DNA from: Leucobacter sp. CX169 | GTDB lineage: Bacteria > Actinomycetota > Actinomycetes > Actinomycetales > Microbacteriaceae | Reading direction: 5' to 3' | Assembly: GCF_017161405.1 (NCBI RefSeq) | Contig: NZ_CP071051.1 | Span: 1-64,000 of the forward strand | DNA length: 64,000 bases | In this document: positions 1 through 64,000 of the stretch, in pieces | Layout of the letters: each line of letters begins with the position of its first letter | Numbering within the stretch: the stretch's first letter is position 1 | Program-made: the position numbers and the translations under genes | Notes under the pieces: model-generated | The model's database searches: none | What the model saw: only the letters and a program-made list of their open reading frames with translations | Told to the model about the DNA's origin: nothing

Positions 1-25
1 GGAGCGTGAAGAGCCAGGAGAAGGC

Positions 26-1477
26 GTGACTGAGGACGACGTACGGCGCATTTGGGCGCACGTGATTCGGGTAATCACGGACGACCCGACGGTTCCGCCG
101 TCCCTGATTGGCCAATTGGCTCTTGCCGTTCCTCGCGGAATTGGCGGAGGCGCGATCTATCTGGCCGTGCAGCACGAGTTCACCCTCCAGATCCTGGAGT
201 CGCGCTTGCGCCCGATCATCATGGCGGAGATCGCGAAGCTTCCTGAAGCCGCCGAGGTCGAGACGTTTGTCGTCATTGTGGACCCTGATGCGCAGCCGGA
301 CTTCGAACTCGATGTCCCGGGGGAGGAGTCTGATGCCGGTGGCGATCAGCGCGGACTGAGTGATTCACCCTTCACCGATCCGGCGCCGTCGCGGCCGATT
401 CCCGTCGAGCCGTTTGGGCGGCATGCGGATACGTCAAATCGCGAAGAGAGCCAGCTCAACGAGAAGTACCGGTTTGAGAGTTTCGTGATCGGACAGTCCA
501 ACCGGTTCGCGCACGCAGCGGCATTCGCCGTAGCCGAGGCGCCCGCAAAGGCGTACAACCCACTTTTTATCTACGGCGACTCAGGCCTCGGCAAGACCCA
601 CCTGCTGCACGCAATCGGCCACTATTCCAAGGAACTGTTCAACGGCGTGCGCGTGCGCTACGTCAGCTCCGAGGATTTCACCAACGACTTCATCAACTCA
701 ATCGCCAACAACCAGGGTGCCAAGTTCCATGCGAAGTACCGGAGCGTGGACATCCTCCTGATCGACGATATTCAGTTCCTCCAGGGCAAGGCTGAGACGC
801 AAGAAGCGTTCTTCCATACGTTCAACACCCTGCACGACCACAACAAGCAGGTCGTCATCACGAGCGACGTGCAGCCCAAGCATTTGACGGGATTCGAGGA
901 GCGAATGCTGTCTCGCTTCGAATGGGGCCTCCTCACCGACATTCAGGTACCTGACCTCGAGACGCGCATCGCGATCCTGCGCAAGAAGGCCCAGCGCGAG
1001 AAGCTGCACGTGCCCGATGAGATTCTTGAGTTCATCGCGACGAAGTTCACGTCGAACATTCGCGAGCTTGAGGGAACCCTCATCCGAGTGACGGCATTCG
1101 CCAGCCTGAACCAGCAGGCGATCGACATGGCGCTCGTGCAAACGGTGCTCAAGGACCTCATTACCTTGGATGAGGACAACGAGATTCAGCCGAGTGACAT
1201 CATCACGGTCACGGCAGATTATTTCTCGCTCTCCATCGATGACCTCTACGGCTCGTCGCGCGCGCAACAGATCGCGACTGCTCGGCAGATCGCGATGTAC
1301 CTATGCCGAGACCTGACTGACCTGTCACTTCCAAAGATCGGTCAGCTGTTCGGCGGTCGCGATCACACGACCGTGATGTACGCGTACAAGAAGATCTCGC
1401 AGCTGATCGCGGAGCGTCGCTCGATCTACAACCAGGTCACGGAGCTCACCACACGCATCAAGCAAGGCACGCGTTAA
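26..1477 (+). CDS. dnaA: Chromosomal replication initiator DnaA
   Basis: ATP-dependent initiator that binds DnaA boxes and melts oriC. The 483-residue product has an N-terminal helicase-loading domain, a variable acidic linker (about 85-145), an AAA+ core with Walker A GDSGLGKT (about 183-190) and Walker B LLIDDIQF, and the C-terminal DNA-binding signature [15 protein letters not shown]. Length is normal for actinobacteria. The GTG start follows AGGAGAAGG at 15-24 with close spacing. It lies next to the DnaA-box-rich spacer before dnaN, the standard origin layout. Identification is secure; only the exact start is inferred. Confidence 0.98.
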
Positions 1478-1881
1478 CAGCCCCGATTTGTCCACAGTCC
1501 ACAGGCCCCCTGTGGATAACTCCGGACAAGTCACCAAAAGATGTGGATTACTGCCCCCTGCCTGTGCAATCAGCTCCTGCGGCCGGATCCGCATCATTCC
1601 GCGGAAGTGGCCGCGTGCACAGGCCACTCACAAGTCACAAGCGTGTGGTTCCCAGTCGCCGACTGGCCTCGGCAGAGTTATCCACAGTTTCCACAGGCGT
1701 TAACACTGTTAACAAGATTTCTGTAATTTAGGGGGCGCTCGATCACACCCAGTGCCGAGGGCCCTGACAAGAAGTTGGGTGCCCCTTCCTCCGGGAGTAT
1801 GCAAAGATTGTGAAGCCGTGAGGACTGGTCACAATTTGTGACCCCATTCACGTACCCACTGACCAGAACGAGGAGCAGCGT
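1478..1881. other. oriC: Origin of replication (oriC), dnaA-dnaN spacer
   Basis: This 404-bp spacer contains no credible gene. DnaA boxes seen: TTGTCCACA 1488-1496, TGTGGATAA 1511-1519 (perfect, reverse strand), TGTGGATTA 1542-1550 (one mismatch), TTATCCACA 1678-1686 (perfect), and a further TTTCCACAG at 1688-1696. Next to the perfect box is an AT-rich stretch with GTTAACACTGTTAAC (1699-1713) running to about 1732, the likely unwinding element. The dnaN promoter must lie between about 1740 and 1870. Location between dnaA and dnaN is the rule in actinobacteria. Confidence 0.93.
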
Positions 1882-3024
1882 ATGCGTTTCAACGTCAACC
1901 GCGATGTTTTCAGCGAGGCGGTCTCGTTTGCAGTGAAGTTGCTCCCGCAGCGTCCGACGCAGCCGCTGCTCAGTGGGGCGCTGATCGAGGCGAGTGCCGG
2001 CGAGATTACCATCTCCTCATTCGACTACGAAGTGTCGTCACGCACGGTCGTCACCGCTGATGTTCAGGAGCCGGGTCGCGCGCTGGTATCGGGCCGTTTG
2101 CTCGGTGATATTGCAAACCGCTTGCCGCAAGCAGACGTCATCATCACGTTGTTGGATGGCCGGGTAACGGTCAAGTGCGGTTCCGCATCATTCAGCCTCC
2201 CGTCGATGCCCGTGGAGGAGTATCCGCAGATTCCCCGCGTAGATACCGTCTCGGGCCTGGTGCCCGCAGACGCCTTTGCAGATGCGGTCTCGCAGGTCGG
2301 CGCCGCCGCGTCCAAGGACGACGTGACCCCCGTCATCACGGGTGTGCAGTTCGAGGTCACCCAGAATTCACTGACGCTCACCGCTACGGACCGCTATCGC
2401 GTCGCTATTCGCGGAATCGACTGGGAGAACTCCAACGGCGGAGAAGAGCTCACGGCCCTCGTCCCGTCCAAGATTGTCACCGAGGTGGGAAAGACCTTCG
2501 CCTCCAGTGGACAGGTGCAGGTCTCGATCGTGCGCAACGACGAGCGCGAGCTCATCGCGTTCACCGGGGGCAACAAGACCGTGACTTCGCTGCTTATCAA
2601 GGGCAATTACCCGCCTGTTCGCCGACTCTTCCCTGAGACCGTAGATAACTACGCCGTGGTGAACACTGCGGATCTCATTGAGGCGACGAATCGTGTCGGA
2701 CTCGTCCTCGAGCGCGAGGCCGCACTGCGCTTCAGCTTCCGTGAGGGGAGTGTCACCCTTGAAGCCGCCGGTTCTGAGACTGCGCAGGCATCCGAGACGA
2801 TCGATGCGCATCTTGCCGGCGAGGAGATGACCGTTTCTCTTAAGCCGCAGTTCCTGCTTGACGGGCTACGCTCGACACACTCTGAGTTCGCGAGAATCGC
2901 ATTTACCCGCACTGACAACCCATCTAAGCCTGGGCCCGTGCTCATTACGAGCCAGCAAAGCAAGGATGAGGCGTCTGACGAGAGCTTCCGGTACCTGCTG
3001 CAGCCAAACCTGTTGCTCCGCTAA
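1882..3024 (+). CDS. dnaN: DNA polymerase III beta subunit (sliding clamp)
   Basis: Ring-shaped processivity clamp for DNA polymerase III and docking platform for repair proteins. The 380 residues match the family length and show its three-part organisation, beginning MRFNVNRDVF and ending in the typical clamp C-terminus YLLQPNLLLR. The ATG follows GAGGAGC at a proper distance. It sits between oriC and recF, with only 8 bp before recF, so the two are probably co-transcribed. Confidence 0.97.
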   Translation: MRFNVNRDVFSEAVSFAVKLLPQRPTQPLLSGALIEASAGEITISSFDYEVSSRTVVTADVQEPGRALVSGRLLGDIANRLPQADVIITLLDGRVTVKCGSASFSLPSMPVEEYPQIPRVDTVSGLVPADAFADAVSQVGAAASKDDVTPVITGVQFEVTQNSLTLTATDRYRVAIRGIDWENSNGGEELTALVPSKIVTEVGKTFASSGQVQVSIVRNDERELIAFTGGNKTVTSLLIKGNYPPVRRLFPETVDNYAVVNTADLIEATNRVGLVLEREAALRFSFREGSVTLEAAGSETAQASETIDAHLAGEEMTVSLKPQFLLDGLRSTHSEFARIAFTRTDNPSKPGPVLITSQQSKDEASDESFRYLLQPNLLLR

Positions 3025-3032
3025 GGAGTCCA

Positions 3033-4400
3033 GTGCGGGTCGTACATCTCACGCTCTCGGACTATCGCAACTACGAAGCCGCTGAGCTCGAGCTGTCGCC
3101 TGGGGCGAACCTGCTGTTGGGGCGCAACGGGCAAGGGAAGACGAACCTCGTCGAGGCGATCGCTTATTTTGCCGGTTTGAGCTCTCACCGCGTGACGAGC
3201 GACGCACCGCTCATTCGCGCTGGCGCGGACTCTGCCGTGATGCGGATGCGGGTGCAGCTTACCGATCGCGATGCTCTGCTAGAGCTGCAGCTCAACCGGG
3301 ACCGGCCTAATCGCGCCCAGATCAACCGAAACGGCACGAAACCCAGAGAGATCACACAGTACTTTTCGTCGGTCGTGTTCGCGCCCGAGGATCTGTCGCT
3401 GGTTCGGGGAGATCCAGGCATTCGCAGGAGGTTCCTCGACGAGGGGCTCGTTGCCCGAATTCCGGCAGCGGCGGGCGTCATCGCTGATTACGAACGCGTT
3501 GTGCGGCAGCGCACGGCGCTCCTGAAGTCCGCGCGATCCACGGGGAAGAAGGATGCCGTGCGCGCGACGCTGGACGTCTGGGACGAACGGCTCATCGACC
3601 TCGGGAGTCGAATAGTCGCAGAACGCGCACGATTCGTCCGCGATCTCGCTGAACCACTTGCGTTGGGATACGCCGCGCTCGTCGAAAACGATCACCGCCC
3701 CACAATGCATATCGCGAGCTCAATAGAGGCCGCACTGTCCAAGGGTGCCGATGTTTCACGTGAAACAGCTCTCGCTGGGGGAGTGGGAGCTGCAGGAATT
3801 GCGGGGAGTGTTTCACGTGAAACAATCTCAGCTGCATTTCGGAGGGCACTCGATGCGGTGCGCACTGCGGAACTCGATCGTGGCCTGACATTGGTGGGTC
3901 CGCATCGCGATGATCTCGTTCTCGAGCTGAATGGCCTCCCCGTGAAGGGGTATGCCAGTCACGGGGAGTCCTGGTCGTTCGCGCTGGCACTTCGTCTCGC
4001 TACGGCGCGATTGTTCCGCGCGGAGGCCCGCCACGGAGATCCAGTCGTGATTCTGGACGATGTGTTCGCGGAGTTGGATGAGCGCCGCCGCAGTCGACTC
4101 ATGGCCGCGGTTCGTGATTTTGAGCAGGTGATCGTGACCGCAGCGGTGCAGGCAGATGTCCCTGTGGACGTTCCGTGGCGTATTGCTCGCGTTGAGGCCG
4201 GAGTGGTTCGTCAAGACGCAGACGGGCGCGCACAATCCGAAATGGCCCAAAATTCACCGGAGAATCGCGCTGACACAACTCAGTCGAGCGATTCTTCGCC
4301 CCAGATAGGGGCAAATGAGGCAGATATCGCGCACGATTCGACGCTGATACTTCCTCAAGAAGAGGCCTCTGATCAGGCTAAAAGTGGTGAATTGCCGTGA
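3033..4400 (+). CDS. recF: DNA replication and repair protein RecF
   Basis: SMC-like ATPase that helps load RecA at single-strand gaps. Walker A is GRNGQGKT (about 29-36), the signature region is SHGESWSFAL, and Walker B is VVILDDVFAELD. At 455 residues it is longer than the usual 360-400. Two additions explain this: an internal insert around residues 230-268 whose DNA carries two parS sites, and a low-complexity Ser/Glu/Asp-rich C-terminal tail of about 55 residues after the last conserved block. The GTG start follows AAGGAG, which overlaps the end of dnaN. The end overlaps the next gene by 4 bp (GTGA), so they are translationally coupled. Confidence 0.95.
   Translation: MRVVHLTLSDYRNYEAAELELSPGANLLLGRNGQGKTNLVEAIAYFAGLSSHRVTSDAPLIRAGADSAVMRMRVQLTDRDALLELQLNRDRPNRAQINRNGTKPREITQYFSSVVFAPEDLSLVRGDPGIRRRFLDEGLVARIPAAAGVIADYERVVRQRTALLKSARSTGKKDAVRATLDVWDERLIDLGSRIVAERARFVRDLAEPLALGYAALVENDHRPTMHIASSIEAALSKGADVSRETALAGGVGAAGIAGSVSRETISAAFRRALDAVRTAELDRGLTLVGPHRDDLVLELNGLPVKGYASHGESWSFALALRLATARLFRAEARHGDPVVILDDVFAELDERRRSRLMAAVRDFEQVIVTAAVQADVPVDVPWRIARVEAGVVRQDADGRAQSEMAQNSPENRADTTQSSDSSPQIGANEADIAHDSTLILPQEEASDQAKSGELP
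3752..3767. promoter_or_regulatory. parS: parS site 1, ParB-binding centromere, inside recF
   Basis: TGTTTCACGTGAAACA is a perfect 16-bp palindrome identical to the canonical bacterial parS consensus. It is read within recF as D-V-S-R-E-T-A. ParB binds such sites near oriC to segregate the origin and recruit SMC. parA/parB themselves are not in this window; in actinobacteria they normally lie on the other side of dnaA. Confidence 0.92.
3809..3824. promoter_or_regulatory. parS: parS site 2, inside recF
   Basis: Second perfect TGTTTCACGTGAAACA, 57 bp from the first start to start. It is again in recF, in the same reading frame as the first (S-V-S-R-E-T-I). Both copies lie in the insert that lengthens RecF, so the coding sequence appears to have been shaped to hold centromere sites. 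Confidence 0.92.
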
Positions 4401-4894
4401 CTCGTCCCGCTGGTGACCCGGGGTTCGCGACGGAGAGCTACCGGCGGGCGAAGTCAATTTGGCGGGGGATTCCCCTCACCAAAGAGGCCCGTGCACGCAA
4501 GCAGATGCTCCGCACCGCGTCGCAGCCGTTTGCGTCTGGCCGCGACCCGCGCCCGCTGGGGGACATCATCACGGGAGAGGCCGCGACGATGGGCTGGACG
4601 CTCGAGCTCGCGCAGGCCCGCCTGATTGATCAGTGGCCGCAGCTGGTCGGTGAGGCTATGGCCGGCCACGCGCAGGTGACGCGAATTGAGAATGGCGTGC
4701 TCCAGGTGCAGTGTGACTCAACCGCGTGGGCGACCGAGCTGCGGCGACTGCGTGGCGAGATCATCACGCGCATGTTGCGCGAGCACCCGGAGGCCCAGGT
4801 GCGCGAGATTCGTTTCATCAGGCCCGGTGCGCCCTCTTGGAAACACGGACCCAGATCAGTTCAAGGACGCGGTCCGCGCGATACCTACGGGTAG
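4397..4894 (+). CDS. DUF721 family protein (RecF-adjacent)
   Basis: 165-residue member of the DUF721/DciA-like family always found between recF and gyrB in actinobacteria. The N-terminal half is basic. The conserved domain (about 45-150) has the motif series WPQLVG, QVTRIENGVLQVQCDSTAW and LRRLRGEI. DciA proteins help load the replicative helicase, so a role in replication is likely but inferred. It begins GTG within the recF stop (GTGA overlap), showing translational coupling. The tail is Arg/Gly-rich. Confidence 0.9.
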   Translation: MTRPAGDPGFATESYRRAKSIWRGIPLTKEARARKQMLRTASQPFASGRDPRPLGDIITGEAATMGWTLELAQARLIDQWPQLVGEAMAGHAQVTRIENGVLQVQCDSTAWATELRRLRGEIITRMLREHPEAQVREIRFIRPGAPSWKHGPRSVQGRGPRDTYG

Positions 4895-5095
4895 CCGAGC
4901 TGTTCCGTCATTTCCCCGTCTTTTCGGCCCGGAGCGGGCGAAAATCGAGGTTTTCGCGCCCCCGAATTGATAGGGTGGTGTATTGAGTGTGACTCCGTGC
5001 AGCTGCCGGGTGATGCTCCGAACACACAATGCTTGATGACAGGCGCCTCCATGCGGAAGCCGTCTGCGTCGCGGAGCGGATGAGGAACCCACGAG

Positions 5096-7096
5096 ATGAC
5101 TGCTGAACCCGAAGGCACCGAGACGAAGAACGAGTATGGTGCCGGCGACATCCAGGTTCTTGAGGGCCTTGAGGCGGTGCGCAAGCGCCCCGGTATGTAC
5201 ATCGGTTCCACTGGTCCCCGCGGCCTGCACCACCTGGTGTACGAGATTGTCGACAACTCGGTAGACGAGGCGTTGGCCGGATACTGCGACACCATCGACG
5301 TCACGATCCTGGCCGACGGTGGCGTACGCGTCATCGATAACGGTCGCGGCATCCCGGTGGCGATGCACCCGACTGAGGGAAAGTCCACGGTTGAGGTCGT
5401 ATTGACGATCCTGCACGCAGGTGGAAAGTTCGGCGGCGGCGGATACGCGGTCTCCGGTGGCCTGCACGGCGTGGGGTCTTCTGTCGTAAACGCCTTGTCG
5501 AGCCGCTTCAATGTCGCGGTTCAGCGCGAAGGTTTCACGTGGAACATGAGCTTCACGGACAGCGTCCCGGACGCGCCGCTCGCCCAGGGGGAGCCGAGCG
5601 ATGACACGGGCACCACGATTTCTTTCTGGCCGAGTGCAGCCATTTTTGAGTCGATCGAGTTCGACTACGCGACGCTCAAGACCCGCTTCCAGCAGATGGC
5701 CTTCTTGAACAAGGGCCTGCGCATTAACCTCATGGACGAGCGCGCACAGGATCCCATCATCGACGAGCACGGCGAGGAACAGCCTGCGCCGCAGCCGCAC
5801 CACTCGTTCATGTACGAGAACGGCATCCAGGACTACGTGCAATACCTGAACTCGGCAAAGCGTGCCGATCTCGTGCACGATGAGATCATCGCTTTTGAAT
5901 CAGAGGACAAGGAACGTCGCATCTCGCTGGAAATGGCGATGCAGTGGACCACGGCCTACACCGAGAGCGTGCACACCTACGCCAACACGATCAACACCCA
6001 CGAGGGTGGCACCCACGAAGAGGGCTTCCGCGCGGCACTCACCACGCTGGTGAACAAGTACGCGCGGGAGAAGAACATCCTCAAGGAAAAGGATGAGAAC
6101 CTATCGGGCGACGATGTGCGCGAGGGCCTGACCGCCGTCGTGTCCATCAAGCTGGGGGAACCACAGTTCGAGGGTCAAACCAAGACGAAGCTCGGCAACA
6201 CCGAGGCGAAGGCGTTCGTCCAGAAGGTCGTCGGCGATCACCTGGGGGACTGGTTCGAGCGCAACCCGAACGCGGCGAAGGAGATCATCCGGAAGGCGCT
6301 GCAGGCGGCGACCGCGCGTCTCGCGGCGCGCAAGGCCCGTGAGACTGCGCGGCGCAAGGGGCTTCTCGAAGGCGGCGGCATGCCGGGCAAGCTCAAGGAC
6401 TGCTCGTCGAAGGATCCCTCGATCTCAGAGATCTTCATCGTGGAGGGCGACTCGGCCGGTGGTTCCGCCGTTCAGGGCCGCAACCCCGCGACGCAGGCGA
6501 TCCTGCCGCTGCGCGGAAAGATCCTGAACGTCGAAAAGGCGCGTCTCGACCGAGCGCTCGGCAATGCTGAGGTCCAGGCGATGATCACCGCGTTCGGCGC
6601 GGGCATCGGCGAGGAGTTCAACACCGACAAGGCGCGCTATCACAAGATCGTTCTGATGGCCGATGCCGACGTCGACGGACAGCACATTACGACTCTGCTG
6701 CTCACGCTGCTCTTCCGGTACATGCGTCCCCTCATCGAGCTCGGCTACGTGTACCTTGCGCAGCCGCCGCTGTACCGCCTCAAGTGGACCAACGCCGAGC
6801 ACGAATACGTGTTCAGCGATGCCGAGCGTGACGCCCAGCTTGCCGCTGGCGCGGCCGCCGGCCGCCGCATTCCCAAGGACAACGGGATCCAGCGCTACAA
6901 GGGCCTCGGCGAGATGAACTACCAGGAGCTGTGGGAGACCACCATGAGCCCGGAAACGCGGACGCTTCTGCAGGTCACCATGGACGATGCGGCGCAGGCC
7001 GATGAGACGTTCTCGACCCTGATGGGCGAGGACGTCGAGGCCCGACGAACCTTTATTCAGCAGAACGCGAAGGACGTGCGTTTCCTTGACATCTAA
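5096..7096 (+). CDS. gyrB: DNA gyrase subunit B
   Basis: ATPase subunit of gyrase, which introduces negative supercoils. 666 residues. GHKL ATPase features: [26 protein letters not shown]-like IDNGRGIPV, and the [15 protein letters not shown] lid. The TOPRIM domain has EGDSAGGSA and the metal-binding DADVDG, followed by the conserved [10 protein letters not shown]. Start is ATG preceded by GAGG-rich sequence (ACCCACGAG is weak). The 201-bp spacer from 4895 probably carries its promoter. A parS-like sequence (see 5532-5545) falls inside. Confidence 0.98.
5532..5545. promoter_or_regulatory. Degenerate parS-like sequence in gyrB
   Basis: GTTTCACGTGGAAC differs at one position from the 14-bp parS core GTTTCACGTGAAAC, and the outer bases also differ. 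It codes for conserved GyrB residues, so coding constraint may explain it. It could be a weak ParB site about 1.7 kb from the two perfect ones. Confidence 0.35.
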
Positions 7097-7118
7097 TACC
7101 CCCGACTCGGAGAGCCTG

Positions 7119-9671
7119 ATGGACGGCGAAAACCAGACTGACGAGACCCAGGCGGGCGACGCCGTTCACGGCCGTATTGACCAGGTTGACCTGCGTCTTG
7201 AGATGCAGCGCTCGTACCTCGACTACGCCATGAGCGTGATCGTGGGACGTGCCCTCCCCGACGTGCGTGACGGACTGAAGCCCGTCCACCGCCGCGTGAT
7301 CTACGCAATGTTCGATGGCGGATATCGTCCTGACCGGGCATTTTCCAAGTGCCAACGCGTGGTCGGCGACGTTATGGGCCAGTACCACCCGCACGGCGAC
7401 TCGGCCATTTATGACGCGCTGGTGCGCCTCGTCCAGCCGTGGAGCCTGCGCTACCCGCTCGCACTCGGGCAGGGAAACTTTGGCTCTCCCGGCAACGACG
7501 GCGCCGCTGCTCCGCGGTACACCGAGACCAAGATGGCGCCACTCGCGATGGAGATGGTGCGGGACATCGACGAGGACACCGTCGATTTCCAGGAGAACTA
7601 CGACGGTCGCACGCAGGAACCCTCGATCCTGCCCGCTCGCTTCCCGAACCTGCTGGTGAACGGTTCAGCGGGTATCGCGGTCGGCATGGCCACGAACATC
7701 CCCCCGCACAACCTGCGCGAGGTTGCCGACGGCGCCCGCTGGGCGCTCGAACACCCCGAGGCGACGCGCGAGGAGCTCCTCGAAGCGCTCATGGCTCGCA
7801 TCAAGGGGCCTGACTTCCCGACCGGTGCGCAAATTCTCGGCACCAAGGGGATCCACGACATGCAGCGCACCGGTCGCGGATCGGTCACGATGCGCGCCAT
7901 CGTCAACATCGAGGAGCTGCAGAACCGCACCTGCCTCGTGGTGACGGAACTGCCGTACCAGGTGAACCCCGACAACCTCGCTATCAAGATCGCGGACCTC
8001 GTCAAGGAGGGCCGCGTGCAAGGCATTGCGGACATCCGCGACGAGACGAGTGGTCGTACCGGTCAGCGCCTCGTCATCGTGCTTAAGCGTGACGCGGTTG
8101 CCAAGGTGGTGCTGAACAACCTGTACAAGCACACGCAGCTGCAGGAGAACTTCGGCGCGAACATGCTCGCGATCGTCGACGGGGTGCCTCGCACCCTGCC
8201 GGTGGACGGTTTTATTACCGCCTGGGTCAAGCACCAGATCGAGGTTATTGTCCGACGCACCGCCTTCCGTCTCAAGAAGGCCGAAGCCGAGGCTCACATC
8301 CAGCGTGGCTACCTCAAGGCACTCGATGCTCTCGACGCGGTGATCGCCCTGATCCGGCGCTCGCCTACCGTCGACGAGGCGCGCGAGGGCCTTATGAAGC
8401 TGCTCTCGGTGGACCAGATTCAGGCCGACGCCATCCTCGCCCTGCAGCTGCGGCGCCTCGCCGCACTCGAGCGCCAGAAGATCATGGATCTCGCGTCAAA
8501 GCTCGAGGCCATGATCGCGGAGTTCGAGGGGATCCTCGCCTCGCCCGAGCAGCAGCGCACGATCATCATCGACGAGCTGGCCGAGATCGTCGACAAGTTC
8601 GGCGACGAGCGACGCACGAACATCCTGCTCGGTTACGACGGCGACATGTCGATGGAAGACCTGATCCCGGAAGAGGAGATGGTAGTCACCGTCACTCGCG
8701 GGGGCTACATCAAGCGCACGCGCATCGACAACTACCGCACGCAGCACCGCGGCGGCAAGGGTGTCAAGGGTGCGCAGCTGCGCGCCGATGACATCGTCGA
8801 GCACTTCTTCGTCACCACGACGCACCACTGGCTGCTGTTCTTCACGAACACCGGCCGGATGTACCGTGCGAAGACATATGAGGCGCCGGAAGGCGGCCGG
8901 GACGCAAAGGGCCAGCACGTCGCGAACCTGCTCGCGCTCGCGCCCGAGGAGACGATCACGCAGATCATCGACGTCCGTGACTTCGATCCGGACCGCTTCC
9001 TCATCCTCGCGACCCGTGACGGGCTTGTGAAGAAGACGCGTCTCGAGGAGTACGACACCAACCGCACGGGCGGCATCATCGCGATCAAGCTGCGCGAGGG
9101 CGACGAGCTCGTCTCGGCGCTCATCACCGAGGCGTCGAGCGACGTGCTGCTGGTCTCGACCCGGGGAATGTCGGTTCGGTTCACCGCGTCGGACGAAGCA
9201 CTGCGCCCGCTGGGTCGCTCGACGAGCGGCGTGCGGGGCATGAACTTCCGCGAGGGCGACAGCCTCCTGTCGGCCTCGGTGCTGCGCGACGGCGGGTACG
9301 TCTTTGTGGTCACCGAGGGCGGCTACGCGAAGCGCACCTCGATTGACGAGTACCGCGTGCAGCAGCGCGGCGGCTACGGCATCAAGGTGGCAAAGCTCGA
9401 CGAGGCTCGCGGCGATCTCGTGGGCGGCCTCATCGTCGACGAGGGCGACGAAGTGCTCGCGATTCTGGCGAGTGGCAAGGTCGTACGCTCGGACGTCGCC
9501 GAGGTTCCTGCCAAGGGCCGGAACACCATGGGCGTCGTGTTTGCGCGATTCCCAGACGCCGACCGTATTATTGGGATCGCCCGAAACTCGGAACGCAACC
9601 TTGAAACCGATCCTGCAGGGGAGTCGGACGCAGAGGGCACCGCGGAGAACAAGGAAGACGTGAATGAGTAA
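7119..9671 (+). CDS. gyrA: DNA gyrase subunit A
   Basis: Breakage-reunion subunit of gyrase. Conserved blocks: [20 protein letters not shown], the quinolone-region [11 protein letters not shown], catalytic tyrosine in [10 protein letters not shown], then the six-bladed C-terminal beta-pinwheel with the GyrA box QRGGKGV-like [10 protein letters not shown] choose ATG 7119 (850 residues) because GGAGAG lies 4 bp upstream. A TTG at 7086 would add 11 residues, overlap gyrB and have a poor ribosome site. The spacer to gyrB is 22 bp, so this is a gyrBA operon. Confidence 0.95.
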
Positions 9672-10074
9672 CACTGTTGCAGACAAGCTCGCCCGCAAGA
9701 CCCGCAAGAAAGCGCCGGCGAAGCAGGTACGCCTGAAGCTCGTCTATGTCGACTTCTGGTCGGCCGTGAAGTTCTCTTTCCTGGTGTCGCTGTGCCTCGC
9801 GATCGTCAGCATCGTCGCGACAGTGTTGATCTACACCGTGCTGCTGCAGACGGGGGCTCTGTCGAAGGTCAACGAGATCTTCATGGACATCGTCGGCGGC
9901 GACGACATCAACCTGATGCAGATCATCGGCTTCCCGCAGGTCTTCGGATTCGCGATCGTCGTCGGCATTTTGAACACGATTGTGGGCACCGCGCTCGGCG
10001 CCATCGCCTCGCTCGTGTACAACCTGCTGGTGCGGGTTCTCGGCGGTTTCCAGCTCGGATTCACGAGCAACTAG
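9664..10074 (+). CDS. DUF3566 membrane protein downstream of gyrA
   Basis: 136-residue membrane protein typical of the position after gyrA in actinobacteria. The basic N-terminus (Lys/Arg-rich, 1-25) is followed by a membrane segment at about 38-62 and a second hydrophobic region at about 95-125, with a short acidic loop (DIVGGDDIN) between. The ATG overlaps the end of gyrA by 8 bp, so expression is coupled. The function of the family is unknown. Confidence 0.88.
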
Positions 10075-10135
10075 CCCGGGATCCCATGCCGATTTTTAAT
10101 TCTGCCGCAGGTTAGGTAGAGTTATTTCTCGGTAG

Positions 10136-10209
10136 GGGGGTATAGCTCAGTTGGTTAGAGCGCTTCACTGATAATGAAGAGGTCCCAGGTTCAAATCCCG
10201 GTATCCCCA
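10136..10209 (+). tRNA. tRNA-Ile (GAT)
   Basis: 74-nt cloverleaf. The acceptor GGGGGTA pairs with TATCCCC, with one G-T pair. The D arm contains AGCTCAGTTGGTTAGAG. The anticodon loop CTGATAA sits on stem TTCAC/GTGAA-like TTCA/TGAA with anticodon GAT at 10170-10172. The T arm is GGTTCAAATCC and the discriminator is A. CCA is not encoded. Confidence 0.97.
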
Positions 10210-10256
10210 CCGTTTCTCGCAAGAGAAACAGATCCACCCCGGATCGCAGTTTGATC

Positions 10257-10329
10257 GGGGCCTTAGCTCAGTTGGTAGAGCGCCTGCTTTGCAAGCAGGA
10301 TGTCGGGAGTTCGATTCTCCCAGGCTCCA
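10257..10329 (+). tRNA. tRNA-Ala (TGC)
   Basis: 73-nt cloverleaf. The acceptor GGGGCCT pairs with AGGCTCC. The D arm is AGCTCAGTTGGTAGAG. The anticodon stem CCTGC/GCAGG carries loop TTTGCAA with TGC at 10290-10292. The T arm is AGTTCGATTCT. It lies 47 bp after tRNA-Ile, so the two are probably one transcript ended by the hairpin at 10336. Confidence 0.97.
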
Positions 10330-10335
10330 CGGTTA

Positions 10336-10365
10336 CCCCCAGTTCCTCGCCGAACTGGGGGTTTT
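10336..10365 (+). terminator. Rho-independent terminator after the tRNA pair
   Basis: CCCCCAGTTC (10336-10345) pairs perfectly with GAACTGGGGG (10352-10361) across a 6-nt loop and is followed by TTTT. It starts 7 bp after tRNA-Ala. Confidence 0.9.
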
Positions 10366-10689
10366 CCATTTTCCGCTCGGTCACACCGCAATGTCGCGCC
10401 GCTGCAACCCGTCCAATCGATGTCGCCAGGGAGTCAAAGCACCTTCCCGACAACGACGAACGCGACGCACCAGGCTGAGAAGTCGCGGCCACCAGCGATT
10501 TTCGCCCGCTGGCAGCGTCTGCAGCACCCAACCCAGGGGGATTCACCTAGAGCGTCCATTCCGGCGCCTGCAGGGCCCCGCGCGAGCCGCGCAGCGGGAA
10601 CAGCGTGGCCTGCCAGCCCCCGTCGACGCGGCACCAATAGGCACGACCTCTCCTTCGCCTCGTACAGGCGCAGGAAGAGTCGCTCGGGC

Positions 10690-10925
10690 GACGGAGGATT
10701 CACCGTGCCTGAGTCGGCGCGAAGCCGCCCGAACAGCACGCGAATGGTGGTGGACTCTCCCGACCCATTCGGACCCAGAAAGCAATGCACCTCACCCGCC
10801 TGGACGCGCAGATCGAAGCCGTGCACGGGAGGAAACTTCCCGAAGGATCTCGTGAGTCCGTGTACGTCAGCAACCGAGGTGACTGCACCCACCGGAACGT
10901 CTCCTCGTCCAACGGTTATCCACAC
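10690..10925 (-). pseudogene. Remnant of an ABC transporter ATP-binding protein
   Basis: The minus strand reads a recognisable N-terminal ABC ATPase stretch: VHGLTRSFGKF, VHGFDLRVQAGEVHCFLGPNGSG, then STTIRVLFGRLRADSGTV. In the Walker A the invariant lysine is Glu (GPNGSGEST). After SGTV the reading frame no longer resembles an ABC protein, and no Q-loop, signature or Walker B follows. It is therefore a truncated, inactivated gene. The region 10366-11173 has no other credible gene; its distal part holds a DnaA-box cluster. Confidence 0.75.
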
Positions 10926-11050
10926 CGGTCAACCCACTCGAAGCCTGGGCTCGTCGCGTCAGCAGCGGGAAGAGTTCCCCGGGAACTCGCGGATGACAAG
11001 AAATTACACGGATGTGATTCTCCACAGAAATGTGCACAGCTTGTGGATAA
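10916..11050. promoter_or_regulatory. DnaA-box cluster outside oriC
   Basis: Perfect TTATCCACA at 10916-10924 and perfect reverse-strand TGTGGATAA at 11042-11050 are separated by about 120 bp of AT-richer sequence with further TCCACAG and TGTGCACAG elements around 11020-11040. No gene runs through it. Possible roles are DnaA titration or a relict or secondary origin element; both are inferences. Confidence 0.65.
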
Positions 11051-11173
11051 CTCTGGGGCGGGGCAGCACGAAGCGACGTGGGGGTGAGTCGGCCACCTGC
11101 ACGGCATGATCCTGACAGCAGCCACCGACATTTTGCCGCCCACCCGACCCGCTTGCGCCACTAGGCTCGGGGG

Positions 11174-11617
11174 ATGGAGACGCGGGTCGCGGCATACGCC
11201 GTCATTGTGCGCGAGGATGAGCTACTGCTCACACACTGGCGCCGCGGTCGCATGCACGGATGGACCCTTCCTGGCGGCGGGCTCGAGCCCGGAGAAGACC
11301 CCCGCGACGCCGCGGTGCGGGAAATCTGGGAAGAGACCGGCCTGCGCGCCCGGCTGGGTCAGCTGCTCGGCGTCGATTCGCGGGTGCTCGTGCGCGAGGA
11401 GATCAAGGACGGCTCGGACCCTGAGCTGCACACCGTCCGCATCATTTACCGCGCAGAGGTCGAGGACGCGCCCCTGCAGCACGAGGTCGATGGGTCGTCG
11501 GACGAGGCGCGATGGGTCCCGCTCGATCGGCTGCACGAGCTGCGCACACTGTCGCTCGTGCGCGTCGGGCTCGAACACGCCGGGCTGCGCGTGCCGCGTC
11601 CCAGCACACCCGCCTAG
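11174..11617 (+). CDS. NUDIX hydrolase
   Basis: 147-residue Nudix protein, hydrolysing a nucleoside diphosphate linked to some moiety X. The Nudix box fits GX5EX7REUXEEXGU: GGGLEPGED at about 35, then REIWEETGL. The N-terminus (VAAYAVIVREDELLLTHWR) is the usual first strands. The substrate cannot be told from sequence. The ATG start is a few bases after a GGGGG-rich segment (CTCGGGGG), a fair ribosome site. It stands alone between the DnaA-box cluster and a 249-bp spacer in which I see nothing certain. Confidence 0.88.
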   Translation: METRVAAYAVIVREDELLLTHWRRGRMHGWTLPGGGLEPGEDPRDAAVREIWEETGLRARLGQLLGVDSRVLVREEIKDGSDPELHTVRIIYRAEVEDAPLQHEVDGSSDEARWVPLDRLHELRTLSLVRVGLEHAGLRVPRPSTPA

Positions 11618-11866
11618 GCCTCGGGTACGCGGGGGCCTCGGGGCCGTGGGGCGCACTTCTCGGCGAGATTGGCGTTGCCGGAGTCGGAACCCGCCGGAGA
11701 TCGCTCCGGGAAGTAAGAATGCGCCGGGAAGTGCGCAGCTCACCCCGACGATGCCGGCCCGGGTACGGTACAACAGCGGCGGGAGCCCGGCCAATAGCCG
11801 AACTCCCGCTCATGTCGCTCAGGCGCGCAGCAGGCAGGATCCTGTCCTGCAACGCCGCGCTGAACG

Positions 11867-12373
11867 CTAGCTGTCGTTCTCGGGGGCAATCCAGAGTTCG
11901 TCGTCGGTGCGGAACGCCTGCCAGATTGCGTACCCGACGCCGGCTGCGGCGACGACGCCGAGGCCGAGGGCGACGACGCTCCCGAAACCGCGCTTCTTGT
12001 GCTGCGGCGCGAGCAGTCCCTTGCGCTCTCCGAAGCGGCGCAGCTCGCTGGCCGTCTCGTGCTGTTCGATCTGATCGAGCTTCTGCACCGCGTTGGCGAG
12101 TGCCGCGGCGACGACCGGAGTCGCGACTCGGCGCACCTGACCTGCGGCCTGGCGGGCGGCAAAGATACCGCGATCCACCGAGGGACGGACAGTGTCGAGC
12201 GCTGAACCGACCCGAGGTGCAACGACCTCGTCGCCGAGGTGGCGCGCCTGACGTGTTGCTTCGTGGAGCACTGTGCCGGCGTGGCCCAGTACTTCCTTCT
12301 GCTGATCGAGCACGCTCTCGGCGAGTGACCGCAGCTGCTTGAGTTCGCGTTGACGCTTGCGAGAAAGGGCCAT
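11867..12373 (-). CDS. Small single-pass membrane protein, CwsA-like by position
   Basis: 168 residues: a highly charged helical N-terminal region (1-120, KRQRELKQLRSLAESVLDQQ), one membrane segment near the C-terminus (about 131-152, VVALGLGVVAAAGVGYAIWQAF), then a short acidic tail. Architecture and place next to ppiA match mycobacterial CwsA, a cell-wall/division factor, but I see no clear sequence identity. The ATG at 12373 follows GGAGGATCCC. A longer upstream reading is not supported by a ribosome site. It is divergent from ppiA. Confidence 0.72.
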   Translation of the reverse strand: MALSRKRQRELKQLRSLAESVLDQQKEVLGHAGTVLHEATRQARHLGDEVVAPRVGSALDTVRPSVDRGIFAARQAAGQVRRVATPVVAAALANAVQKLDQIEQHETASELRRFGERKGLLAPQHKKRGFGSVVALGLGVVAAAGVGYAIWQAFRTDDELWIAPENDS

Positions 12374-12530
12374 GGGATCCTCCGCTGGTTCTACCGGACC
12401 GGTGTGTTTTCCCACGCTACACCGATTCACCTGCAAGGCGAGAGCAACTGCGCGAACCGACAGGGAACCCCAACGAATGCCCAGGAAGAACCAATGGGAC
12501 TCACAGAGGGTGCGCCCGTAGACTTGCACG

Positions 12531-13040
12531 ATGACCACTCACACTGCAGTAGCGACCGTCCAGACCAACCACGGTGACATCGTCATCAACCTGTTTGGGG
12601 ATCACGCTCCCAAGACTGTCAAGAACTTCGTCGACCTGGCCGAAAAGGGCTTCTACGACGGGGTCATCTTCCACCGCATCATTCAGCAGTTCATGCTGCA
12701 GGGCGGCGACCCCACGGGCACCGGCACCGGCGGCCCCGGCTACACCTTCGACGACGAGATCCACCCCGAGCTCGTTTTCAACAAGCCCTACCTGCTCGCC
12801 ATGGCGAACGCCGGCAAGCGCCCCGACCTGACTGGCCGCCTCGCAGGCACCAATGGCTCGCAGTTCTTCATCACCACGGTGCAGACCCCGCACCTGAACG
12901 GCAAGCACACCATCTTCGGTGAGGTCGCCGACGAGGCGTCGCGCGCGGTTGTTGACGCGATCGAAGCCGTCCCCACCGGCGGCATGGACCGTCCGGTCGA
13001 GGACGTCGTCATCACCGGCGTCACGATCACCCAGGCCTAG
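12531..13040 (+). CDS. ppiA: Peptidyl-prolyl cis-trans isomerase, cyclophilin type
   Basis: 169-residue cyclophilin that speeds cis-trans isomerisation of proline bonds. Hallmarks are [19 protein letters not shown] (catalytic Arg in FHR), AMANAG and NGSQFFITT. There is no signal peptide, so it is cytoplasmic. Position matches ppiA of the actinobacterial origin cluster. The rhomboid gene begins 5 bp after its stop. Confidence 0.95.
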
Positions 13041-13044
13041 CCCG

Positions 13045-13941
13045 GTGACGCAGTTCGGAGAACGGGCCGAGTACGGCCCGAATGACGTGTGTTACCGCCA
13101 CCCCCAGGTGCACAGCTTTACGCTCTGCCAGCGGTGTGGTCGCACGATCTGCCCGGACTGCCAAACCGCTTCCGCCGTCGGGGTGCTGTGTCCGCAGTGC
13201 ATGCGCGACACGCTCCCCGGCGCGGGAACTCAACTGAAGCGGAAGGTGCGCGCGAGCAGCCGGATGATGGCTGACACGGGCACCCCCGTCGTGACCTACG
13301 CGATCATGGGTCTGTGCGTACTCGTCTATGCGGCGCAGCTCCTCATTCCCTCGGTCACCCCCGCGCTCTGGTACGCCCCGGTGTATTCCCTCCCCGGCCA
13401 GTTCGAGCCGTGGCGCATGGTTACCGCGATGTTCACCCACTCGACCGGGTCCATCTTCCACATCCTGTTCAATCTCTACACGCTCTGGCTTTTCGGGCGT
13501 GAGCTTGAGCGCGCGGTGGGGCGGGTCAACTTTGCCGTGCTGTACGTGCTCGCAGGCATCGGTGGCTCGGCGGCCGTGCTGCTCTGGGGCTACACCTCGC
13601 TCGAAGCACTGCGCACGCCCACTGTTGGCGCGTCGGGCGCCATCTTTGGCGTACTCGCCGCGACCCTGGTCGCGCTGCGGGCCGCGAACATCAATGCACG
13701 CACCCTCTTCGTGATGATCGCGATCAACGTCGGCATCGGCTTCTTGCCCGGCACCGCGATCTCGTGGCAGGCCCACCTGGGCGGCATCGTCGTCGGCGCG
13801 GCCGTGATGGGTGTGTACGTGAGCCTGCGTGGGCCGCGCCGCCGCGCCGCCCGAATTGCCGCGGTTACCGGCATCGCGCTCGTACTCGTTGTGGTGGCCG
13901 CCGCCTACTATCTGATCTGGCCGGTTTCGGCTCTCACGTAG
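13045..13941 (+). CDS. Rhomboid family intramembrane serine protease with N-terminal zinc ribbon
   Basis: 298 residues. The N-terminal cytoplasmic zinc-binding module (about 11-55) has paired Cys/His: CYRH, CQRC, CPDC, CPQC. Six to seven membrane segments follow. Rhomboid signatures are HILFNLYTLWLFG, catalytic serine in GASGAIFG, and catalytic histidine in WQAHLGG. The start is GTG 13045; an upstream reading would lie inside ppiA in another frame. Substrates are unknown. It is coupled to ppiA by a 4-bp gap. Confidence 0.9.
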   Translation: MTQFGERAEYGPNDVCYRHPQVHSFTLCQRCGRTICPDCQTASAVGVLCPQCMRDTLPGAGTQLKRKVRASSRMMADTGTPVVTYAIMGLCVLVYAAQLLIPSVTPALWYAPVYSLPGQFEPWRMVTAMFTHSTGSIFHILFNLYTLWLFGRELERAVGRVNFAVLYVLAGIGGSAAVLLWGYTSLEALRTPTVGASGAIFGVLAATLVALRAANINARTLFVMIAINVGIGFLPGTAISWQAHLGGIVVGAAVMGVYVSLRGPRRRAARIAAVTGIALVLVVVAAAYYLIWPVSALT

Positions 13942-13971
13942 GTATTTTGCCCGGTGGAAAGTTATCCACAG

Positions 13972-14082
13972 GTTTGTGCACACCCTGTGGGAAATCACAC
14001 CGGTGTAACTCACAGGGGTTCTCCCGCGGAATTACGGGAGATTTTGCAGGATCCCGCCGATTTGTCCCCAGCGTCATCCACA
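13972..14082. promoter_or_regulatory. Second DnaA-box cluster outside oriC
   Basis: Perfect TTATCCACA at 13972-13980, TCATCCACA (one mismatch) at 14074-14082, and weaker TTGTCCCCA at 14062-14070 and TGTGGGAAA near 13987. It lies in the 234-bp spacer between the rhomboid gene and crgA, which are convergent, so a promoter function is unlikely. Confidence 0.6.
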
Positions 14083-14126
14083 GGCTCGTCCGCGTAGCCG
14101 CACTCTCGGGCAGGCCGCACAATGAC

Positions 14127-14162
14127 AACGGCCCGCTGATCCAATCGGATCAGCGGGCCGTT
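14127..14162. terminator. Bidirectional terminator between rhomboid gene and crgA
   Basis: Perfect 16-bp inverted repeat AACGGCCCGCTGATCC / GGATCAGCGGGCCGTT with a 4-nt AATC loop, placed just downstream of the convergent crgA stop. Confidence 0.82.
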
Positions 14163-14175
14163 CGAGTCTGTGTGG

Positions 14176-14454
14176 CTAGCGCCAGCGCGTCGTCATGAGG
14201 AAGCCGACGAGGACCAGGCCGAAACCGACGAAGATGTTGCCCTGCTGCAGCGCCGGAATCGGCAGCGACAGGGAAGCGCTCGTGATGTAGTACAGAACGA
14301 TCCAGATGAGACCAGCGAGCATGAATCCGAACATGACCGGCTTGAACCACGCGGGGTTCGGTGCCTGTTCGGCGCCGGAGTGCTGTTCCGCGCGCTGTTC
14401 TGCGATCGCGTCTGACTTCTTACGCTTGCTGACGTCCTTCGAAGCTGCTGCCAT
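14176..14454 (-). CDS. crgA: Cell division protein CrgA
   Basis: 92-residue small divisome protein. A Lys-rich cytoplasmic N-terminus precedes two membrane segments (about 40-60 and 70-88) around the conserved NPAWFKPVMFGFMLAGLIWI start of the family. CrgA interacts with FtsZ, FtsQ and PBPs and coordinates septation and elongation. The ATG at 14454 starts MAAASKDVSKRKK; longer readings have no ribosome site. It is divergent from the sortase gene. Confidence 0.92.
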   Translation of the reverse strand: MAAASKDVSKRKKSDAIAEQRAEQHSGAEQAPNPAWFKPVMFGFMLAGLIWIVLYYITSASLSLPIPALQQGNIFVGFGLVLVGFLMTTRWR

Positions 14455-14543
14455 GCGCAAGAGTCTAGCGGTTCGGTGAGCGTTGCGACATGCACACGGT
14501 TCTCCCACGGACAGCGCATTCCACCCGGCCCTAGAATGGCGAC

Positions 14544-15311
14544 ATGAATGAGGCCTCAACCGAGCCCAGGCGCGCGCAGCGCAAGCGCCGTCGCGCGCAC
14601 CTGAGCCCGTTGACGGTGATCGGCGAGCTGCTGCTCATCGGGGGCGTCGCGACGCTCGGCTACCTCGTCTGGCAGCCCTGGTACACGACCACGGTCGTGG
14701 CGGGTCAGAACGCGGCGATCGCCGACGAACTGAGCGCGCAGTGGCGAGCGCACCCGGCGCCGCCGCCCGCGGATCCGGGAGTGATCCCGATCACCGCAGT
14801 TGTGCCAGAGGGAGAAGCGTTCGGCGTGCTGCGCGTCCCCGCATTCGGACGAGACTTTGCGTATCGACTCGCAGAGGGCACCAGCATGAGTCAGGTGCTG
14901 AACGATCCAGAGCTCGGCATTGGCCGCTACACCGAGACCCAAATGCCCGGGCAGCCCGGAGGGAACGTGGGCTTCGCAGCTCACCGCTCAGGGCCAGCGA
15001 CGACGCCCTTTCGCGACATCATGAACCTGCGCATCGGCGACCCGCTCTTCATTGAGACCGTCGACGGCTGGTACACCTATCGCTTCCGCGACATCGAATA
15101 CGTCTTGCCCAGCGCCGGCGAGGTCCTGTCGCCGTTCCCGTGGCTCGACGGGGTTGCGGGCGAGGACCAGATCTTGACCCTCACGACGTGCCACCCGAAA
15201 CTCTCGGGCAACACCGAGCGCGCGATCAGCTATGCCGTGCTCGAGAGTTTCCAGCCCGCTGCGGACGGTGTCCCGGCGGAGTACACCGAACTCATTAGTC
15301 AGGGGGCCTAA
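14544..15311 (+). CDS. srtE: Class E sortase
   Basis: 255-residue membrane-anchored transpeptidase. It has a basic N-terminus, then a signal anchor (about 22-42). The sortase domain has catalytic His in GFAAHRSG, Cys in LTLTTCHP and Arg in NTERAIS. Class E sortases anchor LAXTG-type surface proteins in high-GC actinobacteria. It begins divergently from crgA and ends 1 bp before the next small gene. No substrate with a sorting motif is seen in the window. Confidence 0.93.
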   Translation: MNEASTEPRRAQRKRRRAHLSPLTVIGELLLIGGVATLGYLVWQPWYTTTVVAGQNAAIADELSAQWRAHPAPPPADPGVIPITAVVPEGEAFGVLRVPAFGRDFAYRLAEGTSMSQVLNDPELGIGRYTETQMPGQPGGNVGFAAHRSGPATTPFRDIMNLRIGDPLFIETVDGWYTYRFRDIEYVLPSAGEVLSPFPWLDGVAGEDQILTLTTCHPKLSGNTERAISYAVLESFQPAADGVPAEYTELISQGA

Positions 15312-15312
15312 C

Positions 15313-15471
15313 GTGTTTTCACTGCTCTGGCGATTCTTCCCGGGACCTGCCTGGTTCCGCGTCTTCGTGCTCGCGGCCGCGGCCGCGGGGCTCGTCTTCG
15401 CTCTCATCACATTTGTCTACCCGTGGGTTGCAAGCATCTTGCCCTCGGAGGAAGCGACCATTACGCAATGA
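15313..15471 (+). CDS. Small single-pass membrane protein between sortase and trpG/pabA
   Basis: 52 residues (MFSLLWRFFPGPAWFRVFVL...), with one strong hydrophobic segment at about 16-40 and a short acidic tail ending EEATITQ. The GTG start lies 1 bp after the sortase stop. Its stop overlaps the next ATG (ATGA). Tight coupling on both sides supports a real gene. No function can be assigned. Confidence 0.75.
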   Translation: MFSLLWRFFPGPAWFRVFVLAAAAAGLVFALITFVYPWVASILPSEEATITQ

Positions 15472-16109
15472 CTCAGATTCTCGTTATCGACAACTACGAC
15501 AGCTTCGTTTACACCCTCAACGGGTACCTGCAGCAACTCGGTGCTGAGACGCGGGTGATTCGCAACGACGACGTGTCCGCCGCCGAGCTCGAGCAGCTCG
15601 TGGCTGAGGTCGACGGTGTGCTCATCTCGCCCGGCCCCGGGACCCCGGCAGAGGCGGGCGTCTCAATCGCGATGGTCGGCATCGCCCTCCGCACTGGCGT
15701 TCCGCTGCTCGGGGTGTGCCTGGGTCACCAGGCGATCGCTGAGGCGCTGGGCGCCACGGTGACCCACGCTGAGGAACTCATGCACGGCAAGGTGTCGCGG
15801 GTGACGCACACCGGCGACTCGTTCTTCACGGGCATCGCAAGCCCGTTCGACGCGACCAGGTACCACTCCCTCGCCGTGGTCCGCGACACCGTTCCGGAAG
15901 TGCTCGAGATTACTGCCGAGACGGCGACCGGAATCGTGATGGCGCTGCGCCACCGCGAGCTCCCGATCTACGGCGTGCAGTATCACCCCGAGTCGGTGCT
16001 GACCGAGGGCGGGTACCGCATGCTCGGCAATTGGCTCGTGCGGGCCGGCGTAGCAAACGCCGCCGAGACGGCCGCCACCCTCAGCCCGCTGCTGGCGCGC
16101 GAGGGCTAG
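15468..16109 (+). CDS. pabA: Glutamine amidotransferase, anthranilate/aminodeoxychorismate synthase component II
   Basis: 213-residue class I glutaminase that supplies ammonia from glutamine to a chorismate-using synthase. Signatures are VIDNYDSFVYTL, the nucleophile elbow GVCLGHQAIAE, and the His-Glu pair in GVQYHPESVL. This locus is called trpG in mycobacteria; trpG and pabA products cannot be separated by sequence and one protein may serve both. No partner synthase is nearby. The ATG overlaps the previous stop. Confidence 0.9.
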   Translation: MTQILVIDNYDSFVYTLNGYLQQLGAETRVIRNDDVSAAELEQLVAEVDGVLISPGPGTPAEAGVSIAMVGIALRTGVPLLGVCLGHQAIAEALGATVTHAEELMHGKVSRVTHTGDSFFTGIASPFDATRYHSLAVVRDTVPEVLEITAETATGIVMALRHRELPIYGVQYHPESVLTEGGYRMLGNWLVRAGVANAAETAATLSPLLAREG

Positions 16110-16126
16110 GCACGGGCTGCGCGAGG

Positions 16127-16157
16127 CTCAGACCGGCAGGATCCTGCCAGCGCTGAG
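16127..16157. terminator. Hairpin between convergent pabA and pknB
   Basis: Nested inverted repeat: the core palindrome GGCAGGATCCTGCC (16135-16148) is enclosed by CTCAG/CTGAG. It lies exactly in the 53-bp gap between the two convergent stops and probably serves both. Confidence 0.7.
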
Positions 16158-16162
16158 ACTCG

Positions 16163-17860
16163 CTAGCCCGCGCAGTAACTCAGTTCGACCTGCGACGCCT
16201 GCGGGGCTGCGCCCAGGAGCGACTGCTCGATGACGGGCAGGTTCGGCTCCTGCGGGCAGCTATCGCGTGGCAGCATGCGCACCGAGAGGCGCTGTGCCTC
16301 GATCAGGCTGCGGGCCGCGTCCATGCTCTGTCCGACGACGTTCGGAACAGCGACATTGCCGGTCGCCACGCTCAGGTCGACCGACTCACCCGAACCGAGC
16401 TTCTTGCCGGCCTCCGGGACCGACGAAAGGACTATGTCGGCGGGCGCGTCTGGGCTGTCGACCTGGTTCACGAGTCCCAGCTTCAGGCCCAGCGCCTCGA
16501 GCGCCGCCGTGGCATCACTCAGAGTCATGTCGGCGAGGTCCGGGACCTCAGGTGCAGCGGGGCCGGTCGAGACGAAGATCTTGATCGTCTCGTTCGTGGT
16601 GACGTGAGTTCCCGATTCCGGGTCGGTGCTGATCACGGCGCCGGCGGGGACGTCGTCGTTCTCCTGCAGCACGGGCAGCGGGACGAGATCGAGGTCACGC
16701 AGCGCGCTCGTCGCATCCGCCTGCTGTACGCCGATGAGATCGGGAACCGTGCGCGCATCGGACGGGGTGAACTGGGTCGGCGCGAGCGTGACCAGCCAGA
16801 AGATCACGGCGCCAATCACGGCGGCCACGGTGAGAATGGCGGCCCAGGTCCACATCACCGGCGGGCGGCTCTGCGTACGGACCGTGTTGGCGTTCTCGGA
16901 CAGCTGGCGCAGTGCAAGGTCAGACTCCGAGACCTCCTCGCCCCCCGAGAAGAGCAGCGGCGACTCGCCATTGTTCGAGCTCAGCTTGGGCATCGTGCCC
17001 TCTGCGGCGAGGCGGACTGCGTCGCGGAACTCCGCGGCGGACTGGAATCGGCGCGTGCGATCCTTGGCCAGGGCGTGCAACACGACCTGGTTGAGCTCGG
17101 GCGAAACGTCAGGGTTGCGGTCGCTCGGGGGCTCCGGGCGCTCGCTCACGTGCTGGTAGGCGACTGCGACCGCGGTATCGCCGCGGAACGGCACGCTGCC
17201 GGCAAGCATTTCGAAGAGCACGACGCCGGCCGAGTACAGGTCGGTGCGCGCGTCGACGGTGTCGCCCTTGGCCTGCTCGGGCGAGAAGTACGCCGCGGTG
17301 CCGAGAATGGCCGTCGTCTGCTGCACGGTGGAGGAGGTCTCGGACACGGCTCGCGCGATGCCGAAGTCCATCACCTTCACCTGGCCGGTCTTGGTGACCA
17401 TAATGTTGGCCGGTTTGATGTCACGATGGACGATACCCGCCCGGTGTGAGTACTCGAGTGCGGTGAGCACCGAGTCTATGATGCGGCACGCCTCTGCCTG
17501 GGAGAGCTCGCCCTCACTCATCAGCTGGCGGACGTTCTTGCCCTCGATGTACTCCATCACGATGAAAGGCAGCTTCTGCGGCCCGTCGCTCGTCTGGATG
17601 AGGTCGTCGCCCGCGTCGAAGACTCGCACGACCGTGGGGTGCGCCATGCGTGAGGCGGACTGCGCCTCCTGGCGGAAGCGGTCTCGGAACTGGACGTCCC
17701 CCGAGAGGTTCGCCTTCATGATCTTGATGGCGACCTGTCGGCCGAGCCGGGTATCAGTTCCCCGGTACACGGTGGACATGCCACCCTGCCCGATGAACTC
17801 ACCGACGGCATAGCGTCCGGCGAGGATCCGCTGTTCCCCGACTCCGGTCGTTTCCGTCAT
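16163..17860 (-). CDS. pknB: Serine/threonine protein kinase PknB with PASTA domains
   Basis: 565-residue membrane kinase controlling growth and cell-wall synthesis. Kinase features are the glycine loop GQGGMSTVY, Lys46 in VAIKIMK, HRDIKPAN (about 145), DFGIA and a Thr/Ser-rich activation loop ending GTAAYFSPEQA. One membrane helix is at about 336-359. Three extracellular PASTA repeats follow (about 370-545), which bind muropeptides. ATG 17860 is preceded by AAAGGTGAG; a TTG seven codons earlier is less likely. Last gene of the minus-strand operon, 45 bp after pknA. Confidence 0.95.
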   Translation of the reverse strand: MTETTGVGEQRILAGRYAVGEFIGQGGMSTVYRGTDTRLGRQVAIKIMKANLSGDVQFRDRFRQEAQSASRMAHPTVVRVFDAGDDLIQTSDGPQKLPFIVMEYIEGKNVRQLMSEGELSQAEACRIIDSVLTALEYSHRAGIVHRDIKPANIMVTKTGQVKVMDFGIARAVSETSSTVQQTTAILGTAAYFSPEQAKGDTVDARTDLYSAGVVLFEMLAGSVPFRGDTAVAVAYQHVSERPEPPSDRNPDVSPELNQVVLHALAKDRTRRFQSAAEFRDAVRLAAEGTMPKLSSNNGESPLLFSGGEEVSESDLALRQLSENANTVRTQSRPPVMWTWAAILTVAAVIGAVIFWLVTLAPTQFTPSDARTVPDLIGVQQADATSALRDLDLVPLPVLQENDDVPAGAVISTDPESGTHVTTNETIKIFVSTGPAAPEVPDLADMTLSDATAALEALGLKLGLVNQVDSPDAPADIVLSSVPEAGKKLGSGESVDLSVATGNVAVPNVVGQSMDAARSLIEAQRLSVRMLPRDSCPQEPNLPVIEQSLLGAAPQASQVELSYCAG

Positions 17861-17905
17861 GCCGCTCACCTTTCGTTCCAATGTCTTCTGAGTGTAACTG
17901 CGGAA

Positions 17906-19621
17906 TTAGGGAGTAATTACCGGCGCGAGCGGCGCCTTGACCGTGATGGTCGCGGCCGCAGAGGCCGGCGAGACGCGGGTCACGTTGCTGCCCGTGCAGG
18001 TGAACGTGTACGTGACCGTGATGATTCCGTCGGGGTCGCCGACGGCGATCGTGTTCGCGTTGATGTTGGCGGTCGAGCCCGACACACTTGCCAGCGAGCC
18101 GTCGCCCGTCACGGACACCTCGTAGCCCTGGAACGTGAGCCCCGCGGGGCAGGTGCTCGGCGCCAGGTTCATGGCGAACGGCTGGCCCGAGTTCACCTCG
18201 GTCGGGCCGCTTGCGGCGGCAGGAGCGGCAGGCTGGCCAAAAGCGATGTTGTACGTCAGCGTGATCGGCTGGTCGAACGCGACCTTCTTGCCGGTCGGCG
18301 TCACCGCGGTCACCAGTCCGACGGCGTCGTCCGCCGCGGGTGCACCCTCGGCGCGACGCACATCGGTGAAGCCCATGCCCGTCAGGATCCCGGTGGCCTC
18401 ATCGATGTTCTTTCCGACGAGGTCCGCGGCCGAAACCTCGGCACCGGTCTCGGCCGGCGGCTTGGTCGTGGTCGGCGGCTTGGTCGTGGAAGTCGTGGGC
18501 GTGGGCTTCGGCTCGTCGTTGTTGCCGTTCATCATGGCAAAGACGGTGCCGGCGCCGACGATCACGAGGATCGCGATCAGCGTGATCAGCGGCCACGTCC
18601 ACGGGCTGCGCTTCTTCTTGCCCGGCTCCACCTCGTCGCCGAGGTCGGCCAAGTGCGGCTCGTCCTGGCCGGCGATGACGGAGGTCCGCGGGATCGCCGT
18701 CGTCGCAGCGTCGTTCAGGGTGGTCTGCGGCAGCATGGTCGTTGCCGCGTCGGGCACGACGGTACCGAGGACCTGCGGCACGTAGGCGCCCGCGGTGCGG
18801 ACGTCGCCGCGATGCAGCGCCGCTGCGGCCTGCGCGAGCTTCGCGGCGGTCGCCGGGCGCTCGTTCGCGTCCTTGGCGAGGCACGCGTACACCAGGAACC
18901 GCACGGGCTCGGGAATGCTGTCGGGCAGATCCGGCGGGGTGTCGTTGATCTGTGCCATGGCGATCGCGACCTGTGACTCGCCCGTGAAGGGGCGGCGGCC
19001 GGCAAGGCACTCGTACGCGACGACGCCCAACGAGTAGATGTCGGTGGACGGCGTCGCCGTGTGACCGCTGGCCTGCTCGGGCGCGAGGTACTGCACCGTA
19101 CCCATGACCTGGCCGGTGGCGGTGAGCGGGACCTGGTCGGCGATACGGGCGATGCCGAAGTCGGTGATCTTCACCCGACCCTCGGGCGTGATGAGCAGAT
19201 TGCCGGGCTTGATGTCGCGGTGGACGAGGCCGGCGTCGTGCGCGGCTTGCAGCGCGGTCGCGGTCTGGGCGACGATGCCGAGGACGCGGTCGGGCGGCAG
19301 GATGTTTTCGCGGTCGATGATGGTCGAGAGGGGCTCGCCGGGGACGAGCTCCATCACGATGTACGCGGAGCCCTGCTCCTCGCCGTAATCGAAGACGTTG
19401 GCGATGCCCTCGTGGTTGACGAGCGCGGCGTGACGGGCCTCGGCGCGGAAGCGCTCGAGGAAGCCCGGGTCACCCATGTACTCGTCCTTGAGGATCTTGA
19501 TAGCGACGGTACGCCCAATGACGCTGTCTGTCGCCTTCCAGACCTCGCCCATGCCGCCCACGGCAATCCGTGAACTCAGCTCGTACCGTCCGCCGAACGT
19601 GACTCCTGCCGTAGGTCTCAT
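17906..19621 (-). CDS. pknA: Serine/threonine protein kinase PknA with extended extracellular part
   Basis: 571 residues. Kinase domain 1-270: glycine loop IAVGGMGEVW, Lys42, HRDIKPGN (Asp136), DFGIA, GTVQYLAPEQ. A linker and one membrane helix (about 338-362) follow. Outside there is a Pro/Thr-rich spacer, one PASTA-like unit (about 395-460) and a further Ala/Ser/Thr-rich beta-type domain with two Cys to the end. Mycobacterial PknA has little outside the membrane, so this extracytoplasmic part is unusual. The ATG overlaps the pbpA stop by 4 bp. Confidence 0.92.
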   Translation of the reverse strand: MRPTAGVTFGGRYELSSRIAVGGMGEVWKATDSVIGRTVAIKILKDEYMGDPGFLERFRAEARHAALVNHEGIANVFDYGEEQGSAYIVMELVPGEPLSTIIDRENILPPDRVLGIVAQTATALQAAHDAGLVHRDIKPGNLLITPEGRVKITDFGIARIADQVPLTATGQVMGTVQYLAPEQASGHTATPSTDIYSLGVVAYECLAGRRPFTGESQVAIAMAQINDTPPDLPDSIPEPVRFLVYACLAKDANERPATAAKLAQAAAALHRGDVRTAGAYVPQVLGTVVPDAATTMLPQTTLNDAATTAIPRTSVIAGQDEPHLADLGDEVEPGKKKRSPWTWPLITLIAILVIVGAGTVFAMMNGNNDEPKPTPTTSTTKPPTTTKPPAETGAEVSAADLVGKNIDEATGILTGMGFTDVRRAEGAPAADDAVGLVTAVTPTGKKVAFDQPITLTYNIAFGQPAAPAAASGPTEVNSGQPFAMNLAPSTCPAGLTFQGYEVSVTGDGSLASVSGSTANINANTIAVGDPDGIITVTYTFTCTGSNVTRVSPASAAATITVKAPLAPVITP

Positions 19622-21099
19622 TGGCCTAGCACCGCTTCCATGACTCGTTTTCCGATAGCTGTCGGCAGCTCGTATGAGCTCGCCAAGTAGTTGTGCGCCT
19701 CGCCGCCGCCGTTTGCCACGACGACCGCGATCGCAATCTGGGGATCTTCCACCGGCGCGAACCCGGTGTACCAGAGGGTGAAGGGCAGATCAGACCCGTC
19801 CGCGGCTGTGCCGTTCTCGGCGGTGCCGGTCTTGCCGGCAACGCGAACCCCGTCGATGCCGGCCGGGACGCCGGTGCCGCTCGGGTCTGAAACTACCTTC
19901 TCCATCATGCCGGTCATTGTCTGAGCGGTTTCTTCGGAGATGGGGTTTCCGAGCACCTCTGGCGTGAACTCGCGCTCGACACTGAGGTTCGGCGCGATGA
20001 TCTGATTGACCAGCTGCGGCTTCATCAGCTCGCCGCCGTTCGCGATGCCCGCAGCCACCATGGCCATCTGCAGGGGCGTCGCGCGCACATCGAGCTGGCC
20101 AATGGACGACAGTGCGACCTGTGCCTGGTCGAGGGGCGCCGGCGCGACGCTGGGCGAGACCTTGAGGGGGATCTGCAAGTCCTGCTCGAACCCGAACGCA
20201 CGCGCCATCTTCGGCACCTCGTCGCGGGGCATCTCCATCGCGAGCTCCGCGATGGGGATGTTGCAGGACTGGATGATCGCGGTCTCGAGCGTGGCCTTGT
20301 CGCCGGGTCCACACACGGTCCGAGAGGCGTTCTGCATGATCGCGCTCGACTGGGGCAGCTGCAGCTGAGCCGGGTTATCGAAGGTCGAGGCCGGGGTCGC
20401 GGCGCCGCTCTCGATCGCGGCCGCGGCCACGAGGAGCTTGTAGGTCGAGCCCGGGTGGTACAGATCGCCCCCGATGGCCCGGTTGACGAGCGGCTGGGCA
20501 GGATCCTGCTCGAGCAGCCCGTAGTTCTCGATGATCTGCGCGTCGTTGTTCGACGAGAGCAGCGACGGATCAAAGCTCGGGGTCGAGACCATCGCGAGGA
20601 CCTTGCCGGTCTTCGGATCGAGGGCAACGACGGCGCCCTCGAGGCCCGCCATGGCCTCATACGCGGCCTGCTGCGCGGCGGGGTTCAGAGTGAGCTCGAC
20701 CGAGCTGCCCTGGGGGTCCTCGCCGGTGAGAATGCGCATGATCCGGGTGAAGAACTGCGCGTTGCCGATGCCCGAGAGCTCCTGGTTCAGCGCGCCCTCG
20801 ATGCCGGTCATGCCCTGGTTGCGTGAGTAATAGCCGGTGACGGGCGCATACATCGCGCCGCCCGGGTAGGTGCGCGTGAACTGGTACGTGTCGCCGGTCG
20901 GTTCGGACACGGCGACGGGATTGCCGTCCACCAGAATGGTGCCGCGCTCGATGTTGAAGCTGTTCTTGGCGGTGCGCTGGTTGAGCGGGTTCGCACGTAG
21001 CTCGTCGGCCTGCACGACCTGAATCATGGTCGTCGAGAAGCAGAGCACAATGAACATGAGGAAAATGACGCGAGTGACGCGCTTCAGTTGCTTATTCAT
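19618..21099 (-). CDS. pbpA: Penicillin-binding protein (class B transpeptidase)
   Basis: 493-residue membrane-anchored peptidoglycan transpeptidase. The N-terminal anchor is at about 8-30, the dimerisation region follows, then the active-site motifs S-x-x-K in GSTYKLL, S-C-N in QSCNIP and KTG in AGKTGTAE. It pairs with the RodA/FtsW-type glycosyltransferase encoded just upstream, whose stop it overlaps. Both are regulated in this family by the kinases and phosphatase of the same operon. Confidence 0.95.
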   Translation of the reverse strand: MNKQLKRVTRVIFLMFIVLCFSTTMIQVVQADELRANPLNQRTAKNSFNIERGTILVDGNPVAVSEPTGDTYQFTRTYPGGAMYAPVTGYYSRNQGMTGIEGALNQELSGIGNAQFFTRIMRILTGEDPQGSSVELTLNPAAQQAAYEAMAGLEGAVVALDPKTGKVLAMVSTPSFDPSLLSSNNDAQIIENYGLLEQDPAQPLVNRAIGGDLYHPGSTYKLLVAAAAIESGAATPASTFDNPAQLQLPQSSAIMQNASRTVCGPGDKATLETAIIQSCNIPIAELAMEMPRDEVPKMARAFGFEQDLQIPLKVSPSVAPAPLDQAQVALSSIGQLDVRATPLQMAMVAAGIANGGELMKPQLVNQIIAPNLSVEREFTPEVLGNPISEETAQTMTGMMEKVVSDPSGTGVPAGIDGVRVAGKTGTAENGTAADGSDLPFTLWYTGFAPVEDPQIAIAVVVANGGGEAHNYLASSYELPTAIGKRVMEAVLGQ

Positions 21100-22499
21100 G
21101 CGCGAATCACCAGCTTCGGTCGGTTGCGGACGGCGTTGGACAGGCGCAGGAGGAGCGCCGCGATGATCCAGTTCGAGATCAGCGAGGAGCCGCCCGCCGC
21201 GAGGAACGGGGCGGTGAGGCCGGTCAGCGGGATGACGCGCGTGACGCCGCCGATGACGATGAAGACCTGCAGCGCCACCGTGAACGCGAGGCCGGCTGCG
21301 AGCAGCTTGCCGAAGTCATCCTGACCGGCGAAGCCGATGCGCAGGCCGCGCCCGACGAAGAGGAGGTACGCCGCGAGAATCACGAAGAGGCCGATGAGCC
21401 CGAGTTCTTCGCCGAGGCTCGGGATGATGTAGTCGCTTTGCGAGAGGGGGGTGTCGTCGGGGAAGCCCTGGCCGAGCCCGGTGCCGCTCATGCCGCCGTT
21501 TGCGAGGCCGAAGAGGCCCTGCACGAGCTGATAGCTCGCGCCCTGCGCGTCGTGGAACGGGTCGAGCCAGTTCGTGAAGCGGCGGTTCACGTAGTCGAGC
21601 GTCTGGCTGGCGATGAGGCCGCCGGCGACGAAGAGGCCGCCGCCCAGGACGACCCAGCCGGTGCGGCCGGTCGCGATGTAGAGCATCGACAGGAAGAGGC
21701 CGAAGTAGAGCAGCGAGGTGCCGAGGTCGCGCTGGAACACGAGCACGCTCATCGCGGCCAGCCAGAACACGAGCAGCGGGCCGAGGTCGCGGGCGCGCGG
21801 GAAGGTGATCCCCGCGAACTTCTTGCCCACCATCGAGAGGGCGTCGCGGTTGCGCACGAGGTAACCGGCGAAGAAGATCGCGAGCAGGATCTTGGCGATC
21901 TCGCCGGGCTGGAACGAGAAGGGGCCGATCGAGATCCAGACGCGGGCGCCGAACTCCTCGCGGCCGATCCCGGGCAGCATCGGCAGCAACAGCAGGATCA
22001 CCGCGACGAGGCCGGTGAGGTAGGTGTAGCGAAAGAGCACCAGGTGGTTCTTGATGATCAGGAGGACGGCGGCGGCCGCGACGACGGCGACGATGGTCCA
22101 GACGATCTGCCGAACGCTCGTCGCCTCCCAGCCGGTGAGCCCTACGGCGAGGTCGATGCGGTAGATCTGCGCGATGCCGATGCCGTTGAGGAAGGTGGCG
22201 ATCGGGATGATCAGCGGGTCGGCGTCGGGGGCGACCACGCGCACGACGACGTGGAGGCCAATGATCGCGACGACGAGACCGATGCCGAGGCCGAGCAGCG
22301 TGGTCGAGACGTGACCGAGCACGGTGAGGTCGACAATGATGACGGCGCCAATGCCGACCGCGAGGGCGAAGATGATGAGCGCGAGCTCGAGGCGGCGCAG
22401 GATGCGGGGTGCACGGATCGCGGTGATGCGCTGCAGCACGGTCTCGCCGGTGCGCGCCTTTTCGTAGCCCGCCTCAGCGTTTTTCGGCTCACTCGTCAT
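21096..22499 (-). CDS. rodA: RodA/FtsW family peptidoglycan glycosyltransferase
   Basis: 467-residue SEDS protein with about 10-12 membrane segments. It polymerises lipid II together with the class B PBP encoded next. Family marks are QPGEIAKI, the WLDPFHDAQGASYQLVQ loop with the catalytic Asp region, and SLGEELG. Start ATG 22499 overlaps the pstP end by 11 bp; its stop overlaps the pbpA start. The name rodA follows its operon position; ftsW is the alternative family name. Confidence 0.94.
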   Translation of the reverse strand: MTSEPKNAEAGYEKARTGETVLQRITAIRAPRILRRLELALIIFALAVGIGAVIIVDLTVLGHVSTTLLGLGIGLVVAIIGLHVVVRVVAPDADPLIIPIATFLNGIGIAQIYRIDLAVGLTGWEATSVRQIVWTIVAVVAAAAVLLIIKNHLVLFRYTYLTGLVAVILLLLPMLPGIGREEFGARVWISIGPFSFQPGEIAKILLAIFFAGYLVRNRDALSMVGKKFAGITFPRARDLGPLLVFWLAAMSVLVFQRDLGTSLLYFGLFLSMLYIATGRTGWVVLGGGLFVAGGLIASQTLDYVNRRFTNWLDPFHDAQGASYQLVQGLFGLANGGMSGTGLGQGFPDDTPLSQSDYIIPSLGEELGLIGLFVILAAYLLFVGRGLRIGFAGQDDFGKLLAAGLAFTVALQVFIVIGGVTRVIPLTGLTAPFLAAGGSSLISNWIIAALLLRLSNAVRNRPKLVIRA

Positions 22500-23736
22500 C
22501 CGCGTTCACCCCCAGCCGCAGCACGATGTCACGAGCCTCGTCGAGGGAGGACGCGTTGAGCGTGCGCTCGACCTGGCGCTGCTCGTAGCCGCCGAGGGAA
22601 TCGACCGGGATGCCGGTGTCTTCCGCCTCGGAGTTCAGCGAAAGGCCACCGATGTTCTGCTGCACGCCGCGGTAGATAATGACGGTTTCGCCGTCAGTGC
22701 CGACGAAGTAGCGGGTCTGGGTCCACTGGTACCCGAGCAGCACGCCGCCAGCCAGGGCGGCGATGGCGAGGCCGAGCCCGACGAGCCACATCGCCCGGCG
22801 ACGGCGATTGCGCCGCTTTGTCTCGGCGATGAGCTCGTCGAGATACTCGTCGACGCGGGGCTCAAAGTGGCTCTCGGCGACCGGCTGCGTGCGGCGGCCA
22901 GACCGGCGCCAGCCCGGCAGGCGAATCGCGGTGGTCTGCCGGCGCTCAGCGTGGGCGATGGGGGCCGCGGCCGAGCCCGCGAAACGGGGGCCGAGGTCTT
23001 GCTGCGGCTGCGCCGAAGCCTCAATGAGGACGACCGTGACGTTGTCGGGGGCACCGTGCGAGAGGCTCTTGTCGATGAGGGCGTCGACGGCGCCCTGCAG
23101 GTTCGCGCGACGGCGGAGGATGAGCTCCATCTCGTCGTCCTCGACGTAGCCGCAGAGGCCGTCCGAGCAGAGCAGCCAGACGTCGCCGGGGCGGGTATCG
23201 AGCACCATCGTGTCGATCTCGGGGGAGGAATCGACGTCGCCGAGCACGCGCATGAGGACGGAGCGGCGCGGGTGCGTCTTCGCCTCTTCCTCGGTGATGC
23301 GCCCGCTGTCGACGAGGCGTTGCACGAAGGTGTGATCCTTGGTGATCTGCTTCAGCTCGCCGCCACGCAGCAGGTACAGGCGGGAGTCGCCGATGTGAGC
23401 GACCGCGAGCTGGTTGTCGAGGGTCACAATGCCGGTGAATGTCGTGCCGAGCCCCGAGAGCTCGGGCCGGTCGTACACGGTCTCGGAGAGCTTGCGGTTT
23501 GCGGCGAGCAGTCGGGTGCGCAACGTGTCGGTCGCGGACTTCGGGTCAGGGAACTCGAGCCCATCAACCTCGGCGAGCGCCTGGGTGGTCAGCGCGGAGG
23601 CGACATCGCCGCCCGCGTGACCGCCCATGCCATCGGCAACGAGGAAGAGCCGGGAGCCGGCGAACGCCGAGTCCTGGTTGTTCGATCGCACCATCCCGAC
23701 GTGGGATCCGATGGCGGTTGCGTACGAGATCGTCAC
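22489..23736 (-). CDS. pstP: PP2C-type Ser/Thr phosphatase PstP
   Basis: 415-residue membrane phosphatase that reverses PknA/PknB phosphorylation. The catalytic domain (1-240) has metal-binding Asp in LVADGMGGHAGGD, the HIGDSRLYLL block, LLCSDGLCGYV and GAPDNVTVV. A linker and a membrane helix (about 318-340) precede a short extracellular domain. Start is GTG, 2 bp after the fhaB stop. Confidence 0.95.
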   Translation of the reverse strand: MTISYATAIGSHVGMVRSNNQDSAFAGSRLFLVADGMGGHAGGDVASALTTQALAEVDGLEFPDPKSATDTLRTRLLAANRKLSETVYDRPELSGLGTTFTGIVTLDNQLAVAHIGDSRLYLLRGGELKQITKDHTFVQRLVDSGRITEEEAKTHPRRSVLMRVLGDVDSSPEIDTMVLDTRPGDVWLLCSDGLCGYVEDDEMELILRRRANLQGAVDALIDKSLSHGAPDNVTVVLIEASAQPQQDLGPRFAGSAAAPIAHAERRQTTAIRLPGWRRSGRRTQPVAESHFEPRVDEYLDELIAETKRRNRRRRAMWLVGLGLAIAALAGGVLLGYQWTQTRYFVGTDGETVIIYRGVQQNIGGLSLNSEAEDTGIPVDSLGGYEQRQVERTLNASSLDEARDIVLRLGVNADDE

Positions 23737-23738
23737 GC

Positions 23739-24281
23739 CTACGGCCTCAGCTCAAAGGTCGTCGTCCCGATAGTCACCGGGACGAACGTCGCGAGCCGAA
23801 TCGGGTCGTCCATTCGCACGCCGTCAACGCGGGTGCCGTTGGTCGAGTCGAGATCTGTCAGGGTCCATCCGGCGCTATCGCGGGTGAGCCGTGCGTGATA
23901 CGTCGAGGTGTACTCGTCGACGATGACGAGGGTGGAGTCTGGGGAGCGGCCGATCGTGATGAGGTCCTCGTCGAGGGGGAGCGAGGTGCCCGCCGCGACG
24001 CCCGAGGTGATCATGAGGGTGCGCGCGGGGCCGGAGGATCCTGCTGAGGGCATTGCACCCGCGCCCGGAGTGATGACCCCTGCAACCGGTGCGGCCTGCA
24101 GTGCGGCCGCCTTCGGTGCCGACGGCGGCGTGCTTGCCGGAGGGTTCGGGCCTTCGCCGCGGAGCCTGCGGGCCGGGGCCCCGAACAGGTCGCTGCGGAG
24201 CGCATAGACAATGGCGAAGATGAACAGCCACAGCGTGACCAGGAAGCCCAGTCGCAGGATGAGTAGGGTCAGTTCGCTCAC
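23739..24281 (-). CDS. fhaB: FHA-domain membrane protein FhaB (FipA)
   Basis: 180 residues. An N-terminal membrane helix (about 5-28) is followed by a Pro/Ala-rich linker and a C-terminal FHA domain (about 85-180) with the phosphothreonine-binding pattern TIGRSPDS, STYHARL and LDSTNGTRVDG. Binds phosphorylated partners of the kinases and links them to division and cell-wall machinery. The GTG start overlaps the fhaA stop. Confidence 0.92.
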   Translation of the reverse strand: MSELTLLILRLGFLVTLWLFIFAIVYALRSDLFGAPARRLRGEGPNPPASTPPSAPKAAALQAAPVAGVITPGAGAMPSAGSSGPARTLMITSGVAAGTSLPLDEDLITIGRSPDSTLVIVDEYTSTYHARLTRDSAGWTLTDLDSTNGTRVDGVRMDDPIRLATFVPVTIGTTTFELRP

Positions 24282-25033
24282 AGGCCCCTCCAGAAATCTT
24301 CGTCGATCTTCGCCTCAGCACCCGGCAGCTGCGCCGTGGGAGGTGCTGTTGGCCGCTGCCGCTGCGGAGCGCGCTGGGGAACCAGCTTGAACCGCAGCGT
24401 GCTTTGGCCGATGGTGATCACGATATCGGGGGTGAGGGCGGCCTCGCGGAATCGCTGGCCGTTGATCTTCGAGCCGTTCGTCGAGCCGAGGTCGCGGGCA
24501 ATGCCGTGAGCGCCGTCCCAGATAATCTCGAGGTGCTTGCGCGAGGCACCGGTGTCGCCGATGCGAATATCGGCGTCGCTACCGCGTCCGATGGTGGTGG
24601 TGCCGCGACGCAGTTCGTGCCGCTTGCCGTCGACATCGAGCACCGCGGTCCAGGCGACGGTGCCCTCGACGCTGGTCGCGTCGATCTCGAGCACGCCCTT
24701 GGCGAGGGCAGGATCGGGGCGCAGCTCGACGTCGGCGTCGCCGATGAGCTGGTACCCCTGGCGGGCCGCGTGTTTGCGCACGACCGCGATGAGCTCTTCC
24801 TCGAGCGGAGTGCCCATGCCCGACAGCCGCGTGGCGTCGTCGGGGGAGAGGCGGACGAGGAAGCGGTTCGGGGCCAGCACGCGGTCGCGGTCGACGATCA
24901 CCGAGCCGATCTCGAGCTCGCGCTTGAGCGCGGCAGCGATCTCCACCGGTTGCACGCCGGAGCGAAAGGTGCGAGCGAAGGCACCGTTGACGGCGCGTTC
25001 AAGCCCGCGCTCAACGCTGTCTAGGATTCCCAC
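24278..25033 (-). CDS. fhaA: FHA-domain protein FhaA with DUF3662 domain
   Basis: 251 residues starting GILDSVERGLERAVNG. The N-terminal DUF3662 domain is at 1-120 and the C-terminal FHA domain at about 150-235 has TIGRGSDADI, GASRKHLEI and LGSTNGSKINGQ. In mycobacteria FhaA binds phosphorylated MviN and regulates lipid II transport. GTG 25033 is chosen because AGGAG lies 7 bp upstream; a start 79 codons earlier gives a Pro/Arg-rich extension not seen in the family. First gene of the operon; its promoter must lie in 25034-25285. Confidence 0.9.
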   Translation of the reverse strand: MGILDSVERGLERAVNGAFARTFRSGVQPVEIAAALKRELEIGSVIVDRDRVLAPNRFLVRLSPDDATRLSGMGTPLEEELIAVVRKHAARQGYQLIGDADVELRPDPALAKGVLEIDATSVEGTVAWTAVLDVDGKRHELRRGTTTIGRGSDADIRIGDTGASRKHLEIIWDGAHGIARDLGSTNGSKINGQRFREAALTPDIVITIGQSTLRFKLVPQRAPQRQRPTAPPTAQLPGAEAKIDEDFWRGL

Positions 25034-25285
25034 TGTCTGCTCCTCTGGTCGCGCCGGTGGCGTCTCCGTCGTGCTGCGCTTACTCGTCGCGGATGCGGCA
25101 AACAAGATCGCAGTTTGAGTATGAATGCTACTGGGCCGCGGGGGCGGTCGGCTGAACCCTCGCTGCTTTTCGGCGGATTCGCGGGGGATACGCGCCGGGG
25201 GTGCATGCTCACTTTGGTGTCGCGGGGGTTTCGCTGATACGCTCATCTGGTTGTCGAAGTGGGAAACCATCGAGAGAGCAAACTC

Positions 25286-25369
25286 GCGCGAGTGGCGGAA
25301 TTGGCAGACGCGCTGGCTTCAGGTGCCAGTGCCCGCAAGGGCGTGGGGGTTCAAGTCCCCCTTCGCGCA
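25286..25369 (+). tRNA. tRNA-Leu (CAG)
   Basis: 84-nt class II tRNA. The acceptor GCGCGAG pairs with TTCGCGC, with one G-T. Anticodon CAG at 25320-25322 lies in loop TTCAGGT on stem TGGC/GCCA. There is a variable arm and T arm GGGGGTTCAAGTCCCCC; the discriminator is A. The accessory island begins immediately downstream, so it is a candidate integration site. Confidence 0.96.
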
Positions 25370-25376
25370 CGAGGGC

Positions 25377-25412
25377 GGTTTCATGAAATTGTTTGGCTAG
25401 GTTTCATGAAAT
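25377..25412. repeat. Two direct repeats holding the palindrome TTTCATGAAA
   Basis: GGTTTCATGAAAT occurs at 25377-25389 and again at 25400-25412 (23-bp period), between tRNA-Leu and its terminator. Each contains the perfect 10-bp palindrome TTTCATGAAA. Could be a recombinase or repressor site; no direct support. Confidence 0.6.
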
Positions 25413-25420
25413 AGCTAAAA

Positions 25421-25453
25421 GGTTCGGATCAGATCATTGATCCGGACCTTTTT
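25421..25453 (+). terminator. Terminator downstream of tRNA-Leu
   Basis: GGTTCGGATCA (25421-25431) pairs with TGATCCGGACC (25438-25448), one G-T pair, 6-nt loop, followed by TTTTT. Confidence 0.88.
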
Positions 25454-25528
25454 CGTTTCCTGGGAGGCGTTGGTGGTTGGCTGAGGCCCGTTGGAGTCGT
25501 CAGCCGTCAGTTTCTGGCGGCACGCAAC

Positions 25529-25562
25529 AACGACAAATAACCCTTTCGGGCTATTCGTCGTT
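25529..25562. terminator. Hairpin downstream of the minus-strand transposase
   Basis: AACGACAAATAACCC and GGGCTATTCGTCGTT form a 15-bp stem with two imperfect pairs and a TTTC loop. It lies 30 bp beyond the transposase stop and probably terminates that operon, or marks the element end. Confidence 0.6.
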
Positions 25563-25591
25563 TGAGATATTCAGTTCAGGGGCGGGGAGGG

Positions 25592-27340
25592 TTACTCCCC
25601 GGTGTCATCTGGTGGCATCACCGCTTCGTTGGTGCTGGTCGGCGTTGCCGCATGGGTGAGTCGTTGACCGGTGCTGTCGCGTCGTTTGCGTGCTCGCTTC
25701 TTTGGCTCGCCGTTGGCGTCGGTGGTGTGGAGCTTGGTGATGCCGACAATGATGCGGCGAATGTTGGAAGACACGGTTGCCATGATTGCTGCGAGGTAGT
25801 TGTAGGCGAAGCCTCGGCCGGTGCGAGCTTTTGGGTCGCCGAGGTTCTCGGTGCGGTGGTCCTTGAGGAGCCGGTTGCTCATCTCGACCTGGTTGCGCTG
25901 CCCATAGCGGGCACGCCATTCTTTCGACTTCCATGGGTATTTCTGGAGCTGCTTGATGACCTGTTCATCGAGGCCGATGGTCACGCTGCCGGTGGGATTG
26001 TCTTGGGTCGCTCGTCCAGTGACGGGGTCGAACGCGAAATAGCTGCGCGGGTTGGGGTAGTCGAAGCGTTGGTAACCGTCAGCACCGATGCGTCCCTTCG
26101 CCTTGAGGCGATAGGGGGCGCGGGCTTCATGGATCGCATCGCGTTCTGCTTCAGTAAACGGCACACCAGTAGCGGGGTTCTCCTTCCCTTGGGCGTGCCA
26201 GCGGGAGATCATGATGTAGTTCTCGGGCATGCGGTTCACGTACGGGACGCCATCGACGATGATGATGGGCTTCCCTGGCACGGAGCCTTGGTTGCCGAGT
26301 TCGTTGCTCTTGTAGTCGTAAACCGTCTCGAACCGATGGTGGCGAACTGTTTCCTGGAACTGGTGGGGCCTGAGTCCGTTGAAGGCTCGGTCGACGACCA
26401 CGAGGCCTCGTTTGTCGGTGAACGCGGCATGCTGCTCGATCGTTCCACGCGGGCCATTCTTGATTTCACCCGGACGGTGAAACGAGAGCCCTGTGATGAG
26501 CGGGAACGCGAACGCGCCGTCCTTGGTGTCGATCAGTACGGTGGTGTCTGCTTCATATCCAGGAATTGACTTTGAAACGTTCTCGCTGCCGTCGTGGTCA
26601 CCTTTTCGCGTGTACCAACCACACTGGTAGTCACCGTTGAGCATGTCCCGTTTCGGGAGGTGGGCTCGCTCCTTCAAGGCTTTCTTGGAGTAGTCGTTGG
26701 GGTTGTTGAACCCGAGGACTCGCATGAAGGTGGAGTCGAGGGCTACATCCCCACGGTATTCCGAGAGGTATTTCTTGGGCAGCATCTCCACGCTGGCGCG
26801 AACGAGCAGCGCGCTCAGCTCGTGTGCACGATGTTCGCGATCGAGGTCGTACTTGTTGCGGGCCTTCTCGTTTTCGGCGCCGGTGAGGCGGGTGCCCAGG
26901 TGCCCGGTCTGATGCCAGGGATCGATGTGTCCGAGGACGCGCTGCATGGTGCGCCAGGCCCGGTGATACCAATCGTCGACATCACCCTGGCTTCGATCGA
27001 ACCCGAGGCGTTCAGCCTGCTCGGCACTGAGGCGATGGGTGATCGTTCGCGCGAGCTCCTGATAGCTGTACCCGAGACCCCAGTAGCTGTTGAGTAGGAA
27101 CGCCATCAGTACTGTTCGATAGGACAATTGGGCTTTGCGGCCGGCAGAGCCAGCAGCATCTGCGGTTCGCCATTCATCGAGGCGCTCGAGTGCGCCTGAG
27201 GAATCAATGACGCGCAAGAACCGGCCAAAGAGAGCGTTCGGCATGTTGCCCTTGATCGTCATCGCAGCGTCGAGCTCAGTCTGGCCGAGCTCGAATACTT
27301 CCCGCAGGGCATCGTCCACGGTGGTCGTTGAGCGCCCCAT
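25592..27340 (-). CDS. DDE-type transposase-like protein
   Basis: 582 residues. The central part has the spacing of a DDE transposase: first Asp in YRGDVALDSTFMRV, second in GLVVVDRAFNGL, and a Glu in RNQVEMSNRLLKDH followed by a conserved NYLAAIMATVSSNIRRI helix. The N-terminal 130 residues are helical and may bind ends. I cannot assign a known IS family; IS4/IS1182-like is the nearest impression. ATG 27340 overlaps the stop of the upstream recombinase gene (ATGA) and is preceded by GGGGAGGCAAT, so the two are translationally coupled. Confidence 0.75.
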   Translation of the reverse strand: MGRSTTTVDDALREVFELGQTELDAAMTIKGNMPNALFGRFLRVIDSSGALERLDEWRTADAAGSAGRKAQLSYRTVLMAFLLNSYWGLGYSYQELARTITHRLSAEQAERLGFDRSQGDVDDWYHRAWRTMQRVLGHIDPWHQTGHLGTRLTGAENEKARNKYDLDREHRAHELSALLVRASVEMLPKKYLSEYRGDVALDSTFMRVLGFNNPNDYSKKALKERAHLPKRDMLNGDYQCGWYTRKGDHDGSENVSKSIPGYEADTTVLIDTKDGAFAFPLITGLSFHRPGEIKNGPRGTIEQHAAFTDKRGLVVVDRAFNGLRPHQFQETVRHHRFETVYDYKSNELGNQGSVPGKPIIIVDGVPYVNRMPENYIMISRWHAQGKENPATGVPFTEAERDAIHEARAPYRLKAKGRIGADGYQRFDYPNPRSYFAFDPVTGRATQDNPTGSVTIGLDEQVIKQLQKYPWKSKEWRARYGQRNQVEMSNRLLKDHRTENLGDPKARTGRGFAYNYLAAIMATVSSNIRRIIVGITKLHTTDANGEPKKRARKRRDSTGQRLTHAATPTSTNEAVMPPDDTGE

Positions 27341-28428
27341 CAGATTGCCTCCCCACGGAGGACAGCGACATAGTCGCTGGCGGGGAGAAACTCGCAGTGT
27401 TCCAGCAGCCGGGGCAGCTGTTCCATCTTCCTTACACCTGCGGCGTACAGCAGGTCCTTCATGGGGGTGCGGTTCTGGAGATGCCACACCAGCCAGGTGT
27501 TGCGCAGTCGATCGCTTCGCGGGCCGTTCCCCTTCCCCTCCGCGTTCTCAACGAAAGTGGAGAGCAGGTTCGAGTAGTCCTTGCGAGCGATGGGCCCCCA
27601 GAGGCGCTCACCCTTGGTGCAGTCCTCGGTGACGGCCAGCATCCATTCGTCCCAGTCGGGCAAGAGCGGGACACGACGGGTCCGCTTCCCTGGCACATCG
27701 ATCACAATGCCGGAGTTCGAGACATCTACGTGTGCTGAGGTGATCTGGGCGACTTCGCTTGAGGAAAGCCCCGCCCCAGCACACAGGGCGAGCATCGCGA
27801 CTCCGCGACGCCGCTTGAGTGGGTTGCTCTGGTTTGCGGCCCAGTTTCGGAACCGGTCCATTTCGGCCGCTGAGTACGGTGCCACAGAACTCTTCCGGTT
27901 TTGGGGCGTGTATTCGTAAGCATGTTCTTCCGGGCACAGGATCTTGCTGACCCGGTCCAGGTACGCGCGATAGTTTCGTCGGGTGCCTGGCTTGAGGTGG
28001 GACATTTCGTCGGTCACATACAGGTCGATCATCTGGCGCGACCAAATGATCTTCCCGTCGAGTGGGAGATGCTTCTCCATCACGACCCACTCGACGTAGG
28101 CGGCCGCGGTCGACTGAACGAGGCCGGCGGCGTACGGCAGCTGCGGCGCGGTAACAGATACTGCGTCCTCCACAAACTGTCGGATGCGGCCCCAAGTCTC
28201 CGGGCTCACCTTTGGGCTTCGCGTCCGCATGTGATTCATCACCTCCGGCGGAAGGTCGTAGTAACGGATTCCGCGCAACGCCTTCGCGGTCTTCGCGGTA
28301 GGGTTGCGAAACGTTCCGAGGTTCTCAAGCAGCTGCTTTCGATGCGTCGCCAATTCGGGATGCGGGGCGAACAGCATGTGCTCGTCGGACGTTGCGGGCG
28401 GGGTCTGAATAATCGTTGAGGTCTTCAC
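27340..28428 (-). CDS. Atypical tyrosine-recombinase-like protein
   Basis: 362 residues. An N-terminal SAM-like region (about 60-175, YVEWVVMEKHL) precedes a catalytic-type domain: RRRGVAMLALCAGAGLSSSEVAQI, a beta strand with VPLLPDWDEW, RSDRLRNTWLVWHL, and a C-terminal segment with LLEHCEFLPASDY. This follows the phage-integrase order, but the first catalytic arginine (GLR-x-SE) is Ser here and the H-x-L-R-H box reads D-R-L-R-N. A tyrosine near the end is in place. It may be a divergent active enzyme or a non-catalytic partner. First gene of a two-gene operon with the transposase. Confidence 0.68.
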   Translation of the reverse strand: MKTSTIIQTPPATSDEHMLFAPHPELATHRKQLLENLGTFRNPTAKTAKALRGIRYYDLPPEVMNHMRTRSPKVSPETWGRIRQFVEDAVSVTAPQLPYAAGLVQSTAAAYVEWVVMEKHLPLDGKIIWSRQMIDLYVTDEMSHLKPGTRRNYRAYLDRVSKILCPEEHAYEYTPQNRKSSVAPYSAAEMDRFRNWAANQSNPLKRRRGVAMLALCAGAGLSSSEVAQITSAHVDVSNSGIVIDVPGKRTRRVPLLPDWDEWMLAVTEDCTKGERLWGPIARKDYSNLLSTFVENAEGKGNGPRSDRLRNTWLVWHLQNRTPMKDLLYAAGVRKMEQLPRLLEHCEFLPASDYVAVLRGEAI

Positions 28429-28550
28429 GCCTGCAGTAATGGGCGGTGGCCGACAAACAGGCGTGTCTGCGGAATAAAAACCAGTTCGCCAGACGTATAC
28501 TCACTTCATCAGCAGCAAAATCGGCATCACTGTTGTGGAGGAGAGCTGGG

Positions 28551-29009
28551 TTGGCGACACGGAAGGGGTTCACGTTTGAACCGAGGGCGCTGACCGACGC
28601 ACCGAAACAGTTCGGGTCGATTAAGGCTCATCTTCGGCCGGCCGAAGGCGTTTCAATCGCCGATCCGAGATTTCAGGCGGCATTGATGCAGCATCTGCTC
28701 GCCAACGAAGTGCGTGAGTATTTGGGGAGCCATCAGCGTGACGTCGCGTGGTTCGCGTCGCCCGAGGCTGGGCATCCCGGGGTCAGCGTGGACCGAATGC
28801 GGCGCATGCTTCGCGGCGAGACGATGATGCAAGTCGCAGACATGATGATGATCACAAGCCTCGTGAACAATGCCAGCAGGATCGTGCAGGAGAGCGTCGG
28901 AGTCGACTTCGAAGAGGAGAAACTGCGCAAGCACGAGAACTGGCAGCTGCGGTACGCCATGGAGACGTGCACCTGCCCCGCGAGACATAAAGTCCCACCG
29001 CGCTGGTAG
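28551..29009 (+). CDS. Small HTH-like protein divergent from the recombinase operon
   Basis: 152 residues from TTG 28551, which is preceded by GGAGGAGAG. The product starts MATRKGFTFEPRALTD. A region around 85-120 (GVSVDRMRRMLRGETMMQVADMMMIT) looks like a Cro/XRE-type helix-turn-helix. The 122 bp between it and the recombinase gene must hold both divergent promoters. It may be the element's repressor or accessory DNA-binding protein. Confidence 0.6.
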   Translation: MATRKGFTFEPRALTDAPKQFGSIKAHLRPAEGVSIADPRFQAALMQHLLANEVREYLGSHQRDVAWFASPEAGHPGVSVDRMRRMLRGETMMQVADMMMITSLVNNASRIVQESVGVDFEEEKLRKHENWQLRYAMETCTCPARHKVPPRW

Positions 29010-29014
29010 CAACC

Positions 29015-29299
29015 TCATGATCCGGGGCTCTCGAGTGGACGCGACGTGGATCGCTCCGGCTCGGTAACCTTGATAGTGATGCCGCCCACGACCCGTACGC
29101 CGGGGATCTGTTGGAACAGGTCTCGCGGTTGGAGCAGGCTTTCGAGCGCCGCCTGGGGTGATTCGAGCGCCGTGCCGGCGACGATGAGTTGCCGGGCCTC
29201 GGTGTTCGGAATGCAGGCCGCAACCGCGGCCAAGTACAGACTCCCTTCGTCCAGGACGAACACGTCCACGGTCATGGTGCAGGTGAATCGAAGAGTCAT
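29015..29299 (-). CDS. Hypothetical protein
   Basis: 94 residues, not recognised. It has alternating beta-like and helical stretches (TCTMTVDVFVLDEGSLYL, ...GVRVVGGITIKVTEPE), no membrane segment and no clear motif. A ribosome site AAAGGCC precedes the ATG. The upstream gene, which is broken by an IS, ends 13 bp before, so they were one operon. Its stop lies 5 bp from the convergent HTH gene stop. Confidence 0.55.
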   Translation of the reverse strand: MTLRFTCTMTVDVFVLDEGSLYLAAVAACIPNTEARQLIVAGTALESPQAALESLLQPRDLFQQIPGVRVVGGITIKVTEPERSTSRPLESPGS

Positions 29300-29878
29300 T
29301 TGTTCTGGCCTTTCACGGGGTACGGCTGTCGGGGGTAGTCAGGTAGACGGGTCGCAAATGCAGCCCGGCGGGCAGCGGCCTGCCACGCAGATGGGCGACA
29401 CCGACCGTGCACGCCTCGGCGGTAGTGAACTGTTCCTCGGTGCGGCAGCTTCGGGTCCAGTACTGGCACTGCTCAGGCAACATGATCATTCGAGACTGCG
29501 TGGCGCCGGTGCGCGCGACCATGCGTGTGCGGCCAGGCAGCCCGAGTTCGAGCACGCAGGCGGCCGTGGTCCCGAGGACCTGGAACCAGACGCCTGTCAT
29601 GCCGGCGCTGATTACCGTCCACGGCCAATAGTCGCCGTCGATCGAATGCACCAGCTCCCGGGCCTGCGAGAGCCCGCCAGTGATGGGCTGCTCCTCATCG
29701 AAGTGGTTCGCCCGCCACAGCCACCCCTCCTCGGCATCGGTGAGCTCGAGAAGCGCGGTGTCCGGGCAGTAGACCGAGTCCGGGTGGTGTGGGCCCAGTC
29801 GGAGGGTGTCGGGCGCCTTGGAGGTCGGCGCGGCGGCGGATACCGGGGGTCTGATGCAGGAACTGGTGACAGTTCTAG

Positions 29879-30781
29879 TTAGGCCGCGAGGGCCAGGTCG
29901 TTGTTCATGATGGTCTCGAACTCGATCGGCGTCAAACGGCCCAGACGGACCTGGCGACGCCTGCGGTGATAGGTCCGCTCGATCCAGGTCACGATCGCGA
30001 TGCGTAGCTGTTCGCGCGTGGCCCAGGAACGTCGGTTCAGGACGTTTTTCTGCAGCAGGCTGAAGAACGATTCCATTGCCGCGTTGTCGCCGCAGGAAGC
30101 GACTCTGCCCATCGATCCGACGAGATTATGGACGGCAAGTTCGCGGCGCAGTTTCCTGCTTCGGAATTGCGATCCTCTGTCTGAATGGACGATACAGCCG
30201 TTCACGTTTCCGCGCATCCGGACGGCGTTGCGGACAGCTCGGACCGCGAGTGATGCCTTCATTCTCGAGTCGATCGAGTAACCCACGATCCGACCGCTGA
30301 AGGCGTCTTTGACCGCGCAAAGATAGAGCCGACCTTCGCTCGTTTTGTGTTCCGTAATGTCGGTCAGCCAGAGCTGGTTCGGCCGGGACGCCACGAACCG
30401 GTGACGCTCACGCCCGTGCTCGTCGATGACGACGCAGAGATCGTCGTGAACGGCGGGGCCAGACTTCTTGCCGTTCTTGCTCCGCTTCTTCCCGAACACA
30501 CTCCACCAGCCATTCGATGATGCGATCCGCCACGCGGTCCGATCCGACATCGCCTGGCCCTCCTCGCGGGCCTCGTCGGCGAGGAGCCGATACCCGAACT
30601 CCGGGTCGTCGCGGTGCGCGTCGAACAGCGCGTTCGCCCGATACGCCTCCTCGAGCTCCCGGCTTGTCACAGGATCACGTAGCCAGCGGTAGTAGGGCTG
30701 GCGAGCGAGCTTCAAGACCCGGCACGACACCACGACAGGGATTCCGTCGGCGGCGAGCTCGCTCACGAGCGGGTACATCAT
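29879..30781 (-). CDS. IS3 transposase OrfB (integrase core)
   Basis: 300 residues with an HTH_21-like region followed by the rve integrase core. Catalytic triad: Asp in LWLTDITEHKT, Asp in IVHSDRGSQFRS, Glu in AAMESFFSLLQKNV. The C-terminus IEFETIMNN is typical. The start ATG overlaps the orfA stop by 4 bp; a frameshifted OrfAB may be the active form. Confidence 0.92.
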   Translation of the reverse strand: MMYPLVSELAADGIPVVVSCRVLKLARQPYYRWLRDPVTSRELEEAYRANALFDAHRDDPEFGYRLLADEAREEGQAMSDRTAWRIASSNGWWSVFGKKRSKNGKKSGPAVHDDLCVVIDEHGRERHRFVASRPNQLWLTDITEHKTSEGRLYLCAVKDAFSGRIVGYSIDSRMKASLAVRAVRNAVRMRGNVNGCIVHSDRGSQFRSRKLRRELAVHNLVGSMGRVASCGDNAAMESFFSLLQKNVLNRRSWATREQLRIAIVTWIERTYHRRRRQVRLGRLTPIEFETIMNNDLALAA

Positions 30782-31071
30782 TTTCCCGGCAGATGAGCCT
30801 GGGACAGATACGCGGTCGCGCGACGCAGCACCTCGACCTCCTGCTCGAGGAGGCGATTGCGCTTACGGAGCTCGCGCAGCTCGGCGGAATCCTGCTTCGT
30901 CTCACCCGGCTGTTCGCCGGCTTCGATGCGGGCTTGACGCATCCACTTGTCGAGAGTTCCGACATGGACGCCGAAGTCCTTCGCGATCTGCGCGAGGGAG
31001 ACGTCTGGGTCGCGGTTCTGCGCGACCCGGACGACGTCGTCGCGGAACTCCTTGGGGAACGGCTTGGGCAT
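30778..31071 (-). CDS. IS3 transposase OrfA
   Basis: 97 residues: an N-terminal helix-turn-helix (KEFRDDVVRVAQ, VHVGTLDKWMRQA) that binds the element ends, and a C-terminal leucine-zipper-like coiled coil (ELRELRKRNRLLEQEVEVLRRA). Confidence 0.92.
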   Translation of the reverse strand: MPKPFPKEFRDDVVRVAQNRDPDVSLAQIAKDFGVHVGTLDKWMRQARIEAGEQPGETKQDSAELRELRKRNRLLEQEVEVLRRATAYLSQAHLPGK

Positions 31072-31324
31072 GATGACATCCTTCCAGGCCAGCCCTCTCG
31101 GCTAGCCATGTTTGATGTCACCAGTTCCTGCATCAGACCCCGGCGCGGCGGGGCGAAGTGTGGTGTTCATGCCCCAGACGCTAGAAACCGGTCGGCCGGG
31201 AAGCCAGCACCTGCCGCGCACGCCACCTGCACTTCCTGGTGCGGGCGTTCGAGCGTTCTGCTTACGGTGTCTGCACTTTCTGCTTACAAGCCCTGTAGTG
31301 CCCGCTCAATGGAAGGAAGTACGC

Positions 31325-32053
31325 ATGAACGACAGCATGGTTACCTTCGGAACGTGGAGGAAAGAAAACCCTGAAAAATGGGCGCAAGTCGAAGGCAGCG
31401 TGACCCGCAACCAGATGCGCACGCTGAAATTCCTCGACGCCCAGATCCACCTCACGCGGGAAGCCGGATCAGGAATAGCGCCACCGGATACCCCTGAAGT
31501 GCGCTGGCTGCGCCGCTGCGTCATCGTCTACCTCCACGTCATGGCGCACGGCATCCTCCCGACCGACGAGACGAGCGCGATGTGGGTGAAAAACCAACGC
31601 CGTGGCGCGCTCTGCGACTACCAAGTCGCGGCACTGCAACAGATCCCCGGCTGGCGGTGGCGGCCAAGGCGATCCAGCTGGGACGCGCGCGTACAGGAAC
31701 TCGGCGCCTTCCGCGAGGCGTACGGCAGAGACCCCCGAGTGCGCTCAGGCTGGGAACACGAGCGCGCGATCGCGCACTGGTGTCAGAGGCAACGCCAAGC
31801 TGCGCAGGACGGCAAACTCACACCGAACCAGATGTCACTGATCGATGGAGAGGGAGGGCAGCCGACAGGTGAGACTGCGTGGGCGGTGCCGACGTTCGCT
31901 GGCTCGTATGAACGCTGGTTTCGGGATTTCTGGGTCGAAATCGAGGTATCGGACGGAACTCGGGCTGCAATGCAACTTCAATCAGTCGGCCACGACCCGC
32001 ACGAAGTGATGAAGCTAGGCGGCACCGACGTTGGAAGGAGCGAACTTCAATAG
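31325..32053 (+). CDS. Helicase-associated (HA) domain protein
   Basis: 242 residues. The part at about 120-178 fits the HA repeat: W-x4-ELGAFREAYGRDPRVRSG, LAHWCQRQRQAA, GKLTPNQMSLID. This repeat usually sits behind superfamily 2 helicases, but no helicase is present here. The N-terminal 110 residues are unfamiliar. ATG 31325 follows GGAAGGAAGT. Its last 39 bp overlap the end of the convergent methyltransferase gene, so it may belong to that defence locus. Confidence 0.65.
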   Translation: MNDSMVTFGTWRKENPEKWAQVEGSVTRNQMRTLKFLDAQIHLTREAGSGIAPPDTPEVRWLRRCVIVYLHVMAHGILPTDETSAMWVKNQRRGALCDYQVAALQQIPGWRWRPRRSSWDARVQELGAFREAYGRDPRVRSGWEHERAIAHWCQRQRQAAQDGKLTPNQMSLIDGEGGQPTGETAWAVPTFAGSYERWFRDFWVEIEVSDGTRAAMQLQSVGHDPHEVMKLGGTDVGRSELQ

Positions 32054-33349
32054 ACCGCTACGAAGATTTGAAGCCCTATGGGTGTCGGGGAGAACACCAA
32101 ATCGTGGGGACACGTGAAGTACCTCGAAGGTTCCGCCCCCTGTCCACGAGACTTGATCTGTGATTCCACCAGAATCGACCCCATTGATAACAGCATTGAG
32201 CCTCGGCAAGGTGAAGTCCAAAACAGTTTGAGTGTTTCGCTCTACGGTCACCCACCGTCGGGCCATCTTGTGCGCAGTCGCAGCTGTCGTACCCGATCCA
32301 GCGAAAAGATCAACAACTAGGTCGGTCGGGTTTGAAGCTATGTGGATAATGCGTTCCAAAAGTTCTTCTGGCTTTGGTGTGTCAAAGACAGTATTTTCCG
32401 GGAACAGTTCAAGTAGGTGCCTCTTTGCGTCATCGTTAGTCCCAACGTCTGCAGAGCCCCATACGGTGAAAGGCACGAGTCCACGTAGCTGACTCGGGAA
32501 CAACTTGAGGCGAGGCATCCCAGCGCCGCTCTTGGGAAACCAGATTCTGTCATCGGCGAGCAAGTCAGCATAAGTGCGTTCTGTTGCGTACCAAGAGCGG
32601 CCTCTTGGGGGGCGAACAACAGTGCCTGCTGGTGTCACAATGTCATACTGCTGGGCACGGCGGTACCCCGGGGCGGTGAAGGGCGCGTCTGACCATGGTC
32701 CGCGAGGGTCGTTGTCTCGATTGCGCAGGTTCTCCTCGTCTTTTGCGAGTAAGTTCCTGCTCGTCTTCCATCTGCGGGGGCCCGAGGGCGCATATACAAG
32801 AATCGTGTCATGATTCGAGCTAAACGCGGCACGAGAATCGCGAGTGGTTCGTTTCTGCCAAATCACTGACGCTACGAATGAGTCTTCGCCAAACACCTCA
32901 TCCAGCACCATTCGTGCTCGATGAACTTCGGAATCATCGAGGTGGACCCAAACTGATGCATCCTCACGGAGCAGTGGCTTCAGGGCAAGGAGGCGGTCAC
33001 GAATCATACTTAACCACATGGGCCGCGCCAGGGAGTCCCCGTACTGGTTGAACGTCTTTTGGGTGTTGAACGGCGGGTCGATGTAGACGAGGCGGATACC
33101 GTCATCGAATACGTTCGAGTTCTGCAATGCCTCGATCGCATCGAATCCGTCGCCGACAACAATTGCATTCGAATGCCTGTCAAGTGGGGCGTTGCCGAAC
33201 AGCTCGTACTTGACGGGCTTAGAGAGCCTTCTGTCCGAGGGCTGCACCCAGTCGTATGAGGTGACCCCCGACGCGCGAAGTGTCAGGTGCTTGTTTGGCC
33301 AAGTTAGTTCGACGCCTTGGTTCATTGGTTTCTTCACTTCGCTAGTCAT
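32015..33349 (-). CDS. Site-specific DNA methyltransferase, beta class (M1)
   Basis: 444 residues. The catalytic motif IV DPPFNTQKTF comes first (about 90) and the SAM-binding motif I DLFAGSGTTAATA near 345, the order of beta-class amino-methyltransferases. DPPF favours N6-adenine. The target recognition region is probably at 150-310. N-terminal LTWPNKHLTL is typical of type III Mod-like enzymes. ATG 33349 is chosen without a good ribosome site; GTG 33388 would add 13 residues. It is divergent from the Dam-like gene and lies next to McrBC-like genes. Confidence 0.85.
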   Translation of the reverse strand: MTSEVKKPMNQGVELTWPNKHLTLRASGVTSYDWVQPSDRRLSKPVKYELFGNAPLDRHSNAIVVGDGFDAIEALQNSNVFDDGIRLVYIDPPFNTQKTFNQYGDSLARPMWLSMIRDRLLALKPLLREDASVWVHLDDSEVHRARMVLDEVFGEDSFVASVIWQKRTTRDSRAAFSSNHDTILVYAPSGPRRWKTSRNLLAKDEENLRNRDNDPRGPWSDAPFTAPGYRRAQQYDIVTPAGTVVRPPRGRSWYATERTYADLLADDRIWFPKSGAGMPRLKLFPSQLRGLVPFTVWGSADVGTNDDAKRHLLELFPENTVFDTPKPEELLERIIHIASNPTDLVVDLFAGSGTTAATAHKMARRWVTVERNTQTVLDFTLPRLNAVINGVDSGGITDQVSWTGGGTFEVLHVSPRFGVLPDTHRASNLRSGLLKFAPSNVGAA

Positions 33350-33481
33350 GCGCGGTCTCGTTGTTGAAGGGAGTACGCCGCCGCCCACACAAATACTCTG
33401 GCTGCACTGCGCACTAGACGCGACTCAGCCGCTTTGCACACAGCACCCTTGTCAGTGGTTCCATGGAGAATAGGATGACAT

Positions 33482-33500
33482 CCGCCAGTGACACTGGCGG
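33482..33500. promoter_or_regulatory. Perfect 19-bp palindrome upstream of the Dam-like gene
   Basis: CCGCCAGTG-A-CACTGGCGG: two perfect 9-bp arms around a single A, 11 bp before the GGAGA ribosome site of the next gene and within the divergent spacer of the two methyltransferases. Likely an operator, or an RNA hairpin controlling translation. Confidence 0.6.
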
Positions 33501-33521
33501 TCTGGCGCGACGGAGATAGCT

Positions 33522-34394
33522 ATTTTTGACAACCTGGCAACAGCCCCGCTTCGAGCCCGCAAGCCATTCGTACGTTGGGTCGGCGGTAAGTCGAGACTTC
33601 TGCCTCGAATTCTCCCACACATTCCCCCCTCTTTCGGCAGCTACCATGAACCCTTCCTCGGGGGCGGGGCTGTGTTTTTTGCGGTCCAAGACCGCGTTCG
33701 GGGGACTGCAAACCTGGCCGACCTGAACAGGCACCTCGTGAACGCCTGGGTCGCAATGCGTGACCATCAGGACGAGCTTGAGCCACTGCTTGATTTTCAC
33801 AAGGAACGAGATTCAAAGGAGTACTTCTACGAGGTGCGGGCACAGGTGCCGACCGAGCTTCTTGAGAGCGCTGCGCGGTTCCTTTACCTAAACGGGACCT
33901 CGTGGAACCATCTGTGGCGAGAGAACTCAAAAACAGGGGCCATGAATGCACCATGGGGTGATCGGCAGTTCAAAGGTTTCGACGCAGAAACGATGGAGTC
34001 TTTGCGGAACTCGCTCGTAAATACTGAGATTCGCAAAGAGGATTTCAGGACGGCCCTTGAACGTGTAGAAGCAGGGGACTTTGTGTACCTCGACCCTCCC
34101 TATTTGCCCGTATTTTCGCTTCCAGGAACTGAGAAAGAGCCCACAGCGAAGTTCAACAAGTACACCGCCAAGACGTTTGAGCAATCTGACCTTGAGGAAC
34201 TTGCGGGTATCTGTGAACTTCTCACGAGTCGAGGCATCAAATGGATCATGTCGAATCGGGACACGGCGGGAGTTCGTGCAATTTTTGATTTCGCCGATAT
34301 TGTCAGCTTTACGACACATCGTTCATTGGCTGCTCAGAGCAAGCGAGAAGTGGAGTCACACCACTCTCCGGAGGCCATTGTTATTGGAAGGTAG
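33522..34394 (+). CDS. Dam-like adenine-specific DNA methyltransferase (M2), non-canonical start
   Basis: About 290 residues of the D12/Dam class. Motif X/I region [14 protein letters not shown] and [11 protein letters not shown] precede catalytic motif [10 protein letters not shown]. The conserved N-terminus lies upstream of the first GTG (33672), so translation must start earlier. Between the in-frame stop TGA 33489 and KPFVRW there is no ATG, GTG or TTG. The best candidate is ATT 33522, five bases after GGAGA; CTG 33534 is an alternative. It ends 6 bp before the McrB-like gene, so it is an operon with it. Confidence 0.8.
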
Positions 34395-34400
34395 GCGTCC

Positions 34401-36122
34401 GTGGTCGCACAAGCAGTTGATGCAATTTGGGTCTGGCAATTCAATGCCAGTGCGTTTCGGAGCACCTTTGGTCGATTCTCAGATGAAGGTGCCGGAAATA
34501 GTAGGTACACGAAGGACTACCTCCAGGTAGGAGGTGAGTGTTCAGAACTACTCAAGCGCAAGTTCGGTGTTGCGGCGCAGAAAGACGCTCGACGCGACAT
34601 CGAATATGTTTGGCCAGGCGGAAACGCCGCGGGCTTCATTTCCTATTCAGCAGACCGTTATCACGTCGCCTGGCCGAAAGACAAAGCGCCCGCTCCGTGG
34701 AAGTTATCGACCCAGCCAAGCGGGTCCGCCGGGGAAGCAATCCCTGGAAACCCGAGCGCTCCTTCCGTTGTTGAAGCGGATCGTGAGTGGGACAAACTTG
34801 ACGCACAGGCCCTGGAACCAATTCTTGTGGCAGTTAAATTGCGAGACGAATCCACGCGTCTTCATATTCGCGCATATTTAGGAAATCCTCCCCCAGGTAT
34901 GGAGTGGTCGTCTTCACAGAACCTTCCTGATGCTGTGCGCGAAACGGCCTTGAAGTTGAACGCAAAACGAGGATGCGTTTCGTTGGACGTTGGTGGCGGA
35001 GCAGCTGCCGAGCCCGAGGTTATGGCTCTGATTGAACACTTACAGGACAATCCGAACCTACTTCTTGTTGGCCCACCTGGCACTGGCAAGACCGTGAGGC
35101 TTGAGCAACTCACCCAGTTTGTGGAGCATAGTTCTGGCGGTCTCTCCTTTGACCCGGATCAGGCTCACGATGCATGGAGTGAAGATACTGACGTCCTGCT
35201 TGGCAAGGCCAGTGTCGTCGTTTTACACCCTTCGTATACCTACGAAAACCTAGTTGTAGGACTGCTTCCTGAACCGGTCAAGGGTGGCGTGGCCGTACGT
35301 GCCACCCCAGGCCCATTGGTGAACCTCGCCAAATTCGCAAGCAAGCCAGGAAATCGCGCATTGCTTGTGTTGGATGAGTTCAACCGCGGAAACGCGGCAG
35401 CTATCTTGGGAGACACCCTGGCGTTACTCGACAAGGACAAGCGGGATCGCGCTCATATCAGCTTGCCCTTTTCGCAACTTGGGATTGAGGTACCTGCAGA
35501 ATACGCCGATGGGCAATCCTCTCGAGTGCCTGCCAAGTTCACGCTGCCAAAGAACCTCTGGATTGTGGCGGCGATGAATTCTTCTGACCGCTCTGTTGCG
35601 CCACTTGACGCCGCATTGCGTAGACGGTTCTCAATTGTCGAGGTGCCACCCGACTACGAGGTGTTGGCTCAGCGACTGCGGGTAGTTGAGGAGACAGAGC
35701 TCGAGGATGACTTCGCGGATTGGACGCCGGAGCATGTCTCATCACTTGCAGTCAAACTTCTTCGAGCTATTAACGACAGAATTGACGCCGTGCTGGGCTC
35801 GGACTTCAGGCTCGGGCAATCAAATTTTTGGTCGGTTGATGGGGCGAGTAGAGATGAAGCAATCTCGAGCCTTGCGTCCGCATTTGATTACCGTCTAGTT
35901 GCAACCTTGAAACTTGCACTTCAGGACGACGACGGGGCTCTTGCTGCAATCTTGCGTGCAGGTACATCCCAGGCGCCTGCCTCGGGTGCCGCTATAGTCG
36001 CGCACTGGAAGGGGGCAGACCCCTCACTTGGTACCTACGCGTCAGCACGGTTGCATCTACGGGAGGTCTCGAAACGCTCGGTTGAAGAAATGCATGCCGA
36101 ATTGTTTCGTCAAGCGAGCTAA
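34401..36122 (+). CDS. McrB-like AAA+ (GTPase-type) restriction subunit
   Basis: 573 residues. The N-terminal 200 residues (VWQFNASAFRSTFGRFSDEG..., FGVAAQKDARRDIEYVWPGG) do not match a specificity domain I know and presumably read DNA. The AAA+ module has Walker A GPPGTGKT (about 227-234), Walker B LVLDEFNRGNAAAI, sensor NSSDRS and arginine finger region LRRRF. DEFNRGN is the McrB-type version. GTG start with GGAAGGTAGG upstream; the stop is 2 bp before the McrC-like gene. Confidence 0.87.
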   Translation: MVAQAVDAIWVWQFNASAFRSTFGRFSDEGAGNSRYTKDYLQVGGECSELLKRKFGVAAQKDARRDIEYVWPGGNAAGFISYSADRYHVAWPKDKAPAPWKLSTQPSGSAGEAIPGNPSAPSVVEADREWDKLDAQALEPILVAVKLRDESTRLHIRAYLGNPPPGMEWSSSQNLPDAVRETALKLNAKRGCVSLDVGGGAAAEPEVMALIEHLQDNPNLLLVGPPGTGKTVRLEQLTQFVEHSSGGLSFDPDQAHDAWSEDTDVLLGKASVVVLHPSYTYENLVVGLLPEPVKGGVAVRATPGPLVNLAKFASKPGNRALLVLDEFNRGNAAAILGDTLALLDKDKRDRAHISLPFSQLGIEVPAEYADGQSSRVPAKFTLPKNLWIVAAMNSSDRSVAPLDAALRRRFSIVEVPPDYEVLAQRLRVVEETELEDDFADWTPEHVSSLAVKLLRAINDRIDAVLGSDFRLGQSNFWSVDGASRDEAISSLASAFDYRLVATLKLALQDDDGALAAILRAGTSQAPASGAAIVAHWKGADPSLGTYASARLHLREVSKRSVEEMHAELFRQAS

Positions 36123-36124
36123 TA

Positions 36125-37390
36125 GTGACTAGTCGGTACTTGTTTCGCGAGTACGAGGGACAGCAATTTGATCCGGAACTGCGCGGAAAGCTCGCGGCGG
36201 GGGCGCAGCAAGTTGCCGCGACGCTTCGGCCGCGTCTCGCGCAGTTCTCTGAAGCGGGCGACAGCGTCTCTTTCCAGAATCTCATTGGTTCATTCGCTTT
36301 GCCAGGAGGAGGCGTTGTTGAAGTGGCGCCGAAGATTGCGGCTTCGGATTGGACCACTGCGGTAGTGCATCTGCTGTCCGCAGAGACGCGACTTACGGTT
36401 TCTGGTTCGCAGCGATCACAGTCCACTGCACGGAAAGATGATCTCACTGCAGCCATTGCGATTGAGTACGCCAGGCGCCTGGAGCGAGCACTTCGGGCCG
36501 ATGGCCCGATTCAGGTGTATGAAAGACGAACTCAGCGAACGCGACGCCTGAATGGGCGCCTCAACGTGACCCAATGGATGCGAAATGTAGCCTCAGACCC
36601 AGCACTTTTCCCGGTCACGCGGGACGAGTTGAGTCCTGACAATGATTTCACACGGGGGTTGTCAATCGTTGCCGGAGTGCTGGGCAGGTCGGCGGCAGGG
36701 GGTGAAGCCTCGTCCAGGCTTCGGCGCCTGCAGTCGGCGATTATTCCCGGACATCCTCTGCCTGCATTTGTAAATCCTTCAGTAGGTGGCCGGCTCCTGC
36801 CGACGCAGTGGGGGAGCTATCGTTCGACCTGGGACATCGCGGCACCGATCTTGCGCAATCGATCGGTAGTAGGAGACCCCGGTCACTCCAACGGCCTCGA
36901 AGTTGCTGTTGAACCCTGGCCACTTCTCGAGACGCTACTTGAGCGGACGCTACAAAAGCTCACCATGCAACGCAGCGACCTGACGTTTGAACCGAAGCGA
37001 TCCCATGCACTCCTGAAGCTGGGCACTGGAAGGGTCGCGCAAAGTGTCGAACCGGACGGAGCACTTTCATGGAGTCATGGAGGAATCGCCGCGACATTCG
37101 AAGCTAAGTACGCAGCGATGTCGGGAGCCCCGCAGAGGGAGCATGTATTCCAAGCGCTTGCGACTGCGGCCGCCCTGAATTCCCCACTTTCGGTACTGGT
37201 CTATCCGACAGACGACGCTCCGAAGTGGTACGAACTACAAGGTTTCCGCGGCAGGCCCACCCATCTTGTGACCGTTGGGTTGTCCCTGTTCAAGTACAGG
37301 CGCGGAGAAGGTGACGCCTCCCGTGCGGACCTGATTCGCGCGCTAATTGAGGAAGCGCAGACCCGAAGTCAACCTTCCTTGGCGGCGTAG
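36125..37390 (+). CDS. McrC-like nuclease subunit
   Basis: 421 residues of the McrC/LlaJI R2 type. The N-terminal half is a beta-rich domain that contacts McrB. The C-terminal half has a PD-(D/E)xK pattern: Asp in VEPDGALSW (about 310) and E-A-K in ATFEAKY (about 327), then VFQALATAAAL. It forms the cleavage subunit, activated by nucleotide hydrolysis of the McrB-like ring. GTG start just after the McrB stop. Confidence 0.85.
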   Translation: MTSRYLFREYEGQQFDPELRGKLAAGAQQVAATLRPRLAQFSEAGDSVSFQNLIGSFALPGGGVVEVAPKIAASDWTTAVVHLLSAETRLTVSGSQRSQSTARKDDLTAAIAIEYARRLERALRADGPIQVYERRTQRTRRLNGRLNVTQWMRNVASDPALFPVTRDELSPDNDFTRGLSIVAGVLGRSAAGGEASSRLRRLQSAIIPGHPLPAFVNPSVGGRLLPTQWGSYRSTWDIAAPILRNRSVVGDPGHSNGLEVAVEPWPLLETLLERTLQKLTMQRSDLTFEPKRSHALLKLGTGRVAQSVEPDGALSWSHGGIAATFEAKYAAMSGAPQREHVFQALATAAALNSPLSVLVYPTDDAPKWYELQGFRGRPTHLVTVGLSLFKYRRGEGDASRADLIRALIEEAQTRSQPSLAA

Positions 37391-37536
37391 CATTCCCTAG
37401 ACCGTCACGAGCGTGTGGCTGGGCCTAGCATCGACGAGAAAGTTCACTTGCAACTCAATGCTCGCTAATGGCTTTCGTCTGCTTAGCGTCAGTGAGCTGC
37501 TGCGGTGATTTCGGACAGCGGAATTAGTGGATTCTT

Positions 37537-38424
37537 CTACGCTGCCAAGGCTGGCTGCTGATAACCATAGTGGACTTCGTTGGGTCGACGATAGCCGAGC
37601 GCGGAGTGCCGGCGTCGACTGTTGTAGAACCCCTCGATGTAGCGGATGACGTCGCTGCGCGCTTGTGCCTTGGTCGCGTACACGGTGCGGTAGACGCGCT
37701 CGTTCTTGAGCATCGAGAAGAATGATTCCGCCATGCTGTTGTCCCAGCACACGCCCGTCTTGCCCATCGATGAGCGCATCCCCAGACTCGCCACCAAAGC
37801 CCTGAAGTCGGCCGAGGTATAGACGGAGCCGCGGTCTGAATGCCAGATCGCGTCTGGCTCGATCAGGGTCGTCGCGGCGGCATTCTTGAGCGCGTCAGCG
37901 ACCAACTCGGTGCGCATGTGATCAGCGATGGACCAGCCGACCACTCTCTTTGAGTAGCAGTCGATGACCGTGGCGAGGTAGATGAACCCCTGCCACGTGT
38001 GGATATAGGTGATGTCGCCGACGAATTTCACTCCGGGCCGATCTGCGGTGAAGTCCCGCTTGAGCAGGTCCGGCAGGTTCGCCGCATCATCACCGTCGGT
38101 CGTGACCCGGAACGGGCGCGGCTGACAAGCGACCAGGGCCTCACTGCGCATGATCTGCCGCACCAGCTCCGCCGAGCACTCGGTGCCCTCGCCCCAAAGA
38201 TCGGCGTGGATGCGTCGGTACCCGTAAGTACCGTCGGACTCTTCGAAGAAGTGCTGAACCCGGGCTGTCAACGCCACCCTGCGGGCCGCGGTGGCCGACT
38301 GCGGGCGCTTCAACCAGTCGTAGAAGCCCGAGGCCGACACGGTCAACCACAGGCACATCTTCCAGACCGGGTTCGTCTCGGCCGGGTCGTTCTTCTGGGA
38401 ATCGATGTACTCGTACCGGCTCAC
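37537..38424 (-). CDS. IS3 transposase OrfB
   Basis: 295 residues. HTH_21-type region (FYDWLKRP, GTYGYRRIHADLW), then integrase core with Asp in KFVGDITYIHT, Asp in WHSDRGSVYTS and Glu in SMAESFFSMLKNE. The GTG start overlaps the TAG that closes orfA in its alternative frame. Confidence 0.92.
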   Translation of the reverse strand: MSRYEYIDSQKNDPAETNPVWKMCLWLTVSASGFYDWLKRPQSATAARRVALTARVQHFFEESDGTYGYRRIHADLWGEGTECSAELVRQIMRSEALVACQPRPFRVTTDGDDAANLPDLLKRDFTADRPGVKFVGDITYIHTWQGFIYLATVIDCYSKRVVGWSIADHMRTELVADALKNAAATTLIEPDAIWHSDRGSVYTSADFRALVASLGMRSSMGKTGVCWDNSMAESFFSMLKNERVYRTVYATKAQARSDVIRYIEGFYNSRRRHSALGYRRPNEVHYGYQQPALAA

Positions 38425-38713
38425 TACCGCTGCTCCCTCGCAAAGTAAGCCGTTGCTTTTTTAGGAACGCAGTCTCTGCCCGTAGTTCCTGATTCTCCCG
38501 CTCGAGCTCTTTCAGTCGGGCCCGTTCAGTGAGCGTCAGCTCGGTCTCAGTGCCGCCATTCTTCTCGCGGTACTTGATCAACCAGTTCCGCAGCGTCTCC
38601 GGTCCGACGCCATACGCGACGGCGACGTCCTTGATGGGCTTCGATGTGGAGATCACCTCCAGACACAGCTCGTCCTTGAACTCCTGGGTGAAGCGTCGTC
38701 GTGATGCGGTCAT
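38424..38713 (-). CDS. IS3 transposase OrfA with A6G slippery run
   Basis: HTH part (RRRFTQEFKDELCLEV, YGVGPETLRNWLIKY) and coiled coil (ERARLKELERENQELRAETAFLKK). After FLKK the gene contains A-AAA-AAG (38456-38462 on the minus strand). Staying in frame gives a long unrelated tail to 38141. A -1 shift gives the family-like ending KATAYFAREQR and a stop exactly at the orfB start. I therefore give the shifted extent; programmed slippage and a plain indel are both possible. Confidence 0.75.
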
Positions 38714-38831
38714 GCTGCAGATCTCTCTTTCAGTAGCGCCCTCAGCTTAAGAGGGCCCACTGTCCGAGATCACCGCAGCAGGTCACAGCCATATTGTCAG
38801 CGTTTCGATGGCTGTGGACTCCAGAAAGGCG

Positions 38832-39616
38832 TCAGTCTTCTGGGCCAAGTTTGACAGTCTTGCTCGGCGACAAGCACCTGCGGCAGCTTCGGTACTCACC
38901 CAACCTCTCCAGCTTCCCTGGAGCCACCATTCTTGGCATCCGGGCAGGCGCCGCATCGACTGCCTGCGCCCTCCATCGCGCGCTTCTCAGTGCACTGGCT
39001 AGCTCCGCCCGCACCTCACCCCACGCCAGCTCCCGGTTCGCTTGATACTCGATGGCGTTGCATGTCGCTTCGTGAACGACTGTCTCCGCCCCGGCGATCG
39101 CGTTGACGACGAGGCGCTTTCCTTCAGCGAGTTGTTGGCGGACCGTTTCCTGCTCGACGGCGATCTGCGCAGGGATCGCGGCCAGTGCGGCTGCAGCCTC
39201 AGCAGGGGTGCGGGGTAGGGCGTAGGGCGAAAGGCACCACGGGGAAGGCTGGGAGTCTTCGCGCGCGACTTTCACTAGATCATCGAGCGCAAGCTTCAGA
39301 GTTTTGCCGTCTCCGAACTCGAGCAGGACTTTGACTCCCGAGAGGACGCCGAGCTGCGCGCCGTCCGGCGTCTCGAACGACTTTCCGACATGCGCCTCGT
39401 GGATCGAGGCTGCGAGAACGGAAGGTATTCCCGGATTGCTTTCGGCGAAGATGGTTTCAAGTCTCCAATCTGCACAAAGCGACCTGGGTCCGCGATTGCG
39501 TACCTACGAGAGTGAGCGCTCTCCGCTGGCATACGTAGAGGCGGAAACTGCGACTTGATCACCGCGCGGCCATGCCGCAAGTACATCCCGTAGGCGTCTG
39601 TCAGCGGTTCTTCCAC
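38832..39616 (-). pseudogene. Frameshifted hypothetical gene downstream of the PIN-like gene
   Basis: Two open frames join. The first from GTG 39616 reads MEEPLTDAYGMYLRHG... to about 39450. The second reads ..RLETIFAESNPGIPSVLAAS, HEAHVGKSFETPDGAQLGVL, GVKVLLEFGDGKTLKLALDD and on to 38832 with helical, Ala-rich sequence. The frames overlap at 39505-39430, where an indel must lie. A shorter relative of the middle domain is encoded at 41600-41743. Function not recognised. The right IS3 copy lies 50 bp from its end. Confidence 0.55.
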
Positions 39617-39622
39617 CCTGAA

Positions 39623-40216
39623 TCATTGACGAGGCCACTGAAGCTTCGGTGGCGGATCGATGAGTGGGCGCTCTGCATCCCGTAACTGTGCGTAGTAGGC
39701 GTTCTTTGCGTCTGATGTGATGGTGCCTTCAGATGCCGCGGCCTCGAGGAAGGTTCTTGTTACCATTCCTTGCCAAACTTGTGGTGTGACTAAGCGCAAA
39801 TGGCGTGAATCAGGAGTTTGCGTTGCCGTGCAAAAATCTCGAACGCGTCGGTCTTCCGTCAACATGAAGACAATCTCCGCCTCAAACCTCTGCGAGCAAA
39901 TGGCGATGGACTGCGACTCACCAAGATGCTGAGCTCGACTATCTTCGCTACTCATGAAGAAGTTGGTCTGGACGTCAAACACCAGGGCTTCCTCCTCACC
40001 CTCTGGCACCAATGCATCTCCAAAAATCTCTTCGCAGCGATTGAGATGGTCAGGGATGTTGAATTCAATTTCTGAACGGACTTTTTCTGCCCACACTGGA
40101 GGACGTCCGGTTCGAGTAACAAATGACTCGAGAAGATCCAGGCGATCTATGACTGCAAAATTCCAGAGTAGCCCTGTGTCTGCAACAAAGAATCGTCGCG
40201 GAGGGGTGGCGCTCAC
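39623..40216 (-). CDS. PIN-like domain protein (putative toxin nuclease)
   Basis: 197 residues beginning MSATPPRRFFVADTGLLWNFAVI. The early Asp in VADTG, the acidic residue in HLGESQSIAI and Asp in MLTEDRRVRDF are spaced as in PIN-fold ribonucleases. Start overlaps the stop of the XRE/ImmA gene by 4 bp, the arrangement of COG2856 antitoxin-type genes with a PIN-like partner. Activity as an RNase toxin is inferred. Confidence 0.7.
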   Translation of the reverse strand: MSATPPRRFFVADTGLLWNFAVIDRLDLLESFVTRTGRPPVWAEKVRSEIEFNIPDHLNRCEEIFGDALVPEGEEEALVFDVQTNFFMSSEDSRAQHLGESQSIAICSQRFEAEIVFMLTEDRRVRDFCTATQTPDSRHLRLVTPQVWQGMVTRTFLEAAASEGTITSDAKNAYYAQLRDAERPLIDPPPKLQWPRQ

Positions 40217-41370
40217 AGAAGCGCAAGGAAGTCGGCAGCAGCTTCCTCATCAGAGACGGTCATTGCAGGCTGCAGCTCTTCCACAGGCACTCCCAGCATC
40301 CATGCGAGACAGTCCGGTGCTAGTCGGCGGGATTCCACTCCCTCTGTATGCGCCGAGACAAGGCGATCAGGGAATCGTGGGGTCCGCCAGAAACCCCTTC
40401 GGTTCTCTACCGCATGTTGCCCGTACATCTCAGTGAATAATCCATTCAATTCAACCTGTGAGAGGTGGACTTGGAGAGAATTCTTTGTTGAGTTTGCTCG
40501 CCGGGCCACAGCGTCGGCACCAACACCGTGTTCCCATGCAGCTCGTGCAAAAGTTCTCGGATCGCTTGTTGTGAAGTCGATCATCGAAGCCTTTGGCATC
40601 AGGAAGTCGGCAGCAAATCCATTCGCGAAGGTTTCTGAATCGCGTGTGTCCAGGTCATGATCGGGATCGTGTTGGAAAAGGTCATCGAAAAGCAAATGCC
40701 CGACTTCGTGCATGACTGCGTATACCGCGGAGTACCAACTACCCGTTTGCACGGTTACAATCACAGAATTCCCGAGCACCTCAAATGCCTGTGCCTGAGC
40801 TCGATTGGTCTCGATACCGTCGACAATTGCTACGTCAATGCCAAGTTCGCCCTCAAGAAATGCGGGCAAATCCAGCACAATGTCTCTGTACTCAGAGTTG
40901 CACCAAAGCTTGCGAAGTTCTGCGGCCAGCACGCGTCCCGGCGCATAATCTTGCGGTGTGCCCGTTGGTGCCCCCAGCGCGATGCGTGCCCGTTCGAGTC
41001 GGCCATTGCCCACGAGTTCTGCCTGAGTGTAGGCAGAAGAAACTGCCCTCACTCGCCGTAAGCAATCCTCCCAATCGGCAACATGCTCACCATCTACAAA
41101 CTCGTGGCGAGCTGCCACCCGGGGCTCATATGCGGGATGTGACCCTGTAATGATGAAGTACGCCTCAAGAGCGAGTGCGTCTGCGATCAGCGCGATTTCC
41201 TCAGAAGTAAATTGGCGATCGCCACTCAGGGATTTACTCAGCTTCGACTTATCAAATGCCGAGGCCCCTGCAGCCTGGAGTGACCGCACAAGATCTTCTT
41301 GTGTTAGCTGTAACTGCTCGAGACGTCGCTTGATGCGCGCGCCAACAGGCACCTCTTTCGACGTGGACAT
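40213..41370 (-). CDS. XRE-family regulator with ImmA/IrrE metallopeptidase domain
   Basis: 385 residues. The N-terminal helix-turn-helix (about 8-65: IKRRLEQLQLTQEDLVRSL, DKSKLSKSLSGDR) is followed by an ImmA/IrrE zinc-peptidase domain with HEVGHLLF (about 218) and a downstream acidic segment ETFANGFAADFLMP that supplies the third ligand. Such proteins are antitoxins or repressor-cleaving regulators. ATG 41370 is chosen because the family HTH begins there; no strong ribosome site. Coupled to the PIN-like gene. Confidence 0.82.
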   Translation of the reverse strand: MSTSKEVPVGARIKRRLEQLQLTQEDLVRSLQAAGASAFDKSKLSKSLSGDRQFTSEEIALIADALALEAYFIITGSHPAYEPRVAARHEFVDGEHVADWEDCLRRVRAVSSAYTQAELVGNGRLERARIALGAPTGTPQDYAPGRVLAAELRKLWCNSEYRDIVLDLPAFLEGELGIDVAIVDGIETNRAQAQAFEVLGNSVIVTVQTGSWYSAVYAVMHEVGHLLFDDLFQHDPDHDLDTRDSETFANGFAADFLMPKASMIDFTTSDPRTFARAAWEHGVGADAVARRANSTKNSLQVHLSQVELNGLFTEMYGQHAVENRRGFWRTPRFPDRLVSAHTEGVESRRLAPDCLAWMLGVPVEELQPAMTVSDEEAAADFLALL

Positions 41371-41599
41371 ACCCAATTGTCTCAGTAAGTTGCGAAATCC
41401 GCAACATCTTGATCGTGCTGGTGTGACTCTCTGGCCAATTGACGTTTTGATCTGACGTATACGGAGACCTATGTCATTGTCGCGGGACTTCGAGCTAGCC
41501 ATGGGTCACCGTATGCGGAGGCTGAGTCATTGACTCTGCCAGCTTGGGCGTAGAGTCAAGGGCTCCATCGGGTGGGCTGCGCATTGTTGGTTGCAACCA

Positions 41600-41743
41600 T
41601 TACCCAAGTCTCACGGTCTCGCCGCCTTCGAACTCGAGCAGGACTCTTACCCCGGTGAGGGCGCCAAGCTGCGCGCCGGCGAGCGTCTCGAACGACTTGC
41701 CAAGGTGTGTTTCGGTGATCGAGGTGGCGAGAACGGACCGCAC
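41600..41743 (-). CDS. 47-residue protein, short paralogue of the domain at 39300-39430
   Basis: The GTG at 41743 lies 3 bp after the stop of the HEPN/CBS-like gene, so it could be translated by coupling. The product reads MRSVLATSITETHLGKSFET and then LAGAQLGALTGVRVLLEFEGG, ending VRLG. It is clearly related to the middle of the frameshifted gene at 38832-39616 (SVLAASIHEAHVGKSFE, GAQLGVLSGVKVLLEF). Either a genuine small domain protein or a decayed copy. The 229 bp between it and the XRE gene show nothing. Confidence 0.5.
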   Translation of the reverse strand: MRSVLATSITETHLGKSFETLAGAQLGALTGVRVLLEFEGGETVRLG

Positions 41744-41746
41744 AGG

Positions 41747-42475
41747 TCAGGCCTGCATTTGCGCGTAAAGCACGGCCAGGTCGGCGCGGGAGCATATCCG
41801 TTGCGGGGATTGGCCCACCTTTCCAAGCAGGAGCAGGGCTGCCGGTGGCTCGAGGCCTGCCTCCGCCTGGCCAGAAAGAAGATTGATCGCCTGAACTGTC
41901 GTCGTCGTCGGGATGACGCCCAGTACCCGATCACCGGTCTCGGCAAAAGCGAGCACTTTCTCGATAGGCGTGCTCTCGACGACCCCGCCGTGCTCAATAA
42001 GGTTCGAGGCGAACCAGCGGGCTACCGCGTTCGTGGTTATCAGCCTGTGACCGCTATCTGCCCGCACGGGAGCTTGTGAGAAATCCATGATGGTGACCAG
42101 CTCGAGAAATTCTCCGATGTCGTCGTCCGGCAGGAAAATTCGGGGTTGCCCGTAATCCCTCAGCGCATCGATGAGGAGCGGCGGTCTCTCCAGGTGCCTG
42201 TGGAGCTTGGTGATGGCGTCAACTGTGTCTTCGCGAGGATCAGCGATAGGCGCCCCATTGAGGTAGCCCTTGTGGCTGATCGCGTTTCGAAGCTTCGCGA
42301 AGGCCCTCAATTGATCCTTCTGGCTGAGAAGTAGAGTGTCCGAATTTGAAACCAAGTCGCTGAACGGGGCCCAGTCATTTCGGTCATCCCGCCTACCCTG
42401 CTGGCGGGCAAGTATCTCTTCGATGTCTGCAAAGGCGGTAAGAAACCTTTGGGCATTTGTTTCGTTCTCGACCAC
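41747..42475 (-). CDS. Protein with HEPN-like motif and CBS-like pair
   Basis: 242 residues from GTG 42475, which has GGAGGA five bases upstream (a longer TTG start at 42502 lacks one). The N-terminal helical part (1-80) contains RNAISH (about 63-68), fitting the HEPN ribonuclease motif R-x4-6-H. The C-terminal part (about 105-235) has two repeats resembling CBS units (DIGEFLELVTIMDFSQAPVR, TTNAVARWFASNL; TPIEKVLAFAETGDRVLGVI, SRADLAVLYAQM) that would bind an adenine nucleotide. Function inferred only. Confidence 0.62.
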   Translation of the reverse strand: MVENETNAQRFLTAFADIEEILARQQGRRDDRNDWAPFSDLVSNSDTLLLSQKDQLRAFAKLRNAISHKGYLNGAPIADPREDTVDAITKLHRHLERPPLLIDALRDYGQPRIFLPDDDIGEFLELVTIMDFSQAPVRADSGHRLITTNAVARWFASNLIEHGGVVESTPIEKVLAFAETGDRVLGVIPTTTTVQAINLLSGQAEAGLEPPAALLLLGKVGQSPQRICSRADLAVLYAQMQA

Positions 42476-42540
42476 GTTGTCCTCCTGGAATGCTCTGGCC
42501 AAGACTATCCGGGACAGGAAAGGGGGTGTGTGCTATCGTC

Positions 42541-42711
42541 ATGTTCACGTTCAAGAGTCGTGACCGTAGGTACCTGGCCGGTCACGCGACAACCCGAATC
42601 CATCGATTCCCGGGTGTCCCAGGGGAAGAACGGGCCCGCGAAGTCTCGCGGCGCAAGTATCGATGGGGCAGAGCCCCGGAGAGGGGCTTGTCCCTATGTC
42701 TGTATTCATGA
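42541..42711 (+). CDS. Possible small basic protein
   Basis: 56 residues from ATG 42541 (MFTFKSRDRRYLAGH...), Arg-rich, with AAAGGGGG about 14 bp upstream. It ends just inside the start of the next gene. Not recognised; could be chance, since its right half runs in a GC-rich stretch. Confidence 0.3.
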   Translation: MFTFKSRDRRYLAGHATTRIHRFPGVPGEERAREVSRRKYRWGRAPERGLSLCLYS

Positions 42712-43055
42712 ATTCTGATCCAGTTGCGCGTGAGCAGAGTGGTCGAGACAAGATCGAGGCCGCGTACGCGGCCGCAGGAGGCGCGGAACTCATCACCGAG
42801 GGTGAGTGGGCCGGATTCGCCAAGGCCGATGCGATCGCCTGGTGCTGGAACCTGTACCAGTACGAGCCGCACGGCTTCGTGCACCCGGCAAACGAGATTC
42901 GTTACCGTCGAGAACAGGAGCTCGAGTCGGGAGGCATTCCCGAAGGTGGCGGCTACCCGGCGAAAGCCCGGCAATACATCAGTCGCGGCGTTACGCCGCA
43001 GCAGTATCGCGAGGCACGGGAGGTGCTTGGATCGCGGACGATTAGCTGGAGGTGA
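42696..43055 (+). CDS. Hypothetical protein
   Basis: 119 residues from ATG 42696 (MSVFMNSDPVARE); ATG 42708 is an alternative. GGAGAGG lies about 12 bp upstream. Soluble, acidic and Ala/Glu/Tyr-rich (EGEWAGFAKADAIAWCWNLYQYEPHGFVH) with no recognised domain. Its end overlaps the convergent gene at 43042 by 14 bp. Confidence 0.5.
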   Translation: MSVFMNSDPVAREQSGRDKIEAAYAAAGGAELITEGEWAGFAKADAIAWCWNLYQYEPHGFVHPANEIRYRREQELESGGIPEGGGYPAKARQYISRGVTPQQYREAREVLGSRTISWR

Positions 43056-43461
43056 TGCTCATAGCGGAGTGAGATGACCAGCGTAGGTCGTGCCGCTGAG
43101 CACGGGAAACATGCTCCAACCCCTTGTGCGTATTCGATGCTTTGACAGTGAATGGCTGTTGTCCAGTACGGGTCAGCGTCAGCGCTCGATACCGGGTGAA
43201 ATGCTGCTCTTCATCGAGCTCAACGATGAAACTGTCGAGCGGGTGATCCCATCTGCTCAGAGCGAGCCGCCGCTCGCTCTGGACGCCGCCGAGCTGCGCA
43301 TATAGGTTCAGCACCCAGCGCTCGGACGTCTGTGGAAGGCCTGGCATCCGAGGAATCCGCGGTATGGTCGCTAGGGGCTCAGTGCGCGATTCTAATGACC
43401 GGGAGTAACCCAGTTCGATGGGCTTCGTACCCCGTGCCGCGTCTTGCTCTCCTCGAGCCAT
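43042..43461 (-). CDS. Hypothetical protein, possibly truncated nuclease-like
   Basis: 139 residues. The segment SERWVLNLYAQLGGVQSERR and FIVELDEEQHFTRYRALTL looks conserved and resembles a PD-(D/E)xK-like core (E-L-D-E-E-Q-H). The last 35 residues are Ser/Arg/His-rich and not protein-like, suggesting an indel after ALTL. I cannot name a family. Convergent with the preceding gene. Confidence 0.45.
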   Translation of the reverse strand: MARGEQDAARGTKPIELGYSRSLESRTEPLATIPRIPRMPGLPQTSERWVLNLYAQLGGVQSERRLALSRWDHPLDSFIVELDEEQHFTRYRALTLTRTGQQPFTVKASNTHKGLEHVSRAQRHDLRWSSHSAMSITSS

Positions 43462-43565
43462 GCCCGCATCTTGAGGTGAGAAACCGCTCCGGCCGCGTGC
43501 GACTATAGGAGCATGATTGTCGGAGTAGATACATCACCACGCGAGGCGCGAGGCTGGGTACAGCA

Positions 43566-44086
43566 GTGACGGTGACGATGCTCTACGCAAATACTCCAGA
43601 CGACTCCGCGCGGTTCCTGCTGGGCACCGTTGGAACGAATCCTCTGGTGTGCATGGGAGTGAACCCGAGCACCGCTACACCGGAAAAGCTAGACCGCACG
43701 GTTACCCGGGTCGCCCGATACGCGGAGCTCAACGACCACGACAGTTTGGGGGATGCTAAACCTCTACCCGCAGCGGTCAACCGACCCCACAGGGATGGAC
43801 GTCGTGCACGTTCCGGAGCTGAAAGCAGCGAATGAACAATTCATCGCCGAGTTCATCGGCGGTCGTAAGCTCACGCTGCTGGCAGCCTGGGGCGGGCTGA
43901 TCACGATCAGACCGTATCTGCAGCATCGTGGAGATCACGGATGCGTCGTCGTGTGACTGGCAGTCGATCGGAGGGCTCCTGGCAGGCCGTCATCCGAGGC
44001 ATCCGTCACGCGGCGCATACCTGGATCTGCAACCGTTCAACATCGACGCGTATCTGCGCAGGCTGCAGCAGACGGCTGTCATCTGA
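43566..44086 (+). pseudogene. DUF1643 protein gene with two frameshifts
   Basis: Three consecutive frames give one protein. From GTG 43566: ..TNPLVCMGVNPSTATPEKLDRTV..RYAELNDHD. From about 43750 in a second frame: LMLNLYPQRSTDPTGMD..ANEQFI..LLAAWGGLI. From about 43930 in a third: EITDASSCDWQSIGGLLAGRHPRHP..YLDLQPFNIDAYLRRLQ to stop 44086. NPSTA-D-TV and LNLYPQRSTDP are DUF1643 hallmarks. Broken here. The following 261 bp to 44347 contain nothing I can support. Confidence 0.75.
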
Positions 44087-44347
44087 CAGCAGCTTTCTCT
44101 GCCCCAGCAGGGCTTTCCTCTCCCTCGCTGGACAAGATTGAGACTTGCGGTACTCTTTTCTCGGGCGGTCTGGACTGCCCGTCTCCAAGTCGTGATTCCC
44201 ACGTGATTCCGACGCCGAGGACAACGGTGGCCGATCCAGAATCAGCAGTACCTGTTCCGTACTCTCCTTTTCAGGGCGTTCGCGAGGCAGGCGTGGGGTG
44301 CCGAGCAAGGGAGTCGGTCAGTAGACGGACTTCGCGCCTGGAAAGAG

Positions 44348-45595
44348 ATGACTATGTTCAACCTGAATCACGATCAGGATCGAGAGCTTCAGCGCGATGC
44401 GCGCGCATGGAGCTTGTTCTCCGGCATGAAGTACACCGCGGCTCTGCGCCTGATGCAGCATCCGTTGGCGCAGGGCATCCTCGGGGAGAGGATCAGTTCC
44501 AGAGCTGTAATCTCGGTGCTTATTGAGCATCCGGTGCTGTCAGAGCCCGTATGGGACACGGACGACTCCGGCGACGAGTTCCAAACCGAAGAGCGCGTCT
44601 CGCACCTCGGTGAAACTGGTCTCTGGGATGCAGATGAGCGTCCTCTGCAATGCGCGAGCGAAGACGACTATCTGGTCGTGGTGCTCACCGCTGAGGTACT
44701 GCGGATGTTCGCGCCAACGTCACAACCCCATGAGGACGCGTACAGCTACAACCTCAAGCACACCGTCGAGGAGTTCCTCGGTGAATATCTCGGAGAGTTC
44801 TCCCATATCGGCAACGGCACCGCGATCTGGGCGGCGGCGGCGCTCGGCATCCCCGTGGTGGAGAGCGCTATCGGCGAGTATGGCAGGAACGCCCACCTCG
44901 GGCTGGAGCCGTTGCAAGTCGAGTACGCACGCCGTATGCGCCGCAACGTGCGAGGCTCGGGATCCACGATCCGGGCGCATCACCATCGCCCGCCTGGGTA
45001 TCTGTTCCTGCAACATGCCCTCGAACGCTACCGCGATACCGGGGCGGCTCCCGCTCGCTGGGACGGCGTTGACGACAGCGCAGAGCCGCTGACAAGCCCG
45101 TTCCACGAGTGGTTGGTCGCCCAGGTCTCCGGCTCGGGGCGCGGCAAGGCCGGTTCGCGGGAGTCGCTCGCATATGACTACCGCGCCGGAGTCAACGATG
45201 GCGACCACGGCGTCGCGCTCGAGCCCGAAGACCTAGTGCGGATGCTCGATGAGCTCGCTGCCGACACTGCGTACCTCGACGAGGCGCATAAGGCCGTGCT
45301 CGACTGGGCGCGCACGTCGCCCGAGTCCCTGGGCATTCGTACCGAGCCGATCGACGGGGGCAGGCACAAACATCGAGGGTGGGGCGCTGGCGCTGGCGAC
45401 GTCGAGCTCCACGAGTACAAGTGCCCTTGTGGCGAGGGCAGGATCCTCGAAGAGCACGACAACGTCCCGGGCTTCCGTGAACATGATGTGCGTATCATCT
45501 GCAAGCGGTGCGCTGCAGAGTGGCGGTTCGTTCCCGGGCGCCCAGTGAGGCGTTGGCGGCTGGAACCGAAGCCCCAGGGCATCGCTGAGGGATAG
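44348..45595 (+). CDS. Hypothetical protein with C-terminal zinc-ribbon-like motif
   Basis: 415 residues, soluble. The N-terminal half (about 1-200) is helical and acidic (RLMQHPLAQGILGERISSRAV, HTVEEFLGEYLGEF, GNGTAIWAAAALGIPV). The middle is variable. The C-terminus has CPCGEG (about 361) and CKRCAAEW (about 385), a plausible zinc ribbon. Not recognised. ATG 44348 follows GGAAAGAG. Base composition is like the core. The 260 bp after it up to the transposase fragment are empty of supported genes. Confidence 0.6.
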   Translation: MTMFNLNHDQDRELQRDARAWSLFSGMKYTAALRLMQHPLAQGILGERISSRAVISVLIEHPVLSEPVWDTDDSGDEFQTEERVSHLGETGLWDADERPLQCASEDDYLVVVLTAEVLRMFAPTSQPHEDAYSYNLKHTVEEFLGEYLGEFSHIGNGTAIWAAAALGIPVVESAIGEYGRNAHLGLEPLQVEYARRMRRNVRGSGSTIRAHHHRPPGYLFLQHALERYRDTGAAPARWDGVDDSAEPLTSPFHEWLVAQVSGSGRGKAGSRESLAYDYRAGVNDGDHGVALEPEDLVRMLDELAADTAYLDEAHKAVLDWARTSPESLGIRTEPIDGGRHKHRGWGAGAGDVELHEYKCPCGEGRILEEHDNVPGFREHDVRIICKRCAAEWRFVPGRPVRRWRLEPKPQGIAEG

Positions 45596-45859
45596 CTTGT
45601 AGTGCGGGCTCATGGTCCATGGGCCCGCATTCCGGCGAGTTCGCCAAGATGGGTCTTCGCGCGGCGGGTGATTACGTCGAGGTCGAACCTCGGCCGCTCT
45701 AGCATCGAATACAGGCGGCTCGGACAGCTTAATGCTCGACGGAAGATCCGAGGTGACGTTCATTGACGCCAACGGTGGCTCTGAAGCACACGAATCGTAT
45801 CTCGACGAGATGGCCCTCACCCACACCGCACTTTGCTCCATTGGAAGCGAATACTCACT

Positions 45860-46014
45860 TGGCCGGCGGTGATGTCGAGATCGCAACAGCTGAATGGGTG
45901 GACTGGTACAACGAGCGTCGCCTCCACGGCGAGCTCAACCATGTCACCCCTGCCGAGTTTGAAGCCACTCACCAGGCTATGAACCTGGCTCCCGTTTTGA
46001 TTCAAACCCGCTAG
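45860..46014 (+). pseudogene. C-terminal fragment of an IS3-type OrfB
   Basis: Reads EIATAEWVDWYNERRLHGEL, NHVTPAEFEATHQAMN and ends LIQTR, the standard end of IS3/IS481-like transposases (WVDWYN-RRLH...TPAEFE). The catalytic core is absent, so only the tail of a lost element remains. The start coordinate is approximate. Confidence 0.82.
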
Positions 46015-46078
46015 AAAAACCCTCCACTAAACACGACACTTGACAGTAGTGTTTGAGTAGTTTATGAAAGGGGCGCTC

Positions 46079-46855
46079 ATGGGGTGGTTCAAAAACTTAT
46101 TCAGCACAAGGACGGTTGCACCCATTGAACCGGTTGAGGTCAAACCCAACGAAGGCGCCCCTACTGCCCAGGTGGACGATGATGCAGATCCGTCCCGGAT
46201 GCACCTCCTGGGGTTGGTGGCCAAAGAGTCCGGAAGGACTGCAGTGAGCCTGGAGCTGCTCAGCGCGGCCGCGGCCGCCGGCTACGTGCCTGCGATGCTC
46301 GACGTCGGACTTTTGGTCGAGGACCGCGGCCCAGATGACCCGGCGGTCCGATGGTGGCGTCAAGCAGCCGATGCGGGCAGCTCCGTAGGGATGTTCAACC
46401 TGTCGATTCACTACCGTCGAGAAGGAAACGCGGAGCAGGGGCTGTTCTGGAATCGCAAGGCCGCGGAGGCCGGCGATCCAGACGCAATGCTCGGACTCGC
46501 AGTTCAATGCATTGACGATGCGGACATCCCCGAGGCGCTTCACTGGACCTCTCTGGGATCAAGCGCTGGGAAGAGCGAGCTGATCCCACTGCACGAACTT
46601 CTGCAGCGTGCGGCAAACGGCGACACCCTCGTCATGCGGGAATTCGCTGCCAGTCTTCAGCAGTCGTCGAAAGAGCAGTCCGCGATCCTCTGGCTGACAA
46701 TGGCGTCTCGTTGCGGCGATGTCGGGGCGCTGCCTACGTTGCAAGAAATCATGGGCGAAGAAGCCTTCTTCGACTGGTTTCTAGCCAAGGAGCAGCGATC
46801 GAACGTAGCGGTAATGGAAATGACCCTGTCTGTGGCGGAGGACGACCGCGAATAG
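46079..46855 (+). CDS. Sel1-repeat protein
   Basis: 258 residues from ATG 46079 (preceded by GAAAGGGG). Tandem Sel1-like alpha-alpha units run at about 55-170: AAAAAGYVPAMLDVGLLVED, AADAGSSVGMFNLSIHYRREG and AAEAGDPDAMLGLAVQCIDD. A fourth, weaker unit follows. No signal peptide. Sel1 repeats are protein-interaction scaffolds. Neighbours do not define a role. Confidence 0.75.
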   Translation: MGWFKNLFSTRTVAPIEPVEVKPNEGAPTAQVDDDADPSRMHLLGLVAKESGRTAVSLELLSAAAAAGYVPAMLDVGLLVEDRGPDDPAVRWWRQAADAGSSVGMFNLSIHYRREGNAEQGLFWNRKAAEAGDPDAMLGLAVQCIDDADIPEALHWTSLGSSAGKSELIPLHELLQRAANGDTLVMREFAASLQQSSKEQSAILWLTMASRCGDVGALPTLQEIMGEEAFFDWFLAKEQRSNVAVMEMTLSVAEDDRE

Positions 46856-46899
46856 CTACAGGCGAGAATCGCACCGCGCGGCTCCACCTGGAGGTCAAC

Positions 46900-47124
46900 A
46901 TGTCCACTGCGCTGCCGAACAAGACTGATTCCAACCCAGCCGAGGAGCTAACTGCTCGGCTCAAGAGCGAGATGTCGTTCCTCTGGGGTGGCACTAACCC
47001 GGCGGACAATCCCGAGTATCTGCGCGGAATGGTTGAGCTGGCGGCGGAGCTGATCGGTTTTGCCGACGGCGAAGGCGACGACCTCCGTGAGGCGCTGACC
47101 GCCAGAGTCTGCTCCGGCTCATGA
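46900..47124 (+). CDS. Small acidic hypothetical protein
   Basis: 74 residues, MSTALPNKTDSNPAEELTA..., helical and acidic, with GGAGG five bases before the ATG. It lies 45 bp after the Sel1 gene in the same direction, so they may form an operon. Not recognised. Confidence 0.6.
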   Translation: MSTALPNKTDSNPAEELTARLKSEMSFLWGGTNPADNPEYLRGMVELAAELIGFADGEGDDLREALTARVCSGS

Positions 47125-47158
47125 GCGGTGAACTCGAACTGCATCTCGAGTGGTGCAT

Positions 47159-48046
47159 CTAATCGGTGTCTGAATCGCGTGGCTTGCCCGGACCGGTTTC
47201 GCGCGGCAGCGCACGCGTGTCAGGCTGCCGCCGCAGTGGCACAAAGGAAGGTTCTCGCTCCCCGTCACCGATAGCGATAGAAAGGTCAGCTCGCAGGTCC
47301 TGATCGAGGGCGCTCGAACTCGATGCCCGCATTGCCGTGAGCATTGCCGCCGCTTGCTGTGGTGAGATCTTCGAGATGGCTTCCTTGGCGGCTTCCAAAG
47401 CTTCTGGCTCTTGGATATTCGCCGTGCTGAGGGCGCGCTTCTGCTCTTCGATGAGAGCCTCAGCGAGCCGCATCAACAGCATGCGCTCCTGCGCCTCTCC
47501 AACGCTCATGTCGCTACGGAGCTCCGTCGACACTTCGTCGTACTTGTCGAAGACAATTTGTTCGACTCTCTCCGGTCTCGGCACGACAATCTCTGCAGGG
47601 ACGACTGAAGCAACTTGCCGATCTTTCGCAGTCAGTTTCTTTGAAATCCTGGTTCCCCATTGCCGAAGCGAATCAAACTTCGGAAGTACGGTTGCCTGAA
47701 ACCAGCGCTTCGCGGACGGCGCAGACCTGTACGCGGCATACACAAGTACACCAGTGGCGATGAGGGCTGTAGCGATCGCGAGCATGGCTGCATCAAGTTC
47801 GGCGGTGTCGCCGTCGTTGTCGGCATCGTGGCTGCATTGATGGTCACACTCTTCTTCGAAGTGCTCCGCTTCTGGCTCGTCGACAGGAACAAAAATCGCA
47901 TGAGAAGTAATGTGACCGGTCACTTCGTCACGGGACACTCCTTGAACTGCACCATCCACATTGCGCGAAGGGGCAAGGGGATTCTCTGGGTTGACGTGCC
48001 GGTACAGGTCGCCCTGGGGTGTTGAGCTATTCACGGGATCATCCAT
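47159..48046 (-). CDS. Hypothetical single-pass membrane protein
   Basis: 295 residues from ATG 48046. An acidic, His/Cys-containing N-terminal region (about 55-80, HFEEECDHQCSHDADNDGD) precedes one membrane helix (about 88-107, AMLAIATALIATGVLVYAAY) and a long charged helical C-terminal region with coiled-coil tendency (AQERMLLMRLAEALIEEQKRAL). The start overlaps the end of the chorismate-mutase-like gene by 8 bp. Function unknown. Confidence 0.6.
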   Translation of the reverse strand: MDDPVNSSTPQGDLYRHVNPENPLAPSRNVDGAVQGVSRDEVTGHITSHAIFVPVDEPEAEHFEEECDHQCSHDADNDGDTAELDAAMLAIATALIATGVLVYAAYRSAPSAKRWFQATVLPKFDSLRQWGTRISKKLTAKDRQVASVVPAEIVVPRPERVEQIVFDKYDEVSTELRSDMSVGEAQERMLLMRLAEALIEEQKRALSTANIQEPEALEAAKEAISKISPQQAAAMLTAMRASSSSALDQDLRADLSIAIGDGEREPSFVPLRRQPDTRALPRETGPGKPRDSDTD

Positions 48047-48518
48047 CTTGCCGAGTGTTGAAGTAAGCGCGGACTGCGTCTGCCTGAGTCGGAGTGAGGA
48101 ACCAGGCCATCCCCTTCTCATGGTCCGGGTATTTCGTGCGCAAGTAGTTACGGACTTTTAGACCGGGTCGCGCCTCAGGGAGGTGGCCGAGTTCTTTAGC
48201 AAGCTCCACAGGTGTGATGGTGCGTCCTGCGCGTAGCGCGTCAAGCTCGATCGCGGTGAATTCGGTGAGCATGGCTTGGAATGCGCTTTCCGCTATTGCA
48301 GGGGATGTCCCCATAACTTTGGCAAAGTTACGGACCCTGGCAATAATCCGGTCGACGCGTTCTGGATTCAAGACAGCAGCTTCGTTGTTCTCTAAATGAC
48401 CAGCCGCGCGTACTAAATGCTCTCGTTCGGCGAGCAGTGCGACAATCCGCTCGTCTACAGAATCAACAAGTTCACGCAAGTCATTCAAGGTTTGGCTCGA
48501 GGTTGGTTGCATGCTCAT
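48039..48518 (-). CDS. Chorismate-mutase-like (AroQ) domain protein with extra C-terminal domain
   Basis: 159 residues from ATG 48518. Residues 10-95 (LNDLRELVDSVDERIVALLA, ERVDRIIARVRNFAK, ESAFQAMLTEF) follow the AroQ helical pattern with the first-helix Arg/Asp pattern. The C-terminal 60 residues (TPVELAKELGH, GLKVRNYLRTKYP, WFLTPTQADAVRAYF) look like a small winged or HTH DNA-binding module and are not part of chorismate mutases. Coupled to the membrane-protein gene. It may be a repurposed fold, not an aromatic enzyme. Confidence 0.6.
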   Translation of the reverse strand: MSMQPTSSQTLNDLRELVDSVDERIVALLAEREHLVRAAGHLENNEAAVLNPERVDRIIARVRNFAKVMGTSPAIAESAFQAMLTEFTAIELDALRAGRTITPVELAKELGHLPEARPGLKVRNYLRTKYPDHEKGMAWFLTPTQADAVRAYFNTRQDG

Positions 48519-48714
48519 GGGCTCATCGTATCTATGCATTGCGGGGGCTGGGCAGGAAAGCTGTCCAGCAAAAGTTCGGCCAGAACAGAACCGCACATCA
48601 TTGATTGTGAAGCTGGAAAATTTCGGCGCTTAACCTGGAAAACTGCGCGAACGGGTGCCAGGGATCCCTTACGGTACAAGGGCTTCCGGATTTCGTGAAA
48701 CACCCCACGAGTAC

Positions 48715-48750
48715 AAAAACCCCAGATCAGATAAATGATCTGGGGTTTTT
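48715..48750. terminator. Strong symmetric hairpin at the right edge of the island
   Basis: AAAAACCCCAGATCA and TGATCTGGGGTTTTT form a perfect 15-bp stem with a 6-nt loop, giving U-tracts on both strands. It sits in the 383-bp stretch 48519-48901 that otherwise has no gene I can support. Confidence 0.88.
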
Positions 48751-48901
48751 GCGTTTCCACGTGCGTGCGTTGGGTTGCGACGGCATTTTTTACCAAAATG
48801 AGCGGGATCCTGCCTGAACTGCTGGATGGTGGACGCTCCGCCGAAGTTCGGTGCGGGGCCGGTCGAAGGCTGGCGGTGAGCTCAGGCGCGTGTTGCCTCC
48901 T

Positions 48902-49546
48902 TCAGTCACGAAAAGACCGGGAACTGTCCCCGAGCGTGACGACCGCGTCGGCGATATTGGTCGTTTCAGCATCGTGGGTGACGACCGCGACTGCTACGCC
49001 GCGTGCGGCCTCCTCAGCAAGGATCGCCCGCGTGCGATCGCGGCTTTCGGCGTCGAGCCCGGTCGATGGTTCATCGAGCAGCAGGATCGGGGCGTGTCGT
49101 GCGAGCGCCTGAGCCAGAAGCACGCGCTGCCGCTGGCCCCCGGAGAGTGCGGTGAATGCGCGCCCCGCGAAGGCTGACAGATCCACCCGCGTCAGCGCGT
49201 CCTCGACGGCTTGGAGACGCACGGCGCGCCGCATGCCCCGCCCCCAGGGGCGCGCGCTGGACCAGGTGCTCATGCTGACGACGTCGAACACGGTCAGCGG
49301 GAGTAGCTCGGGGGTGGTGGTGCGCTGCACGACGAGGGCGATCGGGCCGGTGGAGAAAACGCGCCCCGCGAGTGGGTGACGCACCCCCGCGAGGATCTCG
49401 AGGAGCGTGGATTTCCCCGAGCCATTGGGGCCAAGGATCGCCGTCACGGTGCCGCGTGGCAGAGCGATGCTCACGTCGTGCAGTACGCGGAGCTCACCGA
49501 AGGCGTAGTCGAGGTGGTGTGCTTGCAGAGCGAGTGTCTTTGTCAT
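48902..49546 (-). CDS. aztA: Zinc ABC transporter ATP-binding protein
   Basis: 214-residue ABC ATPase. Walker A GPNGSGKST (about 38-46), Q-loop VVQRTT, signature LSGGQRQR, Walker B ILLLDEPST, and H-loop VVTHDAE. The order with a permease, zinc-binding lipoprotein and AztD-type partner identifies a zinc importer. It is transcribed away from aztB across a 56-bp spacer with a Zur-like box, so both sides are probably repressed by zinc. Confidence 0.88.
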   Translation of the reverse strand: MTKTLALQAHHLDYAFGELRVLHDVSIALPRGTVTAILGPNGSGKSTLLEILAGVRHPLAGRVFSTGPIALVVQRTTTPELLPLTVFDVVSMSTWSSARPWGRGMRRAVRLQAVEDALTRVDLSAFAGRAFTALSGGQRQRVLLAQALARHAPILLLDEPSTGLDAESRDRTRAILAEEAARGVAVAVVTHDAETTNIADAVVTLGDSSRSFRD

Positions 49547-49567
49547 CGGGGCCAGTCTACGCCTTGT

Positions 49568-49582
49568 TGAGAATGATTCCCA
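49568..49582. promoter_or_regulatory. Zur-like operator between aztA and aztB
   Basis: TGAGAATGATTCCCA is an imperfect palindrome close to the actinobacterial Zur box (TGAAAATGATTTTCA type). It is centred in the divergent spacer, as expected for zinc-responsive repression of both transcripts. Confidence 0.7.
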
Positions 49583-49602
49583 TTTGCATATATGGTGGGC
49601 GA

Positions 49603-50502
49603 GTGCCTTCTCTCCTCGAACCGTTCGCTACGGAGTTTGTGCTGCGCGCGCTGCTCGGCGGGGCGCTTGCCGCCGTCATCTGCGGGATCGTCGGAACCTG
49701 GGTCGTGATCCGAGGAATGGCATTTCTGGGTGAAGCCATCGGTCACGGCATGCTGCCAGGGGTCGCGCTCGCCACGGTGGTCGGGGCCCCGGTAATGCTC
49801 GGAGGAGCAACCAGCGCCATTGTCATGAGCGCGATGATCGGACTGCTGCAGCGCCGAGGCCGACTCTCCGCCGACACCAGCATCGGACTCCTGTTTGTGG
49901 CGATGCTGTCCCTCGGCGTGATCATCGTGTCCCACTCCAGAACTTTCGCGACCGACGCGACGGCGATGCTGTTCGGCGACATCCTCGCGCTCACCATCCC
50001 GGACATCGTGGCGCTTGCCCTCGCCGCGGTGGTGACCGCGTTCATCGCGACGACCCTGCACCGCAGCTTCGTCGCCGTTGCTTTCGATGCACGTATCGCC
50101 CAGACTCTCGGCCTACGCCCGCGCTTCGCGCAGCTCGCCCTTGTCGGGCTCGTCACCCTCGCCGTCGTCGCCTCGTTTCAGGCGGTCGGATCGTTGCTCG
50201 TTGTCGGGCTGCTGCTGGCGCCCGCGGTTGCAGCCGGCCCGTGGACCCGCCGTATCCCCGCACGCATGGTGCTGGCGGTGGGATTCGGCATCGTCGCGGT
50301 CGCGCTGGGGCTCATCGGATCGTGGCATTTGGGCACTGCCGCGGGGGCCTCCATCGCGATCGCGGCAATCGCGCTCGCAGCAGCCTCATCGGGGGTTGCC
50401 GAGTTATGTGGCTCCGTACGCCCCTCCGCTCAGACGCCTGTCTCACCGCCAGCCCCAGACTCCATTCCTCCACTCATCTCCGAGCCCGAAAGCAGTTCAT
50501 GA
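49603..50502 (+). CDS. aztB: Zinc ABC transporter permease
   Basis: 299 residues of the ABC-3 metal permease family with about 8-9 membrane segments. Family blocks: GTWVVIRGMAFLGEAIGHGM, SADTSIGLLFVAMLSLGV and AVGSLLVVGLLLAPAVAA. GTG 49603 (MPSLLEPFATEFVLRALLGG) fits the family start; an upstream reading would cross the operator. The tail is Pro/Ser-rich. Its stop overlaps the next ATG (ATGA). Confidence 0.9.
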   Translation: MPSLLEPFATEFVLRALLGGALAAVICGIVGTWVVIRGMAFLGEAIGHGMLPGVALATVVGAPVMLGGATSAIVMSAMIGLLQRRGRLSADTSIGLLFVAMLSLGVIIVSHSRTFATDATAMLFGDILALTIPDIVALALAAVVTAFIATTLHRSFVAVAFDARIAQTLGLRPRFAQLALVGLVTLAVVASFQAVGSLLVVGLLLAPAVAAGPWTRRIPARMVLAVGFGIVAVALGLIGSWHLGTAAGASIAIAAIALAAASSGVAELCGSVRPSAQTPVSPPAPDSIPPLISEPESSS

Positions 50503-51764
50503 CCGGTCGTACGCCCCTCGCCACCCTTGCTGTGCTCCTGATTCTGGCCCTCGTTGGCTGCGCCGAACCACAGGCGCTGCCAACCGATGATGCATCTCCC
50601 GTTCGCTCGGCTGACCACGGTGCGGTAGCTGAAGCCGTGGAGGTCGCGGAACCGCAACTGCATCTCGTGGCGATCGACCTCGCCGGCAACACGTCGATGC
50701 TCGACCTCCTGCGAAATCAGGCCTCCACGCTCGACCGCGTGACGTCGCCCTCCGAGGTGACCACGGACGGCCGATATGTGTTCGCGGCAAACGACGACGG
50801 CGTGGAGATTCTCGACAGCGGGGTCTGGACCTGGGATCACGTCGATCACTTCCACTACTATCGCGCCGAGGCGCGCACGATCGGCGTGGTACCGGGTCTC
50901 GGCACCGCACAGGTCTCGACCGGTTTACTCTCGACCGCGGGTTCCACTGGCCTGTTCTTCCCGACTTCGGGCGAGGCCGTGTTGCTCGACAACGCGGCCC
51001 TTGCACAGGGAGACATTGTCGAAACGTTGCGCCTCGATACCGGTGCGCAGAACGGCCTAGTAGTGCCCCTCGAGCACGGCGCACTCGTCACCGGCGCGAG
51101 CTCGGGATCCCGAGCAGATCAGCTGCACCTTGTCGGTGCGGACGGCGAGGACGATACGGAGACTGAAGACCAATCAGTTGCCTGCGTTGATCCTGCGGGC
51201 AGCATCACGACCCGGGTTGGTGTGGTCGTCGGCTGCGCAGACGGTGCAGTGTTGGCGACGCAAGACGGTAGCGGGAACACAACCATCGAGCGGATCGAAT
51301 ACCCCGCGAACGCTGCCGTTCCCGCGACAGAGTTCACCGCCCGCAAGGGGCGACCGACGGTGGCGGGCATCGGTGAGGACCCCGGTGTTTGGCTGCTCGA
51401 CACGCGAGCGAAAAGCTGGCTCTGGATACCGAGCGACGTGGACCTGCTGGCGGCGGCGGCGGTGGATGACGACGCCGGGCACGTCGTCACTGTCGGTTCC
51501 GATGGGATTATGCGGGTGCACGCCGCGGAGACTGGCGAGTTGCTCGCCGCAACGGACCCGCTGCTCAACGAGACGCTATCCGGCCTGGCCGGCGATCCTG
51601 AATTGGCCGCGCTGGTGACCGTGACAGTCGATGCGGATCGGGCGTACGTGAATGCTCCTGCCGAGGGGGTCGTGTACGAGATCGACTTCGCCGACGATGC
51701 TCGCATTGCGCGAGTGCTTGACACCGGTGTCCGGCCAGATCACCTCGTGGAGGTCGGTCGATGA
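50499..51764 (+). CDS. aztD: AztD-like zinc chaperone lipoprotein, first copy
   Basis: 421 residues. Lipoprotein signal with lipobox LVGC (Cys about 21), then a beta-propeller-like protein with repeated VFAANDDGVEILD-type blades. His-rich WTWDHVDHFHYY (about 114-125) is a likely zinc site as in AztD, which passes zinc to AztC. It is translationally coupled to aztB before and aztC after (4-bp overlaps). Confidence 0.75.
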   Translation: MTGRTPLATLAVLLILALVGCAEPQALPTDDASPVRSADHGAVAEAVEVAEPQLHLVAIDLAGNTSMLDLLRNQASTLDRVTSPSEVTTDGRYVFAANDDGVEILDSGVWTWDHVDHFHYYRAEARTIGVVPGLGTAQVSTGLLSTAGSTGLFFPTSGEAVLLDNAALAQGDIVETLRLDTGAQNGLVVPLEHGALVTGASSGSRADQLHLVGADGEDDTETEDQSVACVDPAGSITTRVGVVVGCADGAVLATQDGSGNTTIERIEYPANAAVPATEFTARKGRPTVAGIGEDPGVWLLDTRAKSWLWIPSDVDLLAAAAVDDDAGHVVTVGSDGIMRVHAAETGELLAATDPLLNETLSGLAGDPELAALVTVTVDADRAYVNAPAEGVVYEIDFADDARIARVLDTGVRPDHLVEVGR

Positions 51765-52687
51765 GTCGGCGCACCGCCATGGTCGCAGCGGTCTGCCTGG
51801 TGTTGTTTGGGGGCGTCGGCTGCGCTTCGCAGGGAACTAGCGAAGGGCCGCAGGTTGTTGTCACCACGAACATTCTTGGAGATGTGGTCGAAGAGGTGCT
51901 GGGCGATCAAGCCACCGTGACGACGCTCATGCGCCCGAACGCCGACCCGCACTCCTTCGAGCTGTCCGCGCAGGACGCGGCGCTTCTGGATCGTGCCGAC
52001 CTCGTGGTGTCGAACGGGCTCGGGCTCGAAGAAGGATTGCAGCAACACCTCGACCGGGTGACAGACGCGGGCACTCCGATGCTCGTCGCGGGCGACGTCA
52101 TTGACGTGCTGCCCTACGCGACCGGAGATGCGGCGGGCACACCTGACCCCCACTTCTGGACCGACCCTGGGCGGATGATCGATGTGGTCGATGCGTTGGA
52201 AAACACCGCGGAGAAGATCCCCGGCATCGATTCGGTGCGACTGGCCGAGAGGGCGGAGGGGTATCGCGACCAGCTCATCGAGCTTGAGTCTGAGATGAGT
52301 GCGGCCTTCTCACAGATTCTGGGCGATCACCGCGCCCTCGTGACCAACCACCACGTGTTTGGTTATCTCGCCGATCGCTTTGACTTTCGGGTGATTGGGG
52401 CAGTGATTCCCGGCGGCACGACGCTGGCGGCTCCGAGTGCCGCTGATCTGCGCGATCTGAGTGCGGCGATCGAGACCGCCAGCGTACCTACGATCTTCGC
52501 CGAATCATCCCAGCCGGACCGTCTCATGCAGGTGCTTGCCAGTGAGGCGGACCTCGAGGTACAGGTCGTCGAACTGTTCACCGAGTCCCTGACCGCGCCC
52601 GGCGAGGGCGCGGAGAGCTACCTCGAAATGATGCGCGCGAACACCGATCGTATCTCCACTGGCCTGTACCCCCGGCCGTCCCCATAG
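51761..52687 (+). CDS. aztC: Zinc-binding lipoprotein of the ABC transporter
   Basis: 308-residue cluster A-I substrate-binding protein. Signal with lipobox GVGC (about 21). Candidate zinc ligands: His in NADPHSFEL, His in DPHFWTD, His in TNHHVFGYL and the acidic residue in IFAESSQPD. Delivers zinc to the AztB permease. ATG overlaps the previous stop; a 45-bp gap separates it from the second AztD-like gene. Confidence 0.88.
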   Translation: MSRRTAMVAAVCLVLFGGVGCASQGTSEGPQVVVTTNILGDVVEEVLGDQATVTTLMRPNADPHSFELSAQDAALLDRADLVVSNGLGLEEGLQQHLDRVTDAGTPMLVAGDVIDVLPYATGDAAGTPDPHFWTDPGRMIDVVDALENTAEKIPGIDSVRLAERAEGYRDQLIELESEMSAAFSQILGDHRALVTNHHVFGYLADRFDFRVIGAVIPGGTTLAAPSAADLRDLSAAIETASVPTIFAESSQPDRLMQVLASEADLEVQVVELFTESLTAPGEGAESYLEMMRANTDRISTGLYPRPSP

Positions 52688-52732
52688 CCCCGACATCCGC
52701 AGTACGAGAACCACACAACAGAAAGAAGCGCA

Positions 52733-53953
52733 ATGAAGATGACACGAAGAAACGCCCGTCTGGGCGCCATCGCAGCCGCTGCAGGAGTTGCCCTGCTCGC
52801 TGCGGGCTGCAGCACAACCTCAGGCGAAGCTCCCGGAGCAGTCGCCACTGACGTCACGACGAGTGACGCGCACGACGCCGAGGGGCGAGTCGCCATCTCG
52901 TACGAGGGCGGAATCGCCCTGCTCGATGCGAAAACTCTCGAGGTGGTTGACGAGTTCAGTACGGAGGACTTCACTCGCCTGAACCCTGCGGGTGACGGCC
53001 GCCACGTGGTCGTGACCACCACCGCGGGGTTCCAATTGCTCGACACCGTGACGCCTGCACTCACCGACCTCGTGGTGCCCGCGACGGCCGCGGGGCACGT
53101 GGTGCGGCACGCCGGCAACACGGTGCTCTTCGACGACGGCACCGGAGTCACGACCGTACTGAACACTGCGGCGCTCGCCGAGGTCGGGGACGCGCTGCCG
53201 GAGGCCACAACCTACACCGCCGATTCTTCCCATCACGGGGTGTCAATCGTGCTCACGGACGGCACACTCGTGACCACTGTCGGGGACGAGACATCACGGA
53301 GCGGGGCGCACGCGCTCGAGTCACACGGGGACCACTGGGACGAGATCGCTTCGAGCGATGCGTGCCCCGGGATCCATGGCGAGGGAACCGCGGCCGACGA
53401 GGCCGTGGTGTTTGGGTGCGAGGACGGTGCACTCCTCTACCAGGACGGGGCATTTGAGAAGTTCGACGCCCCTGATGAGTTCGGGCGCATGGGGAACGCA
53501 TTCGTCTCGGAGACCAGCCCCATTGTGGTGGGAGACTACAAGTCCGATCCTGATGCCGAGGGGTACCTGTTGGGATCTGTCGCGCTGATTGACACCGAAG
53601 CCAAGAGCTTCGAAGTGGTGGAGCTGCCCGAGAACGTGCGCTACACGTTCCGCGATGTAGTGCGTGGACCCAATGATCTGGCGTACATCCTCTCGACCGA
53701 TGGCTCCATACACGTGCTTGATCCGACAACGGGCGACATCATGGACGAGTTCCCCGTGATCGACCCGTGGGATGGCCCGGTCGACTGGCAGGATGCGCAC
53801 CCGGCGATCGTCGCGAACGGCGAGACCGCGTATGTGACTGAACCGGCAACACACACCGTTCACGCGGTGGATCTCACAACTGGGAAGATTACGGCGTCTG
53901 TTGCCCTTGATCAGGTGCCGAATGAGATCGCGGTGACGCTCGGCGCGCACTGA
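52733..53953 (+). CDS. aztD: AztD-like zinc chaperone lipoprotein, second copy
   Basis: 406 residues. Lipobox LAAGC (Cys about 26). Beta-propeller-like repeats (ISYEGGIALLDAKTLEVVDEF, ILSTDGSIHVLDPTTGDI) and the His/Asp cluster SHGDHWDEI (about 202-210), typical of AztD; a Cys pair (SSDACPG, VFGCEDG) matches the family disulfide. Only distantly similar to the copy at 50499. ATG is preceded by AGAAAGAAG. Confidence 0.82.
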   Translation: MKMTRRNARLGAIAAAAGVALLAAGCSTTSGEAPGAVATDVTTSDAHDAEGRVAISYEGGIALLDAKTLEVVDEFSTEDFTRLNPAGDGRHVVVTTTAGFQLLDTVTPALTDLVVPATAAGHVVRHAGNTVLFDDGTGVTTVLNTAALAEVGDALPEATTYTADSSHHGVSIVLTDGTLVTTVGDETSRSGAHALESHGDHWDEIASSDACPGIHGEGTAADEAVVFGCEDGALLYQDGAFEKFDAPDEFGRMGNAFVSETSPIVVGDYKSDPDAEGYLLGSVALIDTEAKSFEVVELPENVRYTFRDVVRGPNDLAYILSTDGSIHVLDPTTGDIMDEFPVIDPWDGPVDWQDAHPAIVANGETAYVTEPATHTVHAVDLTTGKITASVALDQVPNEIAVTLGAH

Positions 53954-54003
53954 GGAATACCTGCCGAGTGCGGGATGGGACTATTGCAGCAATAGAAAGA
54001 GAC

Positions 54004-54047
54004 TTGCGGCCCGGTACATCAGCTTGCGCTGGTGTACCGGGCCGCAA
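54004..54047 (+). terminator. Terminator after the zinc operon
   Basis: TTGCGGCCCGGTACA pairs perfectly with TGTACCGGGCCGCAA, with an inner CAGC/GCTG extension and small loop. Placed 50 bp after the last azt gene. The rest of 53954-54149 is empty. Confidence 0.8.
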
Positions 54048-54149
54048 TCGCGCGTAGGGCGTCACAGGAGCGCTCGCCCGTCGAGAAGAAACTGCCGAGT
54101 CTCGGATCGATTGCGTGGAACTGAGAGCCGCGGAAAGGAAAGCAGCTCG

Positions 54150-55388
54150 TTAGTGACCGTGACGCAGAGCCGCTGGCGGCGAATCGGCTTCGAGGTCTAT
54201 GTGCGAAGGGGCCTTGCTGAAGAGCACTGAGAACGCTGTCGTCACCGGCATTGCGAGAACGAGCCCGGTCGCTCCGATGAGTGTACGGATGACCTCCTGC
54301 GCAATTTGTTCGCTCGTGATGAGCTCCAGAAGATCTCTGGGGTAGGTGTAGAGCAGCAAGAGCACGACAAGCATTGATCCGGTGTAGGCGAACACCAGCG
54401 TGTAAATACTCGATGCAATGTGATCTCTGCCCACTCGCATCGCCGAGGCGTAGATGCGGCGTTTGGAGAGATGGGGATTCAGTGCGCGCATCTCCCAGAC
54501 GGCAGACGCTTGAGAGACGGTGATGTCGTTCAGCACCCCCAAGCCCGCAATCACAATGGTTGCGGTGAGGAGGTCACTCATCCTGAGACCGGGTATCGCG
54601 ACCATGAGGATGGTGTCCTCCGTTGACCCGATCCCGGTGAATCTGAGCCATCTGGTCACCCACAGCCCGGCAACTGCAGTGAACAGAATCCCGAAGACGG
54701 AGCCGAACAACGCCGCAGTCGTGCGATGTGAGACGCCGTGCGCGAGGTACAGCACAACAATCATGATCCCTATGGATCCGACTGATGCAACGAGGACAGG
54801 TGGCTTGCCAGCCAGAATGGCCGGGAGCACAAAGGTGACGAGGAGCGCAATTGCGATTGCGACACCGACGAGTGAAAGCGCTCCTCGCCACCTACCCACG
54901 GCAATCACAATGGCCACGAATGCGAGCGCGACGAACACCATCGGAGCACCACGCGGGTAATCGTAAAACGCGTACGTCGGCTTCGCGTCCGGCATGGATT
55001 GCGGCGCGTACTCGACGAGCTTCACGGTGTCGCCCTCGTGAGGTGGGCGCTGGGCACTTTGCCGGTCATCAAGTGTGAACGTGACTGTCTCTCCGACGGG
55101 GAGGGTGGCGCGCACAACCGTGCACTCGGCACCACCTTCAGGTGCGGTCACTTCCGCCTGCGGCATTCCGTCGTCGGCGCAGGCGACTGGTTCTGAGGAG
55201 GAGACCCGGGCCGTGACGATAGTTCCCTCAGCGCCACTGGAATGCGCAGCCGGCGAGACCTGGCCAGATTGAGGCCACAGTAAGAGCATCGACGCGACTG
55301 TCGCCAGCAGGATGACCCCAACAATTGCCGAAAGAGTGACCGGGAGAATCCAACGGCGAGAGATGGAAACAGATTCAGCGTCGCTCAT
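54150..55388 (-). CDS. YibE/F family membrane protein
   Basis: 412 residues. One N-terminal membrane segment (about 14-38) and an extracytoplasmic domain (about 45-145) are followed by seven or eight membrane segments with the family blocks LNDITVSQASAVWEM and SSIYTLVFAYTGSMLVVLLLL. Function of YibE/F proteins is unknown; transport is suspected. It is a single gene on the minus strand. The 142 bp between it and the lysR-type gene hold nothing. Confidence 0.87.
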   Translation of the reverse strand: MSDAESVSISRRWILPVTLSAIVGVILLATVASMLLLWPQSGQVSPAAHSSGAEGTIVTARVSSSEPVACADDGMPQAEVTAPEGGAECTVVRATLPVGETVTFTLDDRQSAQRPPHEGDTVKLVEYAPQSMPDAKPTYAFYDYPRGAPMVFVALAFVAIVIAVGRWRGALSLVGVAIAIALLVTFVLPAILAGKPPVLVASVGSIGIMIVVLYLAHGVSHRTTAALFGSVFGILFTAVAGLWVTRWLRFTGIGSTEDTILMVAIPGLRMSDLLTATIVIAGLGVLNDITVSQASAVWEMRALNPHLSKRRIYASAMRVGRDHIASSIYTLVFAYTGSMLVVLLLLYTYPRDLLELITSEQIAQEVIRTLIGATGLVLAMPVTTAFSVLFSKAPSHIDLEADSPPAALRHGH

Positions 55389-55530
55389 ACAACCAATCTA
55401 ATGAAGCTCGTTGCTCACCGCGGGCTGCTCGGTCTGCCAGCCGCAGATCGTCACGACTTCTTCGCGCGGGCGTTCCCGTCGCCGAGAATGACCTCGCCTC
55501 TGGCGACGACCCCCTACTGACGCTCGGCGA

Positions 55531-56499
55531 TCAGCTCGATGATGCTGCGTTTGCGCGATCGAACGGCAGATCGGGCGTAACCGAGGCGCCTGCTCGACCA
55601 AAGCCGCCGAGCTTTTCCACCGCGAAATCGAGCAGCGCCGATGCGCGGGGCGTGAGGTTCATGTCCTCAGGCCAAATCCCCACCATGTGGGTGATCGTGA
55701 CTGGTGGGTCGAGGGGTCGAATGACAAAGGGACGCCCCTCGGGGCCGGTCGAAAGCCGGTTGGGCCGTGACATCAGGAGACCGTAGCCGAGGCCCCGGCC
55801 CACGAGCGCCTCGACCAGTCCGATCTCGGACACGCTGACAGCGATCTTGGGTTCGAGACCGCGCGCAGCGAACGCGTCGATGACGTTGACCGTGCCGGGC
55901 GTCGCATAGAACTGGATGAACGGCTCGTCGGCAAGGTCCGAGAGATCAACGGTGTCAGCGGATGCGAGGGGATGCTCCGGATGCAGATGGACCTCGAGCT
56001 CGGTGGCGTAGATCTTGCGCCGGCGGTACCCGACCGGCAGAGACACGTCGAGTAGGAGGGCGACATCGAGGTGACCCGCCTCGAGGGCAGAAAGGAGCTC
56101 TTCATTCGTGCCCACCATGACCTCGAGCTGCACTCCCGGGTGGCGCTGGGGAAAGCCCTCGAGTAGCTCGGGCACCACGCTCGTGGCGAACGTCGAGTAG
56201 CAGCCGAGTTTCACCGGGCCCCGGAGCTCGTCTCCTTGTCCCATGCCGAGCAGCAGCTCTCGCGTGTCCGTGACAATCTGGCGGGCCTGCGCGGCGAATT
56301 GCTGGCCAGTCGGGGTGAGGGTGAGCCCACGCGCCTTGCGGCGCACGCACAATTGCTCGCCGACTGCACGTTCAATGGCGGTGACGGCCTGTGACAGCGC
56401 GGATTCCGAGATATGCAGATGGGCCGCGGCTGCACTGAGCGTGGTGAAATTCGGGAGCGCCGCGAACAGTTCAAGCTGCCTCAGACTCACGTCGGACAC
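55531..56499 (-). CDS. LysR-family transcriptional regulator
   Basis: 322 residues. N-terminal winged HTH (SLRQLELFAALPNFTTLSAA, ISESALSQAVTAIERAVG) and effector-binding domain (about 90-300). GTG 56499 has AAGAGG five bases upstream; other in-frame starts lie 8 and 13 codons earlier. It is divergent from the MHS transporter gene, and LysR proteins usually control the divergent operon in response to its substrate. Confidence 0.9.
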   Translation of the reverse strand: MSDVSLRQLELFAALPNFTTLSAAAAHLHISESALSQAVTAIERAVGEQLCVRRKARGLTLTPTGQQFAAQARQIVTDTRELLLGMGQGDELRGPVKLGCYSTFATSVVPELLEGFPQRHPGVQLEVMVGTNEELLSALEAGHLDVALLLDVSLPVGYRRRKIYATELEVHLHPEHPLASADTVDLSDLADEPFIQFYATPGTVNVIDAFAARGLEPKIAVSVSEIGLVEALVGRGLGYGLLMSRPNRLSTGPEGRPFVIRPLDPPVTITHMVGIWPEDMNLTPRASALLDFAVEKLGGFGRAGASVTPDLPFDRANAASSS

Positions 56500-56634
56500 G
56501 GCCACCTCTTCTCGCGGAAACATCTTCAGTTTAGCCAAAGTACATCTTCATATTACTGTGATTTACATGTAGAGATGGGCCCCTCAGTATTGACACGAAC
56601 AGCTTCCCAATCCCCGTGTGCTGGAGGGGCAACA

Positions 56635-58032
56635 ATGACGTTAGGGACAACGATGACCGCTTCACTTTCCCCCGGGAAACCAAACTCTCAGCGCCGGATC
56701 GCCTTCGCGACAATCATCGGCACGACGATCGAGTGGTACGACTTCTTCATCTACGCGATGAGCGCGAGCCTCGTGTTCGCGCAGCTCTTCTTCCAGCCTG
56801 CGGGCGAAGAGATCGGGCTGCTGCTCTCATTTGCGACGGTCGGCATCTCGTTCCTGTTCCGCCCACTCGGAGCATTCCTCGCCGGACACTTCGGCGACAT
56901 CATTGGACGGCGCGCAATGCTGGTCCTCACGCTCGTACTGATGGGTGTGGCGACGACGCTGATCGGCCTGCTGCCCACCTACTCGCAGATCGGCGTCACC
57001 GCACCGATCCTGCTGCTCTTCCTGCGCATCCTTCAGGGTCTCTCGGCCGGCGGCGAATGGGGCGGCGCGGTCCTCATGGCCGTTGAGCACGCCCCGGCGA
57101 ACCGTCGCGGTCGCGCAGGATCCTGGCCGCAGCTTGGAGTCCCGCTCGGCTTCCTGCTCGCATCGGGCATGACGGCCCTAATGACCGGTGTCATCTCACC
57201 GGGTGAGGCCTACCTCGAGTGGGGATGGCGCGTGCCGTTCCTGCTCAGCGTCGTGCTCATTGTTGTCGGCTTCGTCGTGCGCCGTTCGGTCGACGAGAGC
57301 CCGGTGTTTGCGGAGATCGCCAAGCGCGGCAAGCAGGCCAGTGTTCCGATCGTGTCGCTTTTCAAAAGCCACTGGCACCTCGTGTTGCTTGCAGCACTCG
57401 TGTTCGCCGGGAACGGCACGCTCGGGTACATGACCACCGGCGGGTTCCTGAACAACTATGCGATCAACGTGCAGGGCTTGAACACTCCAGTAGTGCTGCT
57501 CGCCGCATCAGCCGCCGCGGTCGTGTGGTTCTTCTCGACCCTCCTTGCGGGGTACCTGTCCGATGTGATCGGGCGACGAAACACCTTCCTGGTCGGCTTC
57601 GCGTTGCAGGCGGCTATCGTCTTCCCGATCTTCTGGCTCGTCGACAACGGAGGGCTGCCCGGGCTCTACACGGCACTCATTCTCATCTCGTCCGCTCTCG
57701 GGCTCACCTATGGCCCGCTAGCGGCCTGGTACTCAGAGATTTTCCCCGCATCGGTGCGCTTCTCGGGTGTTTCGATCTCGTACGCGGTGGGCGCGATCCT
57801 CGGTGGGGCGTTCGCCCCCATGATCGCGCAGATGCTCCTCGAAGCCACAGGGACGACTGCCGCCGTCTCTGGGTACCTCCTCGCCGCATCCCTCGTCGGA
57901 GGCGCGGCGACACTGTGCCTGCGTGATCGCTCGGGCATCCCGCTCGGCCCCGATCACGAAGCGGAGCAGGCGAGCGGAGCCACGATGTTCTCCTCACCGG
58001 CGGTCGCCCGTGAGCTCGTCGAAAAGCGATAG
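56635..58032 (+). CDS. MHS-family MFS transporter
   Basis: 465 residues, 12 membrane segments. Metabolite:H+ symporter marks: GTTIEWYDFFIYA near the N-terminus, HFGDIIGRRAML, LQGLSAGGEWGGA and LSDVIGRRNTF. ATG 56635 follows GGAGGGG. Family members import shikimate, betaine, proline or aromatic acids. With the FAD monooxygenase 39 bp downstream, an aromatic acid is the best guess. Confidence 0.88.
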   Translation: MTLGTTMTASLSPGKPNSQRRIAFATIIGTTIEWYDFFIYAMSASLVFAQLFFQPAGEEIGLLLSFATVGISFLFRPLGAFLAGHFGDIIGRRAMLVLTLVLMGVATTLIGLLPTYSQIGVTAPILLLFLRILQGLSAGGEWGGAVLMAVEHAPANRRGRAGSWPQLGVPLGFLLASGMTALMTGVISPGEAYLEWGWRVPFLLSVVLIVVGFVVRRSVDESPVFAEIAKRGKQASVPIVSLFKSHWHLVLLAALVFAGNGTLGYMTTGGFLNNYAINVQGLNTPVVLLAASAAAVVWFFSTLLAGYLSDVIGRRNTFLVGFALQAAIVFPIFWLVDNGGLPGLYTALILISSALGLTYGPLAAWYSEIFPASVRFSGVSISYAVGAILGGAFAPMIAQMLLEATGTTAAVSGYLLAASLVGGAATLCLRDRSGIPLGPDHEAEQASGATMFSSPAVARELVEKR

Positions 58033-58071
58033 GGAATCACCCGTGTTGCGTAGTCCAGGCAAGGAGAACTC

Positions 58072-59292
58072 ATGGTGAGTCAGACCACCAGAATTGCAGT
58101 CATCGGCGGCGGGATGGGCGGGCTCACCGCAGCAATCGCGCTGACGCGGATCGCCGGTGTGCAGGTCACGGTGTTCGAGCAGGCGAGCAAGCTCGGCGAG
58201 GTGGGCGCGGGCGTGACCGTTGCACCGAATGCCGCGCGCGTTCTCGACACGCTCGGCGTCCTCGAGAAGATCAAGGAGCTGGGAGCCGTCCCCGACGGGC
58301 ACGGGGTGTACCTGGACGCGATGGGCAAGATGGTCACGGACGCGGCATGGGAAGATTCGGCAAAGCAGTATCAGAACATCGGAATGTACCGGCCGGACCT
58401 CATCAATGCACTGGCGGAAGGAGTCGATCCTGAGTCGATCCGTCTCGGCCACCGGCTGACGTCCGTTCAGGCACTGGAATCGGGTGTTCGCGTCGAGTTC
58501 GAAAACGGGGTGCACGAGGAGTTCGACGCCGTGGTGGGGGCAGACGGCATCCACTCGGTGGTGCGGAAGGCCGTGGATCAGCACCCTGAGCCCGTGTACT
58601 CCGGATACATCGTCTATCGCGGGGTCATTGACGCGTCGCGTCTTCCCGAAGACTGGCCAATGATTAGCCAGGTGTGGATGGGCGACAACCGGCACTTCAT
58701 GTGTTACCCGCTGCAGCAACGGAACCTCTTCAACTTTGTCGCAGGCATTCCGAGCGACCGGCCCCTCAACGGACCCTGGTCTGGCCCGGCGGAGGTGAGC
58801 GAACTCGCCGCGGAGTTTGCGGGCGACGGCTGGGACCCGAAGCTCCAACACTTCATCGGTCTCATTGACAAGACCTTCTGGTGGGGCCTCTTCGACCACG
58901 AACCCCTCACCAACTGGTCACGAGGGCCGATCGCCTTGCTGGGCGACGCGGCGCACACGATGCTGCCGCACCAGGGGCAGGGAGTGAACCAGGCGATCGA
59001 AGACAGCATGGCGCTCGCCACATTCCTGGCGGCCGCCGAGAACGTGTCCGACATCCCCGAGGCCTTCCGGCGCTACACCGCAGTCCGCATGCAGCGCACC
59101 GCGATTCTGCAGAATGGGTCTCGCAGATCTGGCGCAATGTTCGACGCGCAATACGAGTTTGCGGACCTCGCGAAGCGCGACGCTGATATTCGCGTCGGTC
59201 GGGACTTCCGCCGAAGCGCGGTGTTTGACTACGACGCGCAGAAGGTCGCAGAACAGGCGCTCAACCGATTCAGGAGGATCTCGGTCGCATGA
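58072..59292 (+). CDS. FAD-dependent aromatic-acid monooxygenase-like protein
   Basis: 406 residues of the salicylate/3-hydroxybenzoate hydroxylase family. FAD-binding GGGMGGLTAAIAL (about 13-25), DG motif VVGADGIHSVVRK and GD motif IALLGDAAHTMLPHQGQG. Adds one oxygen atom to an aromatic ring using NAD(P)H. Start ATG follows AAGGAG. Its end overlaps the next gene by 4 bp. The exact substrate is unknown. Confidence 0.88.
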   Translation: MVSQTTRIAVIGGGMGGLTAAIALTRIAGVQVTVFEQASKLGEVGAGVTVAPNAARVLDTLGVLEKIKELGAVPDGHGVYLDAMGKMVTDAAWEDSAKQYQNIGMYRPDLINALAEGVDPESIRLGHRLTSVQALESGVRVEFENGVHEEFDAVVGADGIHSVVRKAVDQHPEPVYSGYIVYRGVIDASRLPEDWPMISQVWMGDNRHFMCYPLQQRNLFNFVAGIPSDRPLNGPWSGPAEVSELAAEFAGDGWDPKLQHFIGLIDKTFWWGLFDHEPLTNWSRGPIALLGDAAHTMLPHQGQGVNQAIEDSMALATFLAAAENVSDIPEAFRRYTAVRMQRTAILQNGSRRSGAMFDAQYEFADLAKRDADIRVGRDFRRSAVFDYDAQKVAEQALNRFRRISVA

Positions 59293-59909
59293 CAACGGTC
59301 AGCATTATTGGGAGCGGCAAGATGGGCGCCGCGATTGCAGAAGTCGCGGACCGTGCGGGAGCGGGTGTGCAAATCCTCAAGCGCAGTGCGACGAGCCCCT
59401 CCGCGGCCCGCTCGGGGTTCGAGTACAGCGTGATGGGGGACAAGCTCGCCGGCGATCTCGTAGTCCTTGCTGTCCCCAGCGCGGCCTACCCGAGCATTCT
59501 CGAGCACTATCGGGAGCAGCTCAGTAGCCGAGTGGTCATCGACATCAGCAATCCCATCGACTTCTCTACGTACGACGAGTTGAAGTCTCCGGCAGATTCC
59601 TCCACTGCCGCCGAGCTCGCCCAGATGCTTCCCGAGGGTGCATCGGTGGTGAAGGCGTTCAACGTCAATCTCGGCGATACACTCACCTCGGGCACGAACG
59701 GCACGACACCCACGACAGTCTTGTTCGCCGGCGACTACGCCGACGCGAAGATCGCGGTCGCGACACTGATCGAGGCGGCAGGAATGCGCGCTGTCGACGT
59801 CGGCCCGTTGACTCGCGCGAGGGAGCTCGAGGCGATGGGGTTTCTCCAGATCATCATGGCGGCGCTCGGGAAGACGCGCTACGAGTCAGGATTCACGCTG
59901 CTGGCGTAA
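59289..59909 (+). CDS. NADPH-dependent F420-reductase-like oxidoreductase
   Basis: 206 residues. N-terminal Rossmann fold VSIIGSGKMGAAIAEVADRAG, ALAVPSAAY-like LAVPSAAYP, DISNPIDF and KAFNVN, characteristic of the F420:NADPH oxidoreductase family. Translationally coupled to the monooxygenase (ATG within its stop). It may supply reducing power or simply act on the product. Confidence 0.82.
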   Translation: MTTVSIIGSGKMGAAIAEVADRAGAGVQILKRSATSPSAARSGFEYSVMGDKLAGDLVVLAVPSAAYPSILEHYREQLSSRVVIDISNPIDFSTYDELKSPADSSTAAELAQMLPEGASVVKAFNVNLGDTLTSGTNGTTPTTVLFAGDYADAKIAVATLIEAAGMRAVDVGPLTRARELEAMGFLQIIMAALGKTRYESGFTLLA

Positions 59910-59966
59910 GGCCTCGGATGCGTCGTCGACGCATGATGAAACCGGTGTCGGGGCCGGGTCCGTTGC

Positions 59967-60947
59967 CTAGGTGCCCTGGCTGACCACTGAGCGGAGTGCG
60001 GGCTCGAGCTCGGGCCAGACGAACTGATAGCCGCTTGCCCGCAGCACCTCCGGCTCGACCCAGCGACTCTTGAGCACGAGCTCCGGCTCGGTGCGCAGCA
60101 ACCACATCGCCGGCTCAAGCATCCACCGAAACGCGGGCAGCCCGATCCTGCGGTGCACCACCCGGCGCATGGTGGCCATGAGCTCGGCGTTGTTGGAGAC
60201 GCCGGGAGAGGCCAGGTTGACGGGGCCCGAGATCTCTTCGTGCTCGATGAGGTGATCGATGGCGCCGACCACGTCGTCGATGTGGATCCAGCTGAAGCGC
60301 TGCTTTCCGCGGGATCGGCGAGAGTGCGCTGCCTCCGCGGTGGGGGCCGGGCCGATGCCGCGGTAGCGACGGTGACCGAACCACCAGCCGTCGTGCTGCG
60401 GCCCACCCAAGCCGAGTCGGGCGAGGCGCAGCAGCATGCTGGTAGCGGGGCCATCGCCGAGAACGATCGACATTCTGAGGGCGACGCGACGAGTGTGCGG
60501 GAGGGGCGCCGCGAAGAACTCGTGCTCCCAGTTCCGGGCCACATCCACGGAGAAACCGGCGCCCAGCTCACCACGATCCTCGTTCATCGGCCGGTCCATC
60601 GAGTACCGGTAGATCGTCGAAGTACTGGCGTTCAGCCAGATCGCGGGCGGGTGCTCCGCCTGCTCGATTGCTGCGCCGAGGGTGGCCGTCGTGCTGAGGC
60701 GGGAGCGTAGGATCTCGTCGCGATTGCGGCGCGTGTAGCGGCAGTTGACGCTCTTTCCAGCGAGGTTGATGACGACCGCGGCTCCGTCGATCAGCCGGGT
60801 GATGGCCCCCTGGTCGTTCCAGCTGGCGTCCGGTCCGTGGCGGCCGACGCACCGGACCTCGAACCCGCGCTCGCTGAACTCTTCGACCATACGCTGCCCG
60901 ATGAAACCGGATGCGCCGGTGATGACGACTCGGGGAGGTGGGGTCAT
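59967..60947 (-). CDS. TIGR01777 family NAD-dependent epimerase
   Basis: 326 residues. N-terminal NAD(P) motif VVITGASGFIGQRMVEEF, then LAGKSVNCRYTRRNRDEILRSR typical of the YfcH/SDR39U1 group, and a C-terminal DUF1731 segment (GLPAFRWMLEPAMWLLRTEPELVLKSRWVEP). Usual length is about 300. The physiological substrate is unknown. It is convergent with the previous gene and followed 9 bp upstream by the ArsR-type regulator. Confidence 0.88.
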   Translation of the reverse strand: MTPPPRVVITGASGFIGQRMVEEFSERGFEVRCVGRHGPDASWNDQGAITRLIDGAAVVINLAGKSVNCRYTRRNRDEILRSRLSTTATLGAAIEQAEHPPAIWLNASTSTIYRYSMDRPMNEDRGELGAGFSVDVARNWEHEFFAAPLPHTRRVALRMSIVLGDGPATSMLLRLARLGLGGPQHDGWWFGHRRYRGIGPAPTAEAAHSRRSRGKQRFSWIHIDDVVGAIDHLIEHEEISGPVNLASPGVSNNAELMATMRRVVHRRIGLPAFRWMLEPAMWLLRTEPELVLKSRWVEPEVLRASGYQFVWPELEPALRSVVSQGT

Positions 60948-60956
60948 GCCTTCAAT

Positions 60957-61304
60957 CTAACGGCCCGACTCTGGCGCAACGCGGGAGTCGGACGCTGCGA
61001 AAAGGATGGCATCGAGCAGCCCGGGAAAGCGCGCGTCGAGCTCTTCCCTGCGCAAAGAAAGCCGTCGGCCCCGGCCGTTCGCGTCATTGCGAATGACGCC
61101 CGATTCCCGCAGCACCTTCATGAGGTGTGACTTCGTGGATTTCGGCATGCCCGGGTCGCTGAGCGTGCACTCGGCCATGTCGAGGGGCCCGCTGGATAGT
61201 TGACGGGCGATCGCGAGGCGTTCGGGGTCGCTCAGCGCGAAGAGCACGTGGTGCAACTCGATCTCTGCGGGGGCAGGGTGCATGAGCACCGTCGGGCTGG
61301 TCAT
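60957..61304 (-). CDS. ArsR-type winged-helix regulator
   Basis: 115 residues from ATG 61304. Winged HTH: HHVLFALSDPERLAIARQLS, ..GMPKSTKSHLMKVLRESGVI.., NGRGRRLSLRREELD. No clear metal-binding cysteine cluster. A GTG at 61340 would add 12 residues; neither start has a good ribosome site. It is divergent from the MFS gene, which it may repress. The spacer has AGTTCGAAAAACTTCGAACT, a candidate operator with TTCGAA repeats near 61360-61380. Confidence 0.82.
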   Translation of the reverse strand: MTSPTVLMHPAPAEIELHHVLFALSDPERLAIARQLSSGPLDMAECTLSDPGMPKSTKSHLMKVLRESGVIRNDANGRGRRLSLRREELDARFPGLLDAILFAASDSRVAPESGR

Positions 61305-61401
61305 GGTTCGAGAATAGTTGAACCACCCGTCAAGTGTCACTACACTCTAAAACTTGAGCAGTTCGAAAAACTTCGAACTTTAGGGCGAGCGGAGAACAGC
61401 G

Positions 61402-62598
61402 GTGGCGGCAAGGGCAGGCCTCGAAGCACAGGGCCGGAGCACGCGGTGGGGGTTCACCCTCTCGATCGTGTCCATCACCGCGATGATGGCGGGCGCGAGC
61501 GCGCCGTCCCCGTTCTACCCCGTGCTCGCTGAAGCGATCGGCTTCGACGCCGTCGCCATCACGATGATCTTTGCGATCTACGCGCTCACGTTGCTGCTCA
61601 CCCTCTTGATTGCGGGGTCGCTGTCCGATCACATTGGACGGCGCCCGGTCGCGAGTGTGGGGCTCGTGCTCCTCGCTGCCAGCGTCTTCATCTTCTGGCA
61701 CGCGGATACGGTCCCTCTGTTGGTGATCGCGCGAGTCGTGCAGGGGGTCGCGAGCGGGTTGCTGCTCTCCGCCGTATCGGCGGCGATCACCGACTTCGAA
61801 CCGCCGTCGCGCCCAGGATCCGCCGCCGTTTGGAACGCCGTGGCCCCAATGGTCGGGCTGGGGCTCGGTGCGCTCGCGGCCGGCGTTGTCCTCGACCTTT
61901 TCAGCCACGCCCTGGCCGTTATTTTCGCGCCACTCGTCGTGCTGTACCTGGTCCTCGCGGTCCTCTTCTGGTTCATCCCTGAGACGGCCCCGCGTAAACC
62001 CGGCGCGATCCGCTCATTACGGTTCAAACTGACGGTTCCTGAATCGATGCGTGGGGACTTCTTGCGCGGGGCACCCGCAATCTTCGCCGGCTGGGCCACG
62101 GGCGGATTGTTCCTCTCGCTCGGCGCCAACATCGTCCACACCGAGCTGGGCGGACAGGCCCACGCCTGGCAGGGACTCTCTGTCGGCGTGCTTGCCGGTT
62201 CAGGAGCGGTCGCCGCGTTCCTTCTGCGCCGACGGTCAGCACGCACGATCTCGATCTACGGCACGGCCGCGCTCGCGGTCGGGACGGCGCTGTCACTGCT
62301 CGCCCTCGCTGCAGGATCCCTGCCCGCCTACCTCCTCGCCGTAGCGGTGACCGGGTCTGGTTTCGGCACCGCCTTCTTTGGGGTGGTCAGTTCGCTTGCG
62401 CCACACATCCCCGCGACCGAACGCGCAGATGTGTTCGCGGTGATCTTTCTGGTTTCCTACCTGGCATTCGGAATCCCGACCGTGATCGCCGGCGCCCTCG
62501 TGCCGGTGTTCGGCTTGACCGCGGTGACCTACGGGTATGGGGCGGTGGTGATCGTGCTCGCGGGTCTTGCGAGCCTGCTCAGGGTGCGACGACAGTAA
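61402..62598 (+). CDS. MFS efflux-type transporter
   Basis: 398 residues, 12 membrane segments. Motif A GSLSDHIGRRPVASVG (about 73-88), drug-transporter-like motif RVVQGVASGLLLSAV, and APSPFYPVLAEAIGF at the first periplasmic loop. Start is GTG with GAGCGGAG upstream. The divergent ArsR-type gene suggests substrate-inducible efflux. Confidence 0.86.
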   Translation: MAARAGLEAQGRSTRWGFTLSIVSITAMMAGASAPSPFYPVLAEAIGFDAVAITMIFAIYALTLLLTLLIAGSLSDHIGRRPVASVGLVLLAASVFIFWHADTVPLLVIARVVQGVASGLLLSAVSAAITDFEPPSRPGSAAVWNAVAPMVGLGLGALAAGVVLDLFSHALAVIFAPLVVLYLVLAVLFWFIPETAPRKPGAIRSLRFKLTVPESMRGDFLRGAPAIFAGWATGGLFLSLGANIVHTELGGQAHAWQGLSVGVLAGSGAVAAFLLRRRSARTISIYGTAALAVGTALSLLALAAGSLPAYLLAVAVTGSGFGTAFFGVVSSLAPHIPATERADVFAVIFLVSYLAFGIPTVIAGALVPVFGLTAVTYGYGAVVIVLAGLASLLRVRRQ

Positions 62599-62604
62599 CG
62601 TCGG

Positions 62605-63414
62605 CTACCCCTGGCTCACGAGGGCGCGCCGCAGCTCATCGGACTCCGCGTCGGAGAGCCCTCCAGAGCCGAGGTACCCGCGGGCGTCCCCATGTTCGGT
62701 CGTGACCCAATCGAGGGCAGTCTCAATCGCCTCCGCGGGTGATTTCGTCGCGAGCGTCTCGAGGCGTGGGGTCAATGGCATCCCCATGCTGGTGATGAGG
62801 CCCTTCAGCTGCTGCGCGAATGGCCCTGCCAGGTTCGCCTCAGTCTTGGTGTAGTCGGTCACGATCCTGTCGCGCGCGACGCCGGCGACGGAGAGCAGGA
62901 GCGCCGCAGCGAGGCCCGTGCGATCCTTCCCCGCGGTGCAGTGGAACAGGACCCCCGGCCGCTCGGTCGGCGCCGCCGCGATGACTGCCCGCGCGAGCGC
63001 CACAAACTGCGCGGCGCTGTTCTCGAGGATCGAGGTGTACAGCTCGGGGAGCGTCGGTACTTGCTCCACCGCTGCCGCGAGCTGCTCGGGTGTCGGGCTC
63101 GCCGTTGCCCCGCTCGCGGGCAACAGGCGCTGCACCATCTCGTCCATTGCACCGCCCAGGACAGGAAGTGGGACGAACTCCACGCTGCCGTCCTCGGGCA
63201 ACACGTCGGCGGCGCGTGCCCGCTCAGCGTCGGTACGCAGATCGATCACGGTGCCGATGCCGAGGTCAGCAAGGGCTTGGATCCCTGCCGGGGTGAGCGA
63301 GGCGAGCGCATCGGAGCGGAAGAGTACCGGCGCCACTCGGCCGCCGCCCTCAGTGGGGAGATTCGCGAGTCCACGCGAGTTGAAGGTGATCTGGATGACC
63401 GAGCTGAGCTCCAT
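62605..63414 (-). CDS. Tyrosine phosphatase (Y_phosphatase3 type)
   Basis: 269 residues. N-terminal LANLPTEGGGRVAPVLFRSDALASLT, a DLRTDAE motif, and the active-site loop HCTAGKDRTG (Cys and Arg of CX5R, about 153-159). The family hydrolyses protein phosphotyrosine or phosphoinositides. ATG 63414 has an AGGCAG-type site; longer readings are Pro/Arg-rich and unlikely. Convergent with the MFS gene, 6 bp between stops. Confidence 0.88.
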   Translation of the reverse strand: MELSSVIQITFNSRGLANLPTEGGGRVAPVLFRSDALASLTPAGIQALADLGIGTVIDLRTDAERARAADVLPEDGSVEFVPLPVLGGAMDEMVQRLLPASGATASPTPEQLAAAVEQVPTLPELYTSILENSAAQFVALARAVIAAAPTERPGVLFHCTAGKDRTGLAAALLLSVAGVARDRIVTDYTKTEANLAGPFAQQLKGLITSMGMPLTPRLETLATKSPAEAIETALDWVTTEHGDARGYLGSGGLSDAESDELRRALVSQG

Positions 63415-63591
63415 TGCTGCCTGCTTTCTGTCGCGGACGGTCAGTGTATCCACCGCGGGTGCGGGTTTGGCGGGTTGTGGGATGCGGGGCCCGGTTGATA
63501 CGGGAGTGGTGATCCTGCCCTGTTTGGACCCGGTACGCGCCTCGCCGCGAAATCTTGCCATGATGGACGCAGGCGACCGGAAGGAGGTCCC

Positions 63592-64000
63592 GTGAGCAAT
63601 TCAACGCCCCCGTCCGGTCAGGCGCGCACGGGCGAGCCCGGCCAGCGACGCAGGTTCACGCCGAGCCTGGCGCAGCAGTGCTGGGGTTTCATGATCGGTT
63701 CGGCGCTCTTCGCCGTTGGCACCGCCCCGGGGTTTCACGCGGTGGCCGGAACCCTGGCCACCAACTGGCTGTGCTTCATCGGCGCCTGGTTCTTCACGGC
63801 GGCCGGGCTGATCCAGCTCGCGCGGAGCACGCCCGCAACGGCACGGATCCCTGATTCTTCCGCGAGGCGCGTGCGCCCTGAATGGATGGCCGCGCTCACG
63901 CAGTCGCTGGGCACTATTGCGTTCAACGTGAGCACGACCGTGGCCCTCGTCGCGCACAACCTCCCCGCCGAGCTGCACTACGTTTGGTCGCCCGACGCGG
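63592..64000 (+). CDS. Membrane protein with YrhK-like domain (3' end cut by window)
   Basis: The first 136 residues are visible. GTG follows AAGGAGGTCC, an excellent ribosome site. Hydrophobic segments lie at about 30-50 and 60-80 (WLCFIGAWFFTAAGLIQL, the YrhK-like stretch), and a third begins near 105. It is divergent from the phosphatase gene. The frame stays open to the window end. Confidence 0.68.
   Translation, partial: MSNSTPPSGQARTGEPGQRRRFTPSLAQQCWGFMIGSALFAVGTAPGFHAVAGTLATNWLCFIGAWFFTAAGLIQLARSTPATARIPDSSARRVRPEWMAALTQSLGTIAFNVSTTVALVAHNLPAELHYVWSPDA

Follow-up and report, generated by a model that had tools for sequence, protein, structure and literature searches.

The window analyzed here, a 64,000-nucleotide stretch of DNA from Leucobacter sp. 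CX169, contains a four-gene cassette that is likely to encode a modification-blocked restriction-modification system on the LlaJI plan, with two adenine-type methyltransferases.

Results

Layout of the Cassette

The original prediction had placed a beta-class methyltransferase, a Dam-like methyltransferase, and McrB- and McrC-like genes at this position, with the Dam-like gene in operon with the last two and a different IS3 element on either side. All four genes are identified by Pfam or other profile matches, and all four reading frames and their catalytic motifs are intact. The Dam-like, McrB, and McrC genes are consecutive, with gaps of 6 nt (Dam-McrB) and 2 nt (McrB-McrC), and the beta-class enzyme, which we call M3, is divergent from these three. 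Both IS3-type elements are present; their transposase ORFs 29879-30781 and 37537-38424 match the rve domain, and the two transposases do differ (32% identity over 280 aa). The features are as follows:

29879-31071, minus strand: left IS3-type element (ORFs 29879-30781 and 30778-31071)
32015-33325, minus strand: M3, beta-class amino-methyltransferase, type III Mod-like (DPPF, FAGSGTT)
33326-33521, no strand: intergenic region between the divergent M3 and Dam-like genes
33522-34394, plus strand: Dam-like (D12, DPPY) adenine methyltransferase, possible ATT start
34401-36122, plus strand: McrB-like subunit, predicted N-terminal B3-like domain and AAA+ GTPase-type domain (GPPGTGKT, DEFNRGN, MNSSDRS)
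34401-34997, plus strand: B3-like recognition domain of McrB by fold prediction (about residues 1-199), a homolog of the HNH enzymes' N-terminal domain
35106-35183, plus strand: FDP...HDAW element of McrB (about residues 236-261), within the AAA+ core downstream of Walker A, also in the HNH enzymes
36125-37390, plus strand: McrC-like nuclease subunit, PD...ExK intact (P310 D311, E326 x K328)
37537-38713, minus strand: right IS3-type element (ORFs 37537-38424 and 38141-38713)

The G+C content of 2-kb windows is 54-59% in the cassette, 60-64% for starts at 25001-30001, and 56-61% for starts at 37001-42001; the contrast with the surroundings is one-sided, and we draw little from it.

The Two Methyltransferases

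The M3 ORF spans 32015-33388 on the minus strand, and its likely start, MNQGVELTW, gives a gene at 32015-33325; the Homoserinimonas relative likewise begins MNQG. The protein matches Pfam N6_N4_Mtase (8.9e-38) and PADLOC MTase_III (9.1e-97) and aligns with type III Mod proteins over most of its length, its best solved relative being a Mod (1.6e-36), with EcoP15I Mod at 1.1e-23. The predicted beta-class (DPPF) assignment stands, amended in that M3 is type III Mod-like and divergently transcribed. Plasmid relatives of M3 found by tblastn (39-44% identical) are in five of five cases Mods in operon with a DEAD/DEAH helicase gene. No Res partner was found in the window, and five Res proteins of M3 relatives have no match at 1e-3 in the DNA of the nine cassettes described below, a search in which two control loci were detected.

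The Dam-like ORF as listed (33672-34394) is only the part downstream of an internal GTG. Its frame is open further upstream and there holds two otherwise missing motifs (10 and 12 protein letters), and we therefore place the start of the gene at about 33522. The shortened ORF alone matches MethyltransfD12 (2e-22) and TIGR00571 dam (1.2e-36; 126.8 bits, cut-off 114.85). In the window, no in-frame ATG, GTG, or TTG lies ahead of the conserved KPFVRW motif; a candidate ATT start is found at 33522, 6 nt after a GGAG (33512-33515), and ATT is allowed as a start in table 11, though rare. The M3 and Dam-like starts are 196 nt apart in the window and 38 to 106 nt apart in seven of the eight other loci, counted between chosen ORF starts (the Rhodococcus value, 13 nt with overlapping ORF starts, is not comparable). 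Within this region the window has a perfect 9+1+9 inverted repeat (33482-33500) that is absent from the seven other readable M3-Dam intergenic regions; locus L062 has a different repeat, 7+5+7, in its own. No conserved operator or target sequence is legible across the window and seven loci.

The McrB and McrC Subunits

McrB matches Pfam AAA_5 (2.9e-13), and its residues 269-485 match E. coli McrB structures (5.3e-22). McrC matches Pfam McrBC (1e-17), and its fold model resembles the McrC of T. gammatolerans (Z 18.4) and of E. coli (Z 15.2); the PD...ExK motif is intact in all five McrC proteins of the cassettes. The N-terminal 200 residues of McrB match no Pfam domain, and a profile of this N-domain against PDB sequences returned two rows, inner tegument protein (0.039) and alpha-hemolysin (0.92), taken as chance.

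The fold model of the N-domain (pLDDT 77, pTM 0.77), which like the B3 call is built on an 8-sequence alignment, has as its best structural match the N-domain of LlaJI.R1 (6c5d, H. pylori; Z 9.1, rmsd 3.3, 125 aligned), with structural Z (VIA) of 9.0 for EcoRII-N, 8.5 for BfiI-C, and 8.2 for UbaLAI-B3. B3-domain proteins account for 22 of the 23 listed rows, as labeled from titles for all but some plant rows. Foldseek gave no match to the model at E <= 0.001 (best 2.9e-3), and a Z near 9 exceeds by only a little what models lacking a clear match usually reach at best. The model thus predicts a B3-like fold, and the earlier description of the N-domain as unfamiliar is not borne out in this respect.

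Co-inheritance and Distribution

M3, Dam-like, McrB, and McrC genes share a single layout across five genomes from four genera (the window, Homoserinimonas sp. OAct 916, the two Leucobacter L. edaphi and L. zeae, and Rhodococcus sp. P-2). In four other loci (Pseudolysinimonas, a Paracoccus plasmid, and two IMG/VR contigs), both methyltransferases and the McrB N-domain are found with an HNH nuclease in place of the AAA+ and McrC parts. Order and orientation are constant in 5/5 McrBC-type and 4/4 HNH-type loci, with M3 divergent in all nine, and the catalytic motifs of M3, Dam, and effector are intact throughout.

Co-inheritance of the methylases with the McrBC-type effector, a test set in advance, held in both directions. 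The seven loci reached via M3 at 66% identity or above (the window, Homoserinimonas, Leucobacter edaphi, Pseudolysinimonas, the Paracoccus plasmid, and the two IMG/VR contigs) all have a divergent Dam-like gene and an effector bearing the same N-domain, and the five loci reached via the N-domain all have both methyltransferases. Combined, these finds are nine distinct cassettes, and co-occurrence in 9/9 rejects chance adjacency of the methyltransferases.

Within the family, M3 is present at E below 1e-200 in 4 of 299 genomes, each of which also has Dam and an N-domain effector. McrB finds matches at 1e-10 in 21 of the 299, and these are full length only in the window, Homoserinimonas, and Leucobacter edaphi. 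The match in Pseudolysinimonas is confined to the N-domain, and those in the remaining genomes to AAA+ parts. Among 104 further loci from M3-type searches (L034-L054, covered with short flanks only, so that a more distant Dam would be missed, L056-L060, and L063-L140), a Dam match at 1e-10 occurs only in L127, at 27-29% identity, and the M3-Dam pairing thus belongs to close M3 relatives. The N-domain was found in 0 of 395 other genomes of a wider phylum sample and 0 of 395 of an order sample, with at most 7 first-look candidates scored per genome. A scan of genome contigs, made by pattern and not exhaustive, yielded 5 loci among 40 stretches fitting two peptide patterns. An IMG/VR search with a 4-row N-domain alignment gave none, and a later search gave two loci already known via M3; no full-length relative of the L061 HNH enzyme turned up among annotated phage records, and the Paracoccus plasmid is the only plasmid found with an N-domain/HNH relative. 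The system is rare in the sampled genomes, phages, and plasmids.

The target-recognition region of M3 has a mean identity of 80% among the nine cassettes (minimum 71%) and 79% between HNH-type and McrBC-type cassettes, as against 40% to five type III Mods, which are themselves 40% identical to one another. This difference suggests that the nine M3 enzymes probably read one target. The N-domain of the window is 32-36% identical to those of the HNH types (32% over 189 aa, 101 bits, for the Paracoccus enzyme), and two of the other four McrB-type N-domains reach just 33-36% identity to it; an identity of 32-36% is less than expected if all cassettes read exactly one site.

HNH Sister Systems and a Shared Element

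The HNH half of the sister enzymes resembles 6yex, which we take to be the modification-dependent VcaM4I. In McrB, the FDP...HDAW element lies inside the AAA+ core after Walker A, whereas in the HNH enzymes it follows the B3 domain, with no Walker A. When the segment with this element was compared between McrB and HNH proteins, the score was reached by 0/1000 shuffles for 8 of the 20 pairs and by 1 to 34/1000 for the other 12, which include all five Paracoccus pairs; two HNH sequences (Pseudolysinimonas, L061) aligned with five from McrB by hhalign gave a probability of 92.9 (E 3.6e-7). The insert is absent from the 12 non-cassette McrB loci with a parsable Walker A to HPSY-type segment (from a set of 24, L005-L020 and L145-L152) and from the LlaJI alignment. 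A fossil Walker A in the HNH enzymes is not supported: for 9 of the 10 pairs the segment before FDP does not outscore shuffles, and in the tenth (Pseudolysinimonas vs Rhodococcus, without the FDP element) 14/2000 shuffles reach the score.

In the Dam and N-domain trees a single branch separates McrBC from HNH types, weakly supported (86/86 and 74/71). The M3 tree mixes the types, placing the McrBC-type Leucobacter edaphi with two HNH types (95/95), but a one-clade test gives p-AU 0.069, so that the trees do not settle how many cutter exchanges took place or in which direction. Tentatively, and a little short of calling it likely, we propose that the methyltransferase pair together with the reader makes up a portable self/non-self module with a cutter, GTP-driven McrBC or HNH, that is swappable at one site, and that the HNH version descends from the McrB version through loss of the motor; the FDP...HDAW element common to both effector types would then resemble a fossil of the lost ATPase. 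As far as searched, cutter exchange behind one reader and one methyltransferase pair is new: literature on B3 with HNH, or on McrBC with methyltransferases, judged mostly from titles, abstracts, and passages, gave no description of this combination.

Discussion

Comparison with Known Systems

The cassette shares with LlaJI a locus of two methyltransferases with McrB-like and McrC-like subunits (5/5 McrBC-type loci), an AAA+ domain (31% identical over 235 aa), and a B3 N-domain on the McrB-like subunit, here a predicted fold only. LlaJI, a Lactococcus system, has two cytosine methyltransferases in its copies at plasmid loci L145 and L146, whereas D12 and N6_N4 enzymes are found here, and no C5 methylase in the window cassette was matched by Pfam, PADLOC, or TIGR profiles. 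The four LlaJI genes also share one orientation, unlike the 9/9 cassettes with a divergent M3. Compared with LlaJI R1/R2, the N-domain and nuclease gave hhalign probabilities of 0.1 and 0.2 and the nuclease a BLASTP E of 0.16, values that do not exclude descent. A B3 match to LlaJI.R1 is what a LlaJI-like reading expects, and finding one counts as support for the original prediction, alongside co-inheritance. The cassette is LlaJI-like in plan; descent from LlaJI, with a different methyltransferase class and orientation and an N-domain and nuclease without detectable similarity, is not established.

LlaI of Lactococcus pTR2030 has a fused FokI-like adenine methylase, and adenine methylation beside McrB-like genes already has a precedent in it. 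By its description in a passage of PMC3874153, LlaI is an McrBC relative that recognizes an unmodified sequence and needs two methyltransferases, and a title in the reference list of PMC3990576 calls it a 'type II A methylase'. The fused methylase sets it apart from the present cassette. So do its restriction ORFs, three in number, and an McrB-like protein of only 337 aa (PMC1459862). The premise that McrBC normally lacks its own methylase needs amendment, given this adenine-type precedent and a census that reports McrB GTPases with predicted methyltransferases, a combination that is not rare (PMC11090510). The methyltransferase-associated McrB clades of that census carry an NxxD motif, as does the McrB here; passages of it leave details of the NxxD branch to a later paper, and the words HNH, LlaJI, and adenine do not occur in its main text (PMC11090510).

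A B3 recognition domain, predicted here at Z 8.2-9.0, is shared with BfiI, EcoRII, and UbaLAI, and B3 readers occur on varied nuclease types. The nucleases of EcoRII and UbaLAI are of the PLD or PD-(D/E)xK type, and these enzymes, like BfiI, have no McrBC. The nuclease of BfiI likewise falls within these two types (PMC4081073). The present cassettes differ in placing HNH or McrBC behind one reader family and one methyltransferase pair. Unlike type III restriction-modification, they have no Res that we could find, their restriction subunit is of another kind, and a Dam-like enzyme is present as second methyltransferase; the McrBC-type cassettes share the McrB-like AAA+ protein and the McrC PD-(D/E)xK nuclease with type IV McrBC of the E. 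coli type, but have two, presumably cognate, methyltransferases in 9/9 cassettes.

Proposed Mechanism and Alternatives

The following scheme is inferred in its choice of base and strand, in taking the site as asymmetric and methylation as blocking, and in assuming GTP use, translocation, and an anti-phage role. M3 and the Dam-like enzyme would each methylate adenine on one strand of the same non-palindromic site, and marking of both strands would keep both daughter duplexes marked after replication. The B3-like N-domain of McrB would bind the site only when unmethylated; the AAA+ ring, GTP-driven and McrC-stimulated, would then move on DNA, and McrC would cut. In the sister systems the same reader is joined to an HNH nuclease, and no motor would be needed. 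For the motor steps E. coli McrBC serves as the model, since passages of a 2006 study report R1.LlaJI without GTPase and R1/R2 without cleavage in vitro (PMC1459862). The same passages state that R1 binds its site and that both R subunits are required in vivo (PMC1459862), which shows that a plan of this kind works.

Most characterized McrBC systems are modification-dependent, and the HNH half resembles an enzyme that is presumably so as well. The N-domain of Thermococcus gammatolerans McrB targets 6mA DNA, according to parts of PMC7680126. A type IV, modification-dependent McrBC beside two methyltransferases by chance, or a 6mA reader like the YTH-type Thermococcus McrB, is nevertheless improbable: with both methyltransferases beside the N-domain in every cassette it would be self-destructive, and the predicted fold is that of site-specific enzymes, in a region with no Pfam domain. 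Less probable still is a pair of unrelated units, in which M3 would be an orphan type III-like methyltransferase next to a Dam-McrBC unit. The location of M3 on the other strand and its helicase-linked plasmid relatives would fit this, but the divergent M3/Dam pair is kept in all nine cassettes, from Actinomycetota to an alphaproteobacterial plasmid, and no relative of the five Res proteins was detected in the DNA of any of the nine.

The strongest of the alternatives, though an unlikely one, accepts the same system and holds it to be silent or broken in the window host, with a Dam gene that lacks a usual start and a cassette that is a relic. The missing start codon before KPFVRW and the long M3-Dam gap, with its inverted repeat not seen in the seven loci of shorter gap, speak for it. 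Against it are the intact frames and motifs of all four genes and the ATT 6 nt after GGAG; moreover, active McrBC without Dam should kill the host, which would make the combination of a dead Dam with three intact genes unstable. Overall, we regard a modification-blocked system as the likely reading.

Implications

In LlaJI-type systems a methyl-dependent motor nuclease has been turned into a methyl-blocked one, of which R1/R2 cleavage was not obtained in vitro in 2006, as stated in passages of PMC1459862. The sister HNH enzymes, which share the reader family and the methyltransferases, provide a natural control: a conventional digest with an HNH enzyme should give the target sequence, on which the McrBC form could then be assayed. 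With these cassettes, restriction with and without a motor can be compared, perhaps at a single site, and they show one way in which type II enzymes, type III methyltransferases, and type IV machinery exchange parts.

The four genes of the cassette

The cassette occupies 32015-37390 of the window and comprises four genes, the functions of all of which we infer.

M3: minus strand, type III Mod-like methyltransferase, motifs DPPF and FAGSGTT
Dam-like gene: full reading frame from ~33522
McrB: Walker A GPPGTGKT, Walker B with DEFNRGN, and MNSSDRS of the NxxD type
McrC: nuclease partner of McrB

M3 matches N6_N4_Mtase in Pfam (8.9e-38) and the PADLOC type III methyltransferase models (9.1e-97), and its closest solved structures are type III Mod subunits (1.6e-36; EcoP15I Mod, 1.1e-23). 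The Dam-like ORF as listed begins too late, at an internal GTG, but the shortened ORF still lies above the cut-off of the dam model (126.8 bits vs 114.85), and the full-length protein matches DpnII-type and Dam structures (best 3.1e-36). Upstream of the conserved N-terminus, the Dam frame at window 33510-33540 contains no ATG, GTG, or TTG; the nearby table-11 starts are ATA, ATT, and CTG. In sequence terms, the ATT six bases downstream of GGAG is the best candidate, and its use would decide whether the window copy of the cassette is live. The AAA+ half of McrB matches E. coli McrB at 5.3e-22. McrC matches the McrBC Pfam family at 1e-17, and PD...ExK is kept in all five McrC proteins, the window copy counted. 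The predicted McrC model (pLDDT 77.6) aligns with McrC of T. gammatolerans (Z 18.4, rmsd 5.4, 334 aligned) and of E. coli (Z 15.2).

Co-occurrence of the methyltransferase pair with two effector types

In the family sample, 14 of 299 genomes contain an M3 match at 1e-40. Four of these are set apart at E < 1e-200, the next best being 2.9e-136, and all four carry a divergent Dam gene and an effector bearing the McrB N-domain (residues ~1-199). A single pass over 84,980 species genomes, using an N-domain pattern, returned five loci, each with both methyltransferases; three of the five coincide with loci from the four top M3 genomes. A Paracoccus plasmid and two IMG/VR contigs, added through M3, bring the total to nine distinct cassettes.

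The nine cassettes by effector type
McrBC-type (n = 5): window, Homoserinimonas sp. OAct 916, Leucobacter edaphi, Leucobacter zeae, Rhodococcus sp. P-2
HNH-type (n = 4): Pseudolysinimonas yzui, Paracoccus sp. Arc7-R13 plasmid, contigs 2818991436_000004 and 2898807436_000001

Translations read by eye show an integrase-like gene on contig 2818991436_000004 and a portal-like gene on 2898807436_000001. The layout is the same in all nine cassettes, with M3 divergent and Dam immediately before the effector. On all five other plasmids examined, the M3 relative lies beside a DEAD/DEAH helicase gene in type III style. At 1e-3, the five Res proteins of those plasmids match nothing in the DNA around the nine cassettes, while both control loci were detected. 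M3 is thus, judged from these sequences, a Mod-type enzyme that switched partners.

Exchange of the nuclease

The HNH enzymes are 402-452 aa long. The Pseudolysinimonas enzyme has an HNH_2 domain (2.7e-9), a profile of the four matches 6yex at 3e-12, and SHIVPW...NGICLS...DxAF is present in all four. They share with the cassette McrBs an FDP motif followed mostly by HxAW or a variant (hhalign of two HNH against five McrB rows: probability 92.9, E 3.6e-7, 30 columns), an element found in none of 12 parsable non-cassette McrBs. The cassette McrBs carry it within the AAA+ core, where it follows the Walker A motif and precedes the HPSYTY segment. Its place in the HNH enzymes is between the N-domain and the nuclease, directly after the N-domain in two and ~50 residues later in two. 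The simplest account of these sequences is that the HNH form would be the McrB form minus most of the AAA+ domain, with the FDP insert retained. The reverse, an AAA+ segment put into an HNH ancestor, is possible, and the trees leave the direction undecided. A leftover Walker A segment in the HNH enzymes was searched for and is unsupported.

The N-domain

Pfam shows no match to the N-terminal ~200 residues of McrB. The HNH enzymes begin with a homologous stretch of similar length, ~200 residues (window vs Paracoccus, 101 bits at 32% over 189 aa). An AlphaFold2 model from eight sequences is fair (pLDDT 77.0, pTM 0.77). Foldseek gave nothing at <= 0.001 with this model; its top two were the H. 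pylori LlaJI.R1 N-domain (2.9e-3, prob 1.00) and BfiI-C (1.1e-2). The best VIA-align match was again LlaJI.R1 (Z 9.1, rmsd 3.3, 125 aligned), followed by EcoRII-N (Z 9.0), BfiI-C (8.5), UbaLAI (8.2), and then plant B3 proteins; Z values of 8-9 are little above the typical best of models without a clear match, yet the match list is nearly all B3. B3-domain proteins make up 22 of the 23 listed rows, some plant rows being ones that we take to be B3, and the remaining row has Z 2.2. The B3 restriction enzymes LlaJI.R1, EcoRII, BfiI, and UbaLAI bind specific unmodified sequences. For LlaJI, such binding is described in two papers (PMC12707154, PMC1459862).

Comparison with known systems

The LlaJI copies in two Lactococcus plasmids each encode a pair of cytosine methyltransferases along with R1 (585 aa) and R2 (414 aa), all in a single orientation; in one copy, R1 and R2 match PADLOC models full-length. 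LlaJI R1 aligns with the window McrB in the AAA+ part only (31% over 235 aa, E 1e-23) and not with the N-domain (hhalign probability 0.1), and R2 does not align with the McrC nuclease (E 0.16; hhalign probability 0.2). With alignment limited to the AAA+ part, we liken the cassette to LlaJI in working plan and claim no identity with it. The overall plan of McrBC with methyltransferases is already known: a McrBC census reports that methyltransferases accompany McrB in each of its three branches and calls the association likely ancestral (PMC11090510), and LlaI is an adenine-type precedent (PMC3874153, PMC1459862, PMC3990576). In the literature searched, which lacked most subscription papers, we saw no description of a Mod-like and Dam-like pair or of a McrBC/HNH swap behind one reader.

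Surroundings of the cassettes

The gap from which M3 and Dam diverge contains, at window 33482-33500, the perfect inverted repeat CCGCCAGTG-A-CACTGGCGG, which may serve as an operator or be inserted foreign DNA; it is absent from the seven other cassette loci compared. An ORF with a helicase-associated (HA) domain (31112-32053, 5.6e-11) converges with the end of M3; a search at 1e-4 of the DNA around the eight other cassettes gave no relative. A weak phage-integrase-like gene (27340-28428) and an adjoining 631-aa gene (together 25592-28428) have relatives (37-41% and 31%) that also flank the Homoserinimonas cassette (L021 1750-4448, 11122-11970), perhaps as part of a multi-recombinase element carrying such cassettes. 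Another DPPY-type methyltransferase-like ORF, read by eye, lies nearby (L021 13062-14105). A relative of the left IS3 element (window 29879-31071), 68-74% identical, adjoins the Leucobacter edaphi cassette (L022 10913-12078). Past the right IS3, the product of the gene at window 40213-41502 has a Peptidase_M78 (ImmA/IrrE-like) domain and weakly matches an HTH; the short gene after it has no Pfam match. Two tandem DUF6998 genes lie downstream of the Pseudolysinimonas cassette (L023 9231-10159), and the Paracoccus cassette (L055), on a mobilizable plasmid, adjoins quorum-sensing and type IV secretion genes.

A probable shared target and its proposed protection

We compared M3 from the DPPF to the FxGxGT motif, where beta-class enzymes hold the target-recognition domain. 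Identity in this region averages 80% among the nine (minimum 71%) and is 79% between HNH-type and McrBC-type. Against five type III Mods it is 40%, the same as among these Mods; the catalytic X-I region is 81% identical among the nine and 60% to the Mods. With the recognition region conserved to this degree irrespective of the cutter, the nine systems probably read one common site. However, the window N-domain shares just 32-36% identity with those of the HNH types and 33-36% with those of the Leucobacter edaphi and Rhodococcus McrBs.

Type III Mods of the EcoP15I type mark one strand. From this, the dissimilarity of the two methyltransferases, and the analogy with LlaJI, we infer that the site would be non-palindromic, each strand being marked by its own methyltransferase. 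Both strands would need marks, since replication would otherwise leave one daughter unmarked and its bare sites would be cut by the motor nuclease.
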